Notes under the pieces: model-generated | Databases searched by the model: none | What the model was told of the DNA's origin: nothing | Seen by the model: the letters and a program-made list of their open reading frames with translations, nothing else | From: Spirochaetota bacterium | GTDB lineage: Bacteria; Spirochaetota; Brachyspiria; Brachyspirales; JACRPF01 | Length of the DNA: 64,000 nt | NCBI GenBank assembly: GCA_038043445.1 | Contig: JBBTBY010000097.1 | Location: 1-64,000, forward strand | Direction: 5' to 3' | Part shown: positions 1-64,000 of the stretch, in pieces | Layout: each line of letters opens with the position of its first letter | Numbering within the stretch: position 1 is the stretch's first letter | Translations under genes and position numbers: made by a program

Positions 1-1076
1 TACATGTTCGCCGTTGGTCCGCCGATATCGGTGATGACGACCTTTCGGCGGTGATCGTTCTCGAACAGCGTCCGCACTTCGCGCCGTATCGAATCGAGGC
101 TCCTCATCTGTATCGTCTTTCCCTGATGGAGCGAAAGCGAACAGAACGCACAGCCGCCGTAACAGCCGCGATGCGCGGTGATGGAATGTTCGACGACAGC
201 GAGCGCGGGTATCGGCGCGGTGTATCGCGGATGCGGCTTTCGCGTGAACGGGAGATCATACACGGCGTCGAGTTCTTCCGTTGTGAGCGGTATCGCAGGC
301 GGATTGATAAGGACGCCGCGGCCGGCAGCCTCCTGATACAACGGTTTGGCCGAAGAATGACCGTTCTCCGCAACAAGACGGGTCATTGTGAGGAATGCAT
401 CCGTATCCTTCGCGACTTCCTCGTACGACGGGAGCACGAGCGCATCACCGATGGATGCACGTTCGCTCGCATTCACCGGCACCGCCGTCCCCCGCACATC
501 GCGTATCGATGCAAGCGGCTTTCCCGCACGCAGCTCTGAAACGATCTCGCCGAGAGGGCGCTCCGCATTGCCGTACACCAGGATATCCGCTTTTGCCGCG
601 AGCAATTGCGGCGGACGTATCTTGCCATGATAATGATCGTAGTGCGCAACGCGGCGCAGGCTCGCTTCAATACCGCCGAGGACCACAGCGACACCGGGGA
701 ATATCGATCTGAGCTTGTTCGTGTAGGCAAGCGTCGGGAGATAAGGCCGCCCGAGGGCTTTGCCGCCTGACGCATAGGGGTCATCAGAACGGACCTTCCG
801 CGCTGCGGTGTAGAGCGACACCATGGAATCGAGATTGCCCGCCGTTACGCCGAAAAAAAGTCTGGGCCGCCCGAGGGCGCGGAAATCATCGGCGACATCT
901 ATGCGCGGGCGCGGTATGATGCCGACACGCAGATGAAGCGACTCCAGGAACCGTCCGATGATGGCCATGCCGAACGAGGGGTGATCGATGTAATCATCGC
1001 CGGTAACGAGCACTACATCAAGCGCATCCCAGCCGCGCGCATGCGCCTCCTCAAGTGTTGTTGGAAGAATATCCAT
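1..1076 (-). CDS. ygiQ: YgiQ family radical SAM protein (3' end outside window)
   Basis: The reading frame is open from an ATG at 1074-1076 to the window edge, so the C-terminus is missing. The visible 358 residues include a CxxxCxxC cluster (Cys305, Cys309, Cys312 in HRGCYGGCAFC) that would bind the 4Fe-4S cluster of a radical SAM enzyme. The N-terminal part (DVVLVTGDDYIDHPSFG, GGIEASLRR, DILVYGNAERPLGE) is characteristic of the YgiQ/UPF0313 family, whose substrate is unsettled. It starts 12 bp after the murG stop, so it is probably the third gene of an ftsW-murG-ygiQ transcript. The ribosome-binding site is weak. The family call is firm; the cellular role is not known. Confidence 0.85.
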   Translation of the reverse strand, partial: MDILPTTLEEAHARGWDALDVVLVTGDDYIDHPSFGMAIIGRFLESLHLRVGIIPRPRIDVADDFRALGRPRLFFGVTAGNLDSMVSLYTAARKVRSDDPYASGGKALGRPYLPTLAYTNKLRSIFPGVAVVLGGIEASLRRVAHYDHYHGKIRPPQLLAAKADILVYGNAERPLGEIVSELRAGKPLASIRDVRGTAVPVNASERASIGDALVLPSYEEVAKDTDAFLTMTRLVAENGHSSAKPLYQEAAGRGVLINPPAIPLTTEELDAVYDLPFTRKPHPRYTAPIPALAVVEHSITAHRGCYGGCAFCSLSLHQGKTIQMRSLDSIRREVRTLFENDHRRKVVITDIGGPTANM

Positions 1077-1088
1077 CCGCTGCACGCA

Positions 1089-2156
1089 CTATCGCGTTCG
1101 ACGCACTGGCAATGACAATGCTCTCACGATATCGTTGACGATAGTTCTTGTCGCGGGCTCATCATGCTCCGCGCTGGCACGCCGGGGCATACGCATACGA
1201 TGCGAAAGCGCCGATGCAAGGTCCTCGGCAGTGAGCGTTTCCTCACGGAGTATATCCGCATGGCTGAGATCCGCCATTTCCTTTGCATTATAGTACTGAT
1301 GATCGTCGGTAGCATGCGGGAACGGCACGAAGACGGCGGGGAGAGATGCCACCATGAATTCGCTCACCGTCGATGAGCCGGAACGCGAAAGAGCACAGTC
1401 AGCGGCATGGACGAGCATATGCATCTGTGCATGGAATGCGAAGAGGGTTATCCCCGATAATTTCCGGCGCGACACTTCATTCGCGATCACATCATAGTTG
1501 CCCCGCCCGGTCACCCAGAGAACGCGCACGCGTGTATCCCGCCTCGACAGGAGGGGATACGCATCGAGGAATATCTCATTGAGCCGTTTCGCACCCTGCG
1601 AGCCGCCGGTAACGAGGAGCACACGCGCGTTCACAGGGATGGCGAGCGCCTTTCGTGCGCGGCGTTTCGTCATATGGTAGAAGTCCGCGCGCACGGGGTT
1701 CCCGGTGACGATGCCCTTCGCGACATATTCCATCGACTTATTGAACGAGTGATAGACCCCTCTGGCGAAAAGTGCGAGAAAGCGGTTCGCCTTGCCGGGT
1801 ATCGAATTCTGTTCGCAGATGAATATCGGCACACGGAAGAGCACGCCCGCGATTATCGGCGGCACGGAGAGATACCCGCCGACGCCGATGACGGCGCTCG
1901 GGCGAGCGTACACGATATACGAAACGCTTTGGAAGAACGAGATGATTAGTTCCAGAACATGACGCACCTTGCCGATGAAGCCGTACCGCGCGCGCACGAT
2001 AAGCGTATGATGAGCAAGTCCCTTCGGCAGCATGTCGACATCGCGAGCGCCGACGATAAGCGTCGGTTCGATACCGCGACGCGAGAACTCCGCGGCAAGG
2101 GCGATCGCCGGCGTCAGATGGCCGCCCGTACCGCCCCCGGCGATGAATATCCTCAT
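1089..2156 (-). CDS. murG: UDP-GlcNAc:undecaprenyl-PP-MurNAc-pentapeptide GlcNAc transferase MurG
   Basis: MurG makes lipid II by adding GlcNAc to lipid I on the cytoplasmic face of the membrane. The 355-residue protein has the usual family length. It carries the N-terminal glycine-rich loop GGGTGGHLTPA (residues 7-17), the second loop GGSQGAKRLNE and the C-terminal nucleotide-sugar-binding stretch SRSGSSTVSEF. The start codon overlaps the ftsW stop by four bases (ATGA), indicating translational coupling. Genes for lipid II flipping or polymerisation and for its synthesis are therefore adjacent, as in many dcw clusters, although the remaining mur genes are not in this window. Confidence 0.96.
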   Translation of the reverse strand: MRIFIAGGGTGGHLTPAIALAAEFSRRGIEPTLIVGARDVDMLPKGLAHHTLIVRARYGFIGKVRHVLELIISFFQSVSYIVYARPSAVIGVGGYLSVPPIIAGVLFRVPIFICEQNSIPGKANRFLALFARGVYHSFNKSMEYVAKGIVTGNPVRADFYHMTKRRARKALAIPVNARVLLVTGGSQGAKRLNEIFLDAYPLLSRRDTRVRVLWVTGRGNYDVIANEVSRRKLSGITLFAFHAQMHMLVHAADCALSRSGSSTVSEFMVASLPAVFVPFPHATDDHQYYNAKEMADLSHADILREETLTAEDLASALSHRMRMPRRASAEHDEPATRTIVNDIVRALSLPVRRTR

Positions 2157-3226
2157 GCGGCCTCCCGTGAAATATTGAGCAGTATGCCCACCATGGCCAT
2201 GGTGACGATAAGCGAATTATTGCCGTAGCTCACGAAGGGGAGCGTGAACCCCGTCGTGGGAAACACGCCGACGACAACGGCGATGTTCACCAGCGCCTGA
2301 AAGGTTATCGAGAATACGATGCCGAACGCGCAGTACTGGCGGAAGGGGTCGCCTACGCGCCGCACGATGCGCATGCCGCGCGCGAGGAACGCGAGGAAGA
2401 GAAGCACTATCGCCGTGCAGCCGACAAAACCCATCGTCTGTGCCGCTACCGCGAACACGAAGTCCGTGGTAGCCGCGGGCAAGGTGACGGAACGCTCGAG
2501 CAATCCCTCGAAGCTCGAACCGAAGAACCCGCCTAACGCGAACGATTTGAACGATTGCACAAGATGATACCCCTCGCCGCTTTTATGGTCCCAAGGATTG
2601 AGGAAGCCGACGATGCGGTACCAGATATACGCCTTCCCGGAAACAATGATGTAGAAGAGCGGTACGGAAAAGAGAACGGTCGATATCAGATACGTCACCG
2701 GGACATCAGCGTAGAAGAATATCGCGAATGCGGTAGCCATGATCAGAAGCGATGTCCCCACATCCGGCTCGAGCATGACGAGGAACACCGCCGCTAATGA
2801 TACGATGAACGGCGGGAGAAAACCCTTTGCGAACGCCGTGACCTTATCGCCTTTGCGCGCGAGTATGCTCGAGAGATAGATGATAAGACCTAACTTCACG
2901 AATTCCGACGGCTGCACGTTGAAGAATATAAGATGTATCCAGCGCCGCGATCCGCCCACTTTCTTCCCTATGAACGGCACAAGCACGATAAGAAGGGCGA
3001 ATATCCCGATGAGTATTATCTGAAAGGATATCGTTTCGATGCGGTCAAGGTCAAAAAATGTGAAGAATATCCCCACGGCGAATGCAAGCGCGATAATGGC
3101 GAGATAGCCGGTGAAGAACGCGCCGCTGTTCGCGCGGTATATCGACAGCGCATTGTAGAGGACATTGATGCCGAGTATCATGAGAATGAGGACGATGAGG
3201 ATGATGCTGATGTCGGGGCGTTTCAT
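2153..3226 (-). CDS. ftsW: FtsW/RodA/SpoVE family peptidoglycan glycosyltransferase
   Basis: A 357-residue polytopic membrane protein of the SEDS family, which polymerises lipid II during division or elongation. Family signatures are visible: QPSEFVKLG in the middle, LPAATTDFVFAVAAQTMGFVG in the large periplasmic loop region, and the C-terminal TGFTLPFVSYGNNSL. Coupling to murG (4-bp overlap) favours FtsW over RodA. The usual Gly-Gly of the last motif reads Gly-Asn here (SYGNNS). The N-terminus is short and begins straight at the first membrane segment (ISIILIVLILMILGINVLY). It lies 44 bp downstream of nrdD and could be partly read through from it. Confidence 0.93.
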   Translation of the reverse strand: MKRPDISIILIVLILMILGINVLYNALSIYRANSGAFFTGYLAIIALAFAVGIFFTFFDLDRIETISFQIILIGIFALLIVLVPFIGKKVGGSRRWIHLIFFNVQPSEFVKLGLIIYLSSILARKGDKVTAFAKGFLPPFIVSLAAVFLVMLEPDVGTSLLIMATAFAIFFYADVPVTYLISTVLFSVPLFYIIVSGKAYIWYRIVGFLNPWDHKSGEGYHLVQSFKSFALGGFFGSSFEGLLERSVTLPAATTDFVFAVAAQTMGFVGCTAIVLLFLAFLARGMRIVRRVGDPFRQYCAFGIVFSITFQALVNIAVVVGVFPTTGFTLPFVSYGNNSLIVTMAMVGILLNISREAA

Positions 3227-3270
3227 GGTAGGTTCACATAATAGCGTGGATCACGGCAAATGCAAGGAGC

Positions 3271-5772
3271 CTACTCGACCGCCTTCCTCACCGATTCCAC
3301 ATCATGCGCAATGGAAACGAGCGCCCCCTTCTCGTCATAGATGAGCACCGTCGGCACCGAACGTATCTGATGCTCCTCGACGAGCGACTGCGCGCGCGCA
3401 TCAGTGAGCGCATTGAGCATTTCGCCCTGTATCGGGAGCGAGAGCATGTATGCTTTCATCGACGGACATTTGGGGCAATGCTGCGAATAGAGAAGCGTAT
3501 ACCGCGCTGCTTTTACCGCGGTTGCGGTCGCGCCGGATACCGATACCGTCGACACAGCTGTTGTTGACGGAGCGACAGCGACGATGGTATCGGACGCTAC
3601 GGACGGCACCTCGTCGCGTATTGCGGAAAGCGGCACCGCGTTCTCCGATGAAAGACCGCTCAAGACCGCGTCATGCGAGAATGCCGGCGCTACGGGGCGG
3701 TCGACCTCAAGCGATCCGAAATCCGCATATTCCTGACGTTCCATATATTCGGCGCGTTTGCCGGTGTTCCAGTTCTTTATCGGGCGATAATAGCCGACGA
3801 TGCGTGAGTACACCTCGGTCTCTTTGCCGCATTCGGTGCATGCGAACTGTTCACCGGCAAGATAGCCGTGGTCCTCGCAGATGCTGAACGTCGGCGTTAT
3901 CGTGTAATACGGCAGATGATAATTGTACGCTATCTTCTTGACGAGGGCTTTGCATACATCGCGGTCTATCGCCTCGCCGATGAAGCCGTGGAACACGGTG
4001 CCGCCGGTGTACTGCGCCTGTATATCGCTCTGCATATCGAGCGCTTTGAAGATATCGGCGGTGTAGCCGACCGGGAGCTGTGTCGAATTCGTGTAGTACG
4101 GTGTTCCTTTCGTGCCGGCAGTGACGATGTCCGGATATTTATCGCTGTCGACCTTCGCAAGGCGATACGATGTGCCCTCGCCCGGTGTCGCCTCGAGATT
4201 GTAGAGATTGCCCGTTTCTTCCTGATAGCGCACGAGACGGTCGCGCATGAATGAAAGCACTTTCACGGTGAACGCGCGGGCAACTTCGCTCGTAAGGTCC
4301 TTGCCGAAGAAATTGAGCGCGCATTCGTTCATGCCGTTAAGGCCTATCGTCGCAAAATGATTGGCGAACGATTTGAGATATTTCCGCGTGTACGGGAATA
4401 ATCCCTCTTCCATGAGCCGTGAAACGACGGTGCGCTTCGTCTCAAGCGAATCGCGCGCCATGTCCATGAGATTGCCGAGCCGTCCGAAGAATTCAGTTTC
4501 ATCCTTGCTGAGATATCCGATGCGCGGCAGATTGATGGTAACGACGCCTATCGAGCCGGTAAGCTCATCCGCGCCGAAAAGACCGCCGCCGCGATGCTTA
4601 AGCTCGCGCTTGTCGAGCTGGAGCCGGCAGCACATGGAGCGAACGTCGGATGGATTGAGATCGGAATTGACGAAATTCTGGAAATACGGGGTGCCGTATT
4701 TACCGGTCATCTCGAACAGAAGGTAAGCGTTTTCATTCTCCCAATCGAAATCGCGGGTGATATTATATGTCGGTATCGGGTACGCGAATCCGCGGCCGTT
4801 GGCATCGCCTTCCATCATTGTTTCGAGGAAAGCGCGGTTTATCATGTCCATCTCATGCTGACAGTCGCCGTAGGTGTACTCGGCCTCTTTTCCGCCGACG
4901 ACGGCTTTGCGCGGTTTCATATCCTCGGGGCATACCCAGTCGAGCGTGATGTTCGTAAAGGGCGACTGCGACCCCCATCGCGAGGGGATGTTCACGCCGA
5001 ACACGAATGACTGTATCGCCTGCTTGACCGATTCATAGGAAAGCGAGTCCGCCTTGACGAACGGGGCGAGATAGGTATCGAAGCTTGAGAACGCCTGCGC
5101 ACCGGCCCACTCATTCTGCATGACGCCGAGGAAGTTCACCATCTGCTGCACGAGCGTGAAAAGATGCTTCGCCGGTTTGCTTGAGATCTTGCCGGGGACG
5201 CCGCCGAGCCCTTCGCGTATGAGCTGCATGAGCGACCAGCCGGCGCAATAGCCCGAGAACATACACAGATCATGCAGGTGGAAATCACCGCTTTTATGCG
5301 CCGCCGCAATATCGGGGGTATAGATATTATCGAGCCAGTAATTGGCCGTCACCGCGCCGGAATTATGGAGGATAAGCCCGCCGATGGAATAATTGACATT
5401 GGCATTCTCGTTCACGCGCCAGTCTGACTGCTTGAGATAGCCGTCCATGGTCTTGGATATATCGAGAAGGAGATTCTCCGCATCCCGAAGCCGCTTATGC
5501 TGTTCGCGGTACAGGATGAAAGCCTTCGCTACCTTCGCATGACCCTCTTCGATAAGCGTTTTCTCGACGATGTCCTGCACTTCCTCGACGGCCGGTATGG
5601 AGTTCTGATGGAATTTCTGCGTCATGAGGGAGATGACCTTTTCCGCAAGCGTTTCCGCCATGCGATAGTCGCTTCCCCCGCAGGCCTTCGCGGCTTTGAA
5701 TATCGCCTCGGCTATTTTTTGCTTGCTGAAGGGAACAATATGGCCATTGCGCTTTCTAATCTGGACGATCAT
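3271..5772 (-). CDS. nrdD: Anaerobic (class III) ribonucleoside-triphosphate reductase with C-terminal redoxin-like domain
   Basis: This glycyl-radical enzyme reduces ribonucleotides to deoxyribonucleotides under anaerobic conditions. Residues 1-90 form an ATP-cone allosteric domain (IRKRNGHIVPFSKQKIAEAI). The catalytic barrel follows, then a zinc-binding cysteine set (ICEDHGYLAG and ACTEC), and the radical site RIVGYYRP with Gly660 as the expected radical residue. Beyond a Ser/Thr/Ala/Val-rich linker (about 690-750), residues 755-833 look like a thioredoxin/glutaredoxin fold with CPKC at 766-769 and a cis-Pro-type SVPTV. This extension makes the protein about 100 residues longer than usual. 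A strong GGAGG precedes the ATG. No nrdG activase gene is adjacent. Confidence 0.95.
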   Translation of the reverse strand: MIVQIRKRNGHIVPFSKQKIAEAIFKAAKACGGSDYRMAETLAEKVISLMTQKFHQNSIPAVEEVQDIVEKTLIEEGHAKVAKAFILYREQHKRLRDAENLLLDISKTMDGYLKQSDWRVNENANVNYSIGGLILHNSGAVTANYWLDNIYTPDIAAAHKSGDFHLHDLCMFSGYCAGWSLMQLIREGLGGVPGKISSKPAKHLFTLVQQMVNFLGVMQNEWAGAQAFSSFDTYLAPFVKADSLSYESVKQAIQSFVFGVNIPSRWGSQSPFTNITLDWVCPEDMKPRKAVVGGKEAEYTYGDCQHEMDMINRAFLETMMEGDANGRGFAYPIPTYNITRDFDWENENAYLLFEMTGKYGTPYFQNFVNSDLNPSDVRSMCCRLQLDKRELKHRGGGLFGADELTGSIGVVTINLPRIGYLSKDETEFFGRLGNLMDMARDSLETKRTVVSRLMEEGLFPYTRKYLKSFANHFATIGLNGMNECALNFFGKDLTSEVARAFTVKVLSFMRDRLVRYQEETGNLYNLEATPGEGTSYRLAKVDSDKYPDIVTAGTKGTPYYTNSTQLPVGYTADIFKALDMQSDIQAQYTGGTVFHGFIGEAIDRDVCKALVKKIAYNYHLPYYTITPTFSICEDHGYLAGEQFACTECGKETEVYSRIVGYYRPIKNWNTGKRAEYMERQEYADFGSLEVDRPVAPAFSHDAVLSGLSSENAVPLSAIRDEVPSVASDTIVAVAPSTTAVSTVSVSGATATAVKAARYTLLYSQHCPKCPSMKAYMLSLPIQGEMLNALTDARAQSLVEEHQIRSVPTVLIYDEKGALVSIAHDVESVRKAVE

Positions 5773-6098
5773 GTGATTTCCTCCACAGAATTGCAGACAT
5801 GGCGCGAGACGAACGAGACCCCCGAAGTAACATAATGCCGTCGTACGGGAAATTATGTTAACTCTTACCGGTACCAGTGATTGTATCCAATAGAAATATT
5901 CCTGTCAATCCTGTGTTCCGAGAAAAAAGAGCCGATGCCGCGGACATGGGTCGGCGGGCATGCGTTTTATACGACATATTGGACGAACAACGGGAACGGC
6001 ACCACGTCCCCCGATGTTTTTTTCGTCAGGAAAAGTCCGGAAAATGCCGATATTTCATAGTGTAGCATCATTTCGTCCCTGAAGGAAACAAGCGAACC
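5773..6098. other. Divergent intergenic region nrdD/ftsK
   Basis: This 326-bp spacer separates the divergent nrdD and ftsK starts. It holds no credible gene. It contains the nrdD Shine-Dalgarno (GGAGG beside position 5775-5780) and a near-start GAAGGAAAC for ftsK. A perfect 9-bp inverted repeat, listed separately, is the only distinctive element. I could not place a convincing sigma-70 promoter for either gene. Confidence 0.6.
5828..5860. promoter_or_regulatory. 9-bp inverted repeat upstream of nrdD (possible operator)
   Basis: TAACATAAT at 5828-5836 is matched by its exact reverse complement ATTATGTTA at 5852-5860, with a 15-bp spacer. It lies 56-88 bp upstream of the nrdD start codon. The AT-rich arms stand out from GC-rich surroundings. 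It could be a regulator site or a hairpin in the nrdD leader. It does not match the NrdR-box consensus that I know. Confidence 0.4.
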
Positions 6099-8951
6099 AT
6101 GGCGAAAAATCGTACGCGAAAACTGTTTGCCCAGGTCAAAGAGATAGCGAGCCATAAGATATGGCAGGAACTGCTCGGGCTCGCCTTCATTCTGGCGGCG
6201 GGCATACTCTTCCTCTCGCTCATAAGCTTTTCCACCGCCGATTCGCCGCTTTTCTCGGCTGCACCCAATAAAATACCCCGTAATCTCGCCGGTGAAGTAG
6301 GCATCTCCATAGCGAGCACACTGTACTTCATGCTCGGCATCGCCGCGTTCTTTGCGGTAGCGATAGCGTTCTGGGCAGGGATACATCAGACCTTTCACGG
6401 TTCGCTCAAGGGTACGCTCGGCATCGTCGTCGGCGTCATCGTGGCGGCCCTCGTTACTGCAGCGATATTCGACCGCACGCTTGCGTCCAATGAGATGTAT
6501 TTTCGCGGCGGCATGGCAGGACAGGAGATATCGCGCTTTCTCGCGAGCTATCTCGGTATGGTCGGCTCCTCCGTGCTTTTCGGCTTCATCATCGTGGGCG
6601 ATATCGTCTTCCTTTTCAAATTCTCGATAAAGGATTATCTCATCGGCATCTACACGAAGGTGAAGGGCACGCCCCAGTCAGCGGTATCGGCAAAGCGTAA
6701 AGAAGCGGAGAAGAAGGCAGAGGAAGCGCTCGATGACGCTGCGGATGAAGATGACGCCCCCCGTCCTGCTTCGAGGCAGAAGCTTTCGCCAATGCCGAAG
6801 GTCCGCATCGCACCGCCCTTCATACGGCATCGGTCGGTAGGCGAGCTCGGCAAACGCCTTGCCCCGCTCGTCGAGAAAGTAAAGGTACAGACCGTCGTAT
6901 ACAAAAGGAAGAACATCGCCCCGGCGGCGCAGAAAGTACATCGCCCGGCCATGGATATGATACCCCCGTTCGACGTCGGCATATACGAAGAGCAGTTAGA
7001 CGGCATCATCGACGTGAGCGCCATGAAACCGCGGGAAACCGTACAAGCGCCGAGCATACCGGCCGAAACTGCAGCGGAAGAAAAAACGAGCGATATCGTT
7101 GTCAATGAGCTGCCGTCCGCACGAATGCAGGATACACCGCCTGTTGCCATTGAACATAAGGATGTGGCCGCGGATACGGACTACTCTGCGGGATCAGCCG
7201 ATGATGATAACGATGAAATATCCGACGAGGTGCCGGAAGCGGGAACATCCGTATCGATCGAAGAACCTGCAGAGGAAAAAACGGATGGAACGGGATCGAT
7301 AGAGATACATTCACCCGCTGCAGATGCAGAGAGAGAAGAAGAGAACGAGCTTATCGCCGAGGTGCGCAACCGTATCGGCTTGGATAACACGCGCGTAGAA
7401 ACGCTTCCCGAACGCCGTATACGCAATGCGAAGAAGAGCAGCGACGAGGCGGAAGTGACACATGATCTCATACAGACGAATTACGACCCGCGCGTTGTCG
7501 ACCGCAAATACAAAGGCCCGTCGCTCGATATATTGAAACGCTCCATAGTCGTCAACGACAATGACTCCATGGAATCGATAAAGGCTACCGCAGTACGGCT
7601 TGAAAAAACGCTCGCCGATTTCGACGTGACGGCACGCGTGGTCGGCGTTTCACGCGGCCCGGTCATTACGCGCTACGAACTTGAGCTTGAAGCAGGCACG
7701 CGCGTTTCGAGCGTGGTCAATCTCACCGACAATATCGCCCTGGCGCTCGCGAGCGAAAGCGTACGGATAATCGCTCCCATACCCGGGCGCTCGGTCATCG
7801 GCATAGAAATACCCAACAAAGTGCGTCATGCGGTATTGCTCCGCGACGTGCTTGAGAGCGAGGATTTCCGCTCGGCGAAAGCGGACATACCGTTCGTGCT
7901 CGGCAAAGGCATATACGGCAATAACATCGTCGCCGACCTCGCGAGCGCGCCGCATCTCCTTGTCGCCGGCACCACCGGCAGCGGAAAGAGCGTGTGCCTC
8001 TCGACGGTCATACTCTCCATGCTCTATCGCTTCCGCCCGGACGAACTGAAATTCATCTTCATCGACAAAAAGCGCGTCGAGCTTTCCATCTATAACGGCA
8101 TACCCCACCTCATGGCGCCGGTCGTTTCCGATGAGAAAAAAGCGACCGTGGTGCTCCGCCACATCGTCGAGATTATGGAAAAGCGCTACGAGAAGATGGA
8201 GAAATTCTACGTGCGCAGCGTAAAGGCATATAACGAAAAGGTGAAGAATCTTGTCGAGGACGGGGAACATGATTTCGAAGGCGAGGCGCTCGAATTCTTC
8301 CCGTACATCGTCGTCGTCATCGACGAGCTCCATAATCTCATGATAGTCGCCTCGAAAGAAGTGGAGGACCTCATCTCGCGCCTTGCGGGGATGTCGCGCG
8401 CGGTGGGCATACATCTTATCATCGCCACCCAGCGGCCGTCCGCGGACGTCGTTACCGGCGTCATCAAGGCGAATCTCCCCACGCGCATAGCGTTCCAGGT
8501 GCCCAATAAGATGAACTCGCGCATCATCATCGACATGGGCGGTGCGGAGCAATTGCTCGGCAAGGGTGATTCGCTCTTCTGCTCGCCGTCGGTGCAGATG
8601 CCCGAACGCGTGCAGGGCGCCTTCGTATCCGACACGGAAGTGAAAAAGGTCGTCGATGAAATATCCGCTCAGCTCGACCCGATGTACGATGACGAGGTCA
8701 TCGCCATGCTCGAAAGCGACGATACCGCAACAGCTGCCGAGGAAGAGACGATAGATGACGTGCTCTGGGAGGATGCGGTATCCATCGTGCTTCGAACGCG
8801 GAAGGCAAGCGCGTCATTCCTCCAGCGGCGGATGAAGATCGGCTATAACCGCGCCGCGCGCATCGTGGAGATGATGGAACAGAAGGGGATCATCGGCCCT
8901 GAGAACGGGAGCAAACCGCGGGATGTGCTGATGGCGGATAAGACGGCGTAG
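6099..8951 (+). CDS. ftsK: DNA translocase FtsK/SpoIIIE
   Basis: Septal DNA pump that clears and aligns chromosome termini during division. The 950-residue protein has an N-terminal membrane domain (hydrophobic segments between about residues 22 and 190) and a long charged linker rich in Asp, Glu and Ala (about 200-460). The RecA-like motor has a Walker A GTTGSGKS at about 624-631 and a Walker B VVVIDELHNL near 737. The motif RAVGIHLIIATQRPSADVVTG is typical of the family. The last 65 residues form the winged-helix gamma domain (ASASFLQRRMKIGYNRAARIVEMME) that reads polarity sequences. It ends 3 bp before the convergent glpK stop. Confidence 0.97.
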   Translation: MAKNRTRKLFAQVKEIASHKIWQELLGLAFILAAGILFLSLISFSTADSPLFSAAPNKIPRNLAGEVGISIASTLYFMLGIAAFFAVAIAFWAGIHQTFHGSLKGTLGIVVGVIVAALVTAAIFDRTLASNEMYFRGGMAGQEISRFLASYLGMVGSSVLFGFIIVGDIVFLFKFSIKDYLIGIYTKVKGTPQSAVSAKRKEAEKKAEEALDDAADEDDAPRPASRQKLSPMPKVRIAPPFIRHRSVGELGKRLAPLVEKVKVQTVVYKRKNIAPAAQKVHRPAMDMIPPFDVGIYEEQLDGIIDVSAMKPRETVQAPSIPAETAAEEKTSDIVVNELPSARMQDTPPVAIEHKDVAADTDYSAGSADDDNDEISDEVPEAGTSVSIEEPAEEKTDGTGSIEIHSPAADAEREEENELIAEVRNRIGLDNTRVETLPERRIRNAKKSSDEAEVTHDLIQTNYDPRVVDRKYKGPSLDILKRSIVVNDNDSMESIKATAVRLEKTLADFDVTARVVGVSRGPVITRYELELEAGTRVSSVVNLTDNIALALASESVRIIAPIPGRSVIGIEIPNKVRHAVLLRDVLESEDFRSAKADIPFVLGKGIYGNNIVADLASAPHLLVAGTTGSGKSVCLSTVILSMLYRFRPDELKFIFIDKKRVELSIYNGIPHLMAPVVSDEKKATVVLRHIVEIMEKRYEKMEKFYVRSVKAYNEKVKNLVEDGEHDFEGEALEFFPYIVVVIDELHNLMIVASKEVEDLISRLAGMSRAVGIHLIIATQRPSADVVTGVIKANLPTRIAFQVPNKMNSRIIIDMGGAEQLLGKGDSLFCSPSVQMPERVQGAFVSDTEVKKVVDEISAQLDPMYDDEVIAMLESDDTATAAEEETIDDVLWEDAVSIVLRTRKASASFLQRRMKIGYNRAARIVEMMEQKGIIGPENGSKPRDVLMADKTA

Positions 8952-8954
8952 CTT

Positions 8955-10463
8955 TCACTCCACCCAATCAAAAGACCGCTTCACCGCCTTCTTCCATGAC
9001 CGATAAAGCGCATCACGCTTTTTCGTTTCCATCGACGAGATAAATCGCTTATCCTCGCGCCATTGTTTTGCGAGCGTATCCGTATCGTTCCATACACCGA
9101 CGGCAAGCCCTGCGGCATAGGCGGCGCCGAGCGCAGTGGTCTCGGTCACTTTCGGGCGTATCACCGGGACACCGAGCATATCGGCCTGGAACTGCATGAG
9201 GAGTTCATCGCGGACCATGCCGCCGTCCACCTTGAGCAGGGGTATCTTCGCTTTTGCATCCTTGACCATCGCATCGTACAGTTCGCGCGTCTGATACGCG
9301 GTGGCCTCGATGACGGCGCGAGCGATATGGCCCTTCGTGGCAAAGCGCGTGAGCCCGGCGATGATGCCTCGAGCGTTCATCTTCCAGTACGGGGCGAACA
9401 AACCCGAGAATGCCGGAACGAAATACACATCGCCATTATCGGCGACCGTTCGCGCGAGGGCTTGAATATCCTCGGACCTCTCTATCAAACCGAGATTATC
9501 GCGCATCCATTGCACGAGGGCCCCGGCAACGGCTACCGATCCTTCAAGCGCATAGACGGCGGGTGAATTCCCTATCTTGTATGCGGCTGTCGTGATAAGG
9601 CCATGCTTCGAGAACACCGGCGTCGTTCCCGTGTTCATAAGGAAGAAACAGCCGGTGCCGTAGGTGTTCTTCGACATGCCTTTCACGAAACACGCCTGCC
9701 CGAAAAGCGCCGCCTGCTGATCGCCGAGATCGCCCGCTATCGGGATGGATGCGCCGAACGGGCCGTCGGCCATTGTCATACCGTAAAAATTTTTATCGAC
9801 TGACGGACGTATCGCTGGGAGCATGGACCGCGGAACATGCATCGCGCGGAGGAGCTCATCATCCCAGGCAAGTGTTCGCAGGTTCATGAGCATCATACGG
9901 CTTGCATTTGTCACATCGGTAACATGCGCCCCGCCGTTCACGCCGCCGGTGAGATTCCAGATAAGCCATGAGTCCATGGTGCCGAACAGCGCGTCGCCTT
10001 TCTTCGCCGCTTCCTTGACGCCGGGAATGTTCTTCAGCACCCATGCTATCTTCGGTCCCGAAAAATAGGTGGCGATGGGAAGCCCGGTATGCGTACGTAT
10101 CGTCGCTCCGCCGACACTCTTTTCCAGCGATGCGCATATCGTATCGGTACGCATATCCTGCCAGACTATCGCATTGCAGAACGGCTTGCCGGTGCGTTTG
10201 TCCCATATCACCGTCGTCTCACGCTGATTGGTGATGCCGACGGCGGCAATAACCTTACTGGTTATGTTCGCCTTGCCCATCGCTTCGCGTATGACCGTAT
10301 CAGTGTTCGCGAGCACCTCGAGCGGATCATGCTCTACCCAGCCGGGCTTGGGGTATATCTGTCGATGCTCCTTTTGCGCTGATGCAACAATTGCGCCCGA
10401 GTCATTGAAAATGATGGCGCGTGTGCTTGTGGTGCCTTGGTCGATGGAGAGAATGTGATTCAT
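8955..10463 (-). CDS. glpK: Glycerol kinase
   Basis: Phosphorylates glycerol to sn-glycerol 3-phosphate with ATP in the cytoplasm. From ATG 10463 the protein is 502 residues, the standard GlpK length, and begins [19 protein letters not shown], the FGGY phosphate-binding motif. [30 protein letters not shown] and [18 protein letters not shown] are GlpK-type blocks. A longer frame to 10544 is open but runs into an inserted repeat and was rejected. The start codon overlaps the stop of the upstream DUF559 gene (ATGA, 10460-10463). The inserted repeat thus supplies the sequence immediately upstream (GGGGTGAG), which may serve as the ribosome-binding site. No glpF or glpD is nearby. Confidence 0.95.
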
Positions 10464-10942
10464 ACACTCACCCCATCCCCCGGCCCCTTCCCTTGGCGCA
10501 AATCGGCATCCTGCCTCGCGCCAACAGCGGCATCCGTGCCGCACGCGTCTCTCACAGGGAAGTGAGAGAGGGGAAGGGGAGAAGAAGCAAGAGCGCTGAT
10601 TTTTTTTAATACTTCATCAATATTATTCATTACTTCCTCATTCGAAAAGTGAATGGTGCAAATCCCGAAATTACGCTTCAGCGAGCTCCGCATCCTGTCA
10701 TACTCTTCCTGGCCGTTATGGATCGAACCGTCTATCTCAACGCATAACTTACATTGAGCGCAATAAAAATCGGCAATAAAGAAATACGCCTTTCCGTCAT
10801 CAATATACCGAATCGTATGTTGACGAGTGAACTTCATTCCGCCGAGTTTTCTGCCACGCAGATGTTTCCACAATTCCCGTTCAGCGGAAGTCTGTCCAAC
10901 ACGTAATCGCCGTGCTATTACTGTGGATTCTCGTAGCATCAT
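10460..10942 (-). CDS. DUF559 (Vsr/PDDEXK-like) endonuclease-domain protein
   Basis: The 160-residue protein begins [38 protein letters not shown] and continues with [17 protein letters not shown] and [19 protein letters not shown]. These are the conserved blocks of DUF559, a family related to very-short-patch-repair endonucleases. IADFYC and VEIDGSIH supply the likely acidic catalytic residues. The true domain ends near residue 118. The last 40 or so residues ([15 protein letters not shown] onward) are translated from the left terminal inverted repeat of the surrounding cassette and are probably not functional. The stop overlaps the glpK ATG. Cellular function is unknown. Confidence 0.85.
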
Positions 10943-11094
10943 ACAATGCCCCTATCTTTTCTTCCCCCTTCCCTCTCTCACTCGTGCAACACTGATGTTG
11001 CAGTCGGTGCGAGGCACGGAGGCCGATTTGCACCGATCCCTGTGAGAGAGGGAAGGGGGTGCCGCGTATTTCGCGGCGGGGGATGGGTGAGTGT
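10464..11094. mobile_element. TIR-bounded cassette carrying DUF559 gene
   Basis: The outermost bases are inverted copies (ACACTCACCC at 10464 and GGGTGAGTGT ending at 11094). Each end is a 120-140 bp G/C-run-rich repeat. The left repeat (about 10464-10586) finishes GTGAGAGAGGGGAAGGGG plus a purine tail. The reverse complement of the right repeat (about 10957-11094) finishes with the near-identical GTGAGAGAGGGAAGGGGG and the same type of tail. The only gene inside is the DUF559 ORF and no transposase is present, so this looks like a non-autonomous insertion. It fits exactly between the glpK start and the 3' end of the esterase gene. Confidence 0.7.
10964..11059. repeat. 18-bp perfect inverted repeat within right TIR
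   Basis: CCCCCTTCCCTCTCTCAC at 10964-10981 is the exact reverse complement of bases 11042-11059. Each terminal repeat of the cassette therefore has its own foldback structure. The loop (10982-11041) contains CGTGCAACACTGATGTTGCAGTCG, a smaller hairpin around GCAACA/TGTTGC. Confidence 0.75.
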
Positions 11095-11096
11095 CT

Positions 11097-11837
11097 CTAC
11101 CCCACCCTCTCAATAAATCCCCTCGTTCTCTCCATAATGATGGTCTTATCATAATCCATCGTTGCCACATGGCGCGAGTTCGTGAGCCACACAAGCTCCT
11201 TGTCACGTGACGACACACGCTCGTACGTATACGGCGCGCCGTCGACAGGAACGACATGATCATCCTTCGATTTGAAGATAAGTATCGGTTTTCGAATGTC
11301 CGCAAGACCGCGTTTGACGATCGATGCCATTTTCATCGTTTCCGCAAGGCCCTTAAGCGGTGTGTGATCGTACCCTATCTCTTTCTGCGTCGGATCCATC
11401 ATATCGCTCGCTATCGCTTTCACCGCCGGTACGATGAGCTTTAGTATCGGCAGAATGGGGAGCAGCGGATTCTTCAGAATAAGGAGATGATTGACAAGAA
11501 CGATACCATTGATCTCCCTGTGCCGTTCAGCGAGATAGAGCGAGATCGTTCCGCCCATGGAAAGCCCCGCGATGAATATCCTCTTTGCGCGTCGTTTGAG
11601 GAGCGCAAGCGCTGTCTCGGCATCGGCGACCCAGTCCTCCCAGTGCACACGGTTCAAGTCCTGCCAGCGCGTGCCGTGCCCGGAGAGACGCGGTCCCTCT
11701 ACATTGTAGAATTTCCCGAGATAGTCCCCGAGCGGACGCACGCTGCTCGTTGAGCCGGTGTATCCCTGCAGCACGAGCACGCCGACGTCGGACTTTTTCG
11801 TATATGAGAACGGCTCCCAACCCTTCATTAACTCCAT
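11097..11837 (-). CDS. Alpha/beta hydrolase, carboxylesterase Est30 / monoacylglycerol-lipase type
   Basis: A 246-residue cytoplasmic serine hydrolase without a signal peptide. The nucleophile elbow GLSMGG places Ser93. The acid lies in FKSKDDHVVP and the catalytic His in SRHVATMDYD. The opening VGVLVLQGYTGSTSSVRPLGDYL and RLSGHGT match the Est30-type carboxylesterases. It starts two bases after the flbD stop, with GGAG upstream, so it is cotranscribed with flbD. That is unusual, because motA normally follows flbD in spirochaetes. The substrate is unknown; a short-chain ester or monoglyceride is plausible. Confidence 0.85.
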   Translation of the reverse strand: MELMKGWEPFSYTKKSDVGVLVLQGYTGSTSSVRPLGDYLGKFYNVEGPRLSGHGTRWQDLNRVHWEDWVADAETALALLKRRAKRIFIAGLSMGGTISLYLAERHREINGIVLVNHLLILKNPLLPILPILKLIVPAVKAIASDMMDPTQKEIGYDHTPLKGLAETMKMASIVKRGLADIRKPILIFKSKDDHVVPVDGAPYTYERVSSRDKELVWLTNSRHVATMDYDKTIIMERTRGFIERVG

Positions 11838-11839
11838 GG

Positions 11840-12058
11840 CTAGTGCTCCGTCCCCGCACTTGTAGGATTGCCCGACTCCGCGACAATGCGCGCCCGATAG
11901 GCGATGATGCGCGCGATGATCTCATCGGCGGCCTCACGCGCGATCACCTTTTTCCCGGAGAGCATCGTGATGATGGTGTCCGGCGTCGATTCCATGAATT
12001 CGATATCATGGGGATTGATGTATATCTCGCTCTTGTCAAGCCGTGTGATCTTTATCAT
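11840..12058 (-). CDS. flbD: FlbD family flagellar protein
   Basis: A 72-residue protein, MIKITRLDKSEIYINPHDIEFMESTPDTIITMLSGKK, which is the small FlbD/SwrD family found directly after flgE in spirochaetes and Gram-positives. SwrD influences flagellar torque in Bacillus; the spirochaete role is less clear. The pattern of an invariant INPHDIEFMESTPDTIITMLSGKK is well kept. It is separated from flgE by a terminator, so it probably has its own promoter between 12059 and 12177, although I could not define one with confidence. The tail after residue 58 is variable. Confidence 0.9.
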   Translation of the reverse strand: MIKITRLDKSEIYINPHDIEFMESTPDTIITMLSGKKVIAREAADEIIARIIAYRARIVAESGNPTSAGTEH

Positions 12059-12176
12059 GGCATAGAACTCCTTTTCCTTGATCTTTCCGGAACCCGATCG
12101 GCTTCTTCACTTGATATCGCATTTTGCGACATCAAATTAGCATACACACATCGATTTTTACTATATCCTGCATGTC

Positions 12177-12218
12177 AAAAAACAGCAACGCCCCCGCCCG
12201 TTGGGGCGGAGGCGTTGC
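12177..12218 (-). terminator. Rho-independent terminator after flgE
   Basis: On the minus strand a 15-bp stem with one mismatch (arms 12185-12199 and 12204-12218, ends GCAACGCC/GGCGTTGC) is followed closely by TTTTTT (12177-12182 on the plus strand as A6). It lies 37 bp beyond the flgE stop and would end the fliK-flgD-flgE transcript before flbD. Confidence 0.85.
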
Positions 12219-12254
12219 TTATGTTATAGTACTTCGAACCTTAGATGAGCGCTA

Positions 12255-13598
12255 CTAGCGCTTGAGCGTGAGTATTTCCTGCAGCATCTGATCGCTCGTC
12301 GTTATGCCGCGCGAGTTCGCCTGGAAGCCGCGCTGGGTCACGATCATATCGACGAACTGCTCGGAGAGGTCGACGTTGGACATCTCGAGCGTGCCCGCTT
12401 TGATCTTGCCGCGGCCGGAAAGCCCTGCCTCGCCGATATTCGCGCGCCCCGAGTTGTTCGACTCGACGAAAAGCGATTCACCCGCCTTCTCAAGACCGCC
12501 GACGTTCGCGAACTTCGCGATGGCGACCTGCGCGAGGAGCTTTCTGTTGCCGTTGGTGTACACGCCGGTCACCTGGCCGTTGTCATCGATGTTAAAGCCC
12601 TCAAGCTCACCCATCGTGTAGCCGTCCTGTTCTATCGCCTTCGTTGTCGAGGCCGATTCGAACTGGGTAACGCCGTCAAAGAGGCCGCTCGTGCCGAGAT
12701 GTAGCTTTATCGACTGCGTCACTTCGCCGTTGGTTCCCGCGTACGAGAACGAAACATTCGCGGAAAGCGCACCGTTATTGAGCGTATCGGCCGTCTGTCC
12801 GGCGGCCACCTGATTGTCCGCCACCGCAACGAGCGATCCGTTGTCATTGAACGTAAGATTGATGATATTGTTCTGTCCCGGACCATTATTCCCGGCGACA
12901 TCGGCCTTCACCGAACCAGCGGTGGCCTTGGGCACATCGACGGTCATCTGCCATTGATTGATCCCGGTACGCTTCATCGTTGCGCGTAATTGGCGCGGGG
13001 TGCCGGTATTATCATACGCTTCGATATCGGTCTGATGCGTCTCGTCGGTCTTTCTCAGGTTACAGTGATAGAACACGTTCGCCGTCGCGCGCGCCGGGTC
13101 CTTATCGCCGACCGGAATGCGTATATCCGTCGGTGTTGCGGCCGTTTCCACTACCGGACGCCCATCGGCGCCGTTGGCGGACTGCCAGCCCTGCACTTTA
13201 TATCCATTGGCGGGGTTGAGGAGCGTTCCCTCTTTATCGATGGAGAACGCGCCGTTACGCGTGTAGAACGAGCGTTCGCCGCGCTTCAATATGAACATGC
13301 CCTCGCCCATGAGCGCAAGGTCGGTGTTGACACCGGTCACCTGCATGGCGCCCTGCGAATGAATGGTATCGATAGCGGCGACCATCATGCCGAGACCCAC
13401 CTGCTGCGGGTTCACACCGCCCTTATCCTCGCGCGGCCGCGCCGCACCGGTGAGCGTCTGCGAGAGCATGTCCTGGAACGTCACCCGGCCTTTCTTGAAG
13501 CCGTAGGTGTTCACGTTCGCCACGTTATTGCTGAGCACGTCCATGCGTGTCTGATGGTTCTGAAGACCCGAAACTCCGGCATACAGTGAGCGCATCAT
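12255..13598 (-). CDS. flgE: Flagellar hook protein FlgE with spirochaete cross-link residues
   Basis: Main subunit of the flagellar hook. The N-terminus MRSLYAGVSGLQNHQTRMDVLSNNVANVNTYGFKK and the C-terminus VDMIVTQRGFQANSRGITTSDQMLQEILTLKR are the conserved coiled-coil-forming ends. The first two codons are both ATG; numbering from the second matches published FlgE. With that numbering the only cysteine is Cys178, followed by Asn179, and Lys165 lies in IPVGDKDPAR. These are the residues that form the self-catalysed lysinoalanine cross-link in Treponema denticola FlgE. Total length is 446-447 residues, similar to spirochaete hooks. It sits 27 bp after flgD and is followed by a terminator. 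Confidence 0.97.
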   Translation of the reverse strand: MMRSLYAGVSGLQNHQTRMDVLSNNVANVNTYGFKKGRVTFQDMLSQTLTGAARPREDKGGVNPQQVGLGMMVAAIDTIHSQGAMQVTGVNTDLALMGEGMFILKRGERSFYTRNGAFSIDKEGTLLNPANGYKVQGWQSANGADGRPVVETAATPTDIRIPVGDKDPARATANVFYHCNLRKTDETHQTDIEAYDNTGTPRQLRATMKRTGINQWQMTVDVPKATAGSVKADVAGNNGPGQNNIINLTFNDNGSLVAVADNQVAAGQTADTLNNGALSANVSFSYAGTNGEVTQSIKLHLGTSGLFDGVTQFESASTTKAIEQDGYTMGELEGFNIDDNGQVTGVYTNGNRKLLAQVAIAKFANVGGLEKAGESLFVESNNSGRANIGEAGLSGRGKIKAGTLEMSNVDLSEQFVDMIVTQRGFQANSRGITTSDQMLQEILTLKR

Positions 13599-13625
13599 AA
13601 GCGTATCCTCCTATCGAGACCTGAT

Positions 13626-14081
13626 CTATTTATGAACTGCGAGAACGTCTTCGACCTTCGCCGTCGTCGTCATCGCCCCGACCTTCACATTGAGCTTGAC
13701 CGAATCCTCATCGATGAGGAGCGATGTGACCTCGCCCTTCATCGGCGTGCCCGATTCGCTGATGAAATCAACCGTGCGGCCGAGCATGCCGTAGGCATTG
13801 TTCTGTGTATAGGAAGCCTTCATCGACTCAAGGGACTTGTTCATATGCGTCATCTGCTCGAGCGATGAGAACTGCGCCATCTGCGCGATGAACTCTTTGT
13901 TCTCCATCGGCGAGAGCGGGTCCTGATGCGACATCTGCACGGTGAGCAGTTTCAGGAACTCGTCGCGGCCCATGCCTTCTTTGGCAGGATCGCGTTTGTA
14001 CTTGTTGGCGAGATTCACCGCGCCCATTTCTTTCTGAAGCGATTTCGTCTGTTCAAACGACATCTGTGTGTTCAGCTGCAT
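13626..14081 (-). CDS. flgD: Flagellar hook capping protein FlgD
   Basis: Hook-cap scaffold needed for assembly of FlgE. The 151-residue protein carries the family core GRDEFLKLLTVQMSHQDPLSPMENKEFIAQMAQFSSLEQM (about residues 38-77), where the QDPL-P-N-EF-AQ-AQFS-EQ pattern is diagnostic. The C-terminal part (GMLGRTVDFISESGTPMKGEVTSLLID) is the short FlgD tudor-like portion; the FnIII-like insert of enteric FlgD is absent, as in other spirochaetes. It lies 12 bp after fliK and 27 bp before flgE. Confidence 0.96.
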   Translation of the reverse strand: MQLNTQMSFEQTKSLQKEMGAVNLANKYKRDPAKEGMGRDEFLKLLTVQMSHQDPLSPMENKEFIAQMAQFSSLEQMTHMNKSLESMKASYTQNNAYGMLGRTVDFISESGTPMKGEVTSLLIDEDSVKLNVKVGAMTTTAKVEDVLAVHK

Positions 14082-14093
14082 GATGACCGTCCT

Positions 14094-15377
14094 TTAGATG
14101 ATAAGATCGAGCGTGCGCCCGTAGAGCGCATACACCGTCTCCGTATCATTCATCGGCACATCCGTTCCTATCGATAACGATTTTTTGGCGAACTCGCGTT
14201 CATACGCGGCATAATCCGCCTCGGCATCGTTCTTGAGCGTTACGCTGAACTGCGACACGGTGATGTTCATGTCGCTTAACGACTGTATCACCGAATCGAT
14301 GTTGCGGTCGAAGATATCCTTCACTGCCGCGCTGTCGACGGTGATATCGCCGACGAGCGTATCACCCTCAAGGGAGAATTTCATCTTCACATCGCCGAGC
14401 GCCTCGGGCTTGAGCGTCATCGTTATCTCGCTTTTACCCTCCGACATCATCACCTGCGCGCGATCGACGAGCTGCGGAAGAATATCCTGGAATTTCGCCA
14501 ATGGCTGAAGCGCTTCGGCCTTCACCTGCGCATTCACCTTTGCATCCGTAACAGGCGTGGTCGCCGGCGTCGTCATGTCCTTCTGCTTTGTGACCGTAAG
14601 CTCGGTCGGCTTATCGTTCTCCGTGCGCGGCGCTTCCGCAGTTTCATTCTTTGTCTTTGCTTTTTCAATGCGCTCGCGGGTATTCTTCGTTTCGCCGACG
14701 GATGCCTTCGCCTCTTTCACATCATGCACTTCATGTTTCGCCTTCGCGTCCGCCTTCTGTGCATTCTGGGGTGCCGTATATTGTCCTGGCGATTGCACGG
14801 TTTTCCCCTCGGTCGCGCGGGACACTTTCGCTTCCTTTGCTTCCATGACGGGTTTTTTCTGCACTTTTACCGTGTTCTGCTGCAAAGCATTCATCACCGC
14901 CGCACTTTCCGCGAACGAATGCGTGTGCTCGGCGCTCTTTTTTTCCTGTGAGGCTTTCTTTGCGATCTCTCCGCGGGAAACGCCGCGTTCTGCATGAACG
15001 GTCTTTTGCGGCTCTTTTTTCAGTGTTTTTTGTGTAATAGCGATGTCAATGCGTGCTTTCGCGGCTTCGGCCTTATCCGTGGCGGTGCTCGCACGTGCCT
15101 CGGGCTTTTCGGCCTTCTCTGCCTCTTTCGATTCCCGAGCCTCTTTGGCGTCTTTTGTATCTTTTTCGCGGGATCTCCGCTCCACCGTCTCGCGTTCCGA
15201 TCTTTTCGATGCATCGGTACGAGCATTGAGTTCACCCGAAGTATTGGCCGTTTCCTGGCTTTTACTCAGGGCAGCGCTGAAATCGGCGTTCCTTTCCGGT
15301 TTCTGCTGCGGCTGCGACGATGCGAAGAATGCGTCGAACGGCGACTGATCGCGTTTTACTGGCGCGAATGCGTACAT
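14094..15377 (-). CDS. fliK: Flagellar hook-length control protein FliK
   Basis: The start at 15377 (MYAFAPVKRDQSPFDAF) was chosen because GGAGG lies 5-9 bases upstream and a longer frame to 15452 would overlap the sulfatase gene. The first 270 residues are low-complexity, rich in Lys, Glu, Ala, Thr and Ser, as expected of the ruler part of FliK. The C-terminal domain contains MMSEGKSEITMTLKPEALGDVKMKFSLEGDTLVGDITVDSAAVKDIFDRNIDSVIQSLSDMNI, the Flg_hook (FliK C-terminal) domain that contacts FlhB. It is the first gene of fliK-flgD-flgE. Position and C-terminal domain make the call secure despite the divergent N-terminus. Confidence 0.93.
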   Translation of the reverse strand: MYAFAPVKRDQSPFDAFFASSQPQQKPERNADFSAALSKSQETANTSGELNARTDASKRSERETVERRSREKDTKDAKEARESKEAEKAEKPEARASTATDKAEAAKARIDIAITQKTLKKEPQKTVHAERGVSRGEIAKKASQEKKSAEHTHSFAESAAVMNALQQNTVKVQKKPVMEAKEAKVSRATEGKTVQSPGQYTAPQNAQKADAKAKHEVHDVKEAKASVGETKNTRERIEKAKTKNETAEAPRTENDKPTELTVTKQKDMTTPATTPVTDAKVNAQVKAEALQPLAKFQDILPQLVDRAQVMMSEGKSEITMTLKPEALGDVKMKFSLEGDTLVGDITVDSAAVKDIFDRNIDSVIQSLSDMNITVSQFSVTLKNDAEADYAAYEREFAKKSLSIGTDVPMNDTETVYALYGRTLDLII

Positions 15378-15430
15378 GTTGCCTCCGAAGTGGAGACTAC
15401 CCTCATACTCAATTTCGGGATTCCGGGGTT

Positions 15431-17164
15431 TTACTTGATGCTTTTTTTCCAACTGACATACACATAATACGCCCCCCGCACAAGCGATTCTGATGCTATG
15501 AACCGTGCATCCAGATGTGTCGACCCTTCCTGCAAAGCCGCATCGAATACCGCGCTGGGTGAATTTTGTTTTACTTCCATAGTATGCGTTCTGCTGCCGA
15601 TAGTGAGCGATGCATAGACGAACGGCAGCGCGGTACCGCCCTCGTACTGATATCGCTCGTTCTCGGGCACCGCATCGATACAGTAATCGGCGTTCATCGC
15701 GGTGTCGGTCACTCCATTGCCGAGCTCTTTCGGCCAGCGCCTGAGCTCAATGCGGTAGGTCCCCGAACGTTCGACCATTATCTCAAAGTGACCGGTGCCC
15801 CCTTTTCCCTGGCGCACCAATCCCTGATTATAGGCGATATGTCCGGTTTCCGCGCGTATATCGTGACAGGTAAGGCATACCTCGCTCCCGTCCGTGCCGA
15901 TGGGTATCGGTATCTCTTCGTCGAATTGCTTCGATACGATGTCCCACCATCGCTCATACTCGCTGCGGAGCCGTGCAACGACATCGGGATACTTTTCGGC
16001 GATATCATATGCCTGTGCGCGGTCGCTCTCCATGGCGTAGAGCTCGCGGCCGTTGATAAGCCGCCAGCGATCGGTCATAACCGATGACTGCTTCCATTTT
16101 ACCGGCTGTGTGAGCCTTTGCGAATCGGTAACGATGACGCGCTCCCGTGAGCCCGTCTTTTCTCCGGTAAGAAGCGGCTTCACGCTCTCGCCGTGAAAAT
16201 TCAAACGATCATATTTCGCCGTATCGATGCCGGCAAGATCCATGAACGTCGGCAGAATATCGATATTCGCCGTAAGCGTATCTATATCGCGCGCTTGCGT
16301 GAAGCCGCCGCTGGGCCAGCGTATGAAGAACGGCACGCGGTGTCCGCCGTCGTACTCGCTCCCTTTCATCCCGCGAAGACCTGCATTGTTCCCGCCGGAA
16401 ATATGACAGCCCGTACCATTATCGGTGGTGAACACGAGTATCGTATCATCCTCAATGCCGAGCGCACGGATATGTTCCCGCAACAGCGCGAAATTCTCAT
16501 CGATATTGGTTATCATGCCGTAGAACGAATCGCGGCCGGTGGGTACTTTCCCGCGATACATATCGCGGTATTTCGGATCGACATTGTACGGCGTATGCGG
16601 CGCATTGGGCGTGATGAAGCACAGGAACGGATCTTTTTTATTCCGCTCGATGAATTGCATCGCTTCCGAGAACCATACGTCGGTACAGTATCCATCGAAT
16701 TTCTTCATCTCTCCGTTCGCGCGGTACGTATCGTCGAAATAATCATTGCCCCAATAGTCCGGTGTATTCGCAATACCGCCGCCGCCGTGCGTTATCACTT
16801 CATGGAAACCGCGGTCCTCGGGACGGTAGGGATAATTATCACCGAGATGCCATTTACCGAAGAGCCCCGTGCGGTAGCCGTTCTCCGCGAAAATATCCGC
16901 TATCGTCGTTTCATTACCGCGAAGGAGCGACCGCCCGCCCACCGTATGCCAGACGCCCGTCGAGTTCGCGTAATGGCCGGTCATGATGCCGCTTCTGGTC
17001 GGTGCGCATGTCGGCCCCACATGATAATTCGTGAACCGAATGCTCTCAGCGGCGAATGCATCGATAGCGGGGGTTTTCAGTACTGGATCGCCGGTACAGC
17101 CGAGATCGCCGTAACCCTGGTCATCGGTGAGAACGAAAATGATATTTGGCCGTCGTTTACTCAT
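15431..17164 (-). CDS. Type I sulfatase (arylsulfatase A-like)
   Basis: Hydrolyses sulfate esters, here probably from a sulfated glycan. The start at 17164 (MSKRRPNIIFVLTDDQGYGDLG) has AGGGAGC upstream; the longer frame to 17368 lies inside the next gene and was rejected. DDQGYGD holds metal ligands, and CAPTRSG places Cys53 as the residue converted to formylglycine (C-x-P-x-R with Thr instead of the commoner Ser). GLFGKWHLGD and FTTDNGTGCH are further family blocks. About 140 residues at the C-terminus form an extra beta-rich domain. No signal peptide is visible, so it appears cytoplasmic. It starts 22 bp after the beta-helix gene, likely in one operon. No maturation enzyme gene is in the window. 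Confidence 0.92.
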   Translation of the reverse strand: MSKRRPNIIFVLTDDQGYGDLGCTGDPVLKTPAIDAFAAESIRFTNYHVGPTCAPTRSGIMTGHYANSTGVWHTVGGRSLLRGNETTIADIFAENGYRTGLFGKWHLGDNYPYRPEDRGFHEVITHGGGGIANTPDYWGNDYFDDTYRANGEMKKFDGYCTDVWFSEAMQFIERNKKDPFLCFITPNAPHTPYNVDPKYRDMYRGKVPTGRDSFYGMITNIDENFALLREHIRALGIEDDTILVFTTDNGTGCHISGGNNAGLRGMKGSEYDGGHRVPFFIRWPSGGFTQARDIDTLTANIDILPTFMDLAGIDTAKYDRLNFHGESVKPLLTGEKTGSRERVIVTDSQRLTQPVKWKQSSVMTDRWRLINGRELYAMESDRAQAYDIAEKYPDVVARLRSEYERWWDIVSKQFDEEIPIPIGTDGSEVCLTCHDIRAETGHIAYNQGLVRQGKGGTGHFEIMVERSGTYRIELRRWPKELGNGVTDTAMNADYCIDAVPENERYQYEGGTALPFVYASLTIGSRTHTMEVKQNSPSAVFDAALQEGSTHLDARFIASESLVRGAYYVYVSWKKSIK

Positions 17165-17186
17165 CCATGCTCCCTGCCGCTGCGCA

Positions 17187-18809
17187 TCACTCTCTGTTGA
17201 TCGACCGTTTATCCTGTCCGCTCGTCCGCTGCCAATCGGATAATCCTGCATTGGTCGATCTCCCGTTCTCCAGGAACGTGAAGCCGCTGTTCTTTGGCGC
17301 GTAGAATTCGTTCTCATCGCCATGATAGTCGGCGATGAAGTGTCCGGCGTTCCGGTGCTCTTTCTCATCTTTCACGAATACATTGATAATTCGAGCACGG
17401 GAGTAACCGATGCGGTTCTTGAACAGCGAAAGACCAGACGTAGACATGGCAGACGGCCACCATGCTTCACCGGTGTTCCCCTGTTCCCGCATTTTCATCG
17501 GAAAGAGCATATGTTGATGGGTGTGATTGCTGAAGACGGAATCGATAAAAACCATATTTGATGCACCCTCGCTCAGCAGCCCCGTGCTTTGGTCCGCGAT
17601 GATGCAATTAGAAACGACAAGCCCGATCGACAGTTCGAAATTAAGACCGTAACCGCCATCCTCTATCGTTTCGGTACTGAAACGGTTGCCGCGTATGCGA
17701 CTGCTCTCGACCATTATCGAATGACAATACACGTCGAACCAGAGCCCGAAGGTCTGATTGCTCGAAAAACTGCAGTTGCGGAATTGCGCATCGCGAAGGC
17801 GGACACTTTTATTCCCCGCGATCCCCCATCCCCAGAAGCCGCCGCGTATGCCGCGCCAATTATTGTATTCTGCACATAACCCCTCGACAAGCACGTTCGA
17901 TGCCCCGCTTATCGCCCCGCCGGTAATACCGTTGCTGATGAAGCCGCAGCCGCGTATCGTGACCGCCGACGAATCGGCGCCGGTATTCATCCCGCCCCAG
18001 TTGTTCTGGACGAACGTGCAGCGCTCGACAACGAGATTCGTCATGCCGAGGAATCCGCATGCCATCTCGGGGAACGATGCGTTGCGCGCATGCGTCACCG
18101 TCAATCCCCTGACGAGGAGATTGCTGATGTTCTTGAACAGCATAAGCCGATCCCCGCGGTTCAACGGGCGCACAGCTACTTCTATGACATCGTGCGTGCC
18201 GTTCGGATCAGCCTTCGTTCTGAGGCAGATCATCCCTGCTGTGTCGTCGATGAAGAATGTGTCGTCACGCGCGGGCATGGCGCTCGCCTGCAGCAATGGT
18301 CTCCCATTGACGATGACCATCTCGGAACGCCTGACTATATCCTTCATCTTTACCGTCTCCCACCCCGAGGGCTTCCCCAAAACACTCCAGGCATACGGCC
18401 ATGGTTTCCGGTACACGCCGTTCTCCCGTTGCCAGCCATTGTTCCATATATCTGCACCGCTTATCATCACTGCACCGATGGCTTCGATAATAATCGGCAG
18501 ATCGTTCCTCGCCGGCGTATTCGTCATATACACGGAGGCACGATACACACCGGGGCGTATGACCAACCGCGACGGATACCCCGCGGCGTTGATCCGATAC
18601 AATTCATCAATTCCCCTTTGTATCGAGGCGAACGGGCTCTGTGCGCCGCCCGTGCCGGCATCGTTCCCGGTCGACAGCGCAACATATATATCCTTATACG
18701 CATGCCGTTCAAATATCGATCCGTCGGCACCGCGTGCATCAAGATGTGCAATGAGGCAGAAGGCGCACAGGGCGGATGGGATGAAACGTACGATACGCAT
18801 ATAAGTCAT
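17187..18809 (-). CDS. Exported right-handed beta-helix protein, polysaccharide-lyase-like
   Basis: A 540-residue protein with an N-terminal signal peptide (MRIVRFIPSALCAFCLIAHLDARG). The region DIYVALSTGNDAGTGGAQSPFASIQRGIDELYRINAAGYPSRLVIRPGVYR is the DUF1565-type entry into a parallel beta-helix. Helix coils follow, with repeating NLLVRGLTVTHA, NLVVERCTFVQNN, AVTIRGCGFISN and NVLVEGLCAEYNN units through about residue 420. This fold is used by pectate, alginate and chondroitinase B-type lyases and by mannuronan epimerases. The exact activity cannot be assigned. It is the first gene of a two-gene operon with a sulfatase, divergent from an AraC regulator, which suggests a sulfated polysaccharide target. 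Confidence 0.8.
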   Translation of the reverse strand: MTYMRIVRFIPSALCAFCLIAHLDARGADGSIFERHAYKDIYVALSTGNDAGTGGAQSPFASIQRGIDELYRINAAGYPSRLVIRPGVYRASVYMTNTPARNDLPIIIEAIGAVMISGADIWNNGWQRENGVYRKPWPYAWSVLGKPSGWETVKMKDIVRRSEMVIVNGRPLLQASAMPARDDTFFIDDTAGMICLRTKADPNGTHDVIEVAVRPLNRGDRLMLFKNISNLLVRGLTVTHARNASFPEMACGFLGMTNLVVERCTFVQNNWGGMNTGADSSAVTIRGCGFISNGITGGAISGASNVLVEGLCAEYNNWRGIRGGFWGWGIAGNKSVRLRDAQFRNCSFSSNQTFGLWFDVYCHSIMVESSRIRGNRFSTETIEDGGYGLNFELSIGLVVSNCIIADQSTGLLSEGASNMVFIDSVFSNHTHQHMLFPMKMREQGNTGEAWWPSAMSTSGLSLFKNRIGYSRARIINVFVKDEKEHRNAGHFIADYHGDENEFYAPKNSGFTFLENGRSTNAGLSDWQRTSGQDKRSINRE

Positions 18810-18839
18810 TTCAGCGCTCCATGCAAGATCCGATATTCC

Positions 18840-18869
18840 TTGACTATTATCCTTCAGTAATAGTATAAT
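18840..18869 (+). promoter_or_regulatory. Sigma-70-type promoter of the AraC gene with dyad in the spacer
   Basis: TTGACT (18840-18845) and TATAAT (18864-18869) are separated by 18 bp, giving a near-consensus promoter 61 bp upstream of the AraC-type gene. ACTATTA (18843-18849) and TAATAGT (18858-18864) form a perfect 7-bp dyad filling the spacer. A protein bound there would block polymerase, so this is a likely operator. On the other strand TATACT overlaps the same -10, with TTGCCG 15 bp upstream, a possible promoter for the divergent lyase-sulfatase operon. Confidence 0.65.
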
Positions 18870-18930
18870 GGATGATGATTATCGGCAATGATGGGACCAT
18901 CGATATTCTTAACATTATCACGGATATCCC

Positions 18931-19698
18931 ATGATCGGGGCTGTCGCTATCGATGAAGCGGGAACGGCGACAGTCGATGCTCGCTGGACGAAAAGCTTTT
19001 TTCCGTATCCGCATATTCGTCTTTACTATGTCACCGCCGGCGCAGCGTCGATACGGATGCATGTCGGTAAAACAGTGCCGCTCACTCCGGGGAATCTATA
19101 TTTTCTCCCCGCGTTCCGCATGTTCAGCGCTCATTGCCGTCACACGATGACGCATGCGTATGTACATTTCTCATTTTCATCCCCCGATATGAATTCCCTG
19201 CTTTTGAACCATTCGCGCCTGTCTATGCCCGTGGCCGATCCGCGAACGACCGCCGAACGATTTTCCGTGATCATCGCTTCCGGCGGGAATACGATGCTTG
19301 CCGCGCGGCTTGCCGGCGAAGGTGCGCTGCTATCGCTCATCGCACCGTTCTTCAGCGATGTGCGATCGAATGAAGGGTCGCGGTTCACTTCGGTACTTTC
19401 ACATATCGAATCGCATATTGCCGAACCGGTCGACATGGCGACACTTGCCTCGCTTATCCCGCTTGAAACGAATTATTTCTCGAATTTATTCGCCAGGCAT
19501 TTCGGCATGCCGCCGAAGCAATACATCATCCGGCGGCGCATCGAAATCGCGTGCGATCTGTTGTGGCATACATCGAAGAAAACGAACGAAATAGCCCGCG
19601 CAGTTGGATTTTCGAGCGATGTCCATTTCTCCCGGACGTTCCAATCGATAATGCGGACGTCCCCGGGTGATTACCGGCGGTGCTGTTCACGCGAATGA
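18931..19698 (+). CDS. AraC family transcriptional regulator
   Basis: A 255-residue regulator. The N-terminal half is a cupin-like sensor (IRLYYVTAGAASIRMHVGKTVPLTPGNLYFLPAFRMFSAHC). The C-terminal half is a double helix-turn-helix domain (MATLASLIPLETNYFSNLFARHFGMPPKQYIIRRRIEIACDLLWHTSKKTNEIARAVGFSSDVHFSRTFQSIMRTSPGDYRR). The second helix-turn-helix with GFSSDVHFSRTF is the most conserved AraC feature. The gene is divergent from the beta-helix lyase and sulfatase genes across 120 bp, so it probably controls that operon in response to a released sugar. It ends 19 bp before the convergent FecR-like gene. Confidence 0.92.
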   Translation: MIGAVAIDEAGTATVDARWTKSFFPYPHIRLYYVTAGAASIRMHVGKTVPLTPGNLYFLPAFRMFSAHCRHTMTHAYVHFSFSSPDMNSLLLNHSRLSMPVADPRTTAERFSVIIASGGNTMLAARLAGEGALLSLIAPFFSDVRSNEGSRFTSVLSHIESHIAEPVDMATLASLIPLETNYFSNLFARHFGMPPKQYIIRRRIEIACDLLWHTSKKTNEIARAVGFSSDVHFSRTFQSIMRTSPGDYRRCCSRE

Positions 19699-19717
19699 TC
19701 GGTATGCGGCCAAGAGC

Positions 19718-20419
19718 CTAGCGGGGCTTGCCTGTCTTTTTCGCCTCTGCAAGACGCGCTTCCAGATACTCGGTCATCTTTTTCATGTTAAGCGTTGTAC
19801 CCTTCGGCGGACAGTAGCCCACGGGGCTGTCGGGAAGAATGGAATGATCATGGCCGGTCATGCCGACGAATGCGAGTTCCGACGGATTTACAACGATGGA
19901 CACGCCGTCCTTCGTGAAGACAAGATAATCCGAATCATTGGTGCCGGAAAAATTCCCCGAGCGGTAATCGATGACGCCCTCGCAATGGCAGGTGCCGTGA
20001 ATGGCGCCGACATCGAAGGTATAGAATTTTGTCCCGCGCACGGATGCGATCGAATTCGGGGTTTCGATCGAAAGCTCATTGTCCACGGCCAGTTTCTTCA
20101 CCATGGCCCAGACATTTCCCCTGGAAAGATAGAAATTCTTTTTCGCATTGCGTATCGAACGCACATCGAACGATGCATTGTGCTGTATCTCAACGGTGAT
20201 CACATCGGCGAATGCGATGACGGCAACACCGTTCGTGCCGGTAATGACCGAATCACGCTCATGAACGGCAGAACCGAGCGTGAGCGGCGTTACCTTCCCC
20301 GCACGCATGATCGAAGCGTCACCGGCGACAAAGGTCGCCTTCCCCGAGATCAACGCGGCACCCCCGCAGGATAGTGAAAGTAATGCCGCAGCGGCGGCGG
20401 CTGTCAATGATTTTTTCAT
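19718..20419 (-). CDS. FecR-domain lipoprotein
   Basis: The 233-residue precursor has a lipoprotein signal peptide, MKKSLTAAAAAALLSLSCGG, with Cys18 the probable lipidation site. The FecR core follows: GKATFVAGDASIMRAGKVTPLTLGSAVHERDSVITGTNGVAVIAFADVITVEIQHNASF, with RGNVWAMVKK and IETPNSIASVRGTKF. In spirochaetes such FecR lipoproteins often stand alone without a TonB receptor or sigma factor, as here. Later cysteines (HGTCHCEG, VGYCPPKG) could form a disulfide. The promoter is visible upstream. Its role is not known; structural or envelope-associated functions are as likely as signalling. Confidence 0.85.
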   Translation of the reverse strand: MKKSLTAAAAAALLSLSCGGAALISGKATFVAGDASIMRAGKVTPLTLGSAVHERDSVITGTNGVAVIAFADVITVEIQHNASFDVRSIRNAKKNFYLSRGNVWAMVKKLAVDNELSIETPNSIASVRGTKFYTFDVGAIHGTCHCEGVIDYRSGNFSGTNDSDYLVFTKDGVSIVVNPSELAFVGMTGHDHSILPDSPVGYCPPKGTTLNMKKMTEYLEARLAEAKKTGKPR

Positions 20420-20446
20420 GCGTGACTCCTTGCCAGTACTGTCTGT

Positions 20447-20474
20447 ATTCTACCATAGTCCATGTGCAATTCAA
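20447..20474 (-). promoter_or_regulatory. Sigma-70-type promoter of the FecR lipoprotein gene
   Basis: Read on the minus strand, TTGAAT (20469-20474) and TAGAAT (20447-20452) are spaced by 16 bp, 27 bp upstream of the start codon, with AAGGAG between them and the ATG. Confidence 0.55.
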
Positions 20475-20497
20475 GCGTGCCCACGCACAAAAATCGG

Positions 20498-20652
20498 CAC
20501 GTAAGAAAAACCACTAAGGAGCAAAGGCACGAAGAAAGCCGAAAGATCGACCCGTGGGAACGAAGTTGATTATTCATCCAATGGTTGATGTTGTTTTCAC
20601 GATTTTTCTTTGCGCCCTTTGTGTCTTTGTGGTTGCATTATATTTTTACGTG
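20498..20652. repeat. MITE-like element with terminal inverted repeats
   Basis: The ends CACGTAA (20498-20504) and TTACGTG (20646-20652) are inverted. Just inside, AACCACTAAGGAGCAAAGGCACGAAGAAA (left, about 20510-20536) pairs imperfectly with the reverse complement of the right side, which reads AACCACAAAGACACAAAGGGCGCAAAGAAA. The 155-bp unit contains no gene. Similar AACCAC/AAAGG-type inverted repeats are dispersed in intergenic regions of many environmental bacteria. It lies between the FecR promoter and the stop of the next AraC gene. Confidence 0.65.
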
Positions 20653-20664
20653 AAAATATGAGGC

Positions 20665-21405
20665 TCAGTGTTGTGCCCGATATTTCGCAGGCGGCATACC
20701 CGTCTTCTGCTTGAATGCGCGCGAGAAATGATACGGGTCGCGAAAGCCAACCTGTCGCGATACCGCGCGAAGCGTAAGCCCGCGTATCGATAAGAGCGGC
20801 TTGCTGTCGCGTATACGCAGATCGATGAGGTGCTGCAGCGGCGAAACGCCGACGGCTTTCTTAAAAAGCGCATGGAGCGTTGCAGGGCTGCCGAGCATAC
20901 CGAGGGAGCGATTAAGCCGAAAATCCGCATTCCCGATATTCGCTATCAGCATATGTTTTATCGCTTCCACACGCGCGTCCTCGGCCGAATGCGATGCGAG
21001 CCGCATGATGTAGCCGATGAAGAGCGAAAGCACATCCATACACACCGGGTTCTTTTCGTTCAGCCGGTACTCATGATAGAGAAGCTCAGCCAAAGAGCGG
21101 CACGGCCCATGCGGCGGATCAACGATGATCATTGCCGTATCCCCGGCAACGGCAAAGCCGTCGAACATTATCCACATGCTGTCGTACCCGCGCTTCGATC
21201 GCTCACCATGGGCGGCATCGGGCGGGAAACAGCATATCGTGCCCGGCGCAAGTTCGCGGTCACCATCGGAAAGCAGTATGCTCCCCGAACCGCCGGTATA
21301 GAGCACTATTTCCCATACATCATGGGCATGCAGGGGGTTCTCACGCCCCGGTGCATGGGTGCGATTGACGGCGATGATGCGTTTCATGGCGACAGCATAC
21401 CGCAT
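20665..21405 (-). CDS. AraC family transcriptional regulator
   Basis: A 246-residue regulator. Residues 7-95 form a cupin sensor (HAHDVWEIVLYTGGSGSILLSDGDRELAPGTICCFPPDAAHGERS). The C-terminal AraC DNA-binding domain includes LRAVSRQVGFRDPYHFSRAFKQKTGMPPAKYRAQH. An internal ATG at 21387 (MKRIIAVNRTH) is an equally possible start. It is divergent from the glycosidase pair starting at 21495, across 89 bp, and is the natural candidate to control them. Confidence 0.9.
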   Translation of the reverse strand: MRYAVAMKRIIAVNRTHAPGRENPLHAHDVWEIVLYTGGSGSILLSDGDRELAPGTICCFPPDAAHGERSKRGYDSMWIMFDGFAVAGDTAMIIVDPPHGPCRSLAELLYHEYRLNEKNPVCMDVLSLFIGYIMRLASHSAEDARVEAIKHMLIANIGNADFRLNRSLGMLGSPATLHALFKKAVGVSPLQHLIDLRIRDSKPLLSIRGLTLRAVSRQVGFRDPYHFSRAFKQKTGMPPAKYRAQH

Positions 21406-21441
21406 TTGTATCTTTTTTCATCATTTCCATAATTCTCTTCA

Positions 21442-21470
21442 TTGCAGAGGCATGCGCTTCTGTATATACT
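21442..21470 (+). promoter_or_regulatory. Sigma-70-type promoter of the glycosidase pair
   Basis: TTGCAG (21442-21447) and TATACT (21465-21470) are spaced by 17 bp, 24 bp before the start codon at 21495. The twelve bases TGTATATACTGA at 21461-21472 recur exactly at 28726-28737 upstream of the heparinase-like gene, suggesting related promoters. Confidence 0.6.
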
Positions 21471-21494
21471 GATGATACTTCCGGTAAGGAGCGA

Positions 21495-23294
21495 ATGATG
21501 GGATCAATAAAGCATTGTTTTCTGGTATTCCTGGCGCTGCCGCTTGCTGCTGCCGTATCCTATCGATATCAGGGCGCGGTCGACTGGGTGGTCACGTGGA
21601 AGACGAACGGCACCATCGATATTGAAGCGCGCGACGGCATCGCTGTCCGGGCATCGGCGGGCGTCCGCGGATTCGCCGCAAAGCAGTTCAATTACACGCC
21701 GGAAGTGGAAAGCGAGGCATATACCGTATCGCTTACTACCGTCTCGACGATGACCGATGCCTCGCCGGTGCTTTATGTTATGGGGCGCGATGCCTCGGGA
21801 AAGACCGTCATGTATCAGAATGTCGGAAAACCGGCGAAAGAGGAACGATCATATAAGATACTGTTCACGCTCAACCGCGCGATAAAGGCGTTCGAGATAG
21901 GGTTATCGCTTCCGAACGTGAGCGGCGGCGAGATAATCGTGAAAGACATCGTCCTCGAACAATTCATCCCGCCGGCGGATGCCCTCGCGCAGATAGCGCC
22001 GAAGGGGCGGACGCGCTGGGCGGCAACCGCCATCGACCGCACCTACGGGTCGGACGCATTCGATCCGCGGTCACGCGATACGGCATTGAAGCTCCTCGCC
22101 TGTGCAGGCGTTCTCGACACGCGCGCAGGGATCACATGGAACAATGTGGAAGCCGAGCGCGGGAAGATAGACCTTACTGATTACAACGATCGCGTCGCCC
22201 TTTTCGATCACTACGGGATATCGCTTTCCATCGTCTGTCTCGGCGGTACGCCGTCATGGGCGAGCGGCAAGGTCCCTGAACGAGACATACCTGAGAACAT
22301 GCGGAAGAGCCTTGGCGCATACAAGGTGGCGCGGTCATATTGGGCGCCGAAGGACTGGAATGACTGGGAGCGTTTTGTCGAAAGCGCGGTGCGTGCCGGC
22401 AAGGGGCGCGTGAAAGCGTGGGAGATCATCAATGAGCCCGATCTTCCGAGCGAAGGTTTCATGGGCACGTATGAGGAATACCGCGAGTACGTGAGACATG
22501 CGTATATCGCGGCCAAACGCGCCGACCCCGATTGCCGCATATTCCTCGGGGCATTCGTGTCCGGCGAATGGATGCCGCGGCTTTTTAACGACGGCTGGGC
22601 GAAATATTTCGACGGCATGTGCACCCACCCGTATGCAAACACCGGTGCCGGTGTGCTCATGAGGAACAATAATGCGCAGTACACTTCGATAGCGCTCGGT
22701 GCCCCGAAGGAGACGTGGATAACCGAAGTGGGGTTCCAATTCGGGTGGAAAACAGGTCCCGGACTGGTAACGAGCGAGGAGGAGAAAGCGCGCGAAGGAC
22801 GCATTGCGCTCGAAGGGCTGGCGAAGCGGTCGAAATTCATCGCCTGGTATACCGCGCAGGAAAAGGGGAATATGTTCGGCTTAAGCCGCATCGAAGCGAA
22901 TGGATCGCTCCGGCCCATGCCGATCTATTATGAAATGGGGGATATTTCCGGCAGGCTCAAGAAGTCCGGAGGACCGATAGCCGTGCGTGTCGAAGGAACG
23001 GGCATCTTCGCGAAGGGGTCGCCATGCTCGGTGAGGCTGACAGTGAAGAATACATCGTCCGCTGCACTCGCGGTGAAGCTTTGGCCGGTGGGATTCATCG
23101 ATGCGCTCGGCATAGCCAATGACGGACCGAACGCAGCCGATGCTGACGTAACACTTCCCGCCGGTACGGAAAAGGTCATTGAGATGAAATGCACACCGTC
23201 CGAGAAGGCGAGCGGGAAATACGCCGTGGGCATCGCCGTCATTTGCGACGGCGGGAATTCGCTCGCGCTCAGTGATATCGAGATAGCGAAGTAG
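21495..23294 (+). CDS. Exported clan-A glycoside hydrolase (GH5/GH39-like)
   Basis: The 599-residue protein has a signal peptide (MGSIKHCFLVFLALPLAAAVS). An N-terminal beta-sandwich (about 20-160) may bind carbohydrate. The catalytic (beta/alpha)8 barrel follows, about 170-490. VKAWEIINEPDLPSEG gives the probable acid/base Glu314, and ETWITEVGFQFGW the probable nucleophile Glu411, the arrangement of clan GH-A retaining enzymes. A C-terminal Ig-like region (about 500-599) contains SVRLTVKNTSSAALAVKLWP. The family within clan A cannot be fixed by eye. It is followed 8 bp later by a second glycosidase and probably regulated by the divergent AraC protein. Confidence 0.82.
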   Translation: MMGSIKHCFLVFLALPLAAAVSYRYQGAVDWVVTWKTNGTIDIEARDGIAVRASAGVRGFAAKQFNYTPEVESEAYTVSLTTVSTMTDASPVLYVMGRDASGKTVMYQNVGKPAKEERSYKILFTLNRAIKAFEIGLSLPNVSGGEIIVKDIVLEQFIPPADALAQIAPKGRTRWAATAIDRTYGSDAFDPRSRDTALKLLACAGVLDTRAGITWNNVEAERGKIDLTDYNDRVALFDHYGISLSIVCLGGTPSWASGKVPERDIPENMRKSLGAYKVARSYWAPKDWNDWERFVESAVRAGKGRVKAWEIINEPDLPSEGFMGTYEEYREYVRHAYIAAKRADPDCRIFLGAFVSGEWMPRLFNDGWAKYFDGMCTHPYANTGAGVLMRNNNAQYTSIALGAPKETWITEVGFQFGWKTGPGLVTSEEEKAREGRIALEGLAKRSKFIAWYTAQEKGNMFGLSRIEANGSLRPMPIYYEMGDISGRLKKSGGPIAVRVEGTGIFAKGSPCSVRLTVKNTSSAALAVKLWPVGFIDALGIANDGPNAADADVTLPAGTEKVIEMKCTPSEKASGKYAVGIAVICDGGNSLALSDIEIAK

Positions 23295-23302
23295 GAGATC
23301 AT

Positions 23303-25192
23303 ATGCGCGTCATTATCATTATCGCCTGCTGCATTTCATCCGCGTTCGCGGCGGAGAATATCGTACGCGACGGCACGTTTAACGCGGGGGATATTCGTTC
23401 GGAGAGCGAAGGGAATACACCGGGCGTGTGGGCGGCATATGTCATCAAGGATGCTGCCGGATCGTTCGCCATCGATGCCGACGGTCGTTCCGGGAATTGC
23501 GTGAAATACGTGAAGACAGGCGAGGGAAGCCATAATTTCCATCTGAATCAGGTGATAGAGGTGACACCGAACACCGCCTATGAAATGCGCGCCTGGATGA
23601 AGAGCGATGTTCATCTTAAGCCGCTCATCTCAGTCTCCGGCATGAACTGGAAACCGATCGCCACCAACGTGCTCAAACCATCGGGAGAATGGCAGGAGCT
23701 TCGTCTCCTTTTTAATTCAGGCACCAACACGCGCCTTCGTTTCGAATGGTTCGCTGGAGCCACCGGCGCCATGTTCACCGGCATCGCCGGGACCAGCCGT
23801 CTTGATGATGTTGCAGTCACGGACCTTGCCGGGGAAACGCTCTCGCTCACCGCGCGGGTAGCGGTGAACGATATCGTAAAGTCCGGTATACCCGAGCGGC
23901 CCATCGGTGTGTCAGAGAATGTGTTCAATACCTCCGACCGATTTTATCCTGAACGCACGATAAGCCAGGCAAAGACGCTCGCATTGCTCGGCGGAAGGAC
24001 CGTACGCGGCATGGAGGGCAATATCGGAGATTTTCTCATCTGGTCGGTGCCGCCCTATGATAAACCAGCAATGCGCGCGAGCGCCTATCACCCCAAGCGT
24101 GTGTACATGCATCAGTATTTCCGCCCCGACGGCACGCTCGACCGGCCGATGGAATTCGATGAATTCATCGATACCGGCATTGCCGCAGGCGTGAAGGAAT
24201 TCTTCTATATAATCGGTATCGACGCGCTCAATGCGATAGCCGGCGAATGGGACTACATGCTCCCTGATGTTACGAACGCTATCATCCATGCGGCTGAAGG
24301 ACAGGCACGGTATGCGAAGTCGCGCGGTGTATCGATGTGGTTCGAGATAGGCAATGAGACCGACCTCAATGACTACAAGGAAAAGAAACTTGTCCCGTGG
24401 ACGGCGGAGGGATATATCGAAGCATTGAAGCTCATCGCACCGGCGATAAAACGCGGCGACCGCACGGCCAAGGTCGGCGTGAATGCCGGGTTCCGCGAGA
24501 ACAAGGAGTGGCTTGACCGTATCTTACCGGAAGCGCATGAGCATATCGATTTTTTCATCGCCCATGCCTACAGCCCGCGGGGTACGTATGCGATGGACCG
24601 CGTCAATGACGCGATAGCCCGCGCGTCCATTCCTGAAGCGGTGAAAGCGCGCTGGACCATCTGTCTTACCGAGACGAGCTCATACAATCCCGGCTCGCCG
24701 ATACGCAATGATCTCGCGGAGTCCACACGCAACTTCGTGCGTATGGGTGTGAACCGCCTTCTGCCGCGCGTGACCTATATGCATTTCTGGACCGATCGCG
24801 CCGCCGACAATGATTCGATGAGCGGGAAGAACGCTTTCCATCCAAACGGGGGGCTCTTGCCGATGGGACAGGTGCTTTCGGTATGGAACGAACATGGCGG
24901 TGAGCGCATGCTCCGCACGGAAACCGAGATACCCGATATGCCGGTGTTCGCAACGAAAAAGAACAATGGTACTGTCAATATATTTCTTGCGAATACCGTC
25001 GGTGTACCGGTGCGCTATCTGCTGACCATCGACAACGGCAGGAACGAAGCAGCTGCCTTCGCGTGGACGGGTACGGGGGATGATGATACTGCACCGGTAT
25101 GGAAGCAGCTTGGCACTGTGCGCGCTGAGAACGGCGTGTTCTCGGTGTCGATACCCGGGACGGGATTTGTCATGCTTTCGTTCAAACAATAG
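23303..25192 (+). CDS. Exported CBM4-like and clan-A glycoside hydrolase, GH51-like
   Basis: A 629-residue exported protein (MRVIIIIACCISSAFAAENIV; TAGGAG upstream). Residues 20-170 resemble a CBM4/9 jelly-roll (VRDGTFNAGD, GSHNFHLNQVIEVTPNTAYEMRAWMKSD). The barrel contains SMWFEIGNETDLNDYKEK with probable acid/base Glu352 and WTICLTETSSYN with probable nucleophile Glu457. The last 130 residues form a beta-sandwich (PVFATKKNNGTVNIFLANTVGVPVRYLLTI), the order seen in alpha-L-arabinofuranosidases and related enzymes. It follows the previous glycosidase by 8 bp, so the pair is an operon. Substrate is uncertain. Confidence 0.78.
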   Translation: MRVIIIIACCISSAFAAENIVRDGTFNAGDIRSESEGNTPGVWAAYVIKDAAGSFAIDADGRSGNCVKYVKTGEGSHNFHLNQVIEVTPNTAYEMRAWMKSDVHLKPLISVSGMNWKPIATNVLKPSGEWQELRLLFNSGTNTRLRFEWFAGATGAMFTGIAGTSRLDDVAVTDLAGETLSLTARVAVNDIVKSGIPERPIGVSENVFNTSDRFYPERTISQAKTLALLGGRTVRGMEGNIGDFLIWSVPPYDKPAMRASAYHPKRVYMHQYFRPDGTLDRPMEFDEFIDTGIAAGVKEFFYIIGIDALNAIAGEWDYMLPDVTNAIIHAAEGQARYAKSRGVSMWFEIGNETDLNDYKEKKLVPWTAEGYIEALKLIAPAIKRGDRTAKVGVNAGFRENKEWLDRILPEAHEHIDFFIAHAYSPRGTYAMDRVNDAIARASIPEAVKARWTICLTETSSYNPGSPIRNDLAESTRNFVRMGVNRLLPRVTYMHFWTDRAADNDSMSGKNAFHPNGGLLPMGQVLSVWNEHGGERMLRTETEIPDMPVFATKKNNGTVNIFLANTVGVPVRYLLTIDNGRNEAAAFAWTGTGDDDTAPVWKQLGTVRAENGVFSVSIPGTGFVMLSFKQ

Positions 25193-25220
25193 CCGCTAGG
25201 CTTAAGCCGTAATAATGCAA

Positions 25221-27041
25221 TTACCGCGTCGGCAGCACAAGCATCGAACATCGCGTGCCGTCGCGGTAGATTCGGTTCGTCTGCGTAACGAAAGCATCGC
25301 CGTCCTTCCAGAGCCTGCCCGTCCCGGGGTTCTTCTCAAAGCGCGGATAATTAGACGATGTCACCGCTATGCGTATACGATGTCCTTTGTTGAACACTAC
25401 GCTTACCGACCAGAGATCGACCTCGATGCGATATACTTTCTCCGGGACAAGCGGTATCGGCTTTTCCAGCGACTCGCGGAGAAGCGCACGCTGCATTCCC
25501 TCGGCAATGAGCATGCTCCTGCCGTCGGGGTATACATCGGTAAGGCGCACTGAAACATCGGTGTCGATGGCCGAGGACGAAAGATAGATCACTGCGCGTA
25601 TACGTCCGGTCGCTTCGAGCGGTTTGTCAAGCACCGGCGATGTATATACCGCCATATCCGCACGGCTTTCAAGGGTACGCTGATCGAAAGGACCGGCCGG
25701 CTGCGCAAGATTCTTTCCGCCTTTTGTCGGGCAAGGGTCCTTCGGATCGAAGACGATGGAATCGAACGCATCCGCTTCATTCGGCCGTGACAGCGCTATC
25801 GTTCGTGCGCTCAGATAATAATTCTGCGTATTCGTCCACGGCGGCCATGCGTCGGCGCTCTGCCAGCCGCCCGGGGCGTTCACATCATCAACATCGCCCA
25901 TTGCGTAATAGCGCACCGCGGGAAGCGCCTCAGCATTATTGCTCGCACCTTTGAGATAATGGTCGAACCAATGCATCGTATCGTATTCGGACGGGAATTC
26001 CGCTTTTCTGAACGAAAGCTCGCCGCATTTGCCATTGTTGCGGAAACCGCCGTGGGCCCATGGCCCTATCACCAATTTCTGCGTACCGCGTGCGCCCGCC
26101 GCACCGCTGTACTGCCTTCCTGCGAATGAATCGATAGTGCCCTGCACAAACGTATCGAACCATCCGCCGATATGGATGGCGGGGATGTTCATCAACGGAT
26201 GTTTCAGCGTCGAATCGAGATAATGCCAGAACGGACCGTAATACGGGTTCTCACGATACATGTCGAACGACGATGCATCGTACTTATTGCCGGTGAGCCA
26301 TTTCTCGAGCTGGTCTTTCCTGAGCGCGCCGCCGACATACGCCGCATGATGATAGATGCTCGCCGCGGCGACACGGATGACCTGTGCTTTCACATCGGGC
26401 AGTGTGCCTGCAAGAAGGTCCTGCGTAATACCACCCGCGGACGCACCCTCGGTGCCGATATTCCCGTCGCACCACGGCTGCGCCTTTATCCAGTTCACCG
26501 TATCAAGCCCGTCATGGTACGGCTCCCATCCGCAGCCGACGAAGGGCATATTGCTTCCTTCCGACGCGAAGCGCCCGCGCATATCCTGCATAACGGTGGC
26601 ATAACCGAACGTGAGCGCGCTCGTCGAGAAATTCGCGCGATACGGCGTACGCGAAAGAATGACGGGAAATCTCCCGTTCGTCGACGGCCGCGATACGTAG
26701 GTGCACAGATGCACACCGTCGCTCATCGGCAGCATGATGCGTTCGGTCACCGGATCGGTGTTCGCTGCATTGAAATAGATGCGCCATTCGTTCGAGCTGA
26801 TAGTGCTGTTCCCGTCGCTGTCAGCGGCGCGGAATGCAGTGAGCACCGCGGACACATACTTCGCCCCGAAGGTTTTTTCAACGTATGCGGCGATGGAATC
26901 CTGCTCGGCGCGCGTGAGACCGGCATCGCTCATGCGCGGGGCAACGATCTCGTTGAGACGAACGAGCGTGGCATTGGAGGCGGAGAGAACAGCACAATAC
27001 AATACGATCAGAGATACAATGTAGTGAACAGAAGATTTCAT
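25221..27041 (-). CDS. Exported CocE/NonD family (X-Pro dipeptidyl-peptidase-like) hydrolase with EF-hand
   Basis: Start at 27041 was chosen for AAGGAG upstream and the signal peptide MKSSVHYIVSLIVLYCAVLSAS. Residues 74-85 (DSDGNSTISSNE) form a canonical calcium-binding EF-hand loop. The alpha/beta hydrolase follows: MLPMSDGVHLCTYVSRP, YATVMQDMRGRFASEG, then the nucleophile elbow GTEGASAGG with Ser201. IHIGGWFDTFVQG and WAHGGF are typical of S15/CocE enzymes. The C-terminal 200 residues form the jelly-roll domain of the family (VSVVFNKGHRIRIAVTSSNYPRFEKN). Such enzymes cleave proline dipeptides, cocaine-type esters or beta-lactam side chains; the substrate is unknown. It converges with the glycosidase pair. 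Confidence 0.88.
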   Translation of the reverse strand: MKSSVHYIVSLIVLYCAVLSASNATLVRLNEIVAPRMSDAGLTRAEQDSIAAYVEKTFGAKYVSAVLTAFRAADSDGNSTISSNEWRIYFNAANTDPVTERIMLPMSDGVHLCTYVSRPSTNGRFPVILSRTPYRANFSTSALTFGYATVMQDMRGRFASEGSNMPFVGCGWEPYHDGLDTVNWIKAQPWCDGNIGTEGASAGGITQDLLAGTLPDVKAQVIRVAAASIYHHAAYVGGALRKDQLEKWLTGNKYDASSFDMYRENPYYGPFWHYLDSTLKHPLMNIPAIHIGGWFDTFVQGTIDSFAGRQYSGAAGARGTQKLVIGPWAHGGFRNNGKCGELSFRKAEFPSEYDTMHWFDHYLKGASNNAEALPAVRYYAMGDVDDVNAPGGWQSADAWPPWTNTQNYYLSARTIALSRPNEADAFDSIVFDPKDPCPTKGGKNLAQPAGPFDQRTLESRADMAVYTSPVLDKPLEATGRIRAVIYLSSSAIDTDVSVRLTDVYPDGRSMLIAEGMQRALLRESLEKPIPLVPEKVYRIEVDLWSVSVVFNKGHRIRIAVTSSNYPRFEKNPGTGRLWKDGDAFVTQTNRIYRDGTRCSMLVLPTR

Positions 27042-27142
27042 ATTGTTGTCTCCTTGCAAAACATCTATCCCCGCCAATTGAAAGCCACTGCTGTCATGTA
27101 TGACTTCCTGGCACCCCGTTCCCTTTTGAAGGGGTCGGGGGG

Positions 27143-28384
27143 TTATTTCCCTATCCCATCAAGCACGTTCAGATAGAGCTCAACGTACTGAAGGATATCC
27201 TTTATCGATACGCTCTCATTGGGCGTATGTGCCGTCTCTTTTCCTTTCCCGCAGACGACAGCTTCGATGCCGCGCTCGCGGAGGAAATACGCGCAGGTGC
27301 CGCCGCCGACGCCGTAGACGCGCATGGGGCGATGGAACGTTCTTATCACCGCACCTTTCATATAGCGGAGTGCGTCGCATTTCTTACTGATGGGTTTCAG
27401 TGCATCGTGCCTGTTCTCAACGGCCAAACGTATGCGTACGCCGAAACGCGACTCGATGCGCTTTGCTGTGACGCGGAATGCCGCATGTACGGACTGTGTC
27501 GAATAACCGGGGAGTACGCGGCAGTCGAACGATAGTGAATGCTCGCCGGGTATCGTATTGATGTTCCCGACGTTCGGTTCCACTTTCGTCGGTTCTATCG
27601 TCGTGATGGGAAGATCGAAATCACGGTTCCTCTTCCCGAATCGCTTTTTCGTGAGCTCGTCCATTGCGGTCACGAAATACGCCGCCGCGCGGTGCGCATT
27701 GATGCCGTGATCGGGACGGGAACCGTGCGTCTGCTTCCCCGTGATATGCACCGTAAGCCACAGCATCGATTTTTCCGCTATTTCCATATCGGCGCCGGAC
27801 GGCGAGGACATGTCAGGCACATAGACGATGTCCTGTTCTCCGAACACGCCCTTGTACCGGGAGAGCACGGCGCGTATGCCGTAGCGGCTTCCCACTTCCT
27901 CGTCGGCGAAGAAGAACGCGCCGGTATTCACGGGGGGAACGGTCCTGCTCGCGGTAAGCACCTTGAGGAGCACCAGCCCGGCCGCAATGGCGAAATTATT
28001 ATCGGTAACACCGCGCCCGATGAGCGTATCGCCCTTCACCGTGAGTGTATACGGATCGGTATTCCATAATCGCTTATCGCCTTCCGGAACGACATCGAGA
28101 TGCGCGATGGTCCACATCGTCCGCGACGCGTCCTTTCCCGGAACGACCCCGGCGATGTTCGGGCGAATGCCGCCCGGCACACGCTTGTCCTTCACCGGAT
28201 AGCTTCTGCGCCTGACAGAAAGCGACTGCAGTATCGAATCGACATAGGCGGCTTTTTTCGCTTCGCCCACCCCGCCGTTCTCCGGGGCGAACGCCTTGAG
28301 CGGCACAAGAGCACGCTGCATGTCGACGACATCGTTCGCAAGCTGCCGTGTGTTCCTTTTAAAATACGCGATGGCCTTTTGCAT
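27143..28384 (-). CDS. M20 family metallopeptidase / amidohydrolase
   Basis: A 413-residue cytoplasmic protein of the ArgE/DapE/CPG2 superfamily. Metal-binding blocks are present: TIAHLDVVPEGD, IGRGVTDNNFA and FFADEEVGSRYG, where Asp, Glu-Glu and His residues ligate two zinc ions. HGSRPDHGINAH lies in the dimerisation (lid) domain. VGGGTCAYFLRERGIEAVVCG and AHTPNESVSIKD supply the final His ligand. The long insertion and GGGT motif resemble the diaminopimelate- or carnosinase-type M20A subgroup, but the substrate cannot be assigned. It is 101 bp upstream of the CocE-like gene on the same strand. Confidence 0.88.
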   Translation of the reverse strand: MQKAIAYFKRNTRQLANDVVDMQRALVPLKAFAPENGGVGEAKKAAYVDSILQSLSVRRRSYPVKDKRVPGGIRPNIAGVVPGKDASRTMWTIAHLDVVPEGDKRLWNTDPYTLTVKGDTLIGRGVTDNNFAIAAGLVLLKVLTASRTVPPVNTGAFFFADEEVGSRYGIRAVLSRYKGVFGEQDIVYVPDMSSPSGADMEIAEKSMLWLTVHITGKQTHGSRPDHGINAHRAAAYFVTAMDELTKKRFGKRNRDFDLPITTIEPTKVEPNVGNINTIPGEHSLSFDCRVLPGYSTQSVHAAFRVTAKRIESRFGVRIRLAVENRHDALKPISKKCDALRYMKGAVIRTFHRPMRVYGVGGGTCAYFLRERGIEAVVCGKGKETAHTPNESVSIKDILQYVELYLNVLDGIGK

Positions 28385-28770
28385 GATCGCTCCGGGTATG
28401 TATCAGTGTCATTATACAGCGATAGGGAAGCGGTGCAAGCATTCCCGATACGCATCGCGATTGACAGAAGCAAGTCCGTCGATATAATCATGCCCCTGGC
28501 AGGTTCACTGGAATGAAAATACTTCGCGTACTGATGATACTTGGCGTTGTTTTCACCGCGCTCTCATGCCTGCGTACGCCCGATCGCATTCATCGGCGGT
28601 GCTGGCTGGCGTTTCGGGCTGTAAGTGAAATATCTCTCCATGACCGTTCCATACGTATAATTGACATTTGAGTGCCGATTCTTACAACGGCATGTCGCGA
28701 TCTGCCATACCGTGCAGCGGTGTATTGTATATACTGACGGGAGAGAGTATCTTCGATGCAAGGAGCCATC
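28385..28770. other. Intergenic region M20 / heparinase-like gene
   Basis: This 386-bp region between divergent genes holds a possible 52-codon lipoprotein frame (28513-28671, listed separately), a TTGACA at about 28661, and the promoter-like TGTATATACTGA (28726-28737) shared with position 21461. Nothing else is recognisable. Confidence 0.5.
28513..28671 (+). CDS. Possible short lipoprotein or gene remnant (52 aa)
   Basis: The frame starts MKILRVLMILGVVFTALSCLRTP, a convincing lipoprotein signal with lipobox ALSC (Cys19). It then becomes Arg-rich (DRIHRRCWLAFRAVSEISLHDRSIRI) and stops at TGA 28669-28671. The start has only a weak Shine-Dalgarno. A good export signal followed by an unlikely mature part suggests the 5' end of a decayed lipoprotein gene rather than an intact one. 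No continuation could be recognised in other frames before the next gene. Confidence 0.3.
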   Translation: MKILRVLMILGVVFTALSCLRTPDRIHRRCWLAFRAVSEISLHDRSIRIIDI

Positions 28771-31700
28771 ATGCAGACACGATCGAAACGGTTCGCGGTC
28801 ATCATCCCGTGCATGCTTGCACTCAGTGCGATAGTGTTCCCTGTATCGCCCGTCTCGGACGGATACACTGTCATTCCGCCGGCGCCGGAGGGAAAGACAG
28901 CCGTGGCGAAAGCGCTTATCGATGCGCTTGATCTTTCGCGACCCGGTCTTGAGGCCGTTGTATCGCTTGCGGCCGCCGGGCGTTTTGACGAGGCGCTCGA
29001 TGCCTGGCGGGACATCACGGTCATGCGTCTGCGCGAACGGGACTTCGTTCAGTTCGGCTGGCATGACAGTACGACCAGCCCGAACTATTACCGCACTGCG
29101 GATATGCTTGCAGGATACATCACGCCGGAGGAGTACTATTCGCCGGTATCCAGTGTTCGGTTCATCGATATATGGGAGATGGCGGATGCGGGAAAGAAGC
29201 CGGTGTCGTGGTTCGTCGATGTGAATGCGGCGAAGTGGCCGACCGCGGGAATAGCAGCGCTTGATGCATCGGTGCGCTGGTCGCTTACGGGGTACGACAC
29301 ATTTGAGATATTCAAGACCTTCGTGTATCGCTTCTGGGTCACCGGGAGCAACGCCTACGCTGCGAAGTATATCGAGATCGCCGCGGATTTTGCGAGGAGC
29401 CACCGGCGCGGGTTCTGGCAGGCGTATGCGCAGAAGGAATTTTCCGATAAAGAAGTGAAGAACATATACCGTGCCGACTGGCGCGTCGGTGTGAATCAGC
29501 TCAACACCGGCTGGCGGCTTAAGAACAATATCAAGATGCTTGCCGGCATCGCGAAATGTCTCGGGAAGGATAAGGCCGCGGAATGGGCATCGGTGCTTCT
29601 CCCGGTGAACGGCACGCTCACGCGCGGAGAGATGTCGGTACTGTCATCAGAGCGGCTTGCCGAGATAGCGCTTTCGCTCATGTACGATCATCCGGGGCCG
29701 CTCATGCGCTTCTGCATAAAGCCGGGTGCTGTTCCCAATCAGCGTTCCGAGGGACTGCTTGCGCTCGTGTATCTTTCGGGGATATTCCCGGATTTCAGAC
29801 AGACGCCTGCGCTCAAAGATGCTATTACGCGCGGCTATGCTGAAATGCTCGACAGCAATTTTCTTCCGGACGGAGGCAGCCTTGAGCAGTCGTTCAATTA
29901 TAACGAACAGGATAAGGAAGGGCTTGAGAATATGGTGCGTTTCTTTCCGGGAATAAAGCCGCCGTTCGCCGCACGAGCGCTTCTGAAGGCGAGATCTCGC
30001 CGGGGTATCGATACGGGGCTTCGCACGCCGCTCGGCGGCCTCCCGCAGGTGGGGAACTCACACGACGTGCTCGGCAAGAACATATGGGTAAGCGATGATG
30101 CGAAAAAGCGTTACATCGAGTCGACCGCGATACGCCACAAGGAGATGCCGACACCAGAGCCGTTCCTCTCATGCGCTTTCCCCTACAGCGGATTCTATGC
30201 ACAGCGCACGGGATGGGGCATCGACGATCTCTATCTCTTCTTCATGAATGGACGTCCGCAGCGCGGCCATTCCATGCGGGACAATAATGCCGTACAGATG
30301 ACCGCGTACGGGCGCCAGCTCGTTGTCTGCGGCGGAAGTCCTACCTACGATGTGTTCAAGAGCGATGATGTGCGCGGTGCGCATTTTTTTCTGAGCGAGG
30401 CGTCCAGCCTCAAGAACAATACCGTCATCATCGACGGGCGCTCGCAGTCGAAGAACGCCGAGCGTGTTCTGAAAGGGTACAAGACACCGGCAGCGAGCCG
30501 ATGGCATACCTCGCCGAATTTCGACATCGTGGACGGCCTCTATGATCTCGGTTACGGCGATTTTGATATCAGGAAGAATACGGATATCAACATCGATATG
30601 TCGGTCTCGCATTATCGCTCTGTCGTCTTCGTGCGCGCGGCATCGCTTTGGATCATCGAGGACCGGATGATCAATAACGGTACGGCAGGGCATGAGTATT
30701 CACAGGTGTGGAATTTCCCGCCGCTCTGCAAAGACGATGTCTACGAACGGGAGATCGCCGGATTTGCCGAAGATCAATTCGTTCTTACGCCCGCAGAAAA
30801 GCATTTTTCCACGACTGACAAGGGCGGCCCCAACGTCGAGTTCAGGCATTTCGGACCGAAAGAGATCGAATACCGGAAATGGCACGGCGACAGGAAGCGC
30901 TGGCTCGGCTGGTATGCCGCGGGCATCGGCGATGCGCGGCCGGCACCCAATGTGCATGTATCCTGGAAAAGCGATGACAGCGATGTACTCATGACGATGA
31001 TGATACCCTTGCGCACGGGGCAGTCATCCCTCGTCAAGTCTCAGCGTTCGGCCGCCGCAGCGGCATCACGCGGATTCGATGCGGAACTTACCGACGGCAC
31101 GACGATACGATACCGCAGCGCATCTGCGCCGGCACCATTGGCGCTTGACAGGATATCGGGTACGGCAAAGAGCATACTCGTTGCAACAAAAGGCGGTATA
31201 TCAGGAATTGTGATCGGCTGCAGTTCTATGACATGGAATGGCGCCGCGGTCGACCGCACCGGTGATTTTGAATTTGTCGTCGTCGGGAACGAGATGCGCA
31301 CGACGCCGTTCTTTCTGCCGGAGGTCCCTGCCATTGCCGAACCGCGGCCGTTCGTGTCGATGGCGGATGCACCGAACGTGGTCATCGCGCCGCGTGCCGG
31401 CTACGATATACGGTATACCATCGATGGGTCGGAACCCACGATCTCATCGCCGTTCTATTCGGGAGCGTTCGCCATTGACCGGGAAGCCGTCGTGAAAGCG
31501 CGTTATTTCCGGGGAAACGATCCGCTGCCCCTTGTATCAGCAGTGGAATACAAGCCGTGTTCCTGGGTTGTACGTGATGCGGATGCCGCTCCGGAGACGG
31601 TGATCCCTCGGGGACTATCCTACCGCTTCATACGCTACGTCGGCGGCTATGCACGGCTTCATGAGATCATGATGCGCCCTGTAACCGAACGCGGAAGCAG

Positions 31701-32055
31701 CGAAGATCTTTCCCTTGACCGCTGGGCGAAAGAAAAGAGCTATTGTGTGATCTGGGAAGGCTCTATCCGCATACCGACGAGCGGTATATACACATTCCAT
31801 TGTACGGCGCCGAGCGGGGCGAACATCATCATTTATGATCCGGCGAAAGACCTTGTGATGCCGACGGCAGTGAGCCCGACGTATCTGAAGACGAACGATA
31901 CCGACAGCATTGCGCTCGCCGCCGGATATCATGCGGTACGCATAGAGATGATCAAGTTCAACAATAATCCGAACGTCTTCACGCTCGAGGTGGAGGGACC
32001 GAACATGCCGCGGCAGTCAGCGGCGTCAATGCTCTACCGGCGCATGGGTGAATAA
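28771..32055 (+). CDS. Exported heparinase II/III-like polysaccharide lyase with chitobiase-type and PA14-like C-terminal domains
   Basis: The start at 28771 (MQTRSKRFAVIIPCMLALSAIVF, with AAGGAG upstream) gives 1,094 residues with a signal peptide. An alpha-toroid region (about 40-470) includes LPDGGSLEQSFNYNEQD. The beta-sandwich has YSGFYAQRTGWGIDDLYLFFMNGRPQRGHSMRDNNAVQMTAYGRQLVV, the heparinase II/III signature in which His and Asp of GHSMRD replace the usual HxH-D. Near residue 880, GYDIRYTIDGSEPTISSPFYSG is a chitobiase C-terminal-like repeat. The last 130 residues resemble PA14 (IRIPTSGIYTFHCTAPSGANIIIYD). A uronic-acid polysaccharide is the likely target. It is not clearly in an operon. 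Confidence 0.8.
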   Translation: MQTRSKRFAVIIPCMLALSAIVFPVSPVSDGYTVIPPAPEGKTAVAKALIDALDLSRPGLEAVVSLAAAGRFDEALDAWRDITVMRLRERDFVQFGWHDSTTSPNYYRTADMLAGYITPEEYYSPVSSVRFIDIWEMADAGKKPVSWFVDVNAAKWPTAGIAALDASVRWSLTGYDTFEIFKTFVYRFWVTGSNAYAAKYIEIAADFARSHRRGFWQAYAQKEFSDKEVKNIYRADWRVGVNQLNTGWRLKNNIKMLAGIAKCLGKDKAAEWASVLLPVNGTLTRGEMSVLSSERLAEIALSLMYDHPGPLMRFCIKPGAVPNQRSEGLLALVYLSGIFPDFRQTPALKDAITRGYAEMLDSNFLPDGGSLEQSFNYNEQDKEGLENMVRFFPGIKPPFAARALLKARSRRGIDTGLRTPLGGLPQVGNSHDVLGKNIWVSDDAKKRYIESTAIRHKEMPTPEPFLSCAFPYSGFYAQRTGWGIDDLYLFFMNGRPQRGHSMRDNNAVQMTAYGRQLVVCGGSPTYDVFKSDDVRGAHFFLSEASSLKNNTVIIDGRSQSKNAERVLKGYKTPAASRWHTSPNFDIVDGLYDLGYGDFDIRKNTDINIDMSVSHYRSVVFVRAASLWIIEDRMINNGTAGHEYSQVWNFPPLCKDDVYEREIAGFAEDQFVLTPAEKHFSTTDKGGPNVEFRHFGPKEIEYRKWHGDRKRWLGWYAAGIGDARPAPNVHVSWKSDDSDVLMTMMIPLRTGQSSLVKSQRSAAAAASRGFDAELTDGTTIRYRSASAPAPLALDRISGTAKSILVATKGGISGIVIGCSSMTWNGAAVDRTGDFEFVVVGNEMRTTPFFLPEVPAIAEPRPFVSMADAPNVVIAPRAGYDIRYTIDGSEPTISSPFYSGAFAIDREAVVKARYFRGNDPLPLVSAVEYKPCSWVVRDADAAPETVIPRGLSYRFIRYVGGYARLHEIMMRPVTERGSSEDLSLDRWAKEKSYCVIWEGSIRIPTSGIYTFHCTAPSGANIIIYDPAKDLVMPTAVSPTYLKTNDTDSIALAAGYHAVRIEMIKFNNNPNVFTLEVEGPNMPRQSAASMLYRRMGE

Positions 32056-32134
32056 CGGCTGTTCGTATCTGCCAATATCCGCAGCTCACCAAGGAATTCG
32101 CTTCCCTCGTCGTCTAATATAACGAGGAGCTGAT

Positions 32135-33139
32135 ATGCGCACCCTAACCCTTCTGTGTCTGGCATTCACCGCGATGATCTGGCATGGATGTACGTCCAAT
32201 CCGGTGTCGCCGGTAGGGGAGAATACAGTTTCTGCAGTATCGGTCGGATATACGATAGTCGATACCGCCGTGCCAGCATCGGTATCGGTACGGACGGCGG
32301 TATGGTATCCCTCCGTATCGGCAGGATCGACCCATACGTATGGTACTGCGAACGGGGGCAACATCAGCGGTACGGTGGCATTGAACGGGAAAGTACGTCC
32401 GGGTTCATGGCCTATCGTCGTATTCTCGCACGGATTCTCCGGCGGCGGCGTGGGACAAACGGCGATATGCGAGGCGATAGCGCGTGAGGGCTATATCGTC
32501 GCAGCGCCCGATCACTCCGACGCGGTGCTCTGTGTGCGCATTGGCGGCACGGCAACAGGCTCGCTCAACGATGCGCTCTCCTATCTCGAAACGCATCCGT
32601 TCAACGACGGATCAACCTATTCCTATCGCGTTCGCGAGATCCGTGCGGTCGTCGATGCAATGCGTGGCCGCACGGACCTGCATGTCGATCCGGCGTTGTT
32701 GATCCTGTCGGGGCATTCCATGGGTGCGTGGACGGTGATGTCCGCCATGACGAACGGTATGATACCTTCGGCGATGCTGCTGTTCTCGATGGGAGAACTC
32801 AACTGGCTTTACGCCGGGCAGCGTTATTTCAACGCATCCGTGTTCACGGCAATGACATTTCCTACGATCTACTTCTACGGGAGCAATGAGCTCGCATCCG
32901 CAATTACAGCCGGGCGCACGAACGTGTATGCCGCCTTCTGTTACTATTATTCCCCCTCTCCGAGCTACGGCGTTGAAATTGCAGGGGGTAATCATTTCGT
33001 ATATAATACGGTACCGGTCGCCGGCGCGAGCGGGGGAACGACGGGGCAATTCGCCCTGATAAACGCTTCCGCAACAGCGTTCCTTACGCGGCATATTCGG
33101 GGAAGCACCGTGATCGTTCCGGCAAAAGTATCGAAGTGA
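32135..33139 (+). CDS. Lipoprotein alpha/beta hydrolase, PAF-acetylhydrolase-like (copy A1)
   Basis: The 334-residue precursor carries a lipoprotein signal, MRTLTLLCLAFTAMIWHGC, with Cys19 lipidated. The mature part matches platelet-activating-factor acetylhydrolase/dienelactone-hydrolase-type enzymes: VRTAVWYPS, WPIVVFSHGFSGGGVGQTAICEAIAREGYIVAAPDHSD, and the nucleophile elbow LSGHSMGAW with Ser195. The C-terminal His is in GGNHFVYN. It is clearly paralogous to the gene at 35635 (shared VFSHG-GGG and VRI blocks). GAGGAG precedes the ATG. It opens the operon and overlaps the sigma factor start (GTGA). Confidence 0.85.
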   Translation: MRTLTLLCLAFTAMIWHGCTSNPVSPVGENTVSAVSVGYTIVDTAVPASVSVRTAVWYPSVSAGSTHTYGTANGGNISGTVALNGKVRPGSWPIVVFSHGFSGGGVGQTAICEAIAREGYIVAAPDHSDAVLCVRIGGTATGSLNDALSYLETHPFNDGSTYSYRVREIRAVVDAMRGRTDLHVDPALLILSGHSMGAWTVMSAMTNGMIPSAMLLFSMGELNWLYAGQRYFNASVFTAMTFPTIYFYGSNELASAITAGRTNVYAAFCYYYSPSPSYGVEIAGGNHFVYNTVPVAGASGGTTGQFALINASATAFLTRHIRGSTVIVPAKVSK

Positions 33140-33705
33140 CCCATGGAGACCAATGCGTGCAGATGGACGGACGGGAGACTACGGATGATGCGATATCTGT
33201 CCAGGCGTTCCGCAGGGGCGATACCGCTGCCTTCACGACCATCGTCCATCGCTATCGCGAGCGGCTCTACGGGCTCTTGTACGGCATGCTCGGCTCACAT
33301 GATGCGGCGGACGATGCGCTCCAGGAGACATTCGTGAAAGCATATCGCAAGATGGATTCATTCCTCGGCAGGGCGAAGTTCTACACCTGGCTCTACCGCA
33401 TCGCAGTGAATACGGCGCGTGATCATCGCAAGCACGAGCGGCGCCGTTTGCGGCACGTCACATCGGCGCAAGCGGATATCGCCGAAAGCGACACCATGAA
33501 CGAACAGAGCGAACTTCGTGCGGACATCGAGGATATGCTTTCCTCGCTTCCCGAAGCACAGCGGCTGACGCTTCTGCTCGTGGCCCGCGACGGATTATCG
33601 CATCGCGAAGCGGCACGGATACAGGGGTGTTCGGAAGGTACGGTATCGTGGAGGATACATGAAGCGAGAAAAACGCTCAGGGGGAGGATGCATGGAACGA
33701 TATAG
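33136..33705 (+). CDS. ECF (group IV) RNA polymerase sigma factor
   Basis: The 189-residue protein has sigma region 2 (TTIVHRYRERLYGLLYGMLGSHDAADDALQETFVKAYRKMDSFLGRAKFYTWLYRIAVNTARDHRK, about 32-98) and region 4 (LSSLPEAQRLTLLLVARDGLSHREAARIQGCSEGTVSWRIHEARKTLRGRM). The GTG at 33136 overlaps the preceding stop by four bases; an in-frame ATG at 33163 is an alternative start. Sigma factor and anti-sigma factor genes normally adjoin, but here a hydrolase gene lies between them. The factor should direct transcription of this operon and perhaps others in response to an envelope signal. Confidence 0.93.
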   Translation: MTHGDQCVQMDGRETTDDAISVQAFRRGDTAAFTTIVHRYRERLYGLLYGMLGSHDAADDALQETFVKAYRKMDSFLGRAKFYTWLYRIAVNTARDHRKHERRRLRHVTSAQADIAESDTMNEQSELRADIEDMLSSLPEAQRLTLLLVARDGLSHREAARIQGCSEGTVSWRIHEARKTLRGRMHGTI

Positions 33706-34663
33706 AAGGACATCGATCATCACACGGTGCGCTGTTTTCTGTATAGCAGCCGCAGTATGTACCGGACATCTATTCGCCGCAGGCGGTGCACAGGTCTGCT
33801 CCATCGTCGTCGGCGATCTGAAACGCGAGTACACCATCTATCTTCCAACTGCGTATGACGGCGAAAAATCCCTTCCCGTCGTCATCATGTTCCACGGCGG
33901 GGGAGGCACGTCGAAAGCGGCTATGGCGGAGACAGGCTGGGATAAAAAAGCCGAGAAAGAAGGATTCATCGCCGTGTTCCCGCAGGCGACAGCGCCCGAT
34001 CCGACGCGTCCGGCGAGCTTCCGCGGCAATTCGGCGATATGGAATGACGGCTCAATGCGTTTTCATGCGGGGAAGGATGGTGTCGACGACATCGCCTATG
34101 TCAACGCCGTCATAGATGAGTTGCTATCGAAATTCAAAGCGGACCCGAAGCGCATCTGCGCGACAGGTTTCTCCAACGGCGCATCGATGACGTTCCGTAC
34201 CGGGCTCGAACTGTCCAGGCGCATCGCCGCCATCGCTCCCATGTCAGGAGCGCTTTGGATCACGAATGCCCCGATCGCGGAGCCGATCTCACTTCTTTAT
34301 ATTCACGGCACGGCCGATCCCATGAACCCCATCAACGGCGGCGTGCCGACGAGCGCGGGCGGGATAAAAATGGGCGAGGGAAAAGCGAAACCGCCGGTGA
34401 AGGATCATATCGCACGCTGGGCGGCGCTTATCGAATGTCAGCCATCGCCGATATCGACAGAAAGCGTGAACGGCGTGACGACACGGAAGTATGCACAGGG
34501 AAAAGGCGGCACCGCGATCGAATGGATAACCATCGATGACCTTGGGCATACGTGGCCGGGCGGAAAAAGCCTTTTGCCCGCGTCGATAGTCGGGAACATG
34601 ACGGACAAGATGATAGCGGTTGATGTGATCTGGGATTATTTCAAGCGGCATGTAAAACCCTGA
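33692..34663 (+). CDS. Exported PHB-depolymerase / feruloyl-esterase (LpqC) family hydrolase (copy B1)
   Basis: The start at 33692 (MERYRRTSIITRCAVFCIAAAVCTGHLFAAGG) follows GGGAGG and overlaps the sigma factor gene by 14 bp. The 323-residue protein has a signal peptide, then REYTIYLPTAYDGEKSLPVVIMFHGGGGTSKAAMAETGWDKKAEKEGFIAVFPQ, the oxyanion-hole region of the LpqC family. GFSNGASMT gives nucleophile Ser161. DDLGHTWPGG carries the catalytic His. It is the paralogue of the gene at 37764, with which it shares ETGWDKKAE-EGFIAVFP, WNDGS-RF-AG and GHTWPGGKSLLP. Family members cleave polyesters, acetylxylan or feruloyl esters; the substrate is open. Confidence 0.88.
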   Translation: MERYRRTSIITRCAVFCIAAAVCTGHLFAAGGAQVCSIVVGDLKREYTIYLPTAYDGEKSLPVVIMFHGGGGTSKAAMAETGWDKKAEKEGFIAVFPQATAPDPTRPASFRGNSAIWNDGSMRFHAGKDGVDDIAYVNAVIDELLSKFKADPKRICATGFSNGASMTFRTGLELSRRIAAIAPMSGALWITNAPIAEPISLLYIHGTADPMNPINGGVPTSAGGIKMGEGKAKPPVKDHIARWAALIECQPSPISTESVNGVTTRKYAQGKGGTAIEWITIDDLGHTWPGGKSLLPASIVGNMTDKMIAVDVIWDYFKRHVKP

Positions 34664-34676
34664 CGGGAGGTACACG

Positions 34677-35150
34677 ATGGAACATCTATCCGAAAGAAAA
34701 ATATCCGATCATATTGATGGGGCGCTCTCCACAAGCGAGTCGTCGCGTATTATGCGGCATTGCGAACACTGCGTATCGTGCAGAGCGCTTGTCGATGCGT
34801 ATCGGCGCATGAACGGGAGTATTGCATCGTCCGTTGCCGCACCGAAGGGATACTGGGCAACATTCGACGCGCGTCTTGCCGAGCGCCTCGCTGACGAGAA
34901 AAAACGCATCGTCTTCCCTCTGCGTGTGCGCATACCGCTCGCGATAGCTGCCGCGCTCCTGCTTACGGTCGGTATCGGCATCCCGCTCAGTATGGCGAAC
35001 GGCACCGCGGATGCCGATATGCTTTCGATAGGCATCGGCGGCGAGGAAGCTCTGGAGCCCATCGTCACGGCGATGGATGATGATGAGCGTTCGAATTTCC
35101 TTAGACGCATCGATGAAGAAATAGCCGTGATACGCGGGAGGCGCTCATGA
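34677..35150 (+). CDS. Zinc-finger anti-sigma factor (membrane-anchored)
   Basis: The 157-residue protein begins MEHLSERKISDHIDGALSTSESSRIMRHCEHCVSCRALVDAYRRM. The His-x3-Cys-x2-Cys arrangement in HCEHCVSC is the ZAS zinc-binding motif that holds ECF sigma factors inactive. One membrane segment follows (RIPLAIAAALLLTVGIGIPLSM, about 80-101) and a short periplasmic tail of about 55 acidic residues. It lies two genes after the sigma factor and overlaps the next lipoprotein gene by four bases (ATGA). GGGAGG is upstream. It is the expected partner of the sigma factor encoded at 33136. Confidence 0.88.
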   Translation: MEHLSERKISDHIDGALSTSESSRIMRHCEHCVSCRALVDAYRRMNGSIASSVAAPKGYWATFDARLAERLADEKKRIVFPLRVRIPLAIAAALLLTVGIGIPLSMANGTADADMLSIGIGGEEALEPIVTAMDDDERSNFLRRIDEEIAVIRGRRS

Positions 35151-35638
35151 TACGCATGGCATACCTACTATTTGTTATCGCGCTCGCAGCCTCGCTTCAT
35201 CTCGGCTGCGCACGTACGACTGCAAGCACGGGCGATATCGAAAAACGCATCATCGTGCTGTATCAGGAGCGGCTTACGCAGGAATGCCGCGTGAGCGAGA
35301 CACAGATGACGAACATCCGTTCATCCATCGAGCGTGTCATCGCGGCAAATCCGGTAACCTATGCGGATATCAATGCGAAAGAAAAAGCGCTTCGGGCGGC
35401 GCTTGCACGCTCCCCGTCCGACCCGGCTGCCGTTGAGACTGCCCTGGCCGGCTATAAAAAAGTCCGCGAACGATACCGCCTGCGCGGCGAGGAATTCAAC
35501 CGTGCCGTGGAAGAAGAGTTGACCGCCGAGCAAAAAGCGCGATTCGTGCTGTTCCAGAAGGATTTCTTCCGGCATTTGAGGTCGGTAGCGGCAAAAGCGA
35601 AAAAACAGAGAACGACCGCTGCTTCGGATGAGCCGTGA
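35147..35638 (+). CDS. Spy/CpxP-like periplasmic lipoprotein
   Basis: A 163-residue precursor with lipoprotein signal MIRMAYLLFVIALAASLHLGC (Cys21). The mature part is helical and highly charged, with ELTAEQKARFVLFQKDFF near the C-terminus resembling the LTxxQ motif of Spy, CpxP and zinc-resistance-associated chaperone-sensors. Position directly after an anti-sigma factor, with coupled translation (ATGA overlap on both sides), suggests it modulates that sensor. The family assignment is tentative because only one LTxxQ-like motif is visible. Confidence 0.6.
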   Translation: MIRMAYLLFVIALAASLHLGCARTTASTGDIEKRIIVLYQERLTQECRVSETQMTNIRSSIERVIAANPVTYADINAKEKALRAALARSPSDPAAVETALAGYKKVRERYRLRGEEFNRAVEEELTAEQKARFVLFQKDFFRHLRSVAAKAKKQRTTAASDEP

Positions 35639-36726
35639 GCACACAGAACGGAACATCCCGCAGACGTTTTGCGTTCGTCGCAGCATCCCTCGCATGGGTC
35701 GTGGTGCATGCATTGTATGCCGGAACGCCCGCAGCTGCCGGTGAAGTACCGCGGATGAATATCGGTTATACCGTGCTTGATTTTAAATACAAAAGCGGCA
35801 CCGAGGAAAAAACCGTCACCACAGCCGTATGGTATCCCACGGATGCGCGGACAAAAATACATGTGTACGGCGGGAGCACCAGCGGGGAGCTCGCCGTTGA
35901 CGGAGCACTGAAACACGGCGGACCGTATCCGCTCCTGGTATTCTCCCATGGCTATGGCGGCGGCGGCCTGACCGCTGTTTTTCTCACCGAGGAACTTGCC
36001 GCACGCGGCTGGATTGTAGTATCGCCCGACTATAACGACCGTCACAGCGCAGTGCGCATCAGAAAGGGACAGCAGGGGTTCGACCGCGCTGGTCTTTTCT
36101 CACACGCGCGGGAGATTGCCGATTCGACCATCGATGACCGCAATGCGTATCGATACCGCTACGATGAGCTTCGCACCGTGCTCAATGGCATTATCGCATC
36201 CCCTGGGTTCGGACCGAGCATCGACACGGGGAAGATCGCGCTCGGTGGGCACTCGTTCGGCGGATATACGGCGCTCGGGCTCTGCGGAACGTTGCCGGAA
36301 CTGAAGGACAGCCGTATCAAAGCGGTAGTGCTTTTCTCCACCGGTACCGGCACATGCCTCTATACGCCGGAGGAAATGGCCGCGGTTAAGATGCCGGTAA
36401 TGCTTTTCCTCGGTGAGCGTGAGCGCGATGAGAAGCGCGGGGAGAGGACCATGGCGGACCTCGCCGATGCCGCGTATCGCTGTTTTCCGGCAACGAAATA
36501 TTATCTCGAGGTCAAAGGGGCGAGCCATTTTTCGTTCAATAACAGGTTCAGTGATAATACGGGGGCGCAGCGCATGAGCGGCACAGAGACGGAATTCGGC
36601 GTGATACGGAAATACTCCGTTGCCTTCCTCGAGCGGCATATACTCGGGGATGAGCACGCCGTTGTGATACTGTCAGGGAACGACACACGTCTGACGCGCT
36701 ACGAGCATCGTGAAACGGATCGGTAA
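35635..36726 (+). CDS. Exported alpha/beta hydrolase, PAF-acetylhydrolase-like (copy A2)
   Basis: A 363-residue protein starting at GTG 35635, overlapping the previous stop by four bases. The N-terminus MSTQNGTSRRRFAFVAASLAWVVVHALYAGTPAAAGE is a signal peptide. TTAVWYPTDARTKIHVYGG, YPLLVFSHGYGGGGLTAVFLTEELAARGWIVVSPDYNDRHSAVRI and the elbow LGGHSFGGYTAL (Ser207) match the copy at 32135. The His is in KGASHFSFN. Unlike copy A1 no lipobox is evident, so it is probably soluble in the periplasm or secreted. Paralogous duplication within one operon is the notable feature. Confidence 0.85.
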   Translation: MSTQNGTSRRRFAFVAASLAWVVVHALYAGTPAAAGEVPRMNIGYTVLDFKYKSGTEEKTVTTAVWYPTDARTKIHVYGGSTSGELAVDGALKHGGPYPLLVFSHGYGGGGLTAVFLTEELAARGWIVVSPDYNDRHSAVRIRKGQQGFDRAGLFSHAREIADSTIDDRNAYRYRYDELRTVLNGIIASPGFGPSIDTGKIALGGHSFGGYTALGLCGTLPELKDSRIKAVVLFSTGTGTCLYTPEEMAAVKMPVMLFLGERERDEKRGERTMADLADAAYRCFPATKYYLEVKGASHFSFNNRFSDNTGAQRMSGTETEFGVIRKYSVAFLERHILGDEHAVVILSGNDTRLTRYEHRETDR

Positions 36727-36761
36727 AAAATTTATCTCTATTCATGCAAAGGAGGCCGTCG

Positions 36762-37760
36762 ATGGAACGAGCAACAGCAATTCTGCTTTTCACGATCGTG
36801 ACCGCTGGGATACTCTGTGCCGAGGACAGGAGTACCGCTCGCGCGCGGTACAATGAAGCTATTGCCGTCAAACTCAGCTGGGAGATCGTTACGGTTCCAG
36901 TCGGAAACGCGGAGCGCAAACTTATCTGGAAAGGGCCGAAGCAGTGGACGAAAGGTGCGATCATCGTCATGCATGGCGGGAGCGGCACCGCTGTCGACTG
37001 GTGTTACGCGACAAAGACCGGCATAGCGAGCATCGATGCATCCATGCAGGCGCAGGTCGCTTTCAGCCGCGATGCGATAGAGCAGGGTTTTGCCGTGTTC
37101 TCACTCGATTCAAGTACCGACCTCGTCACCGACGACAAGGGACTTCCGTGCGGGAAGCGCTTCGATGCCACCGTTGTCGACGGCCGTGAGAACATCGATC
37201 TTCCGTTCATCGAAAAGGTGATACGCGAGGTGATGACATCAAAGCGCCCGAAGGGGAGCAGTCCTTCCGTTTTCATCACCGGCGAATCGACGGGCGGTTT
37301 CATGACCGTGCGTGCATCCACGCATTTCGACGGTCTCGTCACCGCATTTGCGCCCGGCGCAGCCTGCGATCCGTACGGCACTTATTTCGATGCGTCAGTG
37401 GATACCGGGCGGGAAGCGCGCGGTGTGGGCATAGACCGGGACACGGGAAAGCAGATCACTCAGGATGGCGCAGGCGGAGCACCTGACGCATCATATCCGA
37501 ACGAAAAGAAATGGGAAACGATGAACCCTGCGAAGAAGCCGCCGTTCATCGGGATACATCATCGCGATGACGGCATCGTCGATATCACCTGTCATCAGAA
37601 ACTCGTGCGGCAGCTTGTTGCGCACGGATATGCTATGGAAGAGGATTTTATCATTCCAAGCGTCGGCAAGAAGAACGTTCTCGCGCATCTGTGGCAGGCG
37701 GAGTACAATCCGCGCATACTCGCGTTCTTCTCAAAATATGCGGCGTCGCATGGGGAATGA
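36762..37760 (+). CDS. Exported alpha/beta hydrolase of unassigned subfamily
   Basis: The start at 36762 (MERATAILLFTIVTAGILCAED) has AAAGGAGG seven bases upstream; a longer frame from 36744 was rejected. The 332-residue protein has a signal peptide, the oxyanion region KGAIIVMHGGSGTAVDWCY and the nucleophile elbow ITGESTGGFM with Ser176. IGIHHRDDGIVDITCHQKLVRQL supplies the acid-containing loop and VLAHLWQ a likely catalytic His. It is not close to the A or B paralogue pairs. It lies 35 bp after copy A2 and three bases before copy B2, so it belongs to the same operon. Substrate unknown. Confidence 0.75.
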   Translation: MERATAILLFTIVTAGILCAEDRSTARARYNEAIAVKLSWEIVTVPVGNAERKLIWKGPKQWTKGAIIVMHGGSGTAVDWCYATKTGIASIDASMQAQVAFSRDAIEQGFAVFSLDSSTDLVTDDKGLPCGKRFDATVVDGRENIDLPFIEKVIREVMTSKRPKGSSPSVFITGESTGGFMTVRASTHFDGLVTAFAPGAACDPYGTYFDASVDTGREARGVGIDRDTGKQITQDGAGGAPDASYPNEKKWETMNPAKKPPFIGIHHRDDGIVDITCHQKLVRQLVAHGYAMEEDFIIPSVGKKNVLAHLWQAEYNPRILAFFSKYAASHGE

Positions 37761-37763
37761 TTG

Positions 37764-38684
37764 ATGCTGCGTATTGTCATACTGTTCGCAAGCGCCGCTT
37801 TTCTGTTCGGCGCTGGTCTCGAGAAAAGGACTATCCGTGTCGGCGCGATGACACGGGAATATCTCATCTATCTGCCGTCCGTATACAATGGGGAAAAACC
37901 GCTTGCTGTCGTCATCATGCTCCACGGCGGCGGCGGAACAGGAGAAGCCGCGCGCATCGAAACCGGCTGGGATAAAAAAGCGGAACGTGAGGGATTCATC
38001 GCCGTGTTCCCGGAAGGGAGCCGCCCCCATCCGGGAAAACCTGCAAAATTCGCGGGAAATCCGCAGGGATGGAATGACGGCTCGGGTCGGTTCTACGCCG
38101 GGGAGAACAACATCGATGATGTTTCATTCATCGGTACGCTCATCGACGAATTGGTACGCATCTTCGCTGCGGATATAAATCGTATATACATCACCGGATT
38201 CTCGAACGGTTCATCGCTCACCTACCGGCTCGGCATAGAACTCGCGGAAAAGATCGCCGCGGTAGCACCCGTCGCGTCTAGCGGCCTTCGCGTGAATACA
38301 GCGCCGAGAACGAAGGCGCCGCCGCTTATCAGCATACAAGGTTTAGCGGATCCGCGTAATCCGCCCGACGGCGGGGCGATAGCGCATCACGATTTCGGTC
38401 TGCCGGCCGACCCTCGGCCGCCGATCATCGACTCGATCAGACGTTATGCCGCGCATGCGGGATGCGGTGCCGAAGCGAAAACAATCGTGAACACGAACGG
38501 CGTTACCGCGATACGATTCACCGGCGGCGGCTCACAGGAAGTTGTGTCCTATACTATCGACGACATGGGCCACACCTGGCCGGGGGGACGATCTCTGCTG
38601 CCGAGCTCGGTCGTCGGGGCTATGACAAAGAAAATGAACGCTACCGATGTTCTATGGGATTTTTTCATGCTGCATGCCCGATGA
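37764..38684 (+). CDS. Exported PHB-depolymerase / feruloyl-esterase (LpqC) family hydrolase (copy B2)
   Basis: Starts at ATG 37764 (MLRIVILFASAAFLFGAGLEKR), three bases after the preceding stop; 306 residues including the signal peptide. REYLIYLPSVYNGEKPLAVVIMLHGGGGTGEAARIETGWDKKAEREGFIAVFPEGSRPHPG, then ITGFSNGSSLTYR with nucleophile Ser147 and DDMGHTWPGGRSLLPSSVVGAMT with the catalytic His. Alignment by eye to copy B1 is continuous over the full length, so the two arose by duplication. It is the last hydrolase of the ECF-associated operon. Confidence 0.88.
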   Translation: MLRIVILFASAAFLFGAGLEKRTIRVGAMTREYLIYLPSVYNGEKPLAVVIMLHGGGGTGEAARIETGWDKKAEREGFIAVFPEGSRPHPGKPAKFAGNPQGWNDGSGRFYAGENNIDDVSFIGTLIDELVRIFAADINRIYITGFSNGSSLTYRLGIELAEKIAAVAPVASSGLRVNTAPRTKAPPLISIQGLADPRNPPDGGAIAHHDFGLPADPRPPIIDSIRRYAAHAGCGAEAKTIVNTNGVTAIRFTGGGSQEVVSYTIDDMGHTWPGGRSLLPSSVVGAMTKKMNATDVLWDFFMLHAR

Positions 38685-38778
38685 CAATTGTTGCGGGGAT
38701 GCATACACAGGGATGCGCATACACTTGTTATTACGCCGGATAGAGCTACAATTACCTGTCATCGAAGGAGGTATTCTC

Positions 38779-39240
38779 ATGAGGCTCATGCTCGCCGTCA
38801 TCGTATTTTCGGGATGCCTTGCCGCTCAGAACGCCGACTGGAAAAGCACCGCGGAACAGAACTATCAGGATGAAGTCAACGAGAAAATGGTCATCCTGAA
38901 CAAGGGCCGCGCGCGTGAGGTCGGGGCATCGAAATACCCCGTCATCCTCGAGCTCGTTGAAAAGCAGAACAAGTATCTGACCAAGGCCACGAACATGCTT
39001 ACGATGTTCCGTGAAAAAGTGGACCGCGATGAGAAACAGCCGGCACAGCAGGTGTGGCTCAATTATCAGTACGTCGACCTATTGACCGATGTGCTCGATC
39101 AGGCGGTACGCGCGGGCATACTGCTTGAGACCACGAAGGCGGGCAAGAACGATACGTTCACGGCGATGAACGCAAAGGCGTTCGAGTCGCTCAAGACCGC
39201 TGCCGGTGTATACGAGGCCATCGTATCGACGATGCGGTAA
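38779..39240 (+). CDS. Small helical lipoprotein of unknown function
   Basis: Start at 38779 was chosen for GGAGG seven bases upstream and the lipoprotein signal MRLMLAVIVFSGC (Cys13). The mature 140 residues are predicted helical and charged (YQDEVNEKMVILNKGRAREVGASKYPVILELVEKQNKYLTKATNMLTMFREKVDRDEKQ). I recognise no domain. It lies 94 bp after the last hydrolase and may be the end of that operon or separate. The 138 bp that follow, up to 39378, contain no gene. Confidence 0.6.
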   Translation: MRLMLAVIVFSGCLAAQNADWKSTAEQNYQDEVNEKMVILNKGRAREVGASKYPVILELVEKQNKYLTKATNMLTMFREKVDRDEKQPAQQVWLNYQYVDLLTDVLDQAVRAGILLETTKAGKNDTFTAMNAKAFESLKTAAGVYEAIVSTMR

Positions 39241-39378
39241 AACGCTGCCATGCCGGCGCACCTTCGTCCGGACCGCATGGTGAAAATTGTATATCATTTT
39301 CCTGAATAGTTATAAGGACATGGTCGACCGAAATGGCGTATACTCGATACTGCCGTAGAAGATCCCCTGGGGGCCCGA

Positions 39379-40884
39379 ATGAAGCATGAACGTATGCTCT
39401 GCATCCCGATGCTGTCAGCCATGTTCGCCGCTTCGGTGATGGCGTACGGCGAGGCGGCTCTCTCTGCACGGTATATCCGCGTCGAGCAGGCGAACGGCGT
39501 TCTCGCGCTTGCCGAGGTGGAAGTGTTCTCCGGCACGGCGAATATCGCGCATAAAGGCACGCCGTCGCAGTCATCGACCGCATACGGCGGCGAGGCGGCG
39601 CGGGCAGTTGACGGCAATACGGCCGGATCATGGGCGGGCAATTCCATCACCCACACATCCGATGCGACCAATGCGGTGAGCGCATGGTGGGAGGTCGATC
39701 TCGGAAAGGATACGGTCATCGATTGTATACGCGTGTGGAACCGCACCGACCCCTGCTGCAGCGGAAGGCTCAAGGGCGCGTCGGTCATCGTATTAAGCAG
39801 CGCACGTGCGGTACTCGCAAAAGCCATTATCAATGATACCGATGATACACCGTTCATCAAATCGTTCTCAGCGCTCGGCGCGTCCAATGCCCTGCGCGGT
39901 GTTGTCGATGAATATCCTTCCGTCACACTGACCAACGGGTCCGTTGAACTTATCGTGTATCTCCCCGATGCGGAAAAAGGTTTCGGCCGCGGACCGCGTT
40001 TCGACCGTTCTGCGATGGTGGGGCGCGCGGGCTATCGCGGGCATACGTGGTTCGGGCAATGGCTGCCGGGGAAGCATGATCCCGTTGATGCGAACGCGAG
40101 CATCGGCATGGGCGGCGATTTCGGCACCGGGCAGGCGGGGGCATACGGTGCGCTCGGTTATGACGAGGCGAAACCGGGCGAGACCTTCGTGCGCATCGGC
40201 GTGGGCGAACTTCGTAAGCCGATGAAGCCGGAGTACATAGAATACAATTCGAACGCGGTGTTCGGCTACCGCATCAGTTTCCGCTACACAATCGTGCGCG
40301 TATTCCCCTGGGAGATACAGCTGGCCGGGCGCTTTATCGAGTTCCGGCAGGATGTCCGCGACGTATGCGGCTACAGTTTCCGATATACACGCCGCATCGA
40401 GCTCACGCCGGATGCGCCGGGTTTCGTGTCGAAGTGCATGCTTGAGAATACCGGCGGCAAACGGATAATACAGTCGTACTATAATCACAATTTCATCATG
40501 ATAGACGGAAAGCCCATCGGCCCTGACTATCGCCTCACATTCGGTTTTACGCCGCAGCTGAAAGATGTGAAGAAAGATGCGGCAGCACTGTTCAGCGGGC
40601 GCACTCTTTCCTTTTCGCGGCTGCTTCAGGCGAATGAAAGCGCCGGGTATCTCCTTACCGGGTCCGATGCGTCCGCTGCCCACAGCGCCGCTGATATCTA
40701 TAATTCCCGTACGAAGGCGGGGCTGCGGATGACGATGGACGCGCCGCCGGTCATCTATAATCTCTACATCACGCCGAAAGTGATATGTCCTGAACCGATT
40801 ATCACCATCGATGTCCCGCCGGGCGGGAAAAAGGAATGGCAGACGCGATATGAATTCCGCGCCGACAGCCCGCTTGGAAAATAG
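39379..40884 (+). CDS. Exported F5/8-type-C (discoidin) domain protein with mutarotase-like domain
   Basis: The 501-residue protein has a signal peptide (MKHERMLCIPMLSAMFAASVMAYGEA). Residues 30-150 form a fucolectin-type F5/8 C carbohydrate-binding module (IAHKGTPSQSSTAYGGEAARAVDGNTAGSWAGNSITHT, WWEVDLGKDTVIDCIRVWNR). The remaining 330 residues look like an aldose-1-epimerase/galactose-mutarotase fold (VELIVYLPDAEKGFGRGPRFDRSAMVGRAGYRGHTWFG, CMLENTGGKRIIQSYYNHNFIMIDG). Enzymatic activity is uncertain. It lies 38 bp before the 1,689-residue protein, probably in one transcript, suggesting that both act on one glycan. Confidence 0.75.
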   Translation: MKHERMLCIPMLSAMFAASVMAYGEAALSARYIRVEQANGVLALAEVEVFSGTANIAHKGTPSQSSTAYGGEAARAVDGNTAGSWAGNSITHTSDATNAVSAWWEVDLGKDTVIDCIRVWNRTDPCCSGRLKGASVIVLSSARAVLAKAIINDTDDTPFIKSFSALGASNALRGVVDEYPSVTLTNGSVELIVYLPDAEKGFGRGPRFDRSAMVGRAGYRGHTWFGQWLPGKHDPVDANASIGMGGDFGTGQAGAYGALGYDEAKPGETFVRIGVGELRKPMKPEYIEYNSNAVFGYRISFRYTIVRVFPWEIQLAGRFIEFRQDVRDVCGYSFRYTRRIELTPDAPGFVSKCMLENTGGKRIIQSYYNHNFIMIDGKPIGPDYRLTFGFTPQLKDVKKDAAALFSGRTLSFSRLLQANESAGYLLTGSDASAAHSAADIYNSRTKAGLRMTMDAPPVIYNLYITPKVICPEPIITIDVPPGGKKEWQTRYEFRADSPLGK

Positions 40885-40922
40885 ATAGACCGAATACTGA
40901 GCACTACCCAATGGAGGAACAT

Positions 40923-43900
40923 ATGCGCATCGGGAAATATCCTCTGGCCAAGGTCATGGTACTACTCGTGTCCGCGGCGTTCGCGCACGGTGCGCTCATC
41001 GGCGATGGAACAAGCTGGTCATCGCTCTGGAAGCGTATAGAAAAACCCGCGTTCACCTTCGATATGAACCGCACCGGCTCGGGCAGCCTCTATCTTACCG
41101 ATGATGCCGAGCGCAAAATTATCGGCCAGAGCCCCGCGCCCATGTTCATCGTTGATGGAAAATCAGGAAGACGCAATTTCATCGGCGACGGTACGGGCGG
41201 CTGGACGGAAGTGAAGGGCGATGTGACCGCTGAACGCGTATCGGTGAACGGCATCATCGAAGGCATTGATATAGCGCAGACGATAACGGTTTCCGACAGC
41301 GGTCTTCGCATGAGCGCGGTCATGACACTTCGTCCCGGCCAAGCGAAGGTACGGAGCTTCTATCTCAATGCAGGTTTTCACCGCCGCGCCGAGGGCATTC
41401 CCTTTAAAGGCGAGACGATGACAGGTGCCGCGTTCTCAGGCGATCTCTGCAGACCGTTCGAGACCATACGCGATGTGAAATGGTTCGAGGTTGAAACAAA
41501 AACGAAGTCGACGGTGCGCTACGAATTCATCAAGGCTGCCCGTGTCGATCTTCAGCGCTATCAGGCGAGCGATCCGAACTATCCGGTGGCCGCCGAGTTC
41601 AATGTATTTCCCGACGGCGCTGCGCCGAGCGCCGAGGTCGTGCCTGAGAAGGCGATGTCCTATGAGATGCTTGTTACCGTCGTTGCGAAAGGCAAGCCCG
41701 TTGCTTCGACAGTGCCGGCGCGCACCGAATATGTATACGACAGGGACCTCCCTGATTTCGGCATCGGCGTATACCCGCTCGCGGAACAGACATGGCGTTC
41801 GAAGACGATGATATATCCCGAAGCAGTGAGCGACAAGGACCGCGTCTGGTCAGGCGATGATTTCTTCACCTGGGAATACGGCGCACCGCTCGATTTTTCG
41901 AAGGACGCTATCGCGCTGTACGGCTACGCCGAGGGCGCATACACGGCGGGCGGCGGAGCACTGACCGCAGCTACCGGTCCCAAGGGTTTTACGTTCGGGT
42001 TCGGTACCAAAGTGGGGGTAACGGATACGCCCGGCATACGCTACGGCCTCAACTGGGTGCATGCGATGAAGGATAATATTCGCCTGCGTATGGTGATCGA
42101 GCAGGACAGGGAAACCGAGTGGCGTTTTCTCACGGCGAATTGGCGCGGATACGAGGAGTCAAAGCGCTTCAAGATATTCGGTACCGGCAGACAGGAGTTC
42201 GAGGTCGATGCCGGTCTCGTGCGTGTTGCGCTTTCCGGATACGCATCGGTCACCGGACTGCGTTTCGAATGCCTGACACCGAATGCGTCGATATCGATAC
42301 GCGAGATGAAGCTTGCGCCGTCGTCGGCGAACGTCTATTTCCGAAAAAAGATAGCACTGCTCTCAAAGCCGGTGTATGCGCCTTTGTCCCTGCGCGATCA
42401 TGAGTGCTTCGATCTAGTCATCAACGGCACGACGGTGCTCTCCGGTGCGAAGGTATATCCTGTCGGTGCGATGCGCCACATCGATATCGCGCAGTATCTC
42501 ATCGCCGGAGAGAATACGATATGCTATCGCCGTGAATTCCTCATGTGGTCGGGCGATGCCAACAAGACCTGCCTCATTGAGTGTGCCGCCGTCGGGCGCG
42601 ACGGAGCGGTCACGCGCATAATCGGCGACGAAACATGGAAATGCAGTCTCAGGGCTGAAAGTGCCTGGACGGACGCATCGTTCGATGATGCGTCATGGAA
42701 GACGCCGAAGACCGAACGCGCGGCGGTCACAAAGCTCGCCGACTACAAGACCGAAGTGTCCGAGGGATATGAGCCAAAGCATATGGGCATGCTCGACAGC
42801 AAGCCTTCCGACCGGATGTATCCGGTTTTCGAACGTACTGCAGCGCCGGCATTCAAACTGCGCATACCCGCCGGCATCGCCTTCACACCGGAGGTCATCG
42901 GTACGGTATACAAGGCCGGCACCGCTCTTGAGGCGGAGCGTATCAGCGTATCCTCTTTCGCTGCCCGCGGCGACTTCCTCATCAGTACGGCCGCGTTCCG
43001 AACGCGCACACCGGGACCGTACCGCATCGAATGGACGCTCCTGTCGAACAAACAGACGATAGAGCGCAAACGAGAGGAGCTTATCATCACCGGGCCTGTC
43101 GTGCAGGACACGGTATCGCTTGCGGATTTCGAGCGCACGCTCACCGAACGCATGAAACGCGTCTGGAGCGTGGAGTGCACGGCAGCTGGGAGCGAGACCG
43201 ATTTTATCGATCATGCCGGCATGTACAATGCGCCGAAGATGAACAAGGGGCGGGTGACAACGAACGGCACGCTCGTATACCGCGAGACGGGGTCGGGCAC
43301 CTGGGATTATTTTGCCTACCGTATGCGCGGACTTGCCGCGGGCGAACCGCATATCGTCGAGGTCATCGTTCCCGATGATGATGACCGCTATATTTATTCC
43401 GGCGTCATGCAGGCAGACCCGATAGTCTATCCCTGGAATCTCCCCGGATTCGGACGTTTCGCTTCTACGGGTGCGTGTTTTACCGGCGGGCGGTATCCGC
43501 TTACCGGAAAAACGAGAGCGATACGCTATGTGCATTGGCCGCGCGCTGCAAGTGAAGCGGTCGTGGTGATGAGCGGAAGGACGGACAGCCGAGGGGCGGC
43601 ATGCCGCATCATCGTCTACCGTATCGAGGGCGACCTCCCCGCACTCGCCGTGCCCGCCACCGGACGGCTTTTCGGGGATCACCTTGAACGCATCAGCCTC
43701 ATATCGCCCACGGTCGGCTGTGAGAATGCGCTTGAGAACGATCCGTTCCATGCATTGAACGGGCACCGCGACGCCTGGTATCACTGGTACCGCATGTTCG
43801 AGCGCAAGATAAAGCTCTACCGTTTCCTCGGCAAGAACATGGCCATCGAGGGACTCTACATGTATTCCGATGCGCATTATCCGAGCGAACGTGCGAGCAT

Positions 43901-45992
43901 CGGCGTTTCATCGCATGATTTCGATAAAGCGCATCTTTTGATGAAAATGTACGCTGAGAACGGCATACGCATCATGCTCGGGCTCGAATACATCGCTTCA
44001 CCCGAGGCGCGGCTTGCCGGCGTGGATGCCGTGAGCGATAGGCGCATGTGGCAGGGTGCAGGTACGGCGCAGCTCGTTGACCGCTACGGACGGCAAGCGT
44101 GGTCGCGTACACCCGGCGGGAACGGCGACTTCATGCATCCGGAGACGAGAAAACATTTCCTTGCCGTTGTCCGCGATATCTACGACCGATACGCAGCCGT
44201 CGCACCGGTCGAGGGTCTCTTCCTTGTTGAGGGCATGTGGTGGATGCCGACATTCGCGTCAACCGGACACGGCAGCATCGCATCGACCGATGTAGGATAC
44301 GGCGACCGTACCGCAGCGCTGTTCGAGGAAGAAAGCGGGATAAAGCTCTCGATCGATGCGCAGGATACCAAGCGATTTGCAAAGCGCTTCGATGCGCTCA
44401 TGGGTACGCACCGCGACCAATGGATAGCCTGGCGCGGAAAAAAGGTGAAGGAGATGCATGATGATATCGCCGAGGTGATCGCCTCCGGTACGCAGAAATG
44501 GAAGCTCATGATATATCCTGCGTTCCAATCGCTTACTGCCGGGAATCCGTTCACCGGCGCGGCGACGCGTCAAGACCGCGACCGTTTCCTTACGGAGACA
44601 CTGCGTACCGAATACTCGCTCCCGCTCGAACGCTACCGGGACGATGCGCGCATGCAGATAGTCACGCCGCTCATGGCAGTGGGTTGGAAGGGCAGGCGCA
44701 AAGAGGAGTTCGTTACCGACCGTCTCGGCTTCAACACCTGCGAGGGAACGCGCGCGGCCGTTGCATCGCTCGGTACGCTCTACAGCACGGGTCCCCTCGA
44801 TGAAGTTGACTGCCCCACCGGCGCCGCGGCGAAATGGCTCTGGACGAAGGGTCTTCGCGGCGTGTTCATTCCGCGCGGCGTCGAGGATAATGCGATGAAC
44901 GACTATGTGAGCGTGATGCGCGATACGACGCCCAACCTCATCGTGACCGCATGGCTTGACTGTAATCTTGAGACAGGTTTCGGGGAACAGCAGCGGCGTT
45001 TCACGAAGGCATACTATGCCACGCCGGCACTCGACTTCGCTCCGCTCCCGGCGGACAGGGTTCGCGGGGCTGCTATGCAGTATGCGAAAGGCTGGGTGCG
45101 TTTGGTCAATCACTCGCCGTATCCTGCGAGCGGTATCCTTACCGGCATCAGCAGAGTCCACGACGCTGTGTATGACCGGGATATCACTGCGGGGCCCAAC
45201 GGCATTCCCATCGAACTGAAACCCAACGACATACGTTTGTTCCGCACCGAAGGGGCTGAGCACGCCGGCTGCGATCTTTCATTCCCTGCAGCTGTCGCTG
45301 ACGGCATACGGCAGGAAGCGAAGAAGATAATCGACAGTCCGGGCATGAAGAAGGAATTGCCCGAGGATATCATGGTGAAGATGAACACGGCGTATTCCCG
45401 CTCGGACGCGTTCGCACTCTACGCCCTGCTCGATGATTTCGAGCTCAACTCGGCGAGAAAGAGCGCGCGGATGGCCGATATGCAGGCGCTTTTCCTCGAT
45501 GACCTTGCGAAGACAAAGCATGCGCGCATCGACTGCGCGGGTACGGCGGTGTACGTCGACCGCGCGGGGAAGCGCTGGCTGCCCGATCAGGCGTTCGGCA
45601 ACGGGAATGCGTACGGCAATGTGAACGCCAATTTCGCCGACCGCGGCACCGATCTCGCCATTGAGAATACGGAGGCGCCGCGCATGCATCAGACCGAGGC
45701 GTATGGCGATGCGGTATTCTATCGGATACCGGTGCCCAACGGCGCATATCATGTTCATCTGCATTTTGCGGAGACCTATGTGAACAATAAGAGCGCCGGT
45801 AAACGGGCCATCGCCGTGGCGGTGAACGGCCGCGCGTGGGATAAGCGCGTCGATCCGTTCTCGGAGGCGGGCGGTTTTGCAAAGGCGGTCGTGCTCTCCG
45901 AAAAGAACTGCAATGTAGTGGACGGGATGATCGTCATTGAGATGAAGTACTCGGTGGGCATCAACGGCATCGAGATAGAGCTGGTGCAGTAG
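40923..45992 (+). CDS. Giant exported multidomain carbohydrate-active protein with C-terminal malectin-like domain
   Basis: The start at 40923 (MRIGKYPLAKVMVLLVSAAFAHGA) follows TGGAGG; 1,689 residues with a signal peptide. Residues 25-480 are beta-rich and of unknown family. Residues 480-610 resemble a glycosidase jelly-roll (YLIAGENTICYRREF, DETWKCSLRAESAWTDASFDDASWK). Residues about 950-1320 look like a (beta/alpha)8 barrel (KNMAIEGLYMYSDAHYPSE, NGIRIMLGLEYIASPEARL, GLFLVEGMWWMP, GVFIPRGVEDN). Residues about 1530-1689 are malectin-like (RIDCAGTAVYVDRAGKRWLPD, YHVHLHFAETYVNNKSAGKR, VGINGIEIELVQ). No family can be named for the barrel. Probably cleaves or binds a complex polysaccharide. Confidence 0.7.
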   Translation: MRIGKYPLAKVMVLLVSAAFAHGALIGDGTSWSSLWKRIEKPAFTFDMNRTGSGSLYLTDDAERKIIGQSPAPMFIVDGKSGRRNFIGDGTGGWTEVKGDVTAERVSVNGIIEGIDIAQTITVSDSGLRMSAVMTLRPGQAKVRSFYLNAGFHRRAEGIPFKGETMTGAAFSGDLCRPFETIRDVKWFEVETKTKSTVRYEFIKAARVDLQRYQASDPNYPVAAEFNVFPDGAAPSAEVVPEKAMSYEMLVTVVAKGKPVASTVPARTEYVYDRDLPDFGIGVYPLAEQTWRSKTMIYPEAVSDKDRVWSGDDFFTWEYGAPLDFSKDAIALYGYAEGAYTAGGGALTAATGPKGFTFGFGTKVGVTDTPGIRYGLNWVHAMKDNIRLRMVIEQDRETEWRFLTANWRGYEESKRFKIFGTGRQEFEVDAGLVRVALSGYASVTGLRFECLTPNASISIREMKLAPSSANVYFRKKIALLSKPVYAPLSLRDHECFDLVINGTTVLSGAKVYPVGAMRHIDIAQYLIAGENTICYRREFLMWSGDANKTCLIECAAVGRDGAVTRIIGDETWKCSLRAESAWTDASFDDASWKTPKTERAAVTKLADYKTEVSEGYEPKHMGMLDSKPSDRMYPVFERTAAPAFKLRIPAGIAFTPEVIGTVYKAGTALEAERISVSSFAARGDFLISTAAFRTRTPGPYRIEWTLLSNKQTIERKREELIITGPVVQDTVSLADFERTLTERMKRVWSVECTAAGSETDFIDHAGMYNAPKMNKGRVTTNGTLVYRETGSGTWDYFAYRMRGLAAGEPHIVEVIVPDDDDRYIYSGVMQADPIVYPWNLPGFGRFASTGACFTGGRYPLTGKTRAIRYVHWPRAASEAVVVMSGRTDSRGAACRIIVYRIEGDLPALAVPATGRLFGDHLERISLISPTVGCENALENDPFHALNGHRDAWYHWYRMFERKIKLYRFLGKNMAIEGLYMYSDAHYPSERASIGVSSHDFDKAHLLMKMYAENGIRIMLGLEYIASPEARLAGVDAVSDRRMWQGAGTAQLVDRYGRQAWSRTPGGNGDFMHPETRKHFLAVVRDIYDRYAAVAPVEGLFLVEGMWWMPTFASTGHGSIASTDVGYGDRTAALFEEESGIKLSIDAQDTKRFAKRFDALMGTHRDQWIAWRGKKVKEMHDDIAEVIASGTQKWKLMIYPAFQSLTAGNPFTGAATRQDRDRFLTETLRTEYSLPLERYRDDARMQIVTPLMAVGWKGRRKEEFVTDRLGFNTCEGTRAAVASLGTLYSTGPLDEVDCPTGAAAKWLWTKGLRGVFIPRGVEDNAMNDYVSVMRDTTPNLIVTAWLDCNLETGFGEQQRRFTKAYYATPALDFAPLPADRVRGAAMQYAKGWVRLVNHSPYPASGILTGISRVHDAVYDRDITAGPNGIPIELKPNDIRLFRTEGAEHAGCDLSFPAAVADGIRQEAKKIIDSPGMKKELPEDIMVKMNTAYSRSDAFALYALLDDFELNSARKSARMADMQALFLDDLAKTKHARIDCAGTAVYVDRAGKRWLPDQAFGNGNAYGNVNANFADRGTDLAIENTEAPRMHQTEAYGDAVFYRIPVPNGAYHVHLHFAETYVNNKSAGKRAIAVAVNGRAWDKRVDPFSEAGGFAKAVVLSEKNCNVVDGMIVIEMKYSVGINGIEIELVQ

Positions 45993-46047
45993 ATCAGAGG
46001 AAGACCTGAGACCGTCCTATGGAATGAACGTATCGCGTGCCTTGCTG

Positions 46048-46899
46048 CTAGACTATCTCTTCACGATCGAATTTTATCACGACGAGCACGGCGAGGGCGA
46101 TACAGTACACTGCCATGCTCACCAGCGGTATGAGCATATCGTTCACGGCAATGACCGCTGTCGGGTCGATGAGTGATGCGGCATTCGCACCGAGCGTGCC
46201 TGCTTTCGGCCATATCCAGTACACGACCTTCCACCACGTGAGCGAATCGAGCCCGGCTGCCTGAGCCCCGGACTGCGAAAGTATCGACTGCACCGCGGAT
46301 GATCGGGCGGCCGCGGCGATGCCGTCGAAAATGAAGGCAAGTGCGGTCACGCCGAACGCAGCAAGGAACGCGAATATCTCGGGAATGAGAAGGCTTAAGA
46401 GCGATACGGCGAGCACGGCGAAAAGCACGTTCAAGACGCTCATGGACGATGCGGCGAGATAGCCCGCGGTCACTTCGCCCGCATGCAGGAAATGGATGAT
46501 GAGTATGGCGCCGTGAAGTAAGAACATGAACGCGGTCATGATGAGCACAAGACCGCCCACCTTGCCGGTGATGTACGAAAGCCGCGTTACGGGCTTTGAC
46601 AGCACGAAGGCCTGCATGCCCTCGTCGCGGTCGCGCCTGAAAAGCCGCATCGCAAGGAGCCCGGCTATGAACATGACCATGGATGATATCACGAAGAACA
46701 CGGTCTGCAGTATCTGGAGTGCGAACTTCCCCCCGCTCATCACCTGTCCGTTCACGTTCATCTTCATACCCCAGCAGCCGCGTACAAGGAGAAGGAAAAG
46801 CACGGCGATGATAAAGAGCACAATGAAGCTTTTCTGGCGTATGATATCGGACATCGTCATGCGCGCCACGGCGGCGATGCGCTTGATCGTCTGTTTCAT
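46048..46899 (-). CDS. ABC-2 type transporter permease
   Basis: The start at 46899 (MKQTIKRIAAVARMTMSDIIRQKSFIVLFIIAVLFLLLVRGCWG) follows GGGGAGGG; 283 residues. The membrane segments and the internal motif FRRDRDEGMQAFVLSKPVTRLSYITGKVGGLVLIM are typical of exporter permeases of the ABC-2/NosY type. It overlaps the ATPase gene by four bases. Substrate unknown; export of a lipid, glycan or peptide is possible. It is the last gene of the YugP-NeuB-ABC operon. Confidence 0.88.
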   Translation of the reverse strand: MKQTIKRIAAVARMTMSDIIRQKSFIVLFIIAVLFLLLVRGCWGMKMNVNGQVMSGGKFALQILQTVFFVISSMVMFIAGLLAMRLFRRDRDEGMQAFVLSKPVTRLSYITGKVGGLVLIMTAFMFLLHGAILIIHFLHAGEVTAGYLAASSMSVLNVLFAVLAVSLLSLLIPEIFAFLAAFGVTALAFIFDGIAAAARSSAVQSILSQSGAQAAGLDSLTWWKVVYWIWPKAGTLGANAASLIDPTAVIAVNDMLIPLVSMAVYCIALAVLVVIKFDREEIV

Positions 46900-47624
46900 G
46901 ATACCCTCCCCGGCGCAACAAGGCGCACGAACACATCTTCGAGGGTTTCGCCGTCCTTGACTATCGATGCTATCGTATCTTTCACTATCACTGTGCCGCG
47001 GTCGATGATGAGCGCAGCATCGCATACCTTCTCCACTTCCGAAAGGAGATGTGAGTTGAGGAGTATCGTCATCCCTTTCAACTTGAGATTTTCCAGTATC
47101 ACGCGTATCTCGCGTATGCCGATGGGATCAAGCCCCGAGGTCGGTTCATCGAGTATGAGAAGACGTGTATCCCCGATGAGCGCTGCGGCAAGCGCGATGC
47201 GCTGCGACATCCCTTTGGAATAGGTTTTCACGGCGATGTTCTCTTTGCCGGTCATCCCGGTGAGCGCAACGGCCTCGCGGCATCGGACCGCAGCATCTTG
47301 TTTCGTCATGCCGAGCAGGTCCGCACAGCGCATGAGGTACTGCAGGCCGGTAAGATGTCCCGGCATGCGCACATTTTCCGGAAGATATCCGACGCCCATA
47401 CGCGCACGGATGTCAGAACTGGGGGTACCGTCGACGGCGACAGTGCCGGCTGATGCGCGTGTGAAATCGAGGAGAAGCCGCACGAGCGTGGTCTTTCCTG
47501 CGCCATTGGGTCCGAGGAGCGCTATGCATTCCCCGGGAGCGACCGTGAACGAAACATTATCGACGGCGGTCACCGCCCCGAAACGTTTCGTTACTTGTGT
47601 GTACTCGATCTTTGCACCATTCAT
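46896..47624 (-). CDS. ABC transporter ATP-binding protein
   Basis: The 242-residue ATPase has Walker A GPNGAGKT, the Q-loop replaced by GYLPENVRMPGHLTG, signature YSKGMSQR (a Met replaces Gly of LSGGQ, common in CcmA/NodI-type exporters), Walker B LLILDEPTSGLDP and the His-switch LLNSHLLSEVEKVCD. The C-terminal GETLEDVFVRLV is characteristic of the DrrA/NosF branch. It pairs with the permease downstream (ATGA overlap) and begins 7 bp after the NeuB-like gene. Confidence 0.95.
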   Translation of the reverse strand: MNGAKIEYTQVTKRFGAVTAVDNVSFTVAPGECIALLGPNGAGKTTLVRLLLDFTRASAGTVAVDGTPSSDIRARMGVGYLPENVRMPGHLTGLQYLMRCADLLGMTKQDAAVRCREAVALTGMTGKENIAVKTYSKGMSQRIALAAALIGDTRLLILDEPTSGLDPIGIREIRVILENLKLKGMTILLNSHLLSEVEKVCDAALIIDRGTVIVKDTIASIVKDGETLEDVFVRLVAPGRVS

Positions 47625-47631
47625 AGTCCCA

Positions 47632-48648
47632 TCATCCCCTGTCGATATCCCGTTCCATTATCGGCGATCGTGACGCCATGTCCCGTTTGATCCGTTTACC
47701 GACGACATTATCCCATTCCCCGGCGGGGATACCCGTGCATGGCCGAAGCGCAACAATGTCCTTCTCGGTGATACTGTCGCCTTTGCGAAGGTCGTGCGCG
47801 GCGAAAATGCCCCGGCGTGCGAACACGAGCTCCTTCTTTTCCTGCAGAGTGAGATGTTTCTCACCGTCGCCGGCCGCTGCACTTGCCGACCGCACCAGCG
47901 ACACCATCGCGGCGAACTTTTCCGGCGAAAGGCTCATCGCATGGTCGCCGCCCTTTTTCTCCGGCGTTACCGTGAAATGCTTTTCGATGATGCGTGCGCC
48001 GTGGGCGACCGCAAGCGCAGGCGTGAACGTATCCGTGGTGTGATCGGAGTACCCGGCGATGACGCCGTAGCGTTCGGCGAGCGTTCCGATATACGAGAGC
48101 GCCGCGCGTTCGGCGGGTGCCGGATATTCTACGACACAATGGAGCAGTGCCATCTCGTTCTTTTTAAGGATGCCCTTCGCGCGGCGGATGTCCGTGTCGG
48201 ATGCGAGGCCGGTGGACAGAATGACCGGCTTTTTCGTTCCTGCCGCGGCACGCAGGAGCGGCAGATACTGTATGTCACAGGAGGCTATCTTATAGCAGGG
48301 CACGTATTTCGCCATACGAAGCGCTGCCTCGGGCGAGAACGGCGTTACCATGAAGTGAATGCCGGCACGTTTTGCTTCCCGCGAAAGAACATCATACCAC
48401 TCGTCCTTGAACGCTATCGCATCAACGCCGAGAAGCGCGCCTTTCTTGAGCTTGAGCGCGCGCTCATATTCCGCTTCGGCGAAAAGCGTGTCCCGCGTGA
48501 ATGCTTGGAACTTCACCGCGTCGGTGCCGGACGCAGCCGCTTCGCGTACGAGCTTTTTCGCGGTATCGAGATCGCCGTCGTGATTGCTTCCCGCTTCGGC
48601 GATGATGAATACGCCCTTCTTCGCGATATGGTCTTTCAGCGAGAACAC
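47632..48648 (-). CDS. neuB: NeuB family sialic-acid (nonulosonate) synthase with SAF domain
   Basis: Condenses phosphoenolpyruvate with a hexosamine to make a nonulosonic acid. The 338-residue protein begins at GTG 48648 and reads FIIAEAGSNHDGDLDTAKKLVREAAASGTDAVKFQAF, the NeuB signature, with CYKIASCDIQYLPLL and IIEKHFTVTPEKKGGDHAMSLSPEKF. The last 60 residues are the antifreeze-like SAF domain (FARRGIFAAHDLRKGDSITEKDIVALRPCTGIP). Whether the product is N-acetylneuraminate, legionaminate or pseudaminate cannot be told from this gene alone; no other nonulosonate genes adjoin. Start is two bases after the YugP stop, so the genes are coupled. Confidence 0.88.
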   Translation of the reverse strand: MFSLKDHIAKKGVFIIAEAGSNHDGDLDTAKKLVREAAASGTDAVKFQAFTRDTLFAEAEYERALKLKKGALLGVDAIAFKDEWYDVLSREAKRAGIHFMVTPFSPEAALRMAKYVPCYKIASCDIQYLPLLRAAAGTKKPVILSTGLASDTDIRRAKGILKKNEMALLHCVVEYPAPAERAALSYIGTLAERYGVIAGYSDHTTDTFTPALAVAHGARIIEKHFTVTPEKKGGDHAMSLSPEKFAAMVSLVRSASAAAGDGEKHLTLQEKKELVFARRGIFAAHDLRKGDSITEKDIVALRPCTGIPAGEWDNVVGKRIKRDMASRSPIMERDIDRG

Positions 48649-48650
48649 CG

Positions 48651-49337
48651 TCAGTCTTCGCGGCGCGACATGAGTATGAAACGTATGAGCGTGAGTATCG
48701 CAGTTAGCGCGGCAGCCACATAGGTAAGCGCCGCGGCCGAGAGCACTTTCTTTGCACCGACAAGCTCCTCGCCGGAGAGCATATTCCCGCCTTCAAGGAG
48801 CTTTATCGCGCGCTTGGACGCATCGAATTCCACCGGGAGCGTTATGACCGTGAATATCACGGCGAACGTGAAGAGAATGATGCCGATGAGAATGAGCGGC
48901 TTCATGAATCCGAGCACGAACCCGATGATGACAAGTATCGGCCCGAGATTGGTACCGAGCGCCGCGACGGGATACATGGTATTGCGGAGCATAAGCGGGG
49001 CATAGCCCTTTGCATGCTGTATCGCGTGGCCCACTTCGTGCGCGGCGACGCCGAGCGCGGCTATCGTAGCGCTGCCGTACACATCCTTCGACAGGCGCAG
49101 CACCTTCTGCTTGGGGTCGTAGTGATCGGTAAGCGTTCCCTGTACTTCCTCTACCGGCACATCGTTCACTTTATAAGCGCGAAGTATCTCGCGCGCTGCA
49201 TCGGCCCCGGTGATGCGCTTGGCCGTTTCTATCTTCTTATACTTGGCGAAAGTGCTCATCACCTTTATCTGCGCCCAGAACGAAAGCACAACGGCGGGCA
49301 GTATGAGCCACCAATAGCTGAAACCGAAATCGAGCAT
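48651..49337 (-). CDS. YugP-type neutral zinc metallopeptidase
   Basis: Start at 49337 (MLDFGFSYWWLILPAVVLSFWAQIKVMSTFAKYKKI) chosen for GGAGATAAGG upstream. The 228-residue membrane protein contains the zinc site ALGVAAHEVGHAIQHAKGY (HExxH) preceded by VQGTLTDHYDPKQKVLRLSKDVYGSATIAALG. Three or four hydrophobic segments flank it. YugP-like proteins are integral-membrane peptidases of unknown substrate. It is the first gene of a four-gene operon with neuB and an ABC exporter, an arrangement I do not know from other organisms. Confidence 0.9.
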   Translation of the reverse strand: MLDFGFSYWWLILPAVVLSFWAQIKVMSTFAKYKKIETAKRITGADAAREILRAYKVNDVPVEEVQGTLTDHYDPKQKVLRLSKDVYGSATIAALGVAAHEVGHAIQHAKGYAPLMLRNTMYPVAALGTNLGPILVIIGFVLGFMKPLILIGIILFTFAVIFTVITLPVEFDASKRAIKLLEGGNMLSGEELVGAKKVLSAAALTYVAAALTAILTLIRFILMSRRED

Positions 49338-49442
49338 CCTTATCTCCTCAGCGCACATGCTATACAGTTACTAGAACAAATTGTATGAATGTGCGTTAAA
49401 AAGTCAAGGAGCGGCAATAACATCTACCCCCTGGCCCCGCTA

Positions 49443-50774
49443 TCAGAGAATTATCGACCCGCCCCTCTCCATCATCGAACGCAGATCCTTCACATCGACA
49501 GCATCGCATGATGTCCCGCCCGAGAGCGCACAGTACGCGGCAACACCCGCCGCCTCGCCGGTCTGATTCATGTTCACCATCACGCGCACGGCGCCGTACG
49601 CGCCGGTATCCGCATCGAGCGCGCGCCCCGCGATGATGAGATTATCACAGCCGCGCGGAAGGAGCGAGCGATAGGGGATCTGATAGTACGTCGGGTTAAC
49701 CGCCGACACTTCGCGCCAACGCCCCCGCGTCCATCCTTTTCCCTCTTCGAACACATCCTCTCTTCCATCAAGATACCGGAATGTGATGCCGGGTCTGTCC
49801 TCATGATGCACATCGACGCGATAGCTCCCGAACGCTATCGCATCATCGAATTTTTTCCCGGTGAGCACATCTTTCTCGGTGAGCGTATACGCACACGATA
49901 TATGCCGCGTTTCGCGTATGCCTATATGCGATGCAAGATGCGCGAGCACCGGCTTCGCATCGGTGTATTTTCTGACAATATCCATGAACGCACGCACATG
50001 GCGCCGGCCCTCTATCTCCGCATGGGTAAGGTCGGCCGCGTCGGCACAGTTCACATCGAAGACATGCGTTTCCGCGTGCATGACAACGCCGGGAAGACCC
50101 ACGCTCGGCGCCCGCCAGCCCCAGTCCTTTTTCAGGTCAAACTCATCGCGATGCTGCTCGATCAGCTGCGCTACCGGTATCTTTCCCGTACCGAGTATCG
50201 TAGCGCACATCGTCGGCGGCTGGAGGTGCTTTTTCAGCGTGAACGGGAGCATAAGCCTCGCGGCGACATCGCCGTCGCCGGTGGCATCGATGAAATACTT
50301 CGCGCGTATCGCCCCGCGCCCCGACTTGTTTTCCACGACAACAGCATCGATCTTCCCTTCAGCCGCTATCGCCGAAACGAACATCGTGTGGAGCATCGGC
50401 GTCACACCGCTATCGACGATACGTTCATCGAGCTCTATCTTCAACTCCTCGGTGTTCAGAAAGAATGCCGCGCTCTCGTTCTTCGCTTCCTCGACGACGG
50501 CATCGCGCTTCGTAAGCCGGTCTATCGTCTCGCGTGTCAGGCCGGCAATGATATCGCGTTTATATTCGGTATCGCTAAGCGAGTGCCAGATATTCACAAG
50601 CCCCTGCGTCGCCACACCGCCGAACGAATTATGCGCTTCGACTATGACGACCTTCGCACCGAGGCGGGCAGCACGCACGGCGGCGAACACACCGGTACAG
50701 CTCCCCCCGAGCACGCAGATATCAGTTTCACGGATGACGGGGATGTCACGGGCTGCTTCATGTATCGTGCTCAT
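49443..50774 (-). CDS. FAD-dependent oxidoreductase (FAD_oxidored family)
   Basis: The start at 50774 (MSTIHEAARDIPVIRETDICVLGGSCTGVFAAVRAARLGAKVVIVEAHNSFGGVATQG) overlaps the preceding stop by four bases; 443 residues. GGSCTG near residue 23 is the dinucleotide-binding loop. YFIDATGDGDVAARL is the ATG-type motif and GCDNLIIAGRALDADTGAYGAVRVMVNMNQTGEAAGVAAYCAL the C-terminal FAD contact. The family is common in glycan-degrading bacteria, but its substrates are undefined. It is the last gene of a three-gene operon with a related FAD enzyme and an M14-like peptidase. Confidence 0.88.
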   Translation of the reverse strand: MSTIHEAARDIPVIRETDICVLGGSCTGVFAAVRAARLGAKVVIVEAHNSFGGVATQGLVNIWHSLSDTEYKRDIIAGLTRETIDRLTKRDAVVEEAKNESAAFFLNTEELKIELDERIVDSGVTPMLHTMFVSAIAAEGKIDAVVVENKSGRGAIRAKYFIDATGDGDVAARLMLPFTLKKHLQPPTMCATILGTGKIPVAQLIEQHRDEFDLKKDWGWRAPSVGLPGVVMHAETHVFDVNCADAADLTHAEIEGRRHVRAFMDIVRKYTDAKPVLAHLASHIGIRETRHISCAYTLTEKDVLTGKKFDDAIAFGSYRVDVHHEDRPGITFRYLDGREDVFEEGKGWTRGRWREVSAVNPTYYQIPYRSLLPRGCDNLIIAGRALDADTGAYGAVRVMVNMNQTGEAAGVAAYCALSGGTSCDAVDVKDLRSMMERGGSIIL

Positions 50775-51859
50775 ACATTTCCCTCTTCCAGATACGCAAT
50801 GACAGCGTCGGCAAAATCTCGACCGAAGTCCACGAACGCTTCCTGCGAATATCCGCCCGTCATGCCGAAATATGCGAGCTCGAACGTGAACGCGCACACG
50901 GCTCCCGAAGCAAGGAACATCTCCGCTGCCGTCGGCGAGGCGCGCGTATTCCATTCGACGCCCTTCTCGATATCCTGCCCCGGCTCATAGCGCACGGCAT
51001 TCCCCGGGCGATTTGCTGTCGCCGCATGAAGATGCCGAGCAATGCGTTCCATGCGCTCCTTCACGGGGCTGTCCTGCTTGACGAAGAATGGGTAGTCGTT
51101 TCGGCCGCCCCATTTGTACGGGGCATGGCAGTCAATGGCGAGCACACTATGAATCTCTCGCATGTATGCGGTGAGTGCCCTCGTTTCGGGATAAAGCGGC
51201 GCATCGATGTAATCACGATTGTGATCGTGCGGGATGCGCGACTTCCCCTGATCGCCGTTCTCAACGCCGTCGATATCGACGAAGGGGATGAAATGGAAGC
51301 GATGGGTGCGGAGGATATCATTGCCGATGAGACGGTCGATGATGCCCTCGAGCTGATATGACGCCGTCGATTCGCAGGCGTGATGCCGCGCGGTGAAAAC
51401 AATATCGCGGTGAGCGGACGCATCCCCGAGGGTAAGGAGCGGCACCTCGCGACCCTGACGGGAACGCGTGAGTGCCGTGCGCTTGACGGCGGCATATTTC
51501 GCAGCAGAGAGGAAGCGGTCAAGATCGCGCACAAGATAGGGAATGCAGAAACAGAAATATACCGCAGCATCGTTCTGAAACGTGTACGTGAACGCCTTCT
51601 CATCGACGACAGACAATGTTCCCGCCCATTCCCATCGTATCCCATCGCGGCTCACCGCCGGGCCGTAACGGCCCACGATATCCTCGGTGAAACGGAAAAC
51701 GAGCGTCCGCGGGGAAGCGTTCTCGATACGGAAATTCCAGTAGAACCATGTCCCGTTCGTATCGCGGAGGTCCTGTCTCAAGAATACCGTATCGCCCTCG
51801 ATGCGGTCGAGAATGATATTCCCGCCGGAATGGTCGGCGCGTATGACGACATCACGCAT
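50771..51859 (-). CDS. M14-like zinc carboxypeptidase family protein
   Basis: The 362-residue protein has an N-terminal beta-domain (about 1-130: NGTWFYWNFRIENASPRTLVFRFTEDIVGRYGPAVSRDG) of the kind found in cytosolic carboxypeptidases. The M14 domain follows, with IVFTARHHACESTASYQLEGIIDRL (His-x2-Glu zinc ligands), HFIPFVDIDGVENGDQGK, HDHNRDY and AIDCHAPYKWGG (third ligand His). The catalytic Glu probably lies in CAFTFELAYFG. No signal peptide is present. It overlaps its upstream neighbour by 8 bp and its downstream neighbour by 4 bp, both FAD enzymes. A role in cleaving an amide substrate handled by the oxidoreductases is conceivable but unproven. Confidence 0.8.
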   Translation of the reverse strand: MRDVVIRADHSGGNIILDRIEGDTVFLRQDLRDTNGTWFYWNFRIENASPRTLVFRFTEDIVGRYGPAVSRDGIRWEWAGTLSVVDEKAFTYTFQNDAAVYFCFCIPYLVRDLDRFLSAAKYAAVKRTALTRSRQGREVPLLTLGDASAHRDIVFTARHHACESTASYQLEGIIDRLIGNDILRTHRFHFIPFVDIDGVENGDQGKSRIPHDHNRDYIDAPLYPETRALTAYMREIHSVLAIDCHAPYKWGGRNDYPFFVKQDSPVKERMERIARHLHAATANRPGNAVRYEPGQDIEKGVEWNTRASPTAAEMFLASGAVCAFTFELAYFGMTGGYSQEAFVDFGRDFADAVIAYLEEGNV

Positions 51860-53159
51860 TGAGAAGCACCCCGCTTTTCACAAGATCGTCCCTGATGAGC
51901 GCATAGGGCACATCGTTCGCGGCGCGTTTTTCCGCTAGCGCATGCGAGGCTATGATACCCGCCGCCTCGCCGAGCGCCATGCATGTCGCCATGAGACGGA
52001 ACGTGGTTATCACGCGCGGCTCGCTCGAGATATTCCGTCCTGCGGCGATGACATTCGTGAGCGTTGCGGGAAGCATGGCCTTGTACGGAACGGCGCGAAC
52101 ACCGCCCGTCCTCGCCCATGACGCGCTGAAGCTTTTCGAGTAATGATCGCCGTAATAGCATTTTGAGTTCACGACGGGTTCAGCGACCGCTTCGTTCGCG
52201 AGTATCGCCTTCTCGGTCACGGCCGCTTTCCCGATGATGTTCCGCGCAGCGCGTATGCCGATGGAATCCGCGATGTCGGCGAGGTATGCGTTCTCAAACC
52301 CGTCGAAATTATTTTTGAACCACTCGGAGCCGGCGAAGGCCTGTCGGCGAAGCTCCTTGTCCATCTCGGTCAATGATGCCGATGTTGTCGCAACACCCGA
52401 TGTCATCGTGAAATTAAGATGCGTCTCGCCCGGATGCATGGGAATGGAGAACCCCATGAAATTATCCTGCCCCTTGACCGGCACCGCTCCCTGTGCGGAC
52501 AATTCCTTGAAGCGCTTCGCTGTGATTGAGCGTTTGAAATCCCGTACGCCGCCCATGTGCATGAGAAGCGTTTTTGTCATCGATTCATCAGCGCCGTGCT
52601 CGCGCGTTTCGCCGCCCGCACGATACACAAGGTGTGCGTCGCCCGTGGCATCGATGAATACCTTCGCGGGTATGCGCATGATCCCTTCGCGGCAATTGAC
52701 GAACACAGCGGCGACCGAATCCCCATCGCGCTCAACGGCGATAAGCGATGCATAATAGAGCGTCGTCACGCCCGCTGTATCGAGCATGCGGTTCATCGTG
52801 AACTGTATCGCCGGCTTTGTGGTGATGACGCTTGCCGTAAGGGGCTTATCCGCAATGGGCATGATGTAACTATCGCCATTATTGATCGCCGCACAACTGA
52901 TGCCATCGAGCGAACGGGCGAACTCATCGGCAATGCCGGCGACTATCTGTTTCCCGTCATCCACATAGCCCATGATGTTCGGACAAAGCGAGGCGCTCCC
53001 GACACCGCCGGGAAAACCGTACTGCTCAATGATGAGCGTCGTAAGCCCGCGACGCGCGGACGACAGCGCCGCGCCGAAACCGGCGGGACCGGCTCCTGCC
53101 ACTATCACGTCGAATGAACCGATGGTATTCTCGACTTGTGCCTGCCGGAATGCGTCCAT
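51852..53159 (-). CDS. FAD-dependent oxidoreductase (FAD_oxidored family)
   Basis: The 435-residue protein begins with a Rossmann segment, FDVIVAGAGPAGFGAALSSARRGLTTLIIEQYGFPGGVGSASLCPNIMGY. AKVFIDATGDAHLVYRAGGE and TLTNVIAAGRNISSEPRVITTFRLMATCMALGEAAGIIA are the matching family blocks. It is related to the enzyme at 49443 but not a recent copy. AAGGAT precedes the start. First gene of the three-gene operon, divergent from a 2-hydroxyacid dehydrogenase across 207 bp. Confidence 0.88.
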   Translation of the reverse strand: MDAFRQAQVENTIGSFDVIVAGAGPAGFGAALSSARRGLTTLIIEQYGFPGGVGSASLCPNIMGYVDDGKQIVAGIADEFARSLDGISCAAINNGDSYIMPIADKPLTASVITTKPAIQFTMNRMLDTAGVTTLYYASLIAVERDGDSVAAVFVNCREGIMRIPAKVFIDATGDAHLVYRAGGETREHGADESMTKTLLMHMGGVRDFKRSITAKRFKELSAQGAVPVKGQDNFMGFSIPMHPGETHLNFTMTSGVATTSASLTEMDKELRRQAFAGSEWFKNNFDGFENAYLADIADSIGIRAARNIIGKAAVTEKAILANEAVAEPVVNSKCYYGDHYSKSFSASWARTGGVRAVPYKAMLPATLTNVIAAGRNISSEPRVITTFRLMATCMALGEAAGIIASHALAEKRAANDVPYALIRDDLVKSGVLLNA

Positions 53160-53318
53160 ACACTGACATCCTTATCATATATTTCGAGATGAGCAATCGC
53201 TTCCGACGCGATCGGTATGGATATCAATATATGCCATTTTTGACGATTATCTATACCACAATGTGCTGAAAATGTTTAAAATAGTGCCGTTTTGTCCGGA
53301 TGTTTTCCCGTGCATACA

Positions 53319-53347
53319 TTGACACAGAGGCGCATCGGCCATACCTT
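53319..53347 (+). promoter_or_regulatory. Sigma-70-type promoter of the hydroxyacid dehydrogenase gene
   Basis: A consensus TTGACA (53319-53324) and TACCTT (53342-53347) are spaced by 17 bp, 19 bp before the start codon, with GAGGAG between. The rest of the 207-bp divergent region (53160-53318) is locally AT-rich but shows no clear operator. Confidence 0.6.
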
Positions 53348-53366
53348 GTAGAGCGAGGAGTTCGAT

Positions 53367-54326
53367 ATGATCATCATTCAGGCGGACCTCTACGACCGTG
53401 CGAAGGCTGTTTTCGACGCATCCACCCTCGAGCTCACCCCCGTTGCCTACGGGAATGAGAAAACCATGCTCGACCTTGCGAAGGCGAAGGGTGTGCGCGT
53501 ATTCATCATCGGTGCCGAGAAGTATTCCGACGATTTCTATAAAAGCATCGATGCATCATCGCTCATCGTGCGCTTCGGTGTAGGCTACAATGCCGTCCCC
53601 ATCGCGCTCTGCAAAGAACGCGGCACACGCGTCGCTTTCACGCCGGGCACGCTTGATGCGTCGGTTGCCGAGCATACGATGGCCCTCATTCTCGCCTGTG
53701 CCCGTCACGTTGCGAAAAAGCACGCGGAAATGCGCGAGAATACATGGGCGTTCGAAACGGGCATGGAATTGGCCGATAAAACGATAGCCGTCATCGGCTT
53801 CGGGAATATCGGACGCCGTGTGGCATCCATTGCCAGGAACGGTTTCGGCATGCGCATACACGCGTTCGACAGAATGAGCGCGCTCGCACCCGAACACGCC
53901 CCCCTCGCGGACGCCTATTTCTCATCGTGGGAGGAGGCTGTCAGTGAAGCGCATATCGTCTCGCTTCACCTCGCGGTCACCGACACCACAAAAAAGTTCC
54001 TTGACAGCAAGCGTATCGACGCCATGCGTTCCGATGCCATCCTCATAAACACCGGACGCGGGGCGCTCGTCAATGAAGCCGATCTCTACGATGCGCTCGC
54101 TGCGAAACGGATTGCCTCCGCCGGCATCGATGTGTTCACCGAGGAGCCGTATGCGCCGGTGCCGGGGAAAGACTTCCGGACATTGTCGAATATCGTACTC
54201 ACGCCGCATCTGGGATCGAATACGGACGCAGCGAACCGGCGTATGGCGGAAGCGTGTGTTAAGAGCGCGAAGGCGTTCATCAGCGCTGATATGGGCGGGG
54301 TGACGCTTATCCCTGAGATGAAATAA
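53367..54326 (+). CDS. D-isomer-specific 2-hydroxyacid dehydrogenase (phosphoglycerate dehydrogenase-like)
   Basis: A 319-residue NAD-dependent dehydrogenase. The NAD-binding loop is AVIGFGNIGRRVASIARNGFGMRIHAFD (about 144-172). Catalytic residues are in ILINTGRGALVNE (Arg), FTEEP (Glu) and LTPHLGSNT (His). VRFGVGYNAVPIALCKERGTRVAFTPGTLDASVAEHTMALILACARHV is the usual N-terminal signature. No ACT domain is present, so it may act on a hydroxyacid other than phosphoglycerate, perhaps from sugar-acid catabolism. Divergent from the FAD oxidoreductase operon. Confidence 0.92.
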   Translation: MIIIQADLYDRAKAVFDASTLELTPVAYGNEKTMLDLAKAKGVRVFIIGAEKYSDDFYKSIDASSLIVRFGVGYNAVPIALCKERGTRVAFTPGTLDASVAEHTMALILACARHVAKKHAEMRENTWAFETGMELADKTIAVIGFGNIGRRVASIARNGFGMRIHAFDRMSALAPEHAPLADAYFSSWEEAVSEAHIVSLHLAVTDTTKKFLDSKRIDAMRSDAILINTGRGALVNEADLYDALAAKRIASAGIDVFTEEPYAPVPGKDFRTLSNIVLTPHLGSNTDAANRRMAEACVKSAKAFISADMGGVTLIPEMK

Positions 54327-54341
54327 TAAGGGATAGCACAT

Positions 54342-54458
54342 TGCATTTTTAGCACCCATGCCTGCGAGTATACCACCCGGCGTTATCCTATCTCAGTAGT
54401 GTTGCATCGCCCGCGCGCTCCTATCAGCCCTGACCCTGTCCACCTCCATCGCTCATTG
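54342..54458. repeat. Left copy of a direct repeat flanking the AT-rich gene
   Basis: The block starting GCATT...CCCATGCCTGCGAGTATACC and running to CGCTCATTG is found again in the same orientation at 55264-55393. Shared stretches include GTATACCACCCGGCGTTATCCT, TCTCAGTAGTGT and GCCCTGACCCTGTC. This copy lacks about 16 bases present in the other. It lies directly after the dehydrogenase stop. Confidence 0.8.
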
Positions 54459-54612
54459 GTCTTTATGAGTATGGGTGATGAATATTGCATCGATTGGATT
54501 GGCGGCAGGGGCAATATGGAACAGACAGGGTACAGGGGGAAGAGTGGGGTTCGGAGGCGACTTCGATGAGGTTGCCGCCGATTCTAGCAGGAGAGCTATA
54601 TAAGGACTACAA

Positions 54613-55164
54613 TCATTTGTTAATCGGAACAAATCTATTCTGTAAATAGTTCTCATACGGCAATCGGATCACTTCAAAACCGAATTGTTTTTTAAACTCA
54701 TGATCATCGATTTTCTCTTTAGCATTCTTGAGCCGAATTGGTTTTTCATCTTTAAAAGAAAAGATAATCAAGAAGTTATCAATTATTACTTTTGCATCGA
54801 TTTTCATCTTTGCAACAAGGTCATTAAAGGTTGTAGATAATTCTGAATCAACGGGTGGTTTTGTTTCCCCTAATATGAGTTTTACAAATGCACTGTGACG
54901 TTCTAATTGGTCTTCGTCAATCAATATTGATGCGTATTTGCCAAACCCATCCCACTTTGATTCTCCAAGACAAACTTTCTTCAGATTCCCTGAAATCCCC
55001 CCAACGATAAAATCAAACTCCCCATAGCAGCTTACACCTCTCCCAAAACTCGGTCGATAAAAAATAGTCTCGATTTTCGATAAATACAGGTGTTTTTTCA
55101 TGTTGGCTTCATTTTTTAAAAAATGAAGACTGAGCGCATCTTCGCCATAGCCAAGAATTTCCAT
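54613..55164 (-). CDS. AT-rich PD-(D/E)XK-like protein of unknown function
   Basis: A 183-residue protein, MEILGYGEDALSLHFLKNEANMKKHLYLSKIETIFYRPSFGRGV. The segment SCYGEFDFIVGG followed by KKVCLGESKWDG gives Asp51 and Glu68-x-Lys70, the pattern of PD-(D/E)XK nucleases such as restriction enzymes. Near the C-terminus are GFEVIRLPYENYLQNR. The gene is visibly richer in A and T than everything around it and sits between direct repeats, which points to recent acquisition. The nuclease reading rests on a short motif; no methylase or toxin partner is present. Confidence 0.6.
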   Translation of the reverse strand: MEILGYGEDALSLHFLKNEANMKKHLYLSKIETIFYRPSFGRGVSCYGEFDFIVGGISGNLKKVCLGESKWDGFGKYASILIDEDQLERHSAFVKLILGETKPPVDSELSTTFNDLVAKMKIDAKVIIDNFLIIFSFKDEKPIRLKNAKEKIDDHEFKKQFGFEVIRLPYENYLQNRFVPINK

Positions 55165-55263
55165 TCAACGCCTCTTTGATAAATGATCTGGAAAGCTTTT
55201 TCTATAAAATGCACCAAGGGTTAGCAGAAATTTTCTCAAAGACTCAGGCTTTTTAACAGCAAC

Positions 55264-55393
55264 GCATTCCCCCCATGCTTGACAGTATACCACCCGGCGT
55301 TATCCTGTCAAATCCGACCTCGTCTCAGTAGTGTCGCATCGCCCACGCGCACCTATCTGCCCTGACCCTGTCTACCCTCATCCATCGCTCATT
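55264..55393. repeat. Right copy of the direct repeat flanking the AT-rich gene
   Basis: Same orientation as the copy at 54342-54458. It begins GCATTCCCCCCATGCTTGACAGTATACC and ends CCATCGCTCATTG, with an extra 16 bases (GTCAAATCCGACCTCG region) relative to the left copy. The flanking stretch 55165-55263 is AT-rich and has no gene. Confidence 0.8.
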
Positions 55394-55448
55394 GTCAATT
55401 CGCCCGAATTCACCGACATAGTGGTCATCAATATCACTCGGCAGTGAT

Positions 55449-56510
55449 CTATACCCGTACATACCGCTCGCGCATCTTTTGTGCCTCATCGGCATCATTC
55501 ACCCATTGTATTATCGCCAGCCCCTGAGGCGGGAGTTCCAAGAGCGTACGCATGTCTTCATCGCCGATATGCCCCCAGATAATGAGCGGCATCTTTGCAA
55601 GAATAGCCTCATGCACCGGACGGAGCTTCTTCGCCGACGGACCGCCGTCATCGATATGTAGTTCGAGCGCCGTCATTCCCATCTTCATGTACGCTTCGTA
55701 CGGCATATATCCTGTCGGGTGTTCGTGCATGATGCAGCCGTTGAACGCCTTGACCATGCGCTCATCGTACGGGCGTATGAATTCGTTAAAGAGTTCGGGT
55801 GAGAGTAGAGCGGCCGCGTCCTCCTGATGCCAGATGGTGTTCGCGGGTGCCCAGATATTATAGTAGAACGATCCGACACCGCCATGGAACGGCGGTATAT
55901 GTGCAAGCTGCATTTTCCCGAATTCTATCCAGAGATCGGTCAATCGTTCACAGACGGCATGGACCTCTTCCGGCGCATCCATCATTTTGAAGACGAATTG
56001 CTCGCCGCCATACACAGCCGAAAGGAGATCGCTTATGCCGCGCATGCGCGTCGTGCCGATGGGATAGCGCCCCGCACTTTTTTTCGCTATCGCTTCGATC
56101 AGCTCGCGCGCCTTCATTACCCAGGGGTCGTTCTTTGAAAAAACGGGGATATCCTTCGCGCCCCCGAACGACGGGGGGGCTTCGCTGTACAGGGAGCCGC
56201 CTGCGTGATTTGCGTATATCGGACAGCCGAGCATCGCTTCCATCCACGGTATGCCCCAGAACGCGCTCGCCGACCAGATCGAATCGCCTCCGCATGCTTC
56301 GTGTATCTGAAATAACCGCTCGCAATCCTCGACATAGCCATCGACGGGGAAATCGTCGGGAGTAAGCGCTCGTCCCTCCGGAAGCTGCTTCGCCGCCTCG
56401 TAGCGATGCAACGGGAATTCAGTTTTTGCGGAAAAACCGAACAGTACGCGGCTGTTCTTTCGCGCGTAGAATTCGCGGGATAGCAGTACGCGTTCTTCAA
56501 TGGTGCTCAT
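55449..56510 (-). CDS. Uroporphyrinogen decarboxylase (URO-D) superfamily protein
   Basis: Start at 56510 (MSTIEERVLLSREFYARKNSRVLFGF) chosen for GAGGAC upstream. The 353-residue protein has the length and layout of URO-D-like proteins: GGDSIWSASAFWGIPWMEAMLGCPIY, MMDAPEEVHAVCERLTDLW, LLSPELFNEFIRPYDERMVKAFNG, IMHEHPTGYMPYEAYMKMGMTALELHIDDGGPSAKKL. Members outside haem synthesis are often methyltransferase-like and occur in glycan- or methoxyl-metabolising loci. No hem genes are adjacent, so a HemE role is unlikely. It is 113 bp downstream of the sialidase-like gene on the same strand. Confidence 0.8.
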   Translation of the reverse strand: MSTIEERVLLSREFYARKNSRVLFGFSAKTEFPLHRYEAAKQLPEGRALTPDDFPVDGYVEDCERLFQIHEACGGDSIWSASAFWGIPWMEAMLGCPIYANHAGGSLYSEAPPSFGGAKDIPVFSKNDPWVMKARELIEAIAKKSAGRYPIGTTRMRGISDLLSAVYGGEQFVFKMMDAPEEVHAVCERLTDLWIEFGKMQLAHIPPFHGGVGSFYYNIWAPANTIWHQEDAAALLSPELFNEFIRPYDERMVKAFNGCIMHEHPTGYMPYEAYMKMGMTALELHIDDGGPSAKKLRPVHEAILAKMPLIIWGHIGDEDMRTLLELPPQGLAIIQWVNDADEAQKMRERYVRV

Positions 56511-56622
56511 AGTGTCCTCGCTCATGCAGATGCTATACTATACATCCCGTTCCCGGTATTTTCCATGGAGAAAAGGGAACTATCATGCATATCAAAGCAC
56601 CGTGTGCATCGCAGCTTGCCGC

Positions 56623-58392
56623 TCAGTACGCCGCATGGGCATTCCCCACTGCCTCCGATACGCGAAGCGCTCGGCCGTATATGCGGAAAAGATCGCACTC
56701 GCCGACACATGACAGGTGTATGACATCGCCGCTCACATCGGTCATTGACGGATGGATACGCCCCCAGCCGAACTGGCGCTCTTCACCGCCGTCGCATAAT
56801 TTTCCATCGATGACGAACATGATGATATTCGGCCCGCCGTCGACTATCGCTGTGATATGATGCCATGCGCTGGGGGTGATGAGTCCGCCGTCGCTTTCCC
56901 AGGACGATTCATTGTGCCCGTCGCTCAGGAAAAGGGAGATGGTGCCGCGGTCCGTGAGTGTAAGCGCGGTGCCGCGTCCGGCGCTGTCGCGTGAATTGAA
57001 GAGCACGCCATGCGTACCCGCTTTGACCCGGATGCGCATTTCAATTGAGAAACCGCTGGTGAAATTCTTCCCGCCCCATTGATGCGGATGCATGTGAAGC
57101 GGCGGCAGTTTTATCGCATCGGGCAATCGCTCGTTCTTCTTTATTTTCTTCGATTCGAAAAGAATGCCCTCGCTCGCAGATTTTTTGTTCGCCGCCTGCG
57201 CCCACAATCCTTCGATGAGCGTTTTGTCTACATGGTGCACACGCGCTACCGTTTTCTGCGTCTCGGTCACATAGTATTCCCCGCCGTCCTCGACGAGGTC
57301 CGGATAGCTCATGCGCGATGCAAGTTCGTCATCGTACAACAGCACTTCGGGCTCTGACCAATGGATATGTCCGTCCTTCTCGATACCGCCGGTTATCCAT
57401 GCGGGATTGCGGTCGGCATACGGCACCCAGCCGGCTTTGTTCGCGATGAATTTCGCCCCGCCGTGATTGTGATACCAGTAGAGATACTTCCCGTTCTCAC
57501 ATTTCCAGACGAAATTCGCCGCGCGCGGATGTTTTATCTTTTTCCCGTTCGGCGTATAGCGTGCATAGGCGGGCTTTGTCCAGGTATGACCGCCGTCGCG
57601 GCTGTAGGCGCATGCGGGATAGCCATCGATAGTGCGATACACCGAGTAGAGCGATCCGTCGGAGAGTTCTACTATCGTATGCTCTTCGGACACGCGGCCG
57701 CCGCCCGCCGGTGCACGAAGACCGATATCGCCGTCGGGGAGTGTGGCGAAATTCACTTTTTTCGGATCACGTTCGGTGAGTATATTATCGCTTTTCAGGA
57801 ATACGCCTTCCGACTGCGCGAAGAAGCCATCGCCCATGGCGCCCACTTTATGAAGAACGAAGATCGCTTTCCCGTCCTTCGTCGTTATCGGGCGGCCTAC
57901 GTTCCAGAAGAATCGCAGCTTCCCCGCGTACACATTCTTCCGGTCGCATTCGAATTCCCGCACCGGAATATTGTATCGCTCCTTCGACCACGACTTGCCG
58001 TTGTCGTCCGAGTATTTGAACACATAATCGCCCAGGGAATCGACGCGCGTGAACACGCCGCTGTCCTCGCGCTTTACTTCGCGCACATTCGCTCCGTTGT
58101 AATTATAAAGACAATAGATGCGTCCGTACGGCGCTTTGAATACGACGGAATACGACGCCTCGGGACCCGCTGCCGGCTCGACATCGGCCCGTTCTATCCA
58201 GGTAACACCGCGATCAAAGCTTCGCATGGTGATGACATGCTGGCCCTTATCCCCTTCATGCCCGGTGCCGGTGGTCATGGTGCATACCCACGCGCCGTCA
58301 TCGGCTTTGATGATGTAGGGCTGATCGCAATAACCTTCGGAAGGGATGTTCGCTCCGGCGGTGATGTTCCGGGTATCGATCGATGATGTCAT
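56623..58392 (-). CDS. Sialidase-like (BNR/Asp-box) protein with C-terminal LamG-like domain
   Basis: The 589-residue protein has three Asp-box repeats, SFDRGVTW, SDDNGKSW and SRDGGHTW, that mark a six-bladed beta-propeller of the sialidase fold (about residues 1-400). YCDQPYIIKADDGAWVCTMTTG opens the propeller. Residues about 430-589 resemble a concanavalin/LamG jelly-roll (FSIEMRIRVKAGTHGVLFNSRDSAGRGTALTLTDRGTISLFLSDG, PSAWHHITAIVDGG). AAAGGAG precedes the ATG. No signal peptide is present, so it would act inside the cell. Substrate may be a sialic-acid-like or other sugar; the arginine triad was not verified. Confidence 0.78.
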   Translation of the reverse strand: MTSSIDTRNITAGANIPSEGYCDQPYIIKADDGAWVCTMTTGTGHEGDKGQHVITMRSFDRGVTWIERADVEPAAGPEASYSVVFKAPYGRIYCLYNYNGANVREVKREDSGVFTRVDSLGDYVFKYSDDNGKSWSKERYNIPVREFECDRKNVYAGKLRFFWNVGRPITTKDGKAIFVLHKVGAMGDGFFAQSEGVFLKSDNILTERDPKKVNFATLPDGDIGLRAPAGGGRVSEEHTIVELSDGSLYSVYRTIDGYPACAYSRDGGHTWTKPAYARYTPNGKKIKHPRAANFVWKCENGKYLYWYHNHGGAKFIANKAGWVPYADRNPAWITGGIEKDGHIHWSEPEVLLYDDELASRMSYPDLVEDGGEYYVTETQKTVARVHHVDKTLIEGLWAQAANKKSASEGILFESKKIKKNERLPDAIKLPPLHMHPHQWGGKNFTSGFSIEMRIRVKAGTHGVLFNSRDSAGRGTALTLTDRGTISLFLSDGHNESSWESDGGLITPSAWHHITAIVDGGPNIIMFVIDGKLCDGGEERQFGWGRIHPSMTDVSGDVIHLSCVGECDLFRIYGRALRVSEAVGNAHAAY

Positions 58393-58522
58393 GGGAACTC
58401 CTTTGGTAGAATGAATATCATACCGGAGAGGGACAAGGTCAAGGGGTGAAAGCGGAATTTATCGGTATTTTTCGGAACGTATACGGGAGCGGCTCATGCG
58501 CACGTGCTTCATGCGCACGCGC

Positions 58523-59332
58523 TTAGTATCGAAAAAGCACATCGAGCATTTTATTGAGATAGTCGACGATGAGCTTCTGCTTCTTGTTCTTCTCGACATC
58601 GAGCTTCACTTCCTGAGTGGAAGTGATGTTCGTTACCGGGCGCGCAACGAGTATGTTCGCCGCAACGATATTGGTGGTGAGTATCGTGCGCCCGCCGGAA
58701 ACGGAAGGAACGATATTGGTCACGAAGCCCGGCGTAAGCACATTCGTCACGCCGACGTTCGTCTTGACGATGGTGTTCGTCACGGTGACTATCTCATTCG
58801 GAGCGAACAGCCCGCGGTTGCCGATGGCGATGCCCGAATAGGTTATCGTGGGGTTCATGAGGTCGGTGGAATTGACGATGCTGCCTTTCTTTATGCTTTT
58901 GGGAGATACCGTGCCGGTGATGTTCACCGTTTCCGTTTCGCCGTTGACGATCATCGTGTGCGTGCCGGCAAGCGTGATGCCCTTGTTGGGGAGAATGCCG
59001 GTCACCGCGGCGGTTATCGATCCCTTGAATTCCCCCGATGACTGCGACTGCCCTTCGTGCGTATACGTCGCGCTCTCATTGAAGTCCACCTGCGGGAGAA
59101 AACTTATTATCGGCGATGCCGCGCCGAGCGGGGCCGTCGATTTGCTTTTCACACCCTTGCTCTGATTGCGGTACTTGACGATTATCTTATCGTCGAAGAC
59201 TATCTTGACCGGATCTCCCGCTTTCAGTTTTTTGTCGAGGAACCCTTCCGCATCGTCATTCCAGAGTGACTTCGCCTGCAGCGATACCGCAGCGAGGAGA
59301 AGGGCTGTCGTGGCTATTCGGCATGCAACCAT
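58523..59332 (-). CDS. flgH: FlgH-like flagellar L-ring protein with extended C-terminus
   Basis: The start at 59332 gives a 269-residue precursor with signal peptide MVACRIATTALLLAAVSLQA followed by KSLWNDDAEGFLDKKLKAGDPVKIVFDDK, the FlgH entry. The conserved core is present: NKGITLAGTHTMIVNGETETVNITGTVSPKSIKKGSIVNSTDLMNPTITYSGIAIGNRG. The usual lipobox cysteine is absent. After the core lies an unusual Thr/Asn/Val-rich stretch with repeated TN-I/V units (about 180-240) and then a charged C-terminal helix. Treponema and Borrelia lack this gene. It is not next to flgI or flgA. The Shine-Dalgarno is weak. Confidence 0.8.
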   Translation of the reverse strand: MVACRIATTALLLAAVSLQAKSLWNDDAEGFLDKKLKAGDPVKIVFDDKIIVKYRNQSKGVKSKSTAPLGAASPIISFLPQVDFNESATYTHEGQSQSSGEFKGSITAAVTGILPNKGITLAGTHTMIVNGETETVNITGTVSPKSIKKGSIVNSTDLMNPTITYSGIAIGNRGLFAPNEIVTVTNTIVKTNVGVTNVLTPGFVTNIVPSVSGGRTILTTNIVAANILVARPVTNITSTQEVKLDVEKNKKQKLIVDYLNKMLDVLFRY

Positions 59333-59411
59333 GGCGCAAGTATACACCGCACGGCGGGAAAGTAAATACACCACATGACCGGAATGACGATCGTTCAGTG
59401 ACGACGATGCA

Positions 59412-60248
59412 CTACCAGGATCGAACGATGGCCCCGAGCACCCCCGGAACGGCTGAAAGCGATGCTGCGTTTCGCGTCGTGTTCCGTTCGGTCGCACCGG
59501 ATATCGTGCCGGTCATCGTGAGCGTTACGGTGTAGCCTTTATCGCCGAAGCGCGCGATGGACGCCGATACCACTTTTTCCGACTCGTAGATGGTCGCTTT
59601 ATTATCAACGACGGTGTAATTGCGGGAACTCATCACCGATGCTTTCACCATTTCAGTGAGCATGACCGCATCGTTCGCGGTAAGATCGCCGCCCGGCTCG
59701 AACGGCGCTATGCGTATGAATGTGCGCGCCGAACCAAGATCGATCGCCGTACCGCGCATATTCTCCATGAGCGTCCTTGCGGCCGCATCACCGATCTTGT
59801 TGTCCCATTTCGGTCCCCCGAGCAGGACCGCGGCACCTTTCTGCCTGCGGTTTTCTGCATCGAACAGCACCGCGATGATGCACGTGTTTGAGAATATCGT
59901 CCCGGTTATGCCGTAAATGAGCGTATCGCATTTCATTCTATCGGCTATCGCGGCAAGCATTGCCGTCTCGGGGTTCACGACCGGCGGGAGCATTTCGCCG
60001 ATGGCACCGATAGTGCTCTCGACGGCATCGACGCCGAGCACGGTATAATTGCTCGCGGCAAGTGTTCTCGCTATAGCGGCACTGAGATCACGTGCTTTTT
60101 CCTTCGCTATGCCGACGGATGCGAGCGGCGCCACCGCCACACGCGGTGCGGGAAGCAGCAATGAAACACCTGTCAGGAGCACGGCGAGAAGCGCGGCCGG
60201 TCTGCCCGGGAAAAAACGCTTGCCGGATGACACCCTATCGCCCTTCAT
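59412..60248 (-). CDS. CsgG/LpoB-like periplasmic protein
   Basis: From Met at 60248 (MKGDRVSSGKRFFPGRPAALLAVLLTGVSLLL) the protein is 278 residues with a signal anchor. RVAVAPLASVGIAKEKARDLSAAIARTLAASNYTVLGVDAVESTIG resembles the N-terminal fold of CsgG, LpoB and TolB-N proteins, and CDTLIYGITGTIFSNTCIIAVLFDAEN continues that pattern. A second half-repeat may be present (VMLTEMVKASVMSSRNYTVVDNKATIYESEKV). It overlaps the AraC gene by 14 bp and lies 79 bp upstream of flgH, so the three may be cotranscribed. Function unknown. Confidence 0.6.
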   Translation of the reverse strand: MKGDRVSSGKRFFPGRPAALLAVLLTGVSLLLPAPRVAVAPLASVGIAKEKARDLSAAIARTLAASNYTVLGVDAVESTIGAIGEMLPPVVNPETAMLAAIADRMKCDTLIYGITGTIFSNTCIIAVLFDAENRRQKGAAVLLGGPKWDNKIGDAAARTLMENMRGTAIDLGSARTFIRIAPFEPGGDLTANDAVMLTEMVKASVMSSRNYTVVDNKATIYESEKVVSASIARFGDKGYTVTLTMTGTISGATERNTTRNAASLSAVPGVLGAIVRSW

Positions 60249-61104
60249 CGTGTGCCTGCTGCACTGCCGCATTGCGTTTCCGGTATATGACCGGGCTTAC
60301 GCCCTCTACGCGGCGGAACAGCCGATTAAAATGCGAAAGGTTATTGAAACCGGTCTCGAATGCTATGGTGGAGATGTTCTTGTCCGTACGTGCAAGCATG
60401 TCCTTGATGACGCCGATACGGTGATCGTTCACATATTCGACGAATGTTTTTCCCGTTTCCTTCCGGAACAGGTCTGAGAACCGTTTTGTCGAGATGAAAA
60501 AATGGTCGGCGTAGTGCGCGGGCGAGAGGCGCTCGGAATAATGCGCGTGTATCTCTTCGAGCGCTGTTCGTATCCGGGCATCAGATGCAGCGAAAGCCTT
60601 TGCCGGTTCATTTGCGGCATAGAGCTCGCACAGCAATTCTGTGGTAAGCGCACGGAGCATATCAGGCGCTGTCGGCATTTGCTGTGACTGGATGCGGAGC
60701 ATGCGGCGAGCGATGTTCTGACAGCGGAACACCGTCGATGCATCGTCGATGCACAGGAAGCGCTTTCGGCGTACCATATCCGCAAAAGCTTTCATGAGCG
60801 AAAAGCCGACGGTGTACGAATCGTCGAACACGATAATTATCTGGTAGAGCTCATCCCCGGGGGTATCGACGGCGCGATGGGCGACGGCTCCGTCCCAGAA
60901 CACGAGCATATTCCGCTTAACGGGATGCGCTGTGAAAGTGCCGGCGGTCTCGTCGGTAACGACCTCGTATCGCCCGCTCCCGCCGATAATAAGGCCGACT
61001 TCAAAGAACGGGTGACGATGAAAATGGCCCGTGAAATCCCGCGGGTGCACCGCTTCGTTTATCCTGAAAAGCGGACTGCCGTAGTTCATGACCTGTATTT
61101 TCAT
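60235..61104 (-). CDS. AraC family transcriptional regulator
   Basis: A 289-residue regulator. The N-terminal cupin contains FTGHFHRHPFFEVGLIIGGSGRYEVVTDE. The C-terminal DNA-binding domain reads SPAHYADHFFISTKRFSDLFRKETGKTFVEYVNDHRIGVIKDMLARTDKNISTIAFETGFNNLSHFNRLFRRVEGVSPVIYRKR, complete for both helix-turn-helix units. The middle section (110-180) is unusually long. It is immediately upstream of the CsgG/LpoB-like and flgH genes. Confidence 0.92.
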   Translation of the reverse strand: MKIQVMNYGSPLFRINEAVHPRDFTGHFHRHPFFEVGLIIGGSGRYEVVTDETAGTFTAHPVKRNMLVFWDGAVAHRAVDTPGDELYQIIIVFDDSYTVGFSLMKAFADMVRRKRFLCIDDASTVFRCQNIARRMLRIQSQQMPTAPDMLRALTTELLCELYAANEPAKAFAASDARIRTALEEIHAHYSERLSPAHYADHFFISTKRFSDLFRKETGKTFVEYVNDHRIGVIKDMLARTDKNISTIAFETGFNNLSHFNRLFRRVEGVSPVIYRKRNAAVQQAHDEGR

Positions 61105-61252
61105 GGTATCGCCGATAGGACAGTACTATAATCAACTGCCGGCAATTGTCAATCATCTTCACTTTCCCGATGAGCACAGGGCAATGAGATCATCAGCAGG
61201 TGCGATTGCAAGACATTCCACCGCGTCCGCAGCGCCATAAAATATTTTCACC

Positions 61253-61716
61253 TCAAAGCTTCATGTAATAAGTGATATTCTCATGCGAGATAGTGAACCC
61301 GGCGCGTTCATATGCCCGTCGTGCTGGCGCATGCGCGTCATCAAGTCCGGTCGATACCTGCGCGTAGTGCAATCCTTCCTGAAAAGCTCGATGACCGCTC
61401 CATACATCTGCTGACCGATACCATTGAGACCGAGGTCCGGATCGACCGCATTCATGCAGATCTCTCCGGCCTTTTTCTTGTTATCTAGAGTGAACGTAAC
61501 AAAGCCGGCGATCTTTCTATTCTCTTCGCATACCAGCACCCATTCCGGATGTGTCTGACATTGGCCTTGTATCGCTTTCCCCTTCTCGGTATCCGGCCCC
61601 GGCCGCAGCAGCGAAAAAAGCTCCTGCCCGAACCGCATGCGGAACATGTTCATGATAGGGCGCCATGCCCTGTTCGCGATATCCGTGATGGTATCCAGAT
61701 CATCTTCCTTTGCCGT
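61253..61716 (-). pseudogene. Frameshifted GNAT family acetyltransferase
   Basis: From about 61716 down to 61377 one frame encodes a GNAT N-terminus and core (AKEDDLDTITDIANRAWRPIMNMF, RKIAGFVTFTLDNKKKAGEICMNAVDPDLGLNGIGQQMYGAVIELFRK). The proper C-terminus, GLHYAQVSTGLDDAHAPARRAYERAGFTISHENITYYMKL followed by TGA at 61253-61255, lies in the next frame. The junction is at about 61371-61380 and is explained by one missing base. In the first frame translation would instead continue to an unrelated end at 61261. No ATG, GTG or TTG start is found upstream of Met at 61653 before an in-frame stop, so the 5' end also looks damaged. A sequencing error could explain the frameshift. Confidence 0.8.
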
Positions 61717-61732
61717 TCCTTCCGCTGACGCT

Positions 61733-64000
61733 TCACTCCCCGAGCTTCACCAGCCGCCACAGCCACGGGTACCCATACGGCTCCGTGCCCTTCGGCCCGA
61801 GCGTAACGCCCTGCTTGCGGCCGTCACCGTCATTGTCATTCACCAAGAGCGACAAGCCCATCACGCTCCCTTTTTTAAGATCGAGCAGCGGGAGCGTATA
61901 TGCCGGGAAAAAAGCTTCAACGACATATCCCGATGCCGTGCTCACATACGCCACCGACACGTCGCCGTCAACGCCGGTCGGGGCGTTATTCTCACCGACA
62001 AAACGCGTTCCCGTGCCATGATCGAGCGTCGCCACCGCCCGACCGCTTTTTTCGACACCGATCGTGTACGTCACATCATTGGCGTTATAATCCTTCAGTC
62101 CCGGCGCTGCATCGCCGCGCAGATCGAAGTATACCTGCACCGAATCGGAATTATACATCGCAAGCTCGGTAGTGATACGGTTCACGACCTTCTGGTCGCG
62201 CACCCGTACCGCCATAAAGAATCCATTGCTCGCCCAGCGGAAAGCAGCTTTGGCGGTAAGGTCCTCGGGGCCGCTGTGCGGCAGCCTGGGATTGAAATCG
62301 GCCGAGAGCGCGTTCTCATCGAGCGTGAACCATGCGGCATCGGACCAGTCGGATACGTCGCCGTCGATCGTTATCGGCGCCTGAGCCATGGGAATGGCGA
62401 ATGACGGAGCGCGCGCCGAGCGGCGAGTCATTTGATCTTCCGCTTGAGCGATATATCGGAATTCATACGGCTCATTCCACGGCAGCAGTGCGGCCACGAA
62501 ATATCCGGTCGATGTTCCTGCGGGAGGGATAGAAAATTGAATATCATCCGGCATGGACATGCCCCGCGGCACTGATTCAAAATGCAGAGAACCCTTCGCC
62601 GCGCTGTTCCCGTTATTCTTCATCGTGACCGATATACGGGAATCTGCAAGCACATCGAACGTGAAGTCGACAGGAAAATCAAAACCGCGATAGTCACCGG
62701 CCTTGAATGCGGACTGTATCTCATGTGCCGTTACATTCCTGCCGAACGTAAAGTATATCGGAAGATATCCCACCGGCGTCCACTCACCCGCAAGGGGGTT
62801 CCCGTCCTGATCGACGACGGCATCATGCATCCGTTTTATTTTCATCCGTCCTCTTATCCCGAAGACGCGCGTGTTGACCGTAACGAGCTTTGTGCCGTCC
62901 GTGCGCTCGAACAGAAAAAGACGCAGCGAGGGCGAAACATCGATCTCGCTTCCGGACGAGAGTCCAAAGGTGACCGAGCTGAGATGCCGCAGTGATCCGA
63001 AAAGATGATTATAGTAGGGCCACGGGGAGATACCGCTCTTTATCAGATTGCGATGCGGGGCAAAAAGGGAGAACGGCACTCGATCGGCGGCGAACCCGTG
63101 GAGATAGTGCTGGAGTATACGCCCTGCGCAATCCTCCTCCGAATCGGTCATGAAGTTTTCCTGAAAATCACCGTCGTACACGGCATTCCGCGTCCCGTAC
63201 ATCACTTCACTGTTCATGACGGGAAGCGACTTTCGGTACTTGTCTATCAGCGTCCTCAATCGGCGGTAGCTGTCGCAGAGCGGCGGGCTTTCCGGCGATG
63301 CGCCGTAGGGATGCACCGTGAACGCATCGATATAGTTCGCCGCCCCGAGCTTAAAAAGTTTTTCGGTATATTCGTAATCCATGCCGTTGATGTTCGCCGC
63401 GACCTTTGTTTTTCCGACGGACCGTATCGCTTCGCTTCCCGCCTTGAGCACCCGCACATAGGTCTCCGGCGGCATGAGTTTCACGCCCGATGCCATCCAT
63501 ATATTCGGTTCATTGAGCAGCTCGATATACTGCACATCAGGCAATCCCGCAGCAATGGCGGCGACCTTGACCGCATACCGTGTAAGCGCGTTCGGAATAT
63601 CTTCCTCGCTTGTCGCTTTCCCGGTCTTCCGCATGACCTTAATGCTGATGGGGGAATCATCATCCGGCTGCACATCGATCATGAGCGTCTTCCCTGAACG
63701 GCGCTGCAGCTGGAACCCCGGCCGCACGGCATCGAGATATTTCGGGGCATCCTCGACGAATTTCGAGCGTTCACCGTACCATGCCTGAAAAAAATTCCGA
63801 GAAAAGCCGGCACCGATCATGCCGCTCCATGTCTCTTCCCATCGGATGAAGCTTATCGGATTGCGATGCGTATTCAGCTCAACACCGATAAGCGGGTTCA
63901 GCGTCAGCATCGTTTCGCCTGCGGTCACAAGGTAACGCCATTCGCTTTTCGCATACACACGCGCAGTGTCGGCCGTGCCGAGCAGCGCCTCGAGGGCGAT
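61733..64000 (-). CDS. Glycoside hydrolase (clan-A-like) with CBM9-like C-terminal domain (5' end outside window)
   Basis: The frame stays open to the window edge, so the N-terminus is missing; at least 755 residues are visible. A barrel region contains DVQYIELLNEPNIWMASG with a likely acid/base Glu and KSLPVMNSEVMYGTRNAVYDGDF with a likely nucleophile Glu. A middle beta-sandwich follows (SLRLFLFERTDGTKLVTVNTRVFGIRG, ISVTMKNNGNSAAKGSLHFE). The C-terminal 190 residues are a CBM9/DOMON-like module (APITIDGDVSDWSDAAWFTLDENAL, AMYNSDSVQVYFDLRGD, YVVEAFFPAYTLPLLDLKKGSVMGLSLLVNDND). Presumably exported, but the signal peptide is outside the window. Confidence 0.78.
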   Translation of the reverse strand: MALEALLGTADTARVYAKSEWRYLVTAGETMLTLNPLIGVELNTHRNPISFIRWEETWSGMIGAGFSRNFFQAWYGERSKFVEDAPKYLDAVRPGFQLQRRSGKTLMIDVQPDDDSPISIKVMRKTGKATSEEDIPNALTRYAVKVAAIAAGLPDVQYIELLNEPNIWMASGVKLMPPETYVRVLKAGSEAIRSVGKTKVAANINGMDYEYTEKLFKLGAANYIDAFTVHPYGASPESPPLCDSYRRLRTLIDKYRKSLPVMNSEVMYGTRNAVYDGDFQENFMTDSEEDCAGRILQHYLHGFAADRVPFSLFAPHRNLIKSGISPWPYYNHLFGSLRHLSSVTFGLSSGSEIDVSPSLRLFLFERTDGTKLVTVNTRVFGIRGRMKIKRMHDAVVDQDGNPLAGEWTPVGYLPIYFTFGRNVTAHEIQSAFKAGDYRGFDFPVDFTFDVLADSRISVTMKNNGNSAAKGSLHFESVPRGMSMPDDIQFSIPPAGTSTGYFVAALLPWNEPYEFRYIAQAEDQMTRRSARAPSFAIPMAQAPITIDGDVSDWSDAAWFTLDENALSADFNPRLPHSGPEDLTAKAAFRWASNGFFMAVRVRDQKVVNRITTELAMYNSDSVQVYFDLRGDAAPGLKDYNANDVTYTIGVEKSGRAVATLDHGTGTRFVGENNAPTGVDGDVSVAYVSTASGYVVEAFFPAYTLPLLDLKKGSVMGLSLLVNDNDGDGRKQGVTLGPKGTEPYGYPWLWRLVKLGE

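Follow-up and report, generated by a model that had tools for sequence, protein, structure and literature searches.

An ECF sigma/ZAS/Spy-like trio interleaved with five predicted exported alpha/beta-hydrolases in a spirochaete genome: a possible lineage-specific esterase operon

Introduction

ZAS-type anti-sigma factors keep ECF sigma factors inactive, and in most membrane-bound members the zinc is probably structural (PMC4598750, PMC7406223). Autoregulation is common to most ECF operons (PMC8103513). In the CnrYXH system of Cupriavidus metallidurans, an ECF sigma factor is combined with a transmembrane anti-sigma factor and with periplasmic CnrX, which serves as the sensor for the anti-sigma factor (PMC4598750). 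The sigV-rsiV-oatA-yrhK operon of B. subtilis is an autoregulated ECF/anti-sigma operon that includes an envelope-modifying acyl enzyme (PMC8287880). Our literature search returned no named system that joins ECF/ZAS regulators with esterases.

Here we describe a locus in which ECF/ZAS regulators and five hydrolase genes are interleaved. It lies in a stretch of 64,000 nucleotides (the window; contig C97) from a 5.1 Mb draft genome of a Spirochaetota bacterium, assembled in 178 contigs. We put at roughly one in two the probability that the cluster is a lineage-specific, autoregulated ECF operon which makes exported acyl-esterases in response to an envelope or substrate signal.

Results

We found all eight genes of the cluster on one strand (+), and checking of the coordinates confirmed the order, gaps and overlaps given in an earlier, sequence-only reading of this DNA. 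The first gene, hydrolase A1 (32135-33139), encodes a PAF-AH-like alpha/beta hydrolase that is predicted to be exported and is possibly a lipoprotein (weak lipobox, WHGC). The ECF sigma gene (33163-33705; start codon ambiguous between 33136, 33157 and 33163) overlaps by 14 bp hydrolase B1 (33692-34663), a CE1/PHB-depolymerase-like esterase with an ATG start and GGGGGAGG upstream. B1 is followed after 13 bp by the gene for the ZAS-type transmembrane anti-sigma factor (34677-35150), so the two regulators are indeed split by a hydrolase, as had been noted. Overlaps of 4 bp connect the ZAS gene to that of a Spy/Metal_resist-like lipoprotein (35147-35638), and the latter to hydrolase A2 (35635-36726; PAF-AH-like, GTG start). 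Hydrolase U (36762-37760), a divergent alpha/beta hydrolase and distant relative of the B type with a GESTGG nucleophile motif, and the B-type hydrolase B2 (37764-38684) complete the set; the remaining gaps are 3-35 bp. A small exported helical protein (38779-39240, +) is encoded 94 bp downstream of B2. A codon-usage gene caller recovered all nine genes (with a shorter start for some of them) and called no opposite-strand genes across the cluster. The GC content of the cluster was even (56-58%). From the gene overlaps, which support it well, we infer that regulators and enzymes share one transcript, as had been proposed before.

In a draft genome of this kind, B1 might have been misjoined between the sigma and anti-sigma genes during assembly. 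We rejected this explanation as highly improbable: B1 runs into the sigma gene in an intact frame and stops just short of the ZAS gene, every other junction is tight as well, and there is no step in GC.

Profile searches with Pfam and NCBIfam agreed with the gene families assigned in the sequence-only reading. The sigma factor is short and has both domains (Sigma70_r2, 2e-18; Sigma70_r4_2, 7e-13; TIGR02937, 99 bits). The anti-sigma factor matched zf-HC2 with 24-25 bits against a cut-off of 22.2; it contains an H-x3-C-x2-C arrangement (HCEHCVSC), one apparent TM segment and a short outer tail. The third protein has a clear lipobox (LGC) and scored below the PF13801 Metal_resist cut-off (18.6 bits vs 29.2, E 0.002), so that the label Spy-like refers to gene position and weak similarity only. 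It keeps the same company as in other ECF-ZAS-Spy trios. The regulatory unit is a trio of ECF sigma factor, ZAS and Spy/Metal_resist-like protein, and the Spy-like gene, underplayed in the sequence-only reading, is part of the regulatory core.

Trios of this type were also found without hydrolases. The order Spy-like, ECF, ZAS occurs on another contig of the same genome (C23), and the one family-mate among the genomes compared (G001) has both this order (contig C7) and the order ECF, ZAS, Spy-like (contig C10), in each case with no hydrolases. Members of the same order carry compact Spy-like, ECF, ZAS trios (e.g. L035, L033, L003-L012). Like the window, these encode an ECF sigma factor, a zinc-finger transmembrane anti-sigma factor and an exported Spy-like protein together, but their sigma and anti-sigma genes are adjacent, usually with a 4-bp overlap, and are not accompanied by hydrolases, whereas the window's are split. 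In the two nearest genomes zf-HC2 gave seven matches, six of them directly after an ECF gene and only the window's ZAS separated from it, by B1, suggesting that a standard trio was opened and enlarged. The idea of a single functional unit had been made to depend on such sigma/anti-sigma pairs not occurring elsewhere without hydrolases. Related pairs do occur, but the best matches of the window sigma elsewhere have 28-37% identity to it and cannot be called clear orthologues; they therefore leave the specific operon unrefuted. In a maximum-likelihood tree of ECF factors the window sigma was not placed with support, the nearest row being the sigma of an ECF-ZAS-Spy set of the family-mate (36%).

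A different arrangement was seen on contig C4 of the family-mate (L144, 8459-12057), where an ECF gene is followed by a short protein in the anti-sigma position and then by exported proteins. The short protein carries a C-terminal glycogen-binding domain (AMPK1_CBM/CBM48).

Turning to the enzymes, A1 and A2 matched PF03403 PAF-AH (4e-10 and 2e-10; 39-40 bits against a cut-off of 20, with ~60 residues matched). B1 and B2 matched NF050058, the type-1 PHA-scl depolymerase family (2e-43 and 3e-39), with 148.7 and 135 bits, i.e. 1.3 and 15 bits under the cut-off of 150. Hydrolase U gave weak matches to NF050058 and NF050057 (5e-6 and 2e-5) and no Pfam match. The lipase-box serine and a candidate catalytic histidine were present in all five hydrolases, and the acid residue is Asp in B1, B2 and U and, by alignment, apparently Glu in A1 and A2. 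The B1 triad (S161, D209, H286) was invariant in an alignment of eight homologues, and B1 and B2 have the motifs GFSNG and GHTWPGG. In A1 the nucleophile serine lies in GHSMG and the histidine in GGNHF. Broken triads, which had been named as evidence against one functional unit, were therefore not found, with a reservation for the glutamate in A1 and A2. B1 and B2 are 50% identical and A1 and A2 31%, so that the five genes look like the products of two old duplications together with one singleton.

The nearest solved structures to the B type are feruloyl esterases and a PHB-depolymerase-family esterase. For the A type, the nearest solved relatives are PAF-AH, a Streptomyces ferulic acid esterase and PET hydrolases/cutinases; this was found by sequence and, for A2, also by the predicted fold, which is of moderate confidence. 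Structure prediction for hydrolase U gave a pLDDT of 34 and no usable model.

Relatives of the hydrolases were found away from sigma genes. The orthologue of hydrolase U in the family-mate (83% identical) stands alone beside an unrelated monooxygenase-like gene, and a B-type relative in that genome (55%) also lacks sigma genes nearby. B1 as a single query found no match in the genome contigs; a B profile built from eight sequences found 80 loci, with hits in many other phyla, and matched 66 of 393 sampled Spirochaetota genomes. The A family had only distant relatives in the 393 Spirochaetota genomes. Outside the window we compared ~106 distinct B-type loci, 80 of them with 7 kb flanks or to the contig end and the Spirochaetota ones with 1.5 kb. 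The order sigma, hydrolase, anti-sigma was seen in none. Sigma-like genes, detected with an ECF profile made here, were near the hydrolase at only four of these loci and in no case as a co-directional neighbour, and a motif scan found no ZAS-like genes near any of them. Tandem B pairs occur at two loci (L069, L081), and in a planctomycete (L045, 1-1670) an A-like gene overlaps a B-type gene by 4 bp, all with no sigma factor, showing that esterases of this kind also cluster where there is none. The A-like protein of the planctomycete has GHYIG instead of GxSxG, and the nucleophile serine is seemingly absent. At a Verrucomicrobium locus (L048, 7031-9208) a trio of ECF factor, short TM protein and Spy-like protein adjoins a B-type hydrolase, but the hydrolase is convergent with the trio and the zinc motif is missing. 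A single case of this kind in ~106 loci was judged informally to be within chance adjacency, and the locus was set aside.

The sequence-only reading had called for a search for a conserved sigma-hydrolase-antisigma set, and this search found the layout in one genome only. As sigma/anti-sigma pairs occur without hydrolases and hydrolases without sigma factors, the cluster is not a conserved functional unit, though the idea of one unit is plausible. The layout looks like a lineage-specific build of known parts, in a combination that no other genome searched appears to have. Elsewhere the switch is ordinary, and so are most of the enzymes; the cluster does not look like a new class of system.

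These distributions would also fit another explanation, that the trio is a standard ECF-ZAS-Spy switch for envelope stress, with its true regulon at other places in the genome, and that the esterases are read-through passengers and not what is sensed. It would be in keeping with trios free of hydrolases in this genome and its relatives, with hydrolases free of sigma factors, and with the restriction of the layout to one genome. However, it requires much coincidental capture: the cluster holds five exported esterases that are functionally alike and fall into three types, and one of these stands between the sigma and anti-sigma genes. It also leaves unexplained why the lipase-box serine and candidate histidine were kept in every one. 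We regard it as possible, though on the unlikely side.

A possible ECF-type promoter, GGAATT-N13-GTCTAA (32093-32117, +), was found 17 bp before A1 when the region upstream of 32135 was inspected, as the sequence-only reading had suggested. The pattern, which was chosen after viewing the region, matches nowhere else in the window (0.01 matches expected), and its spacer of 13 nt vs ~16 is about 3 nt below the E. coli sigma-E type. With this non-canonical spacing the ECF-like site is a weak candidate. Across the genome the ECF-like pattern had four matches. One of them, on contig C13 of the same genome (L156, ~45.1-45.7 kb), has the canonical sigma-E-like form GGAACT-N16-GTCTAA and lies ~50 bp upstream of a further exported Spy/LTXXQ-like gene, which, judged by this site, is a candidate member of an ECF regulon outside the window. 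Upstream of A1, a gene for a 1099-aa heparinase-like protein ends 80 bp before it, so a more distant promoter, read by a different sigma factor, could transcribe the operon. At the other end, a sigma70-like consensus match (38725-38752, +), of a kind no more frequent in the region than expected by chance, precedes the small exported protein. This gene is probably a separate transcript outside the operon. The small protein matched no family, and a search of 61 genomes found it in its own genome but in none of the 60 related ones.

The cluster is flanked on the same strand by genes for large exported proteins (28756-32055 and 39379-45992) with heparinase II/III-like, F5/8C and malectin domains, and also CHB_HEX_C and PA14. 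The heparinase-like, F5/8C and malectin neighbours point to work on polysaccharide, which would fit feruloyl or acetyl esterases better than degradation of a storage polyester. They also raise the question of whether the cluster is only part of a larger polysaccharide-degradation locus, reaching from the heparinase-like to the malectin gene (28756-45992), with the sigma factor as local regulator of the whole. The genes form a same-strand run over this distance with edge gaps of 80 and 139 bp, the flanking domains are of a suitable kind, and feruloylated or acetylated polysaccharide is the substrate of the esterase relatives. The promoter-like match and the 94-bp gap after B2 speak against a continuous unit, and we consider this extension doubtful.

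Discussion

We favour the reading of the cluster as an autoregulated esterase operon. In the proposed mechanism, the ECF sigma factor would be held at the membrane by the one-TM zinc-finger anti-sigma factor, with the Spy/Metal_resist-like lipoprotein outside as a likely signal-sensing or signal-tuning partner. By analogy with CnrX, the lipoprotein may act as the outer sensor or buffer and the ZAS as the switch. An envelope or substrate signal would loosen the anti-sigma factor, by proteolysis or conformational change, and the freed sigma factor would transcribe its own operon and thereby the five exported hydrolases. These may strip acyl or hydroxycinnamoyl esters, most likely from an acylated polysaccharide or lipid. 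A trio that already existed would have gained hydrolase genes on either side and within it, in part through duplication (B1/B2, A1/A2).

This proposal is supported by the overlaps, coherent codon usage, even GC, the ZAS motif, the recurrent trios and the families and residues of the hydrolases. It also draws on the solved esterase relatives, the polysaccharide-type flanks, the ECF-like site before A1, the prevalence of autoregulation among ECF operons and the sigV precedent. Against it stand the occurrence in a single genome, the absence of conserved hydrolase linkage with this sigma factor and the weakness of the promoter candidate with its 13-nt spacer. Control of the operon by the sigma factor, and an ester substrate as the signal, are inferences. 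The cluster might even be a closed ester-sensing circuit: the hydrolases would make or remove a ligand of the Spy-like protein or anti-sigma factor, and gene order would set the dosage of enzymes and regulators. This would be an undescribed, dedicated ester-responsive class of ECF system; we think it distinctly improbable.

If the sigma control is real, this uncultured spirochaete lineage would have an ECF switch coupled to exported esterases, and a target enzyme placed between sigma and anti-sigma could shift their translational ratio. The cluster also offers a small, concrete set of candidate enzymes for feruloyl, acetyl or polyester hydrolysis. Its wider value is limited by the layout being found in one genome.

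Among known enzymes, B1 and B2 belong with the type-1 PHA depolymerases and the CE1 feruloyl and acetylxylan esterases, with which they share GFSNG and GHTWPGG, and they differ from the type-1 PHA-scl depolymerases in scoring just below the NCBIfam cut-off. A1 and A2 resemble PAF-acetylhydrolase/Lp-PLA2 and the Streptomyces cinnamoneus ferulic acid esterase in sequence, and A2 in predicted fold, but they are exported bacterial proteins with ~20% identity to these and Glu at the acid position.

Among known regulators, CnrYXH is like the window trio in combining an ECF sigma factor, a transmembrane anti-sigma factor and an outer (periplasmic) protein. It differs in that CnrY is not described as a ZAS, the signal is Ni/Co and the output is metal efflux, and the likeness to CnrX is limited by the sub-threshold Metal_resist score of the Spy-like protein. 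RsiV is a lysozyme receptor and an anti-sigma factor of another type than ZAS. The sigV operon has one acetyltransferase placed after the regulators, whereas the window has five hydrolases interleaved with them.
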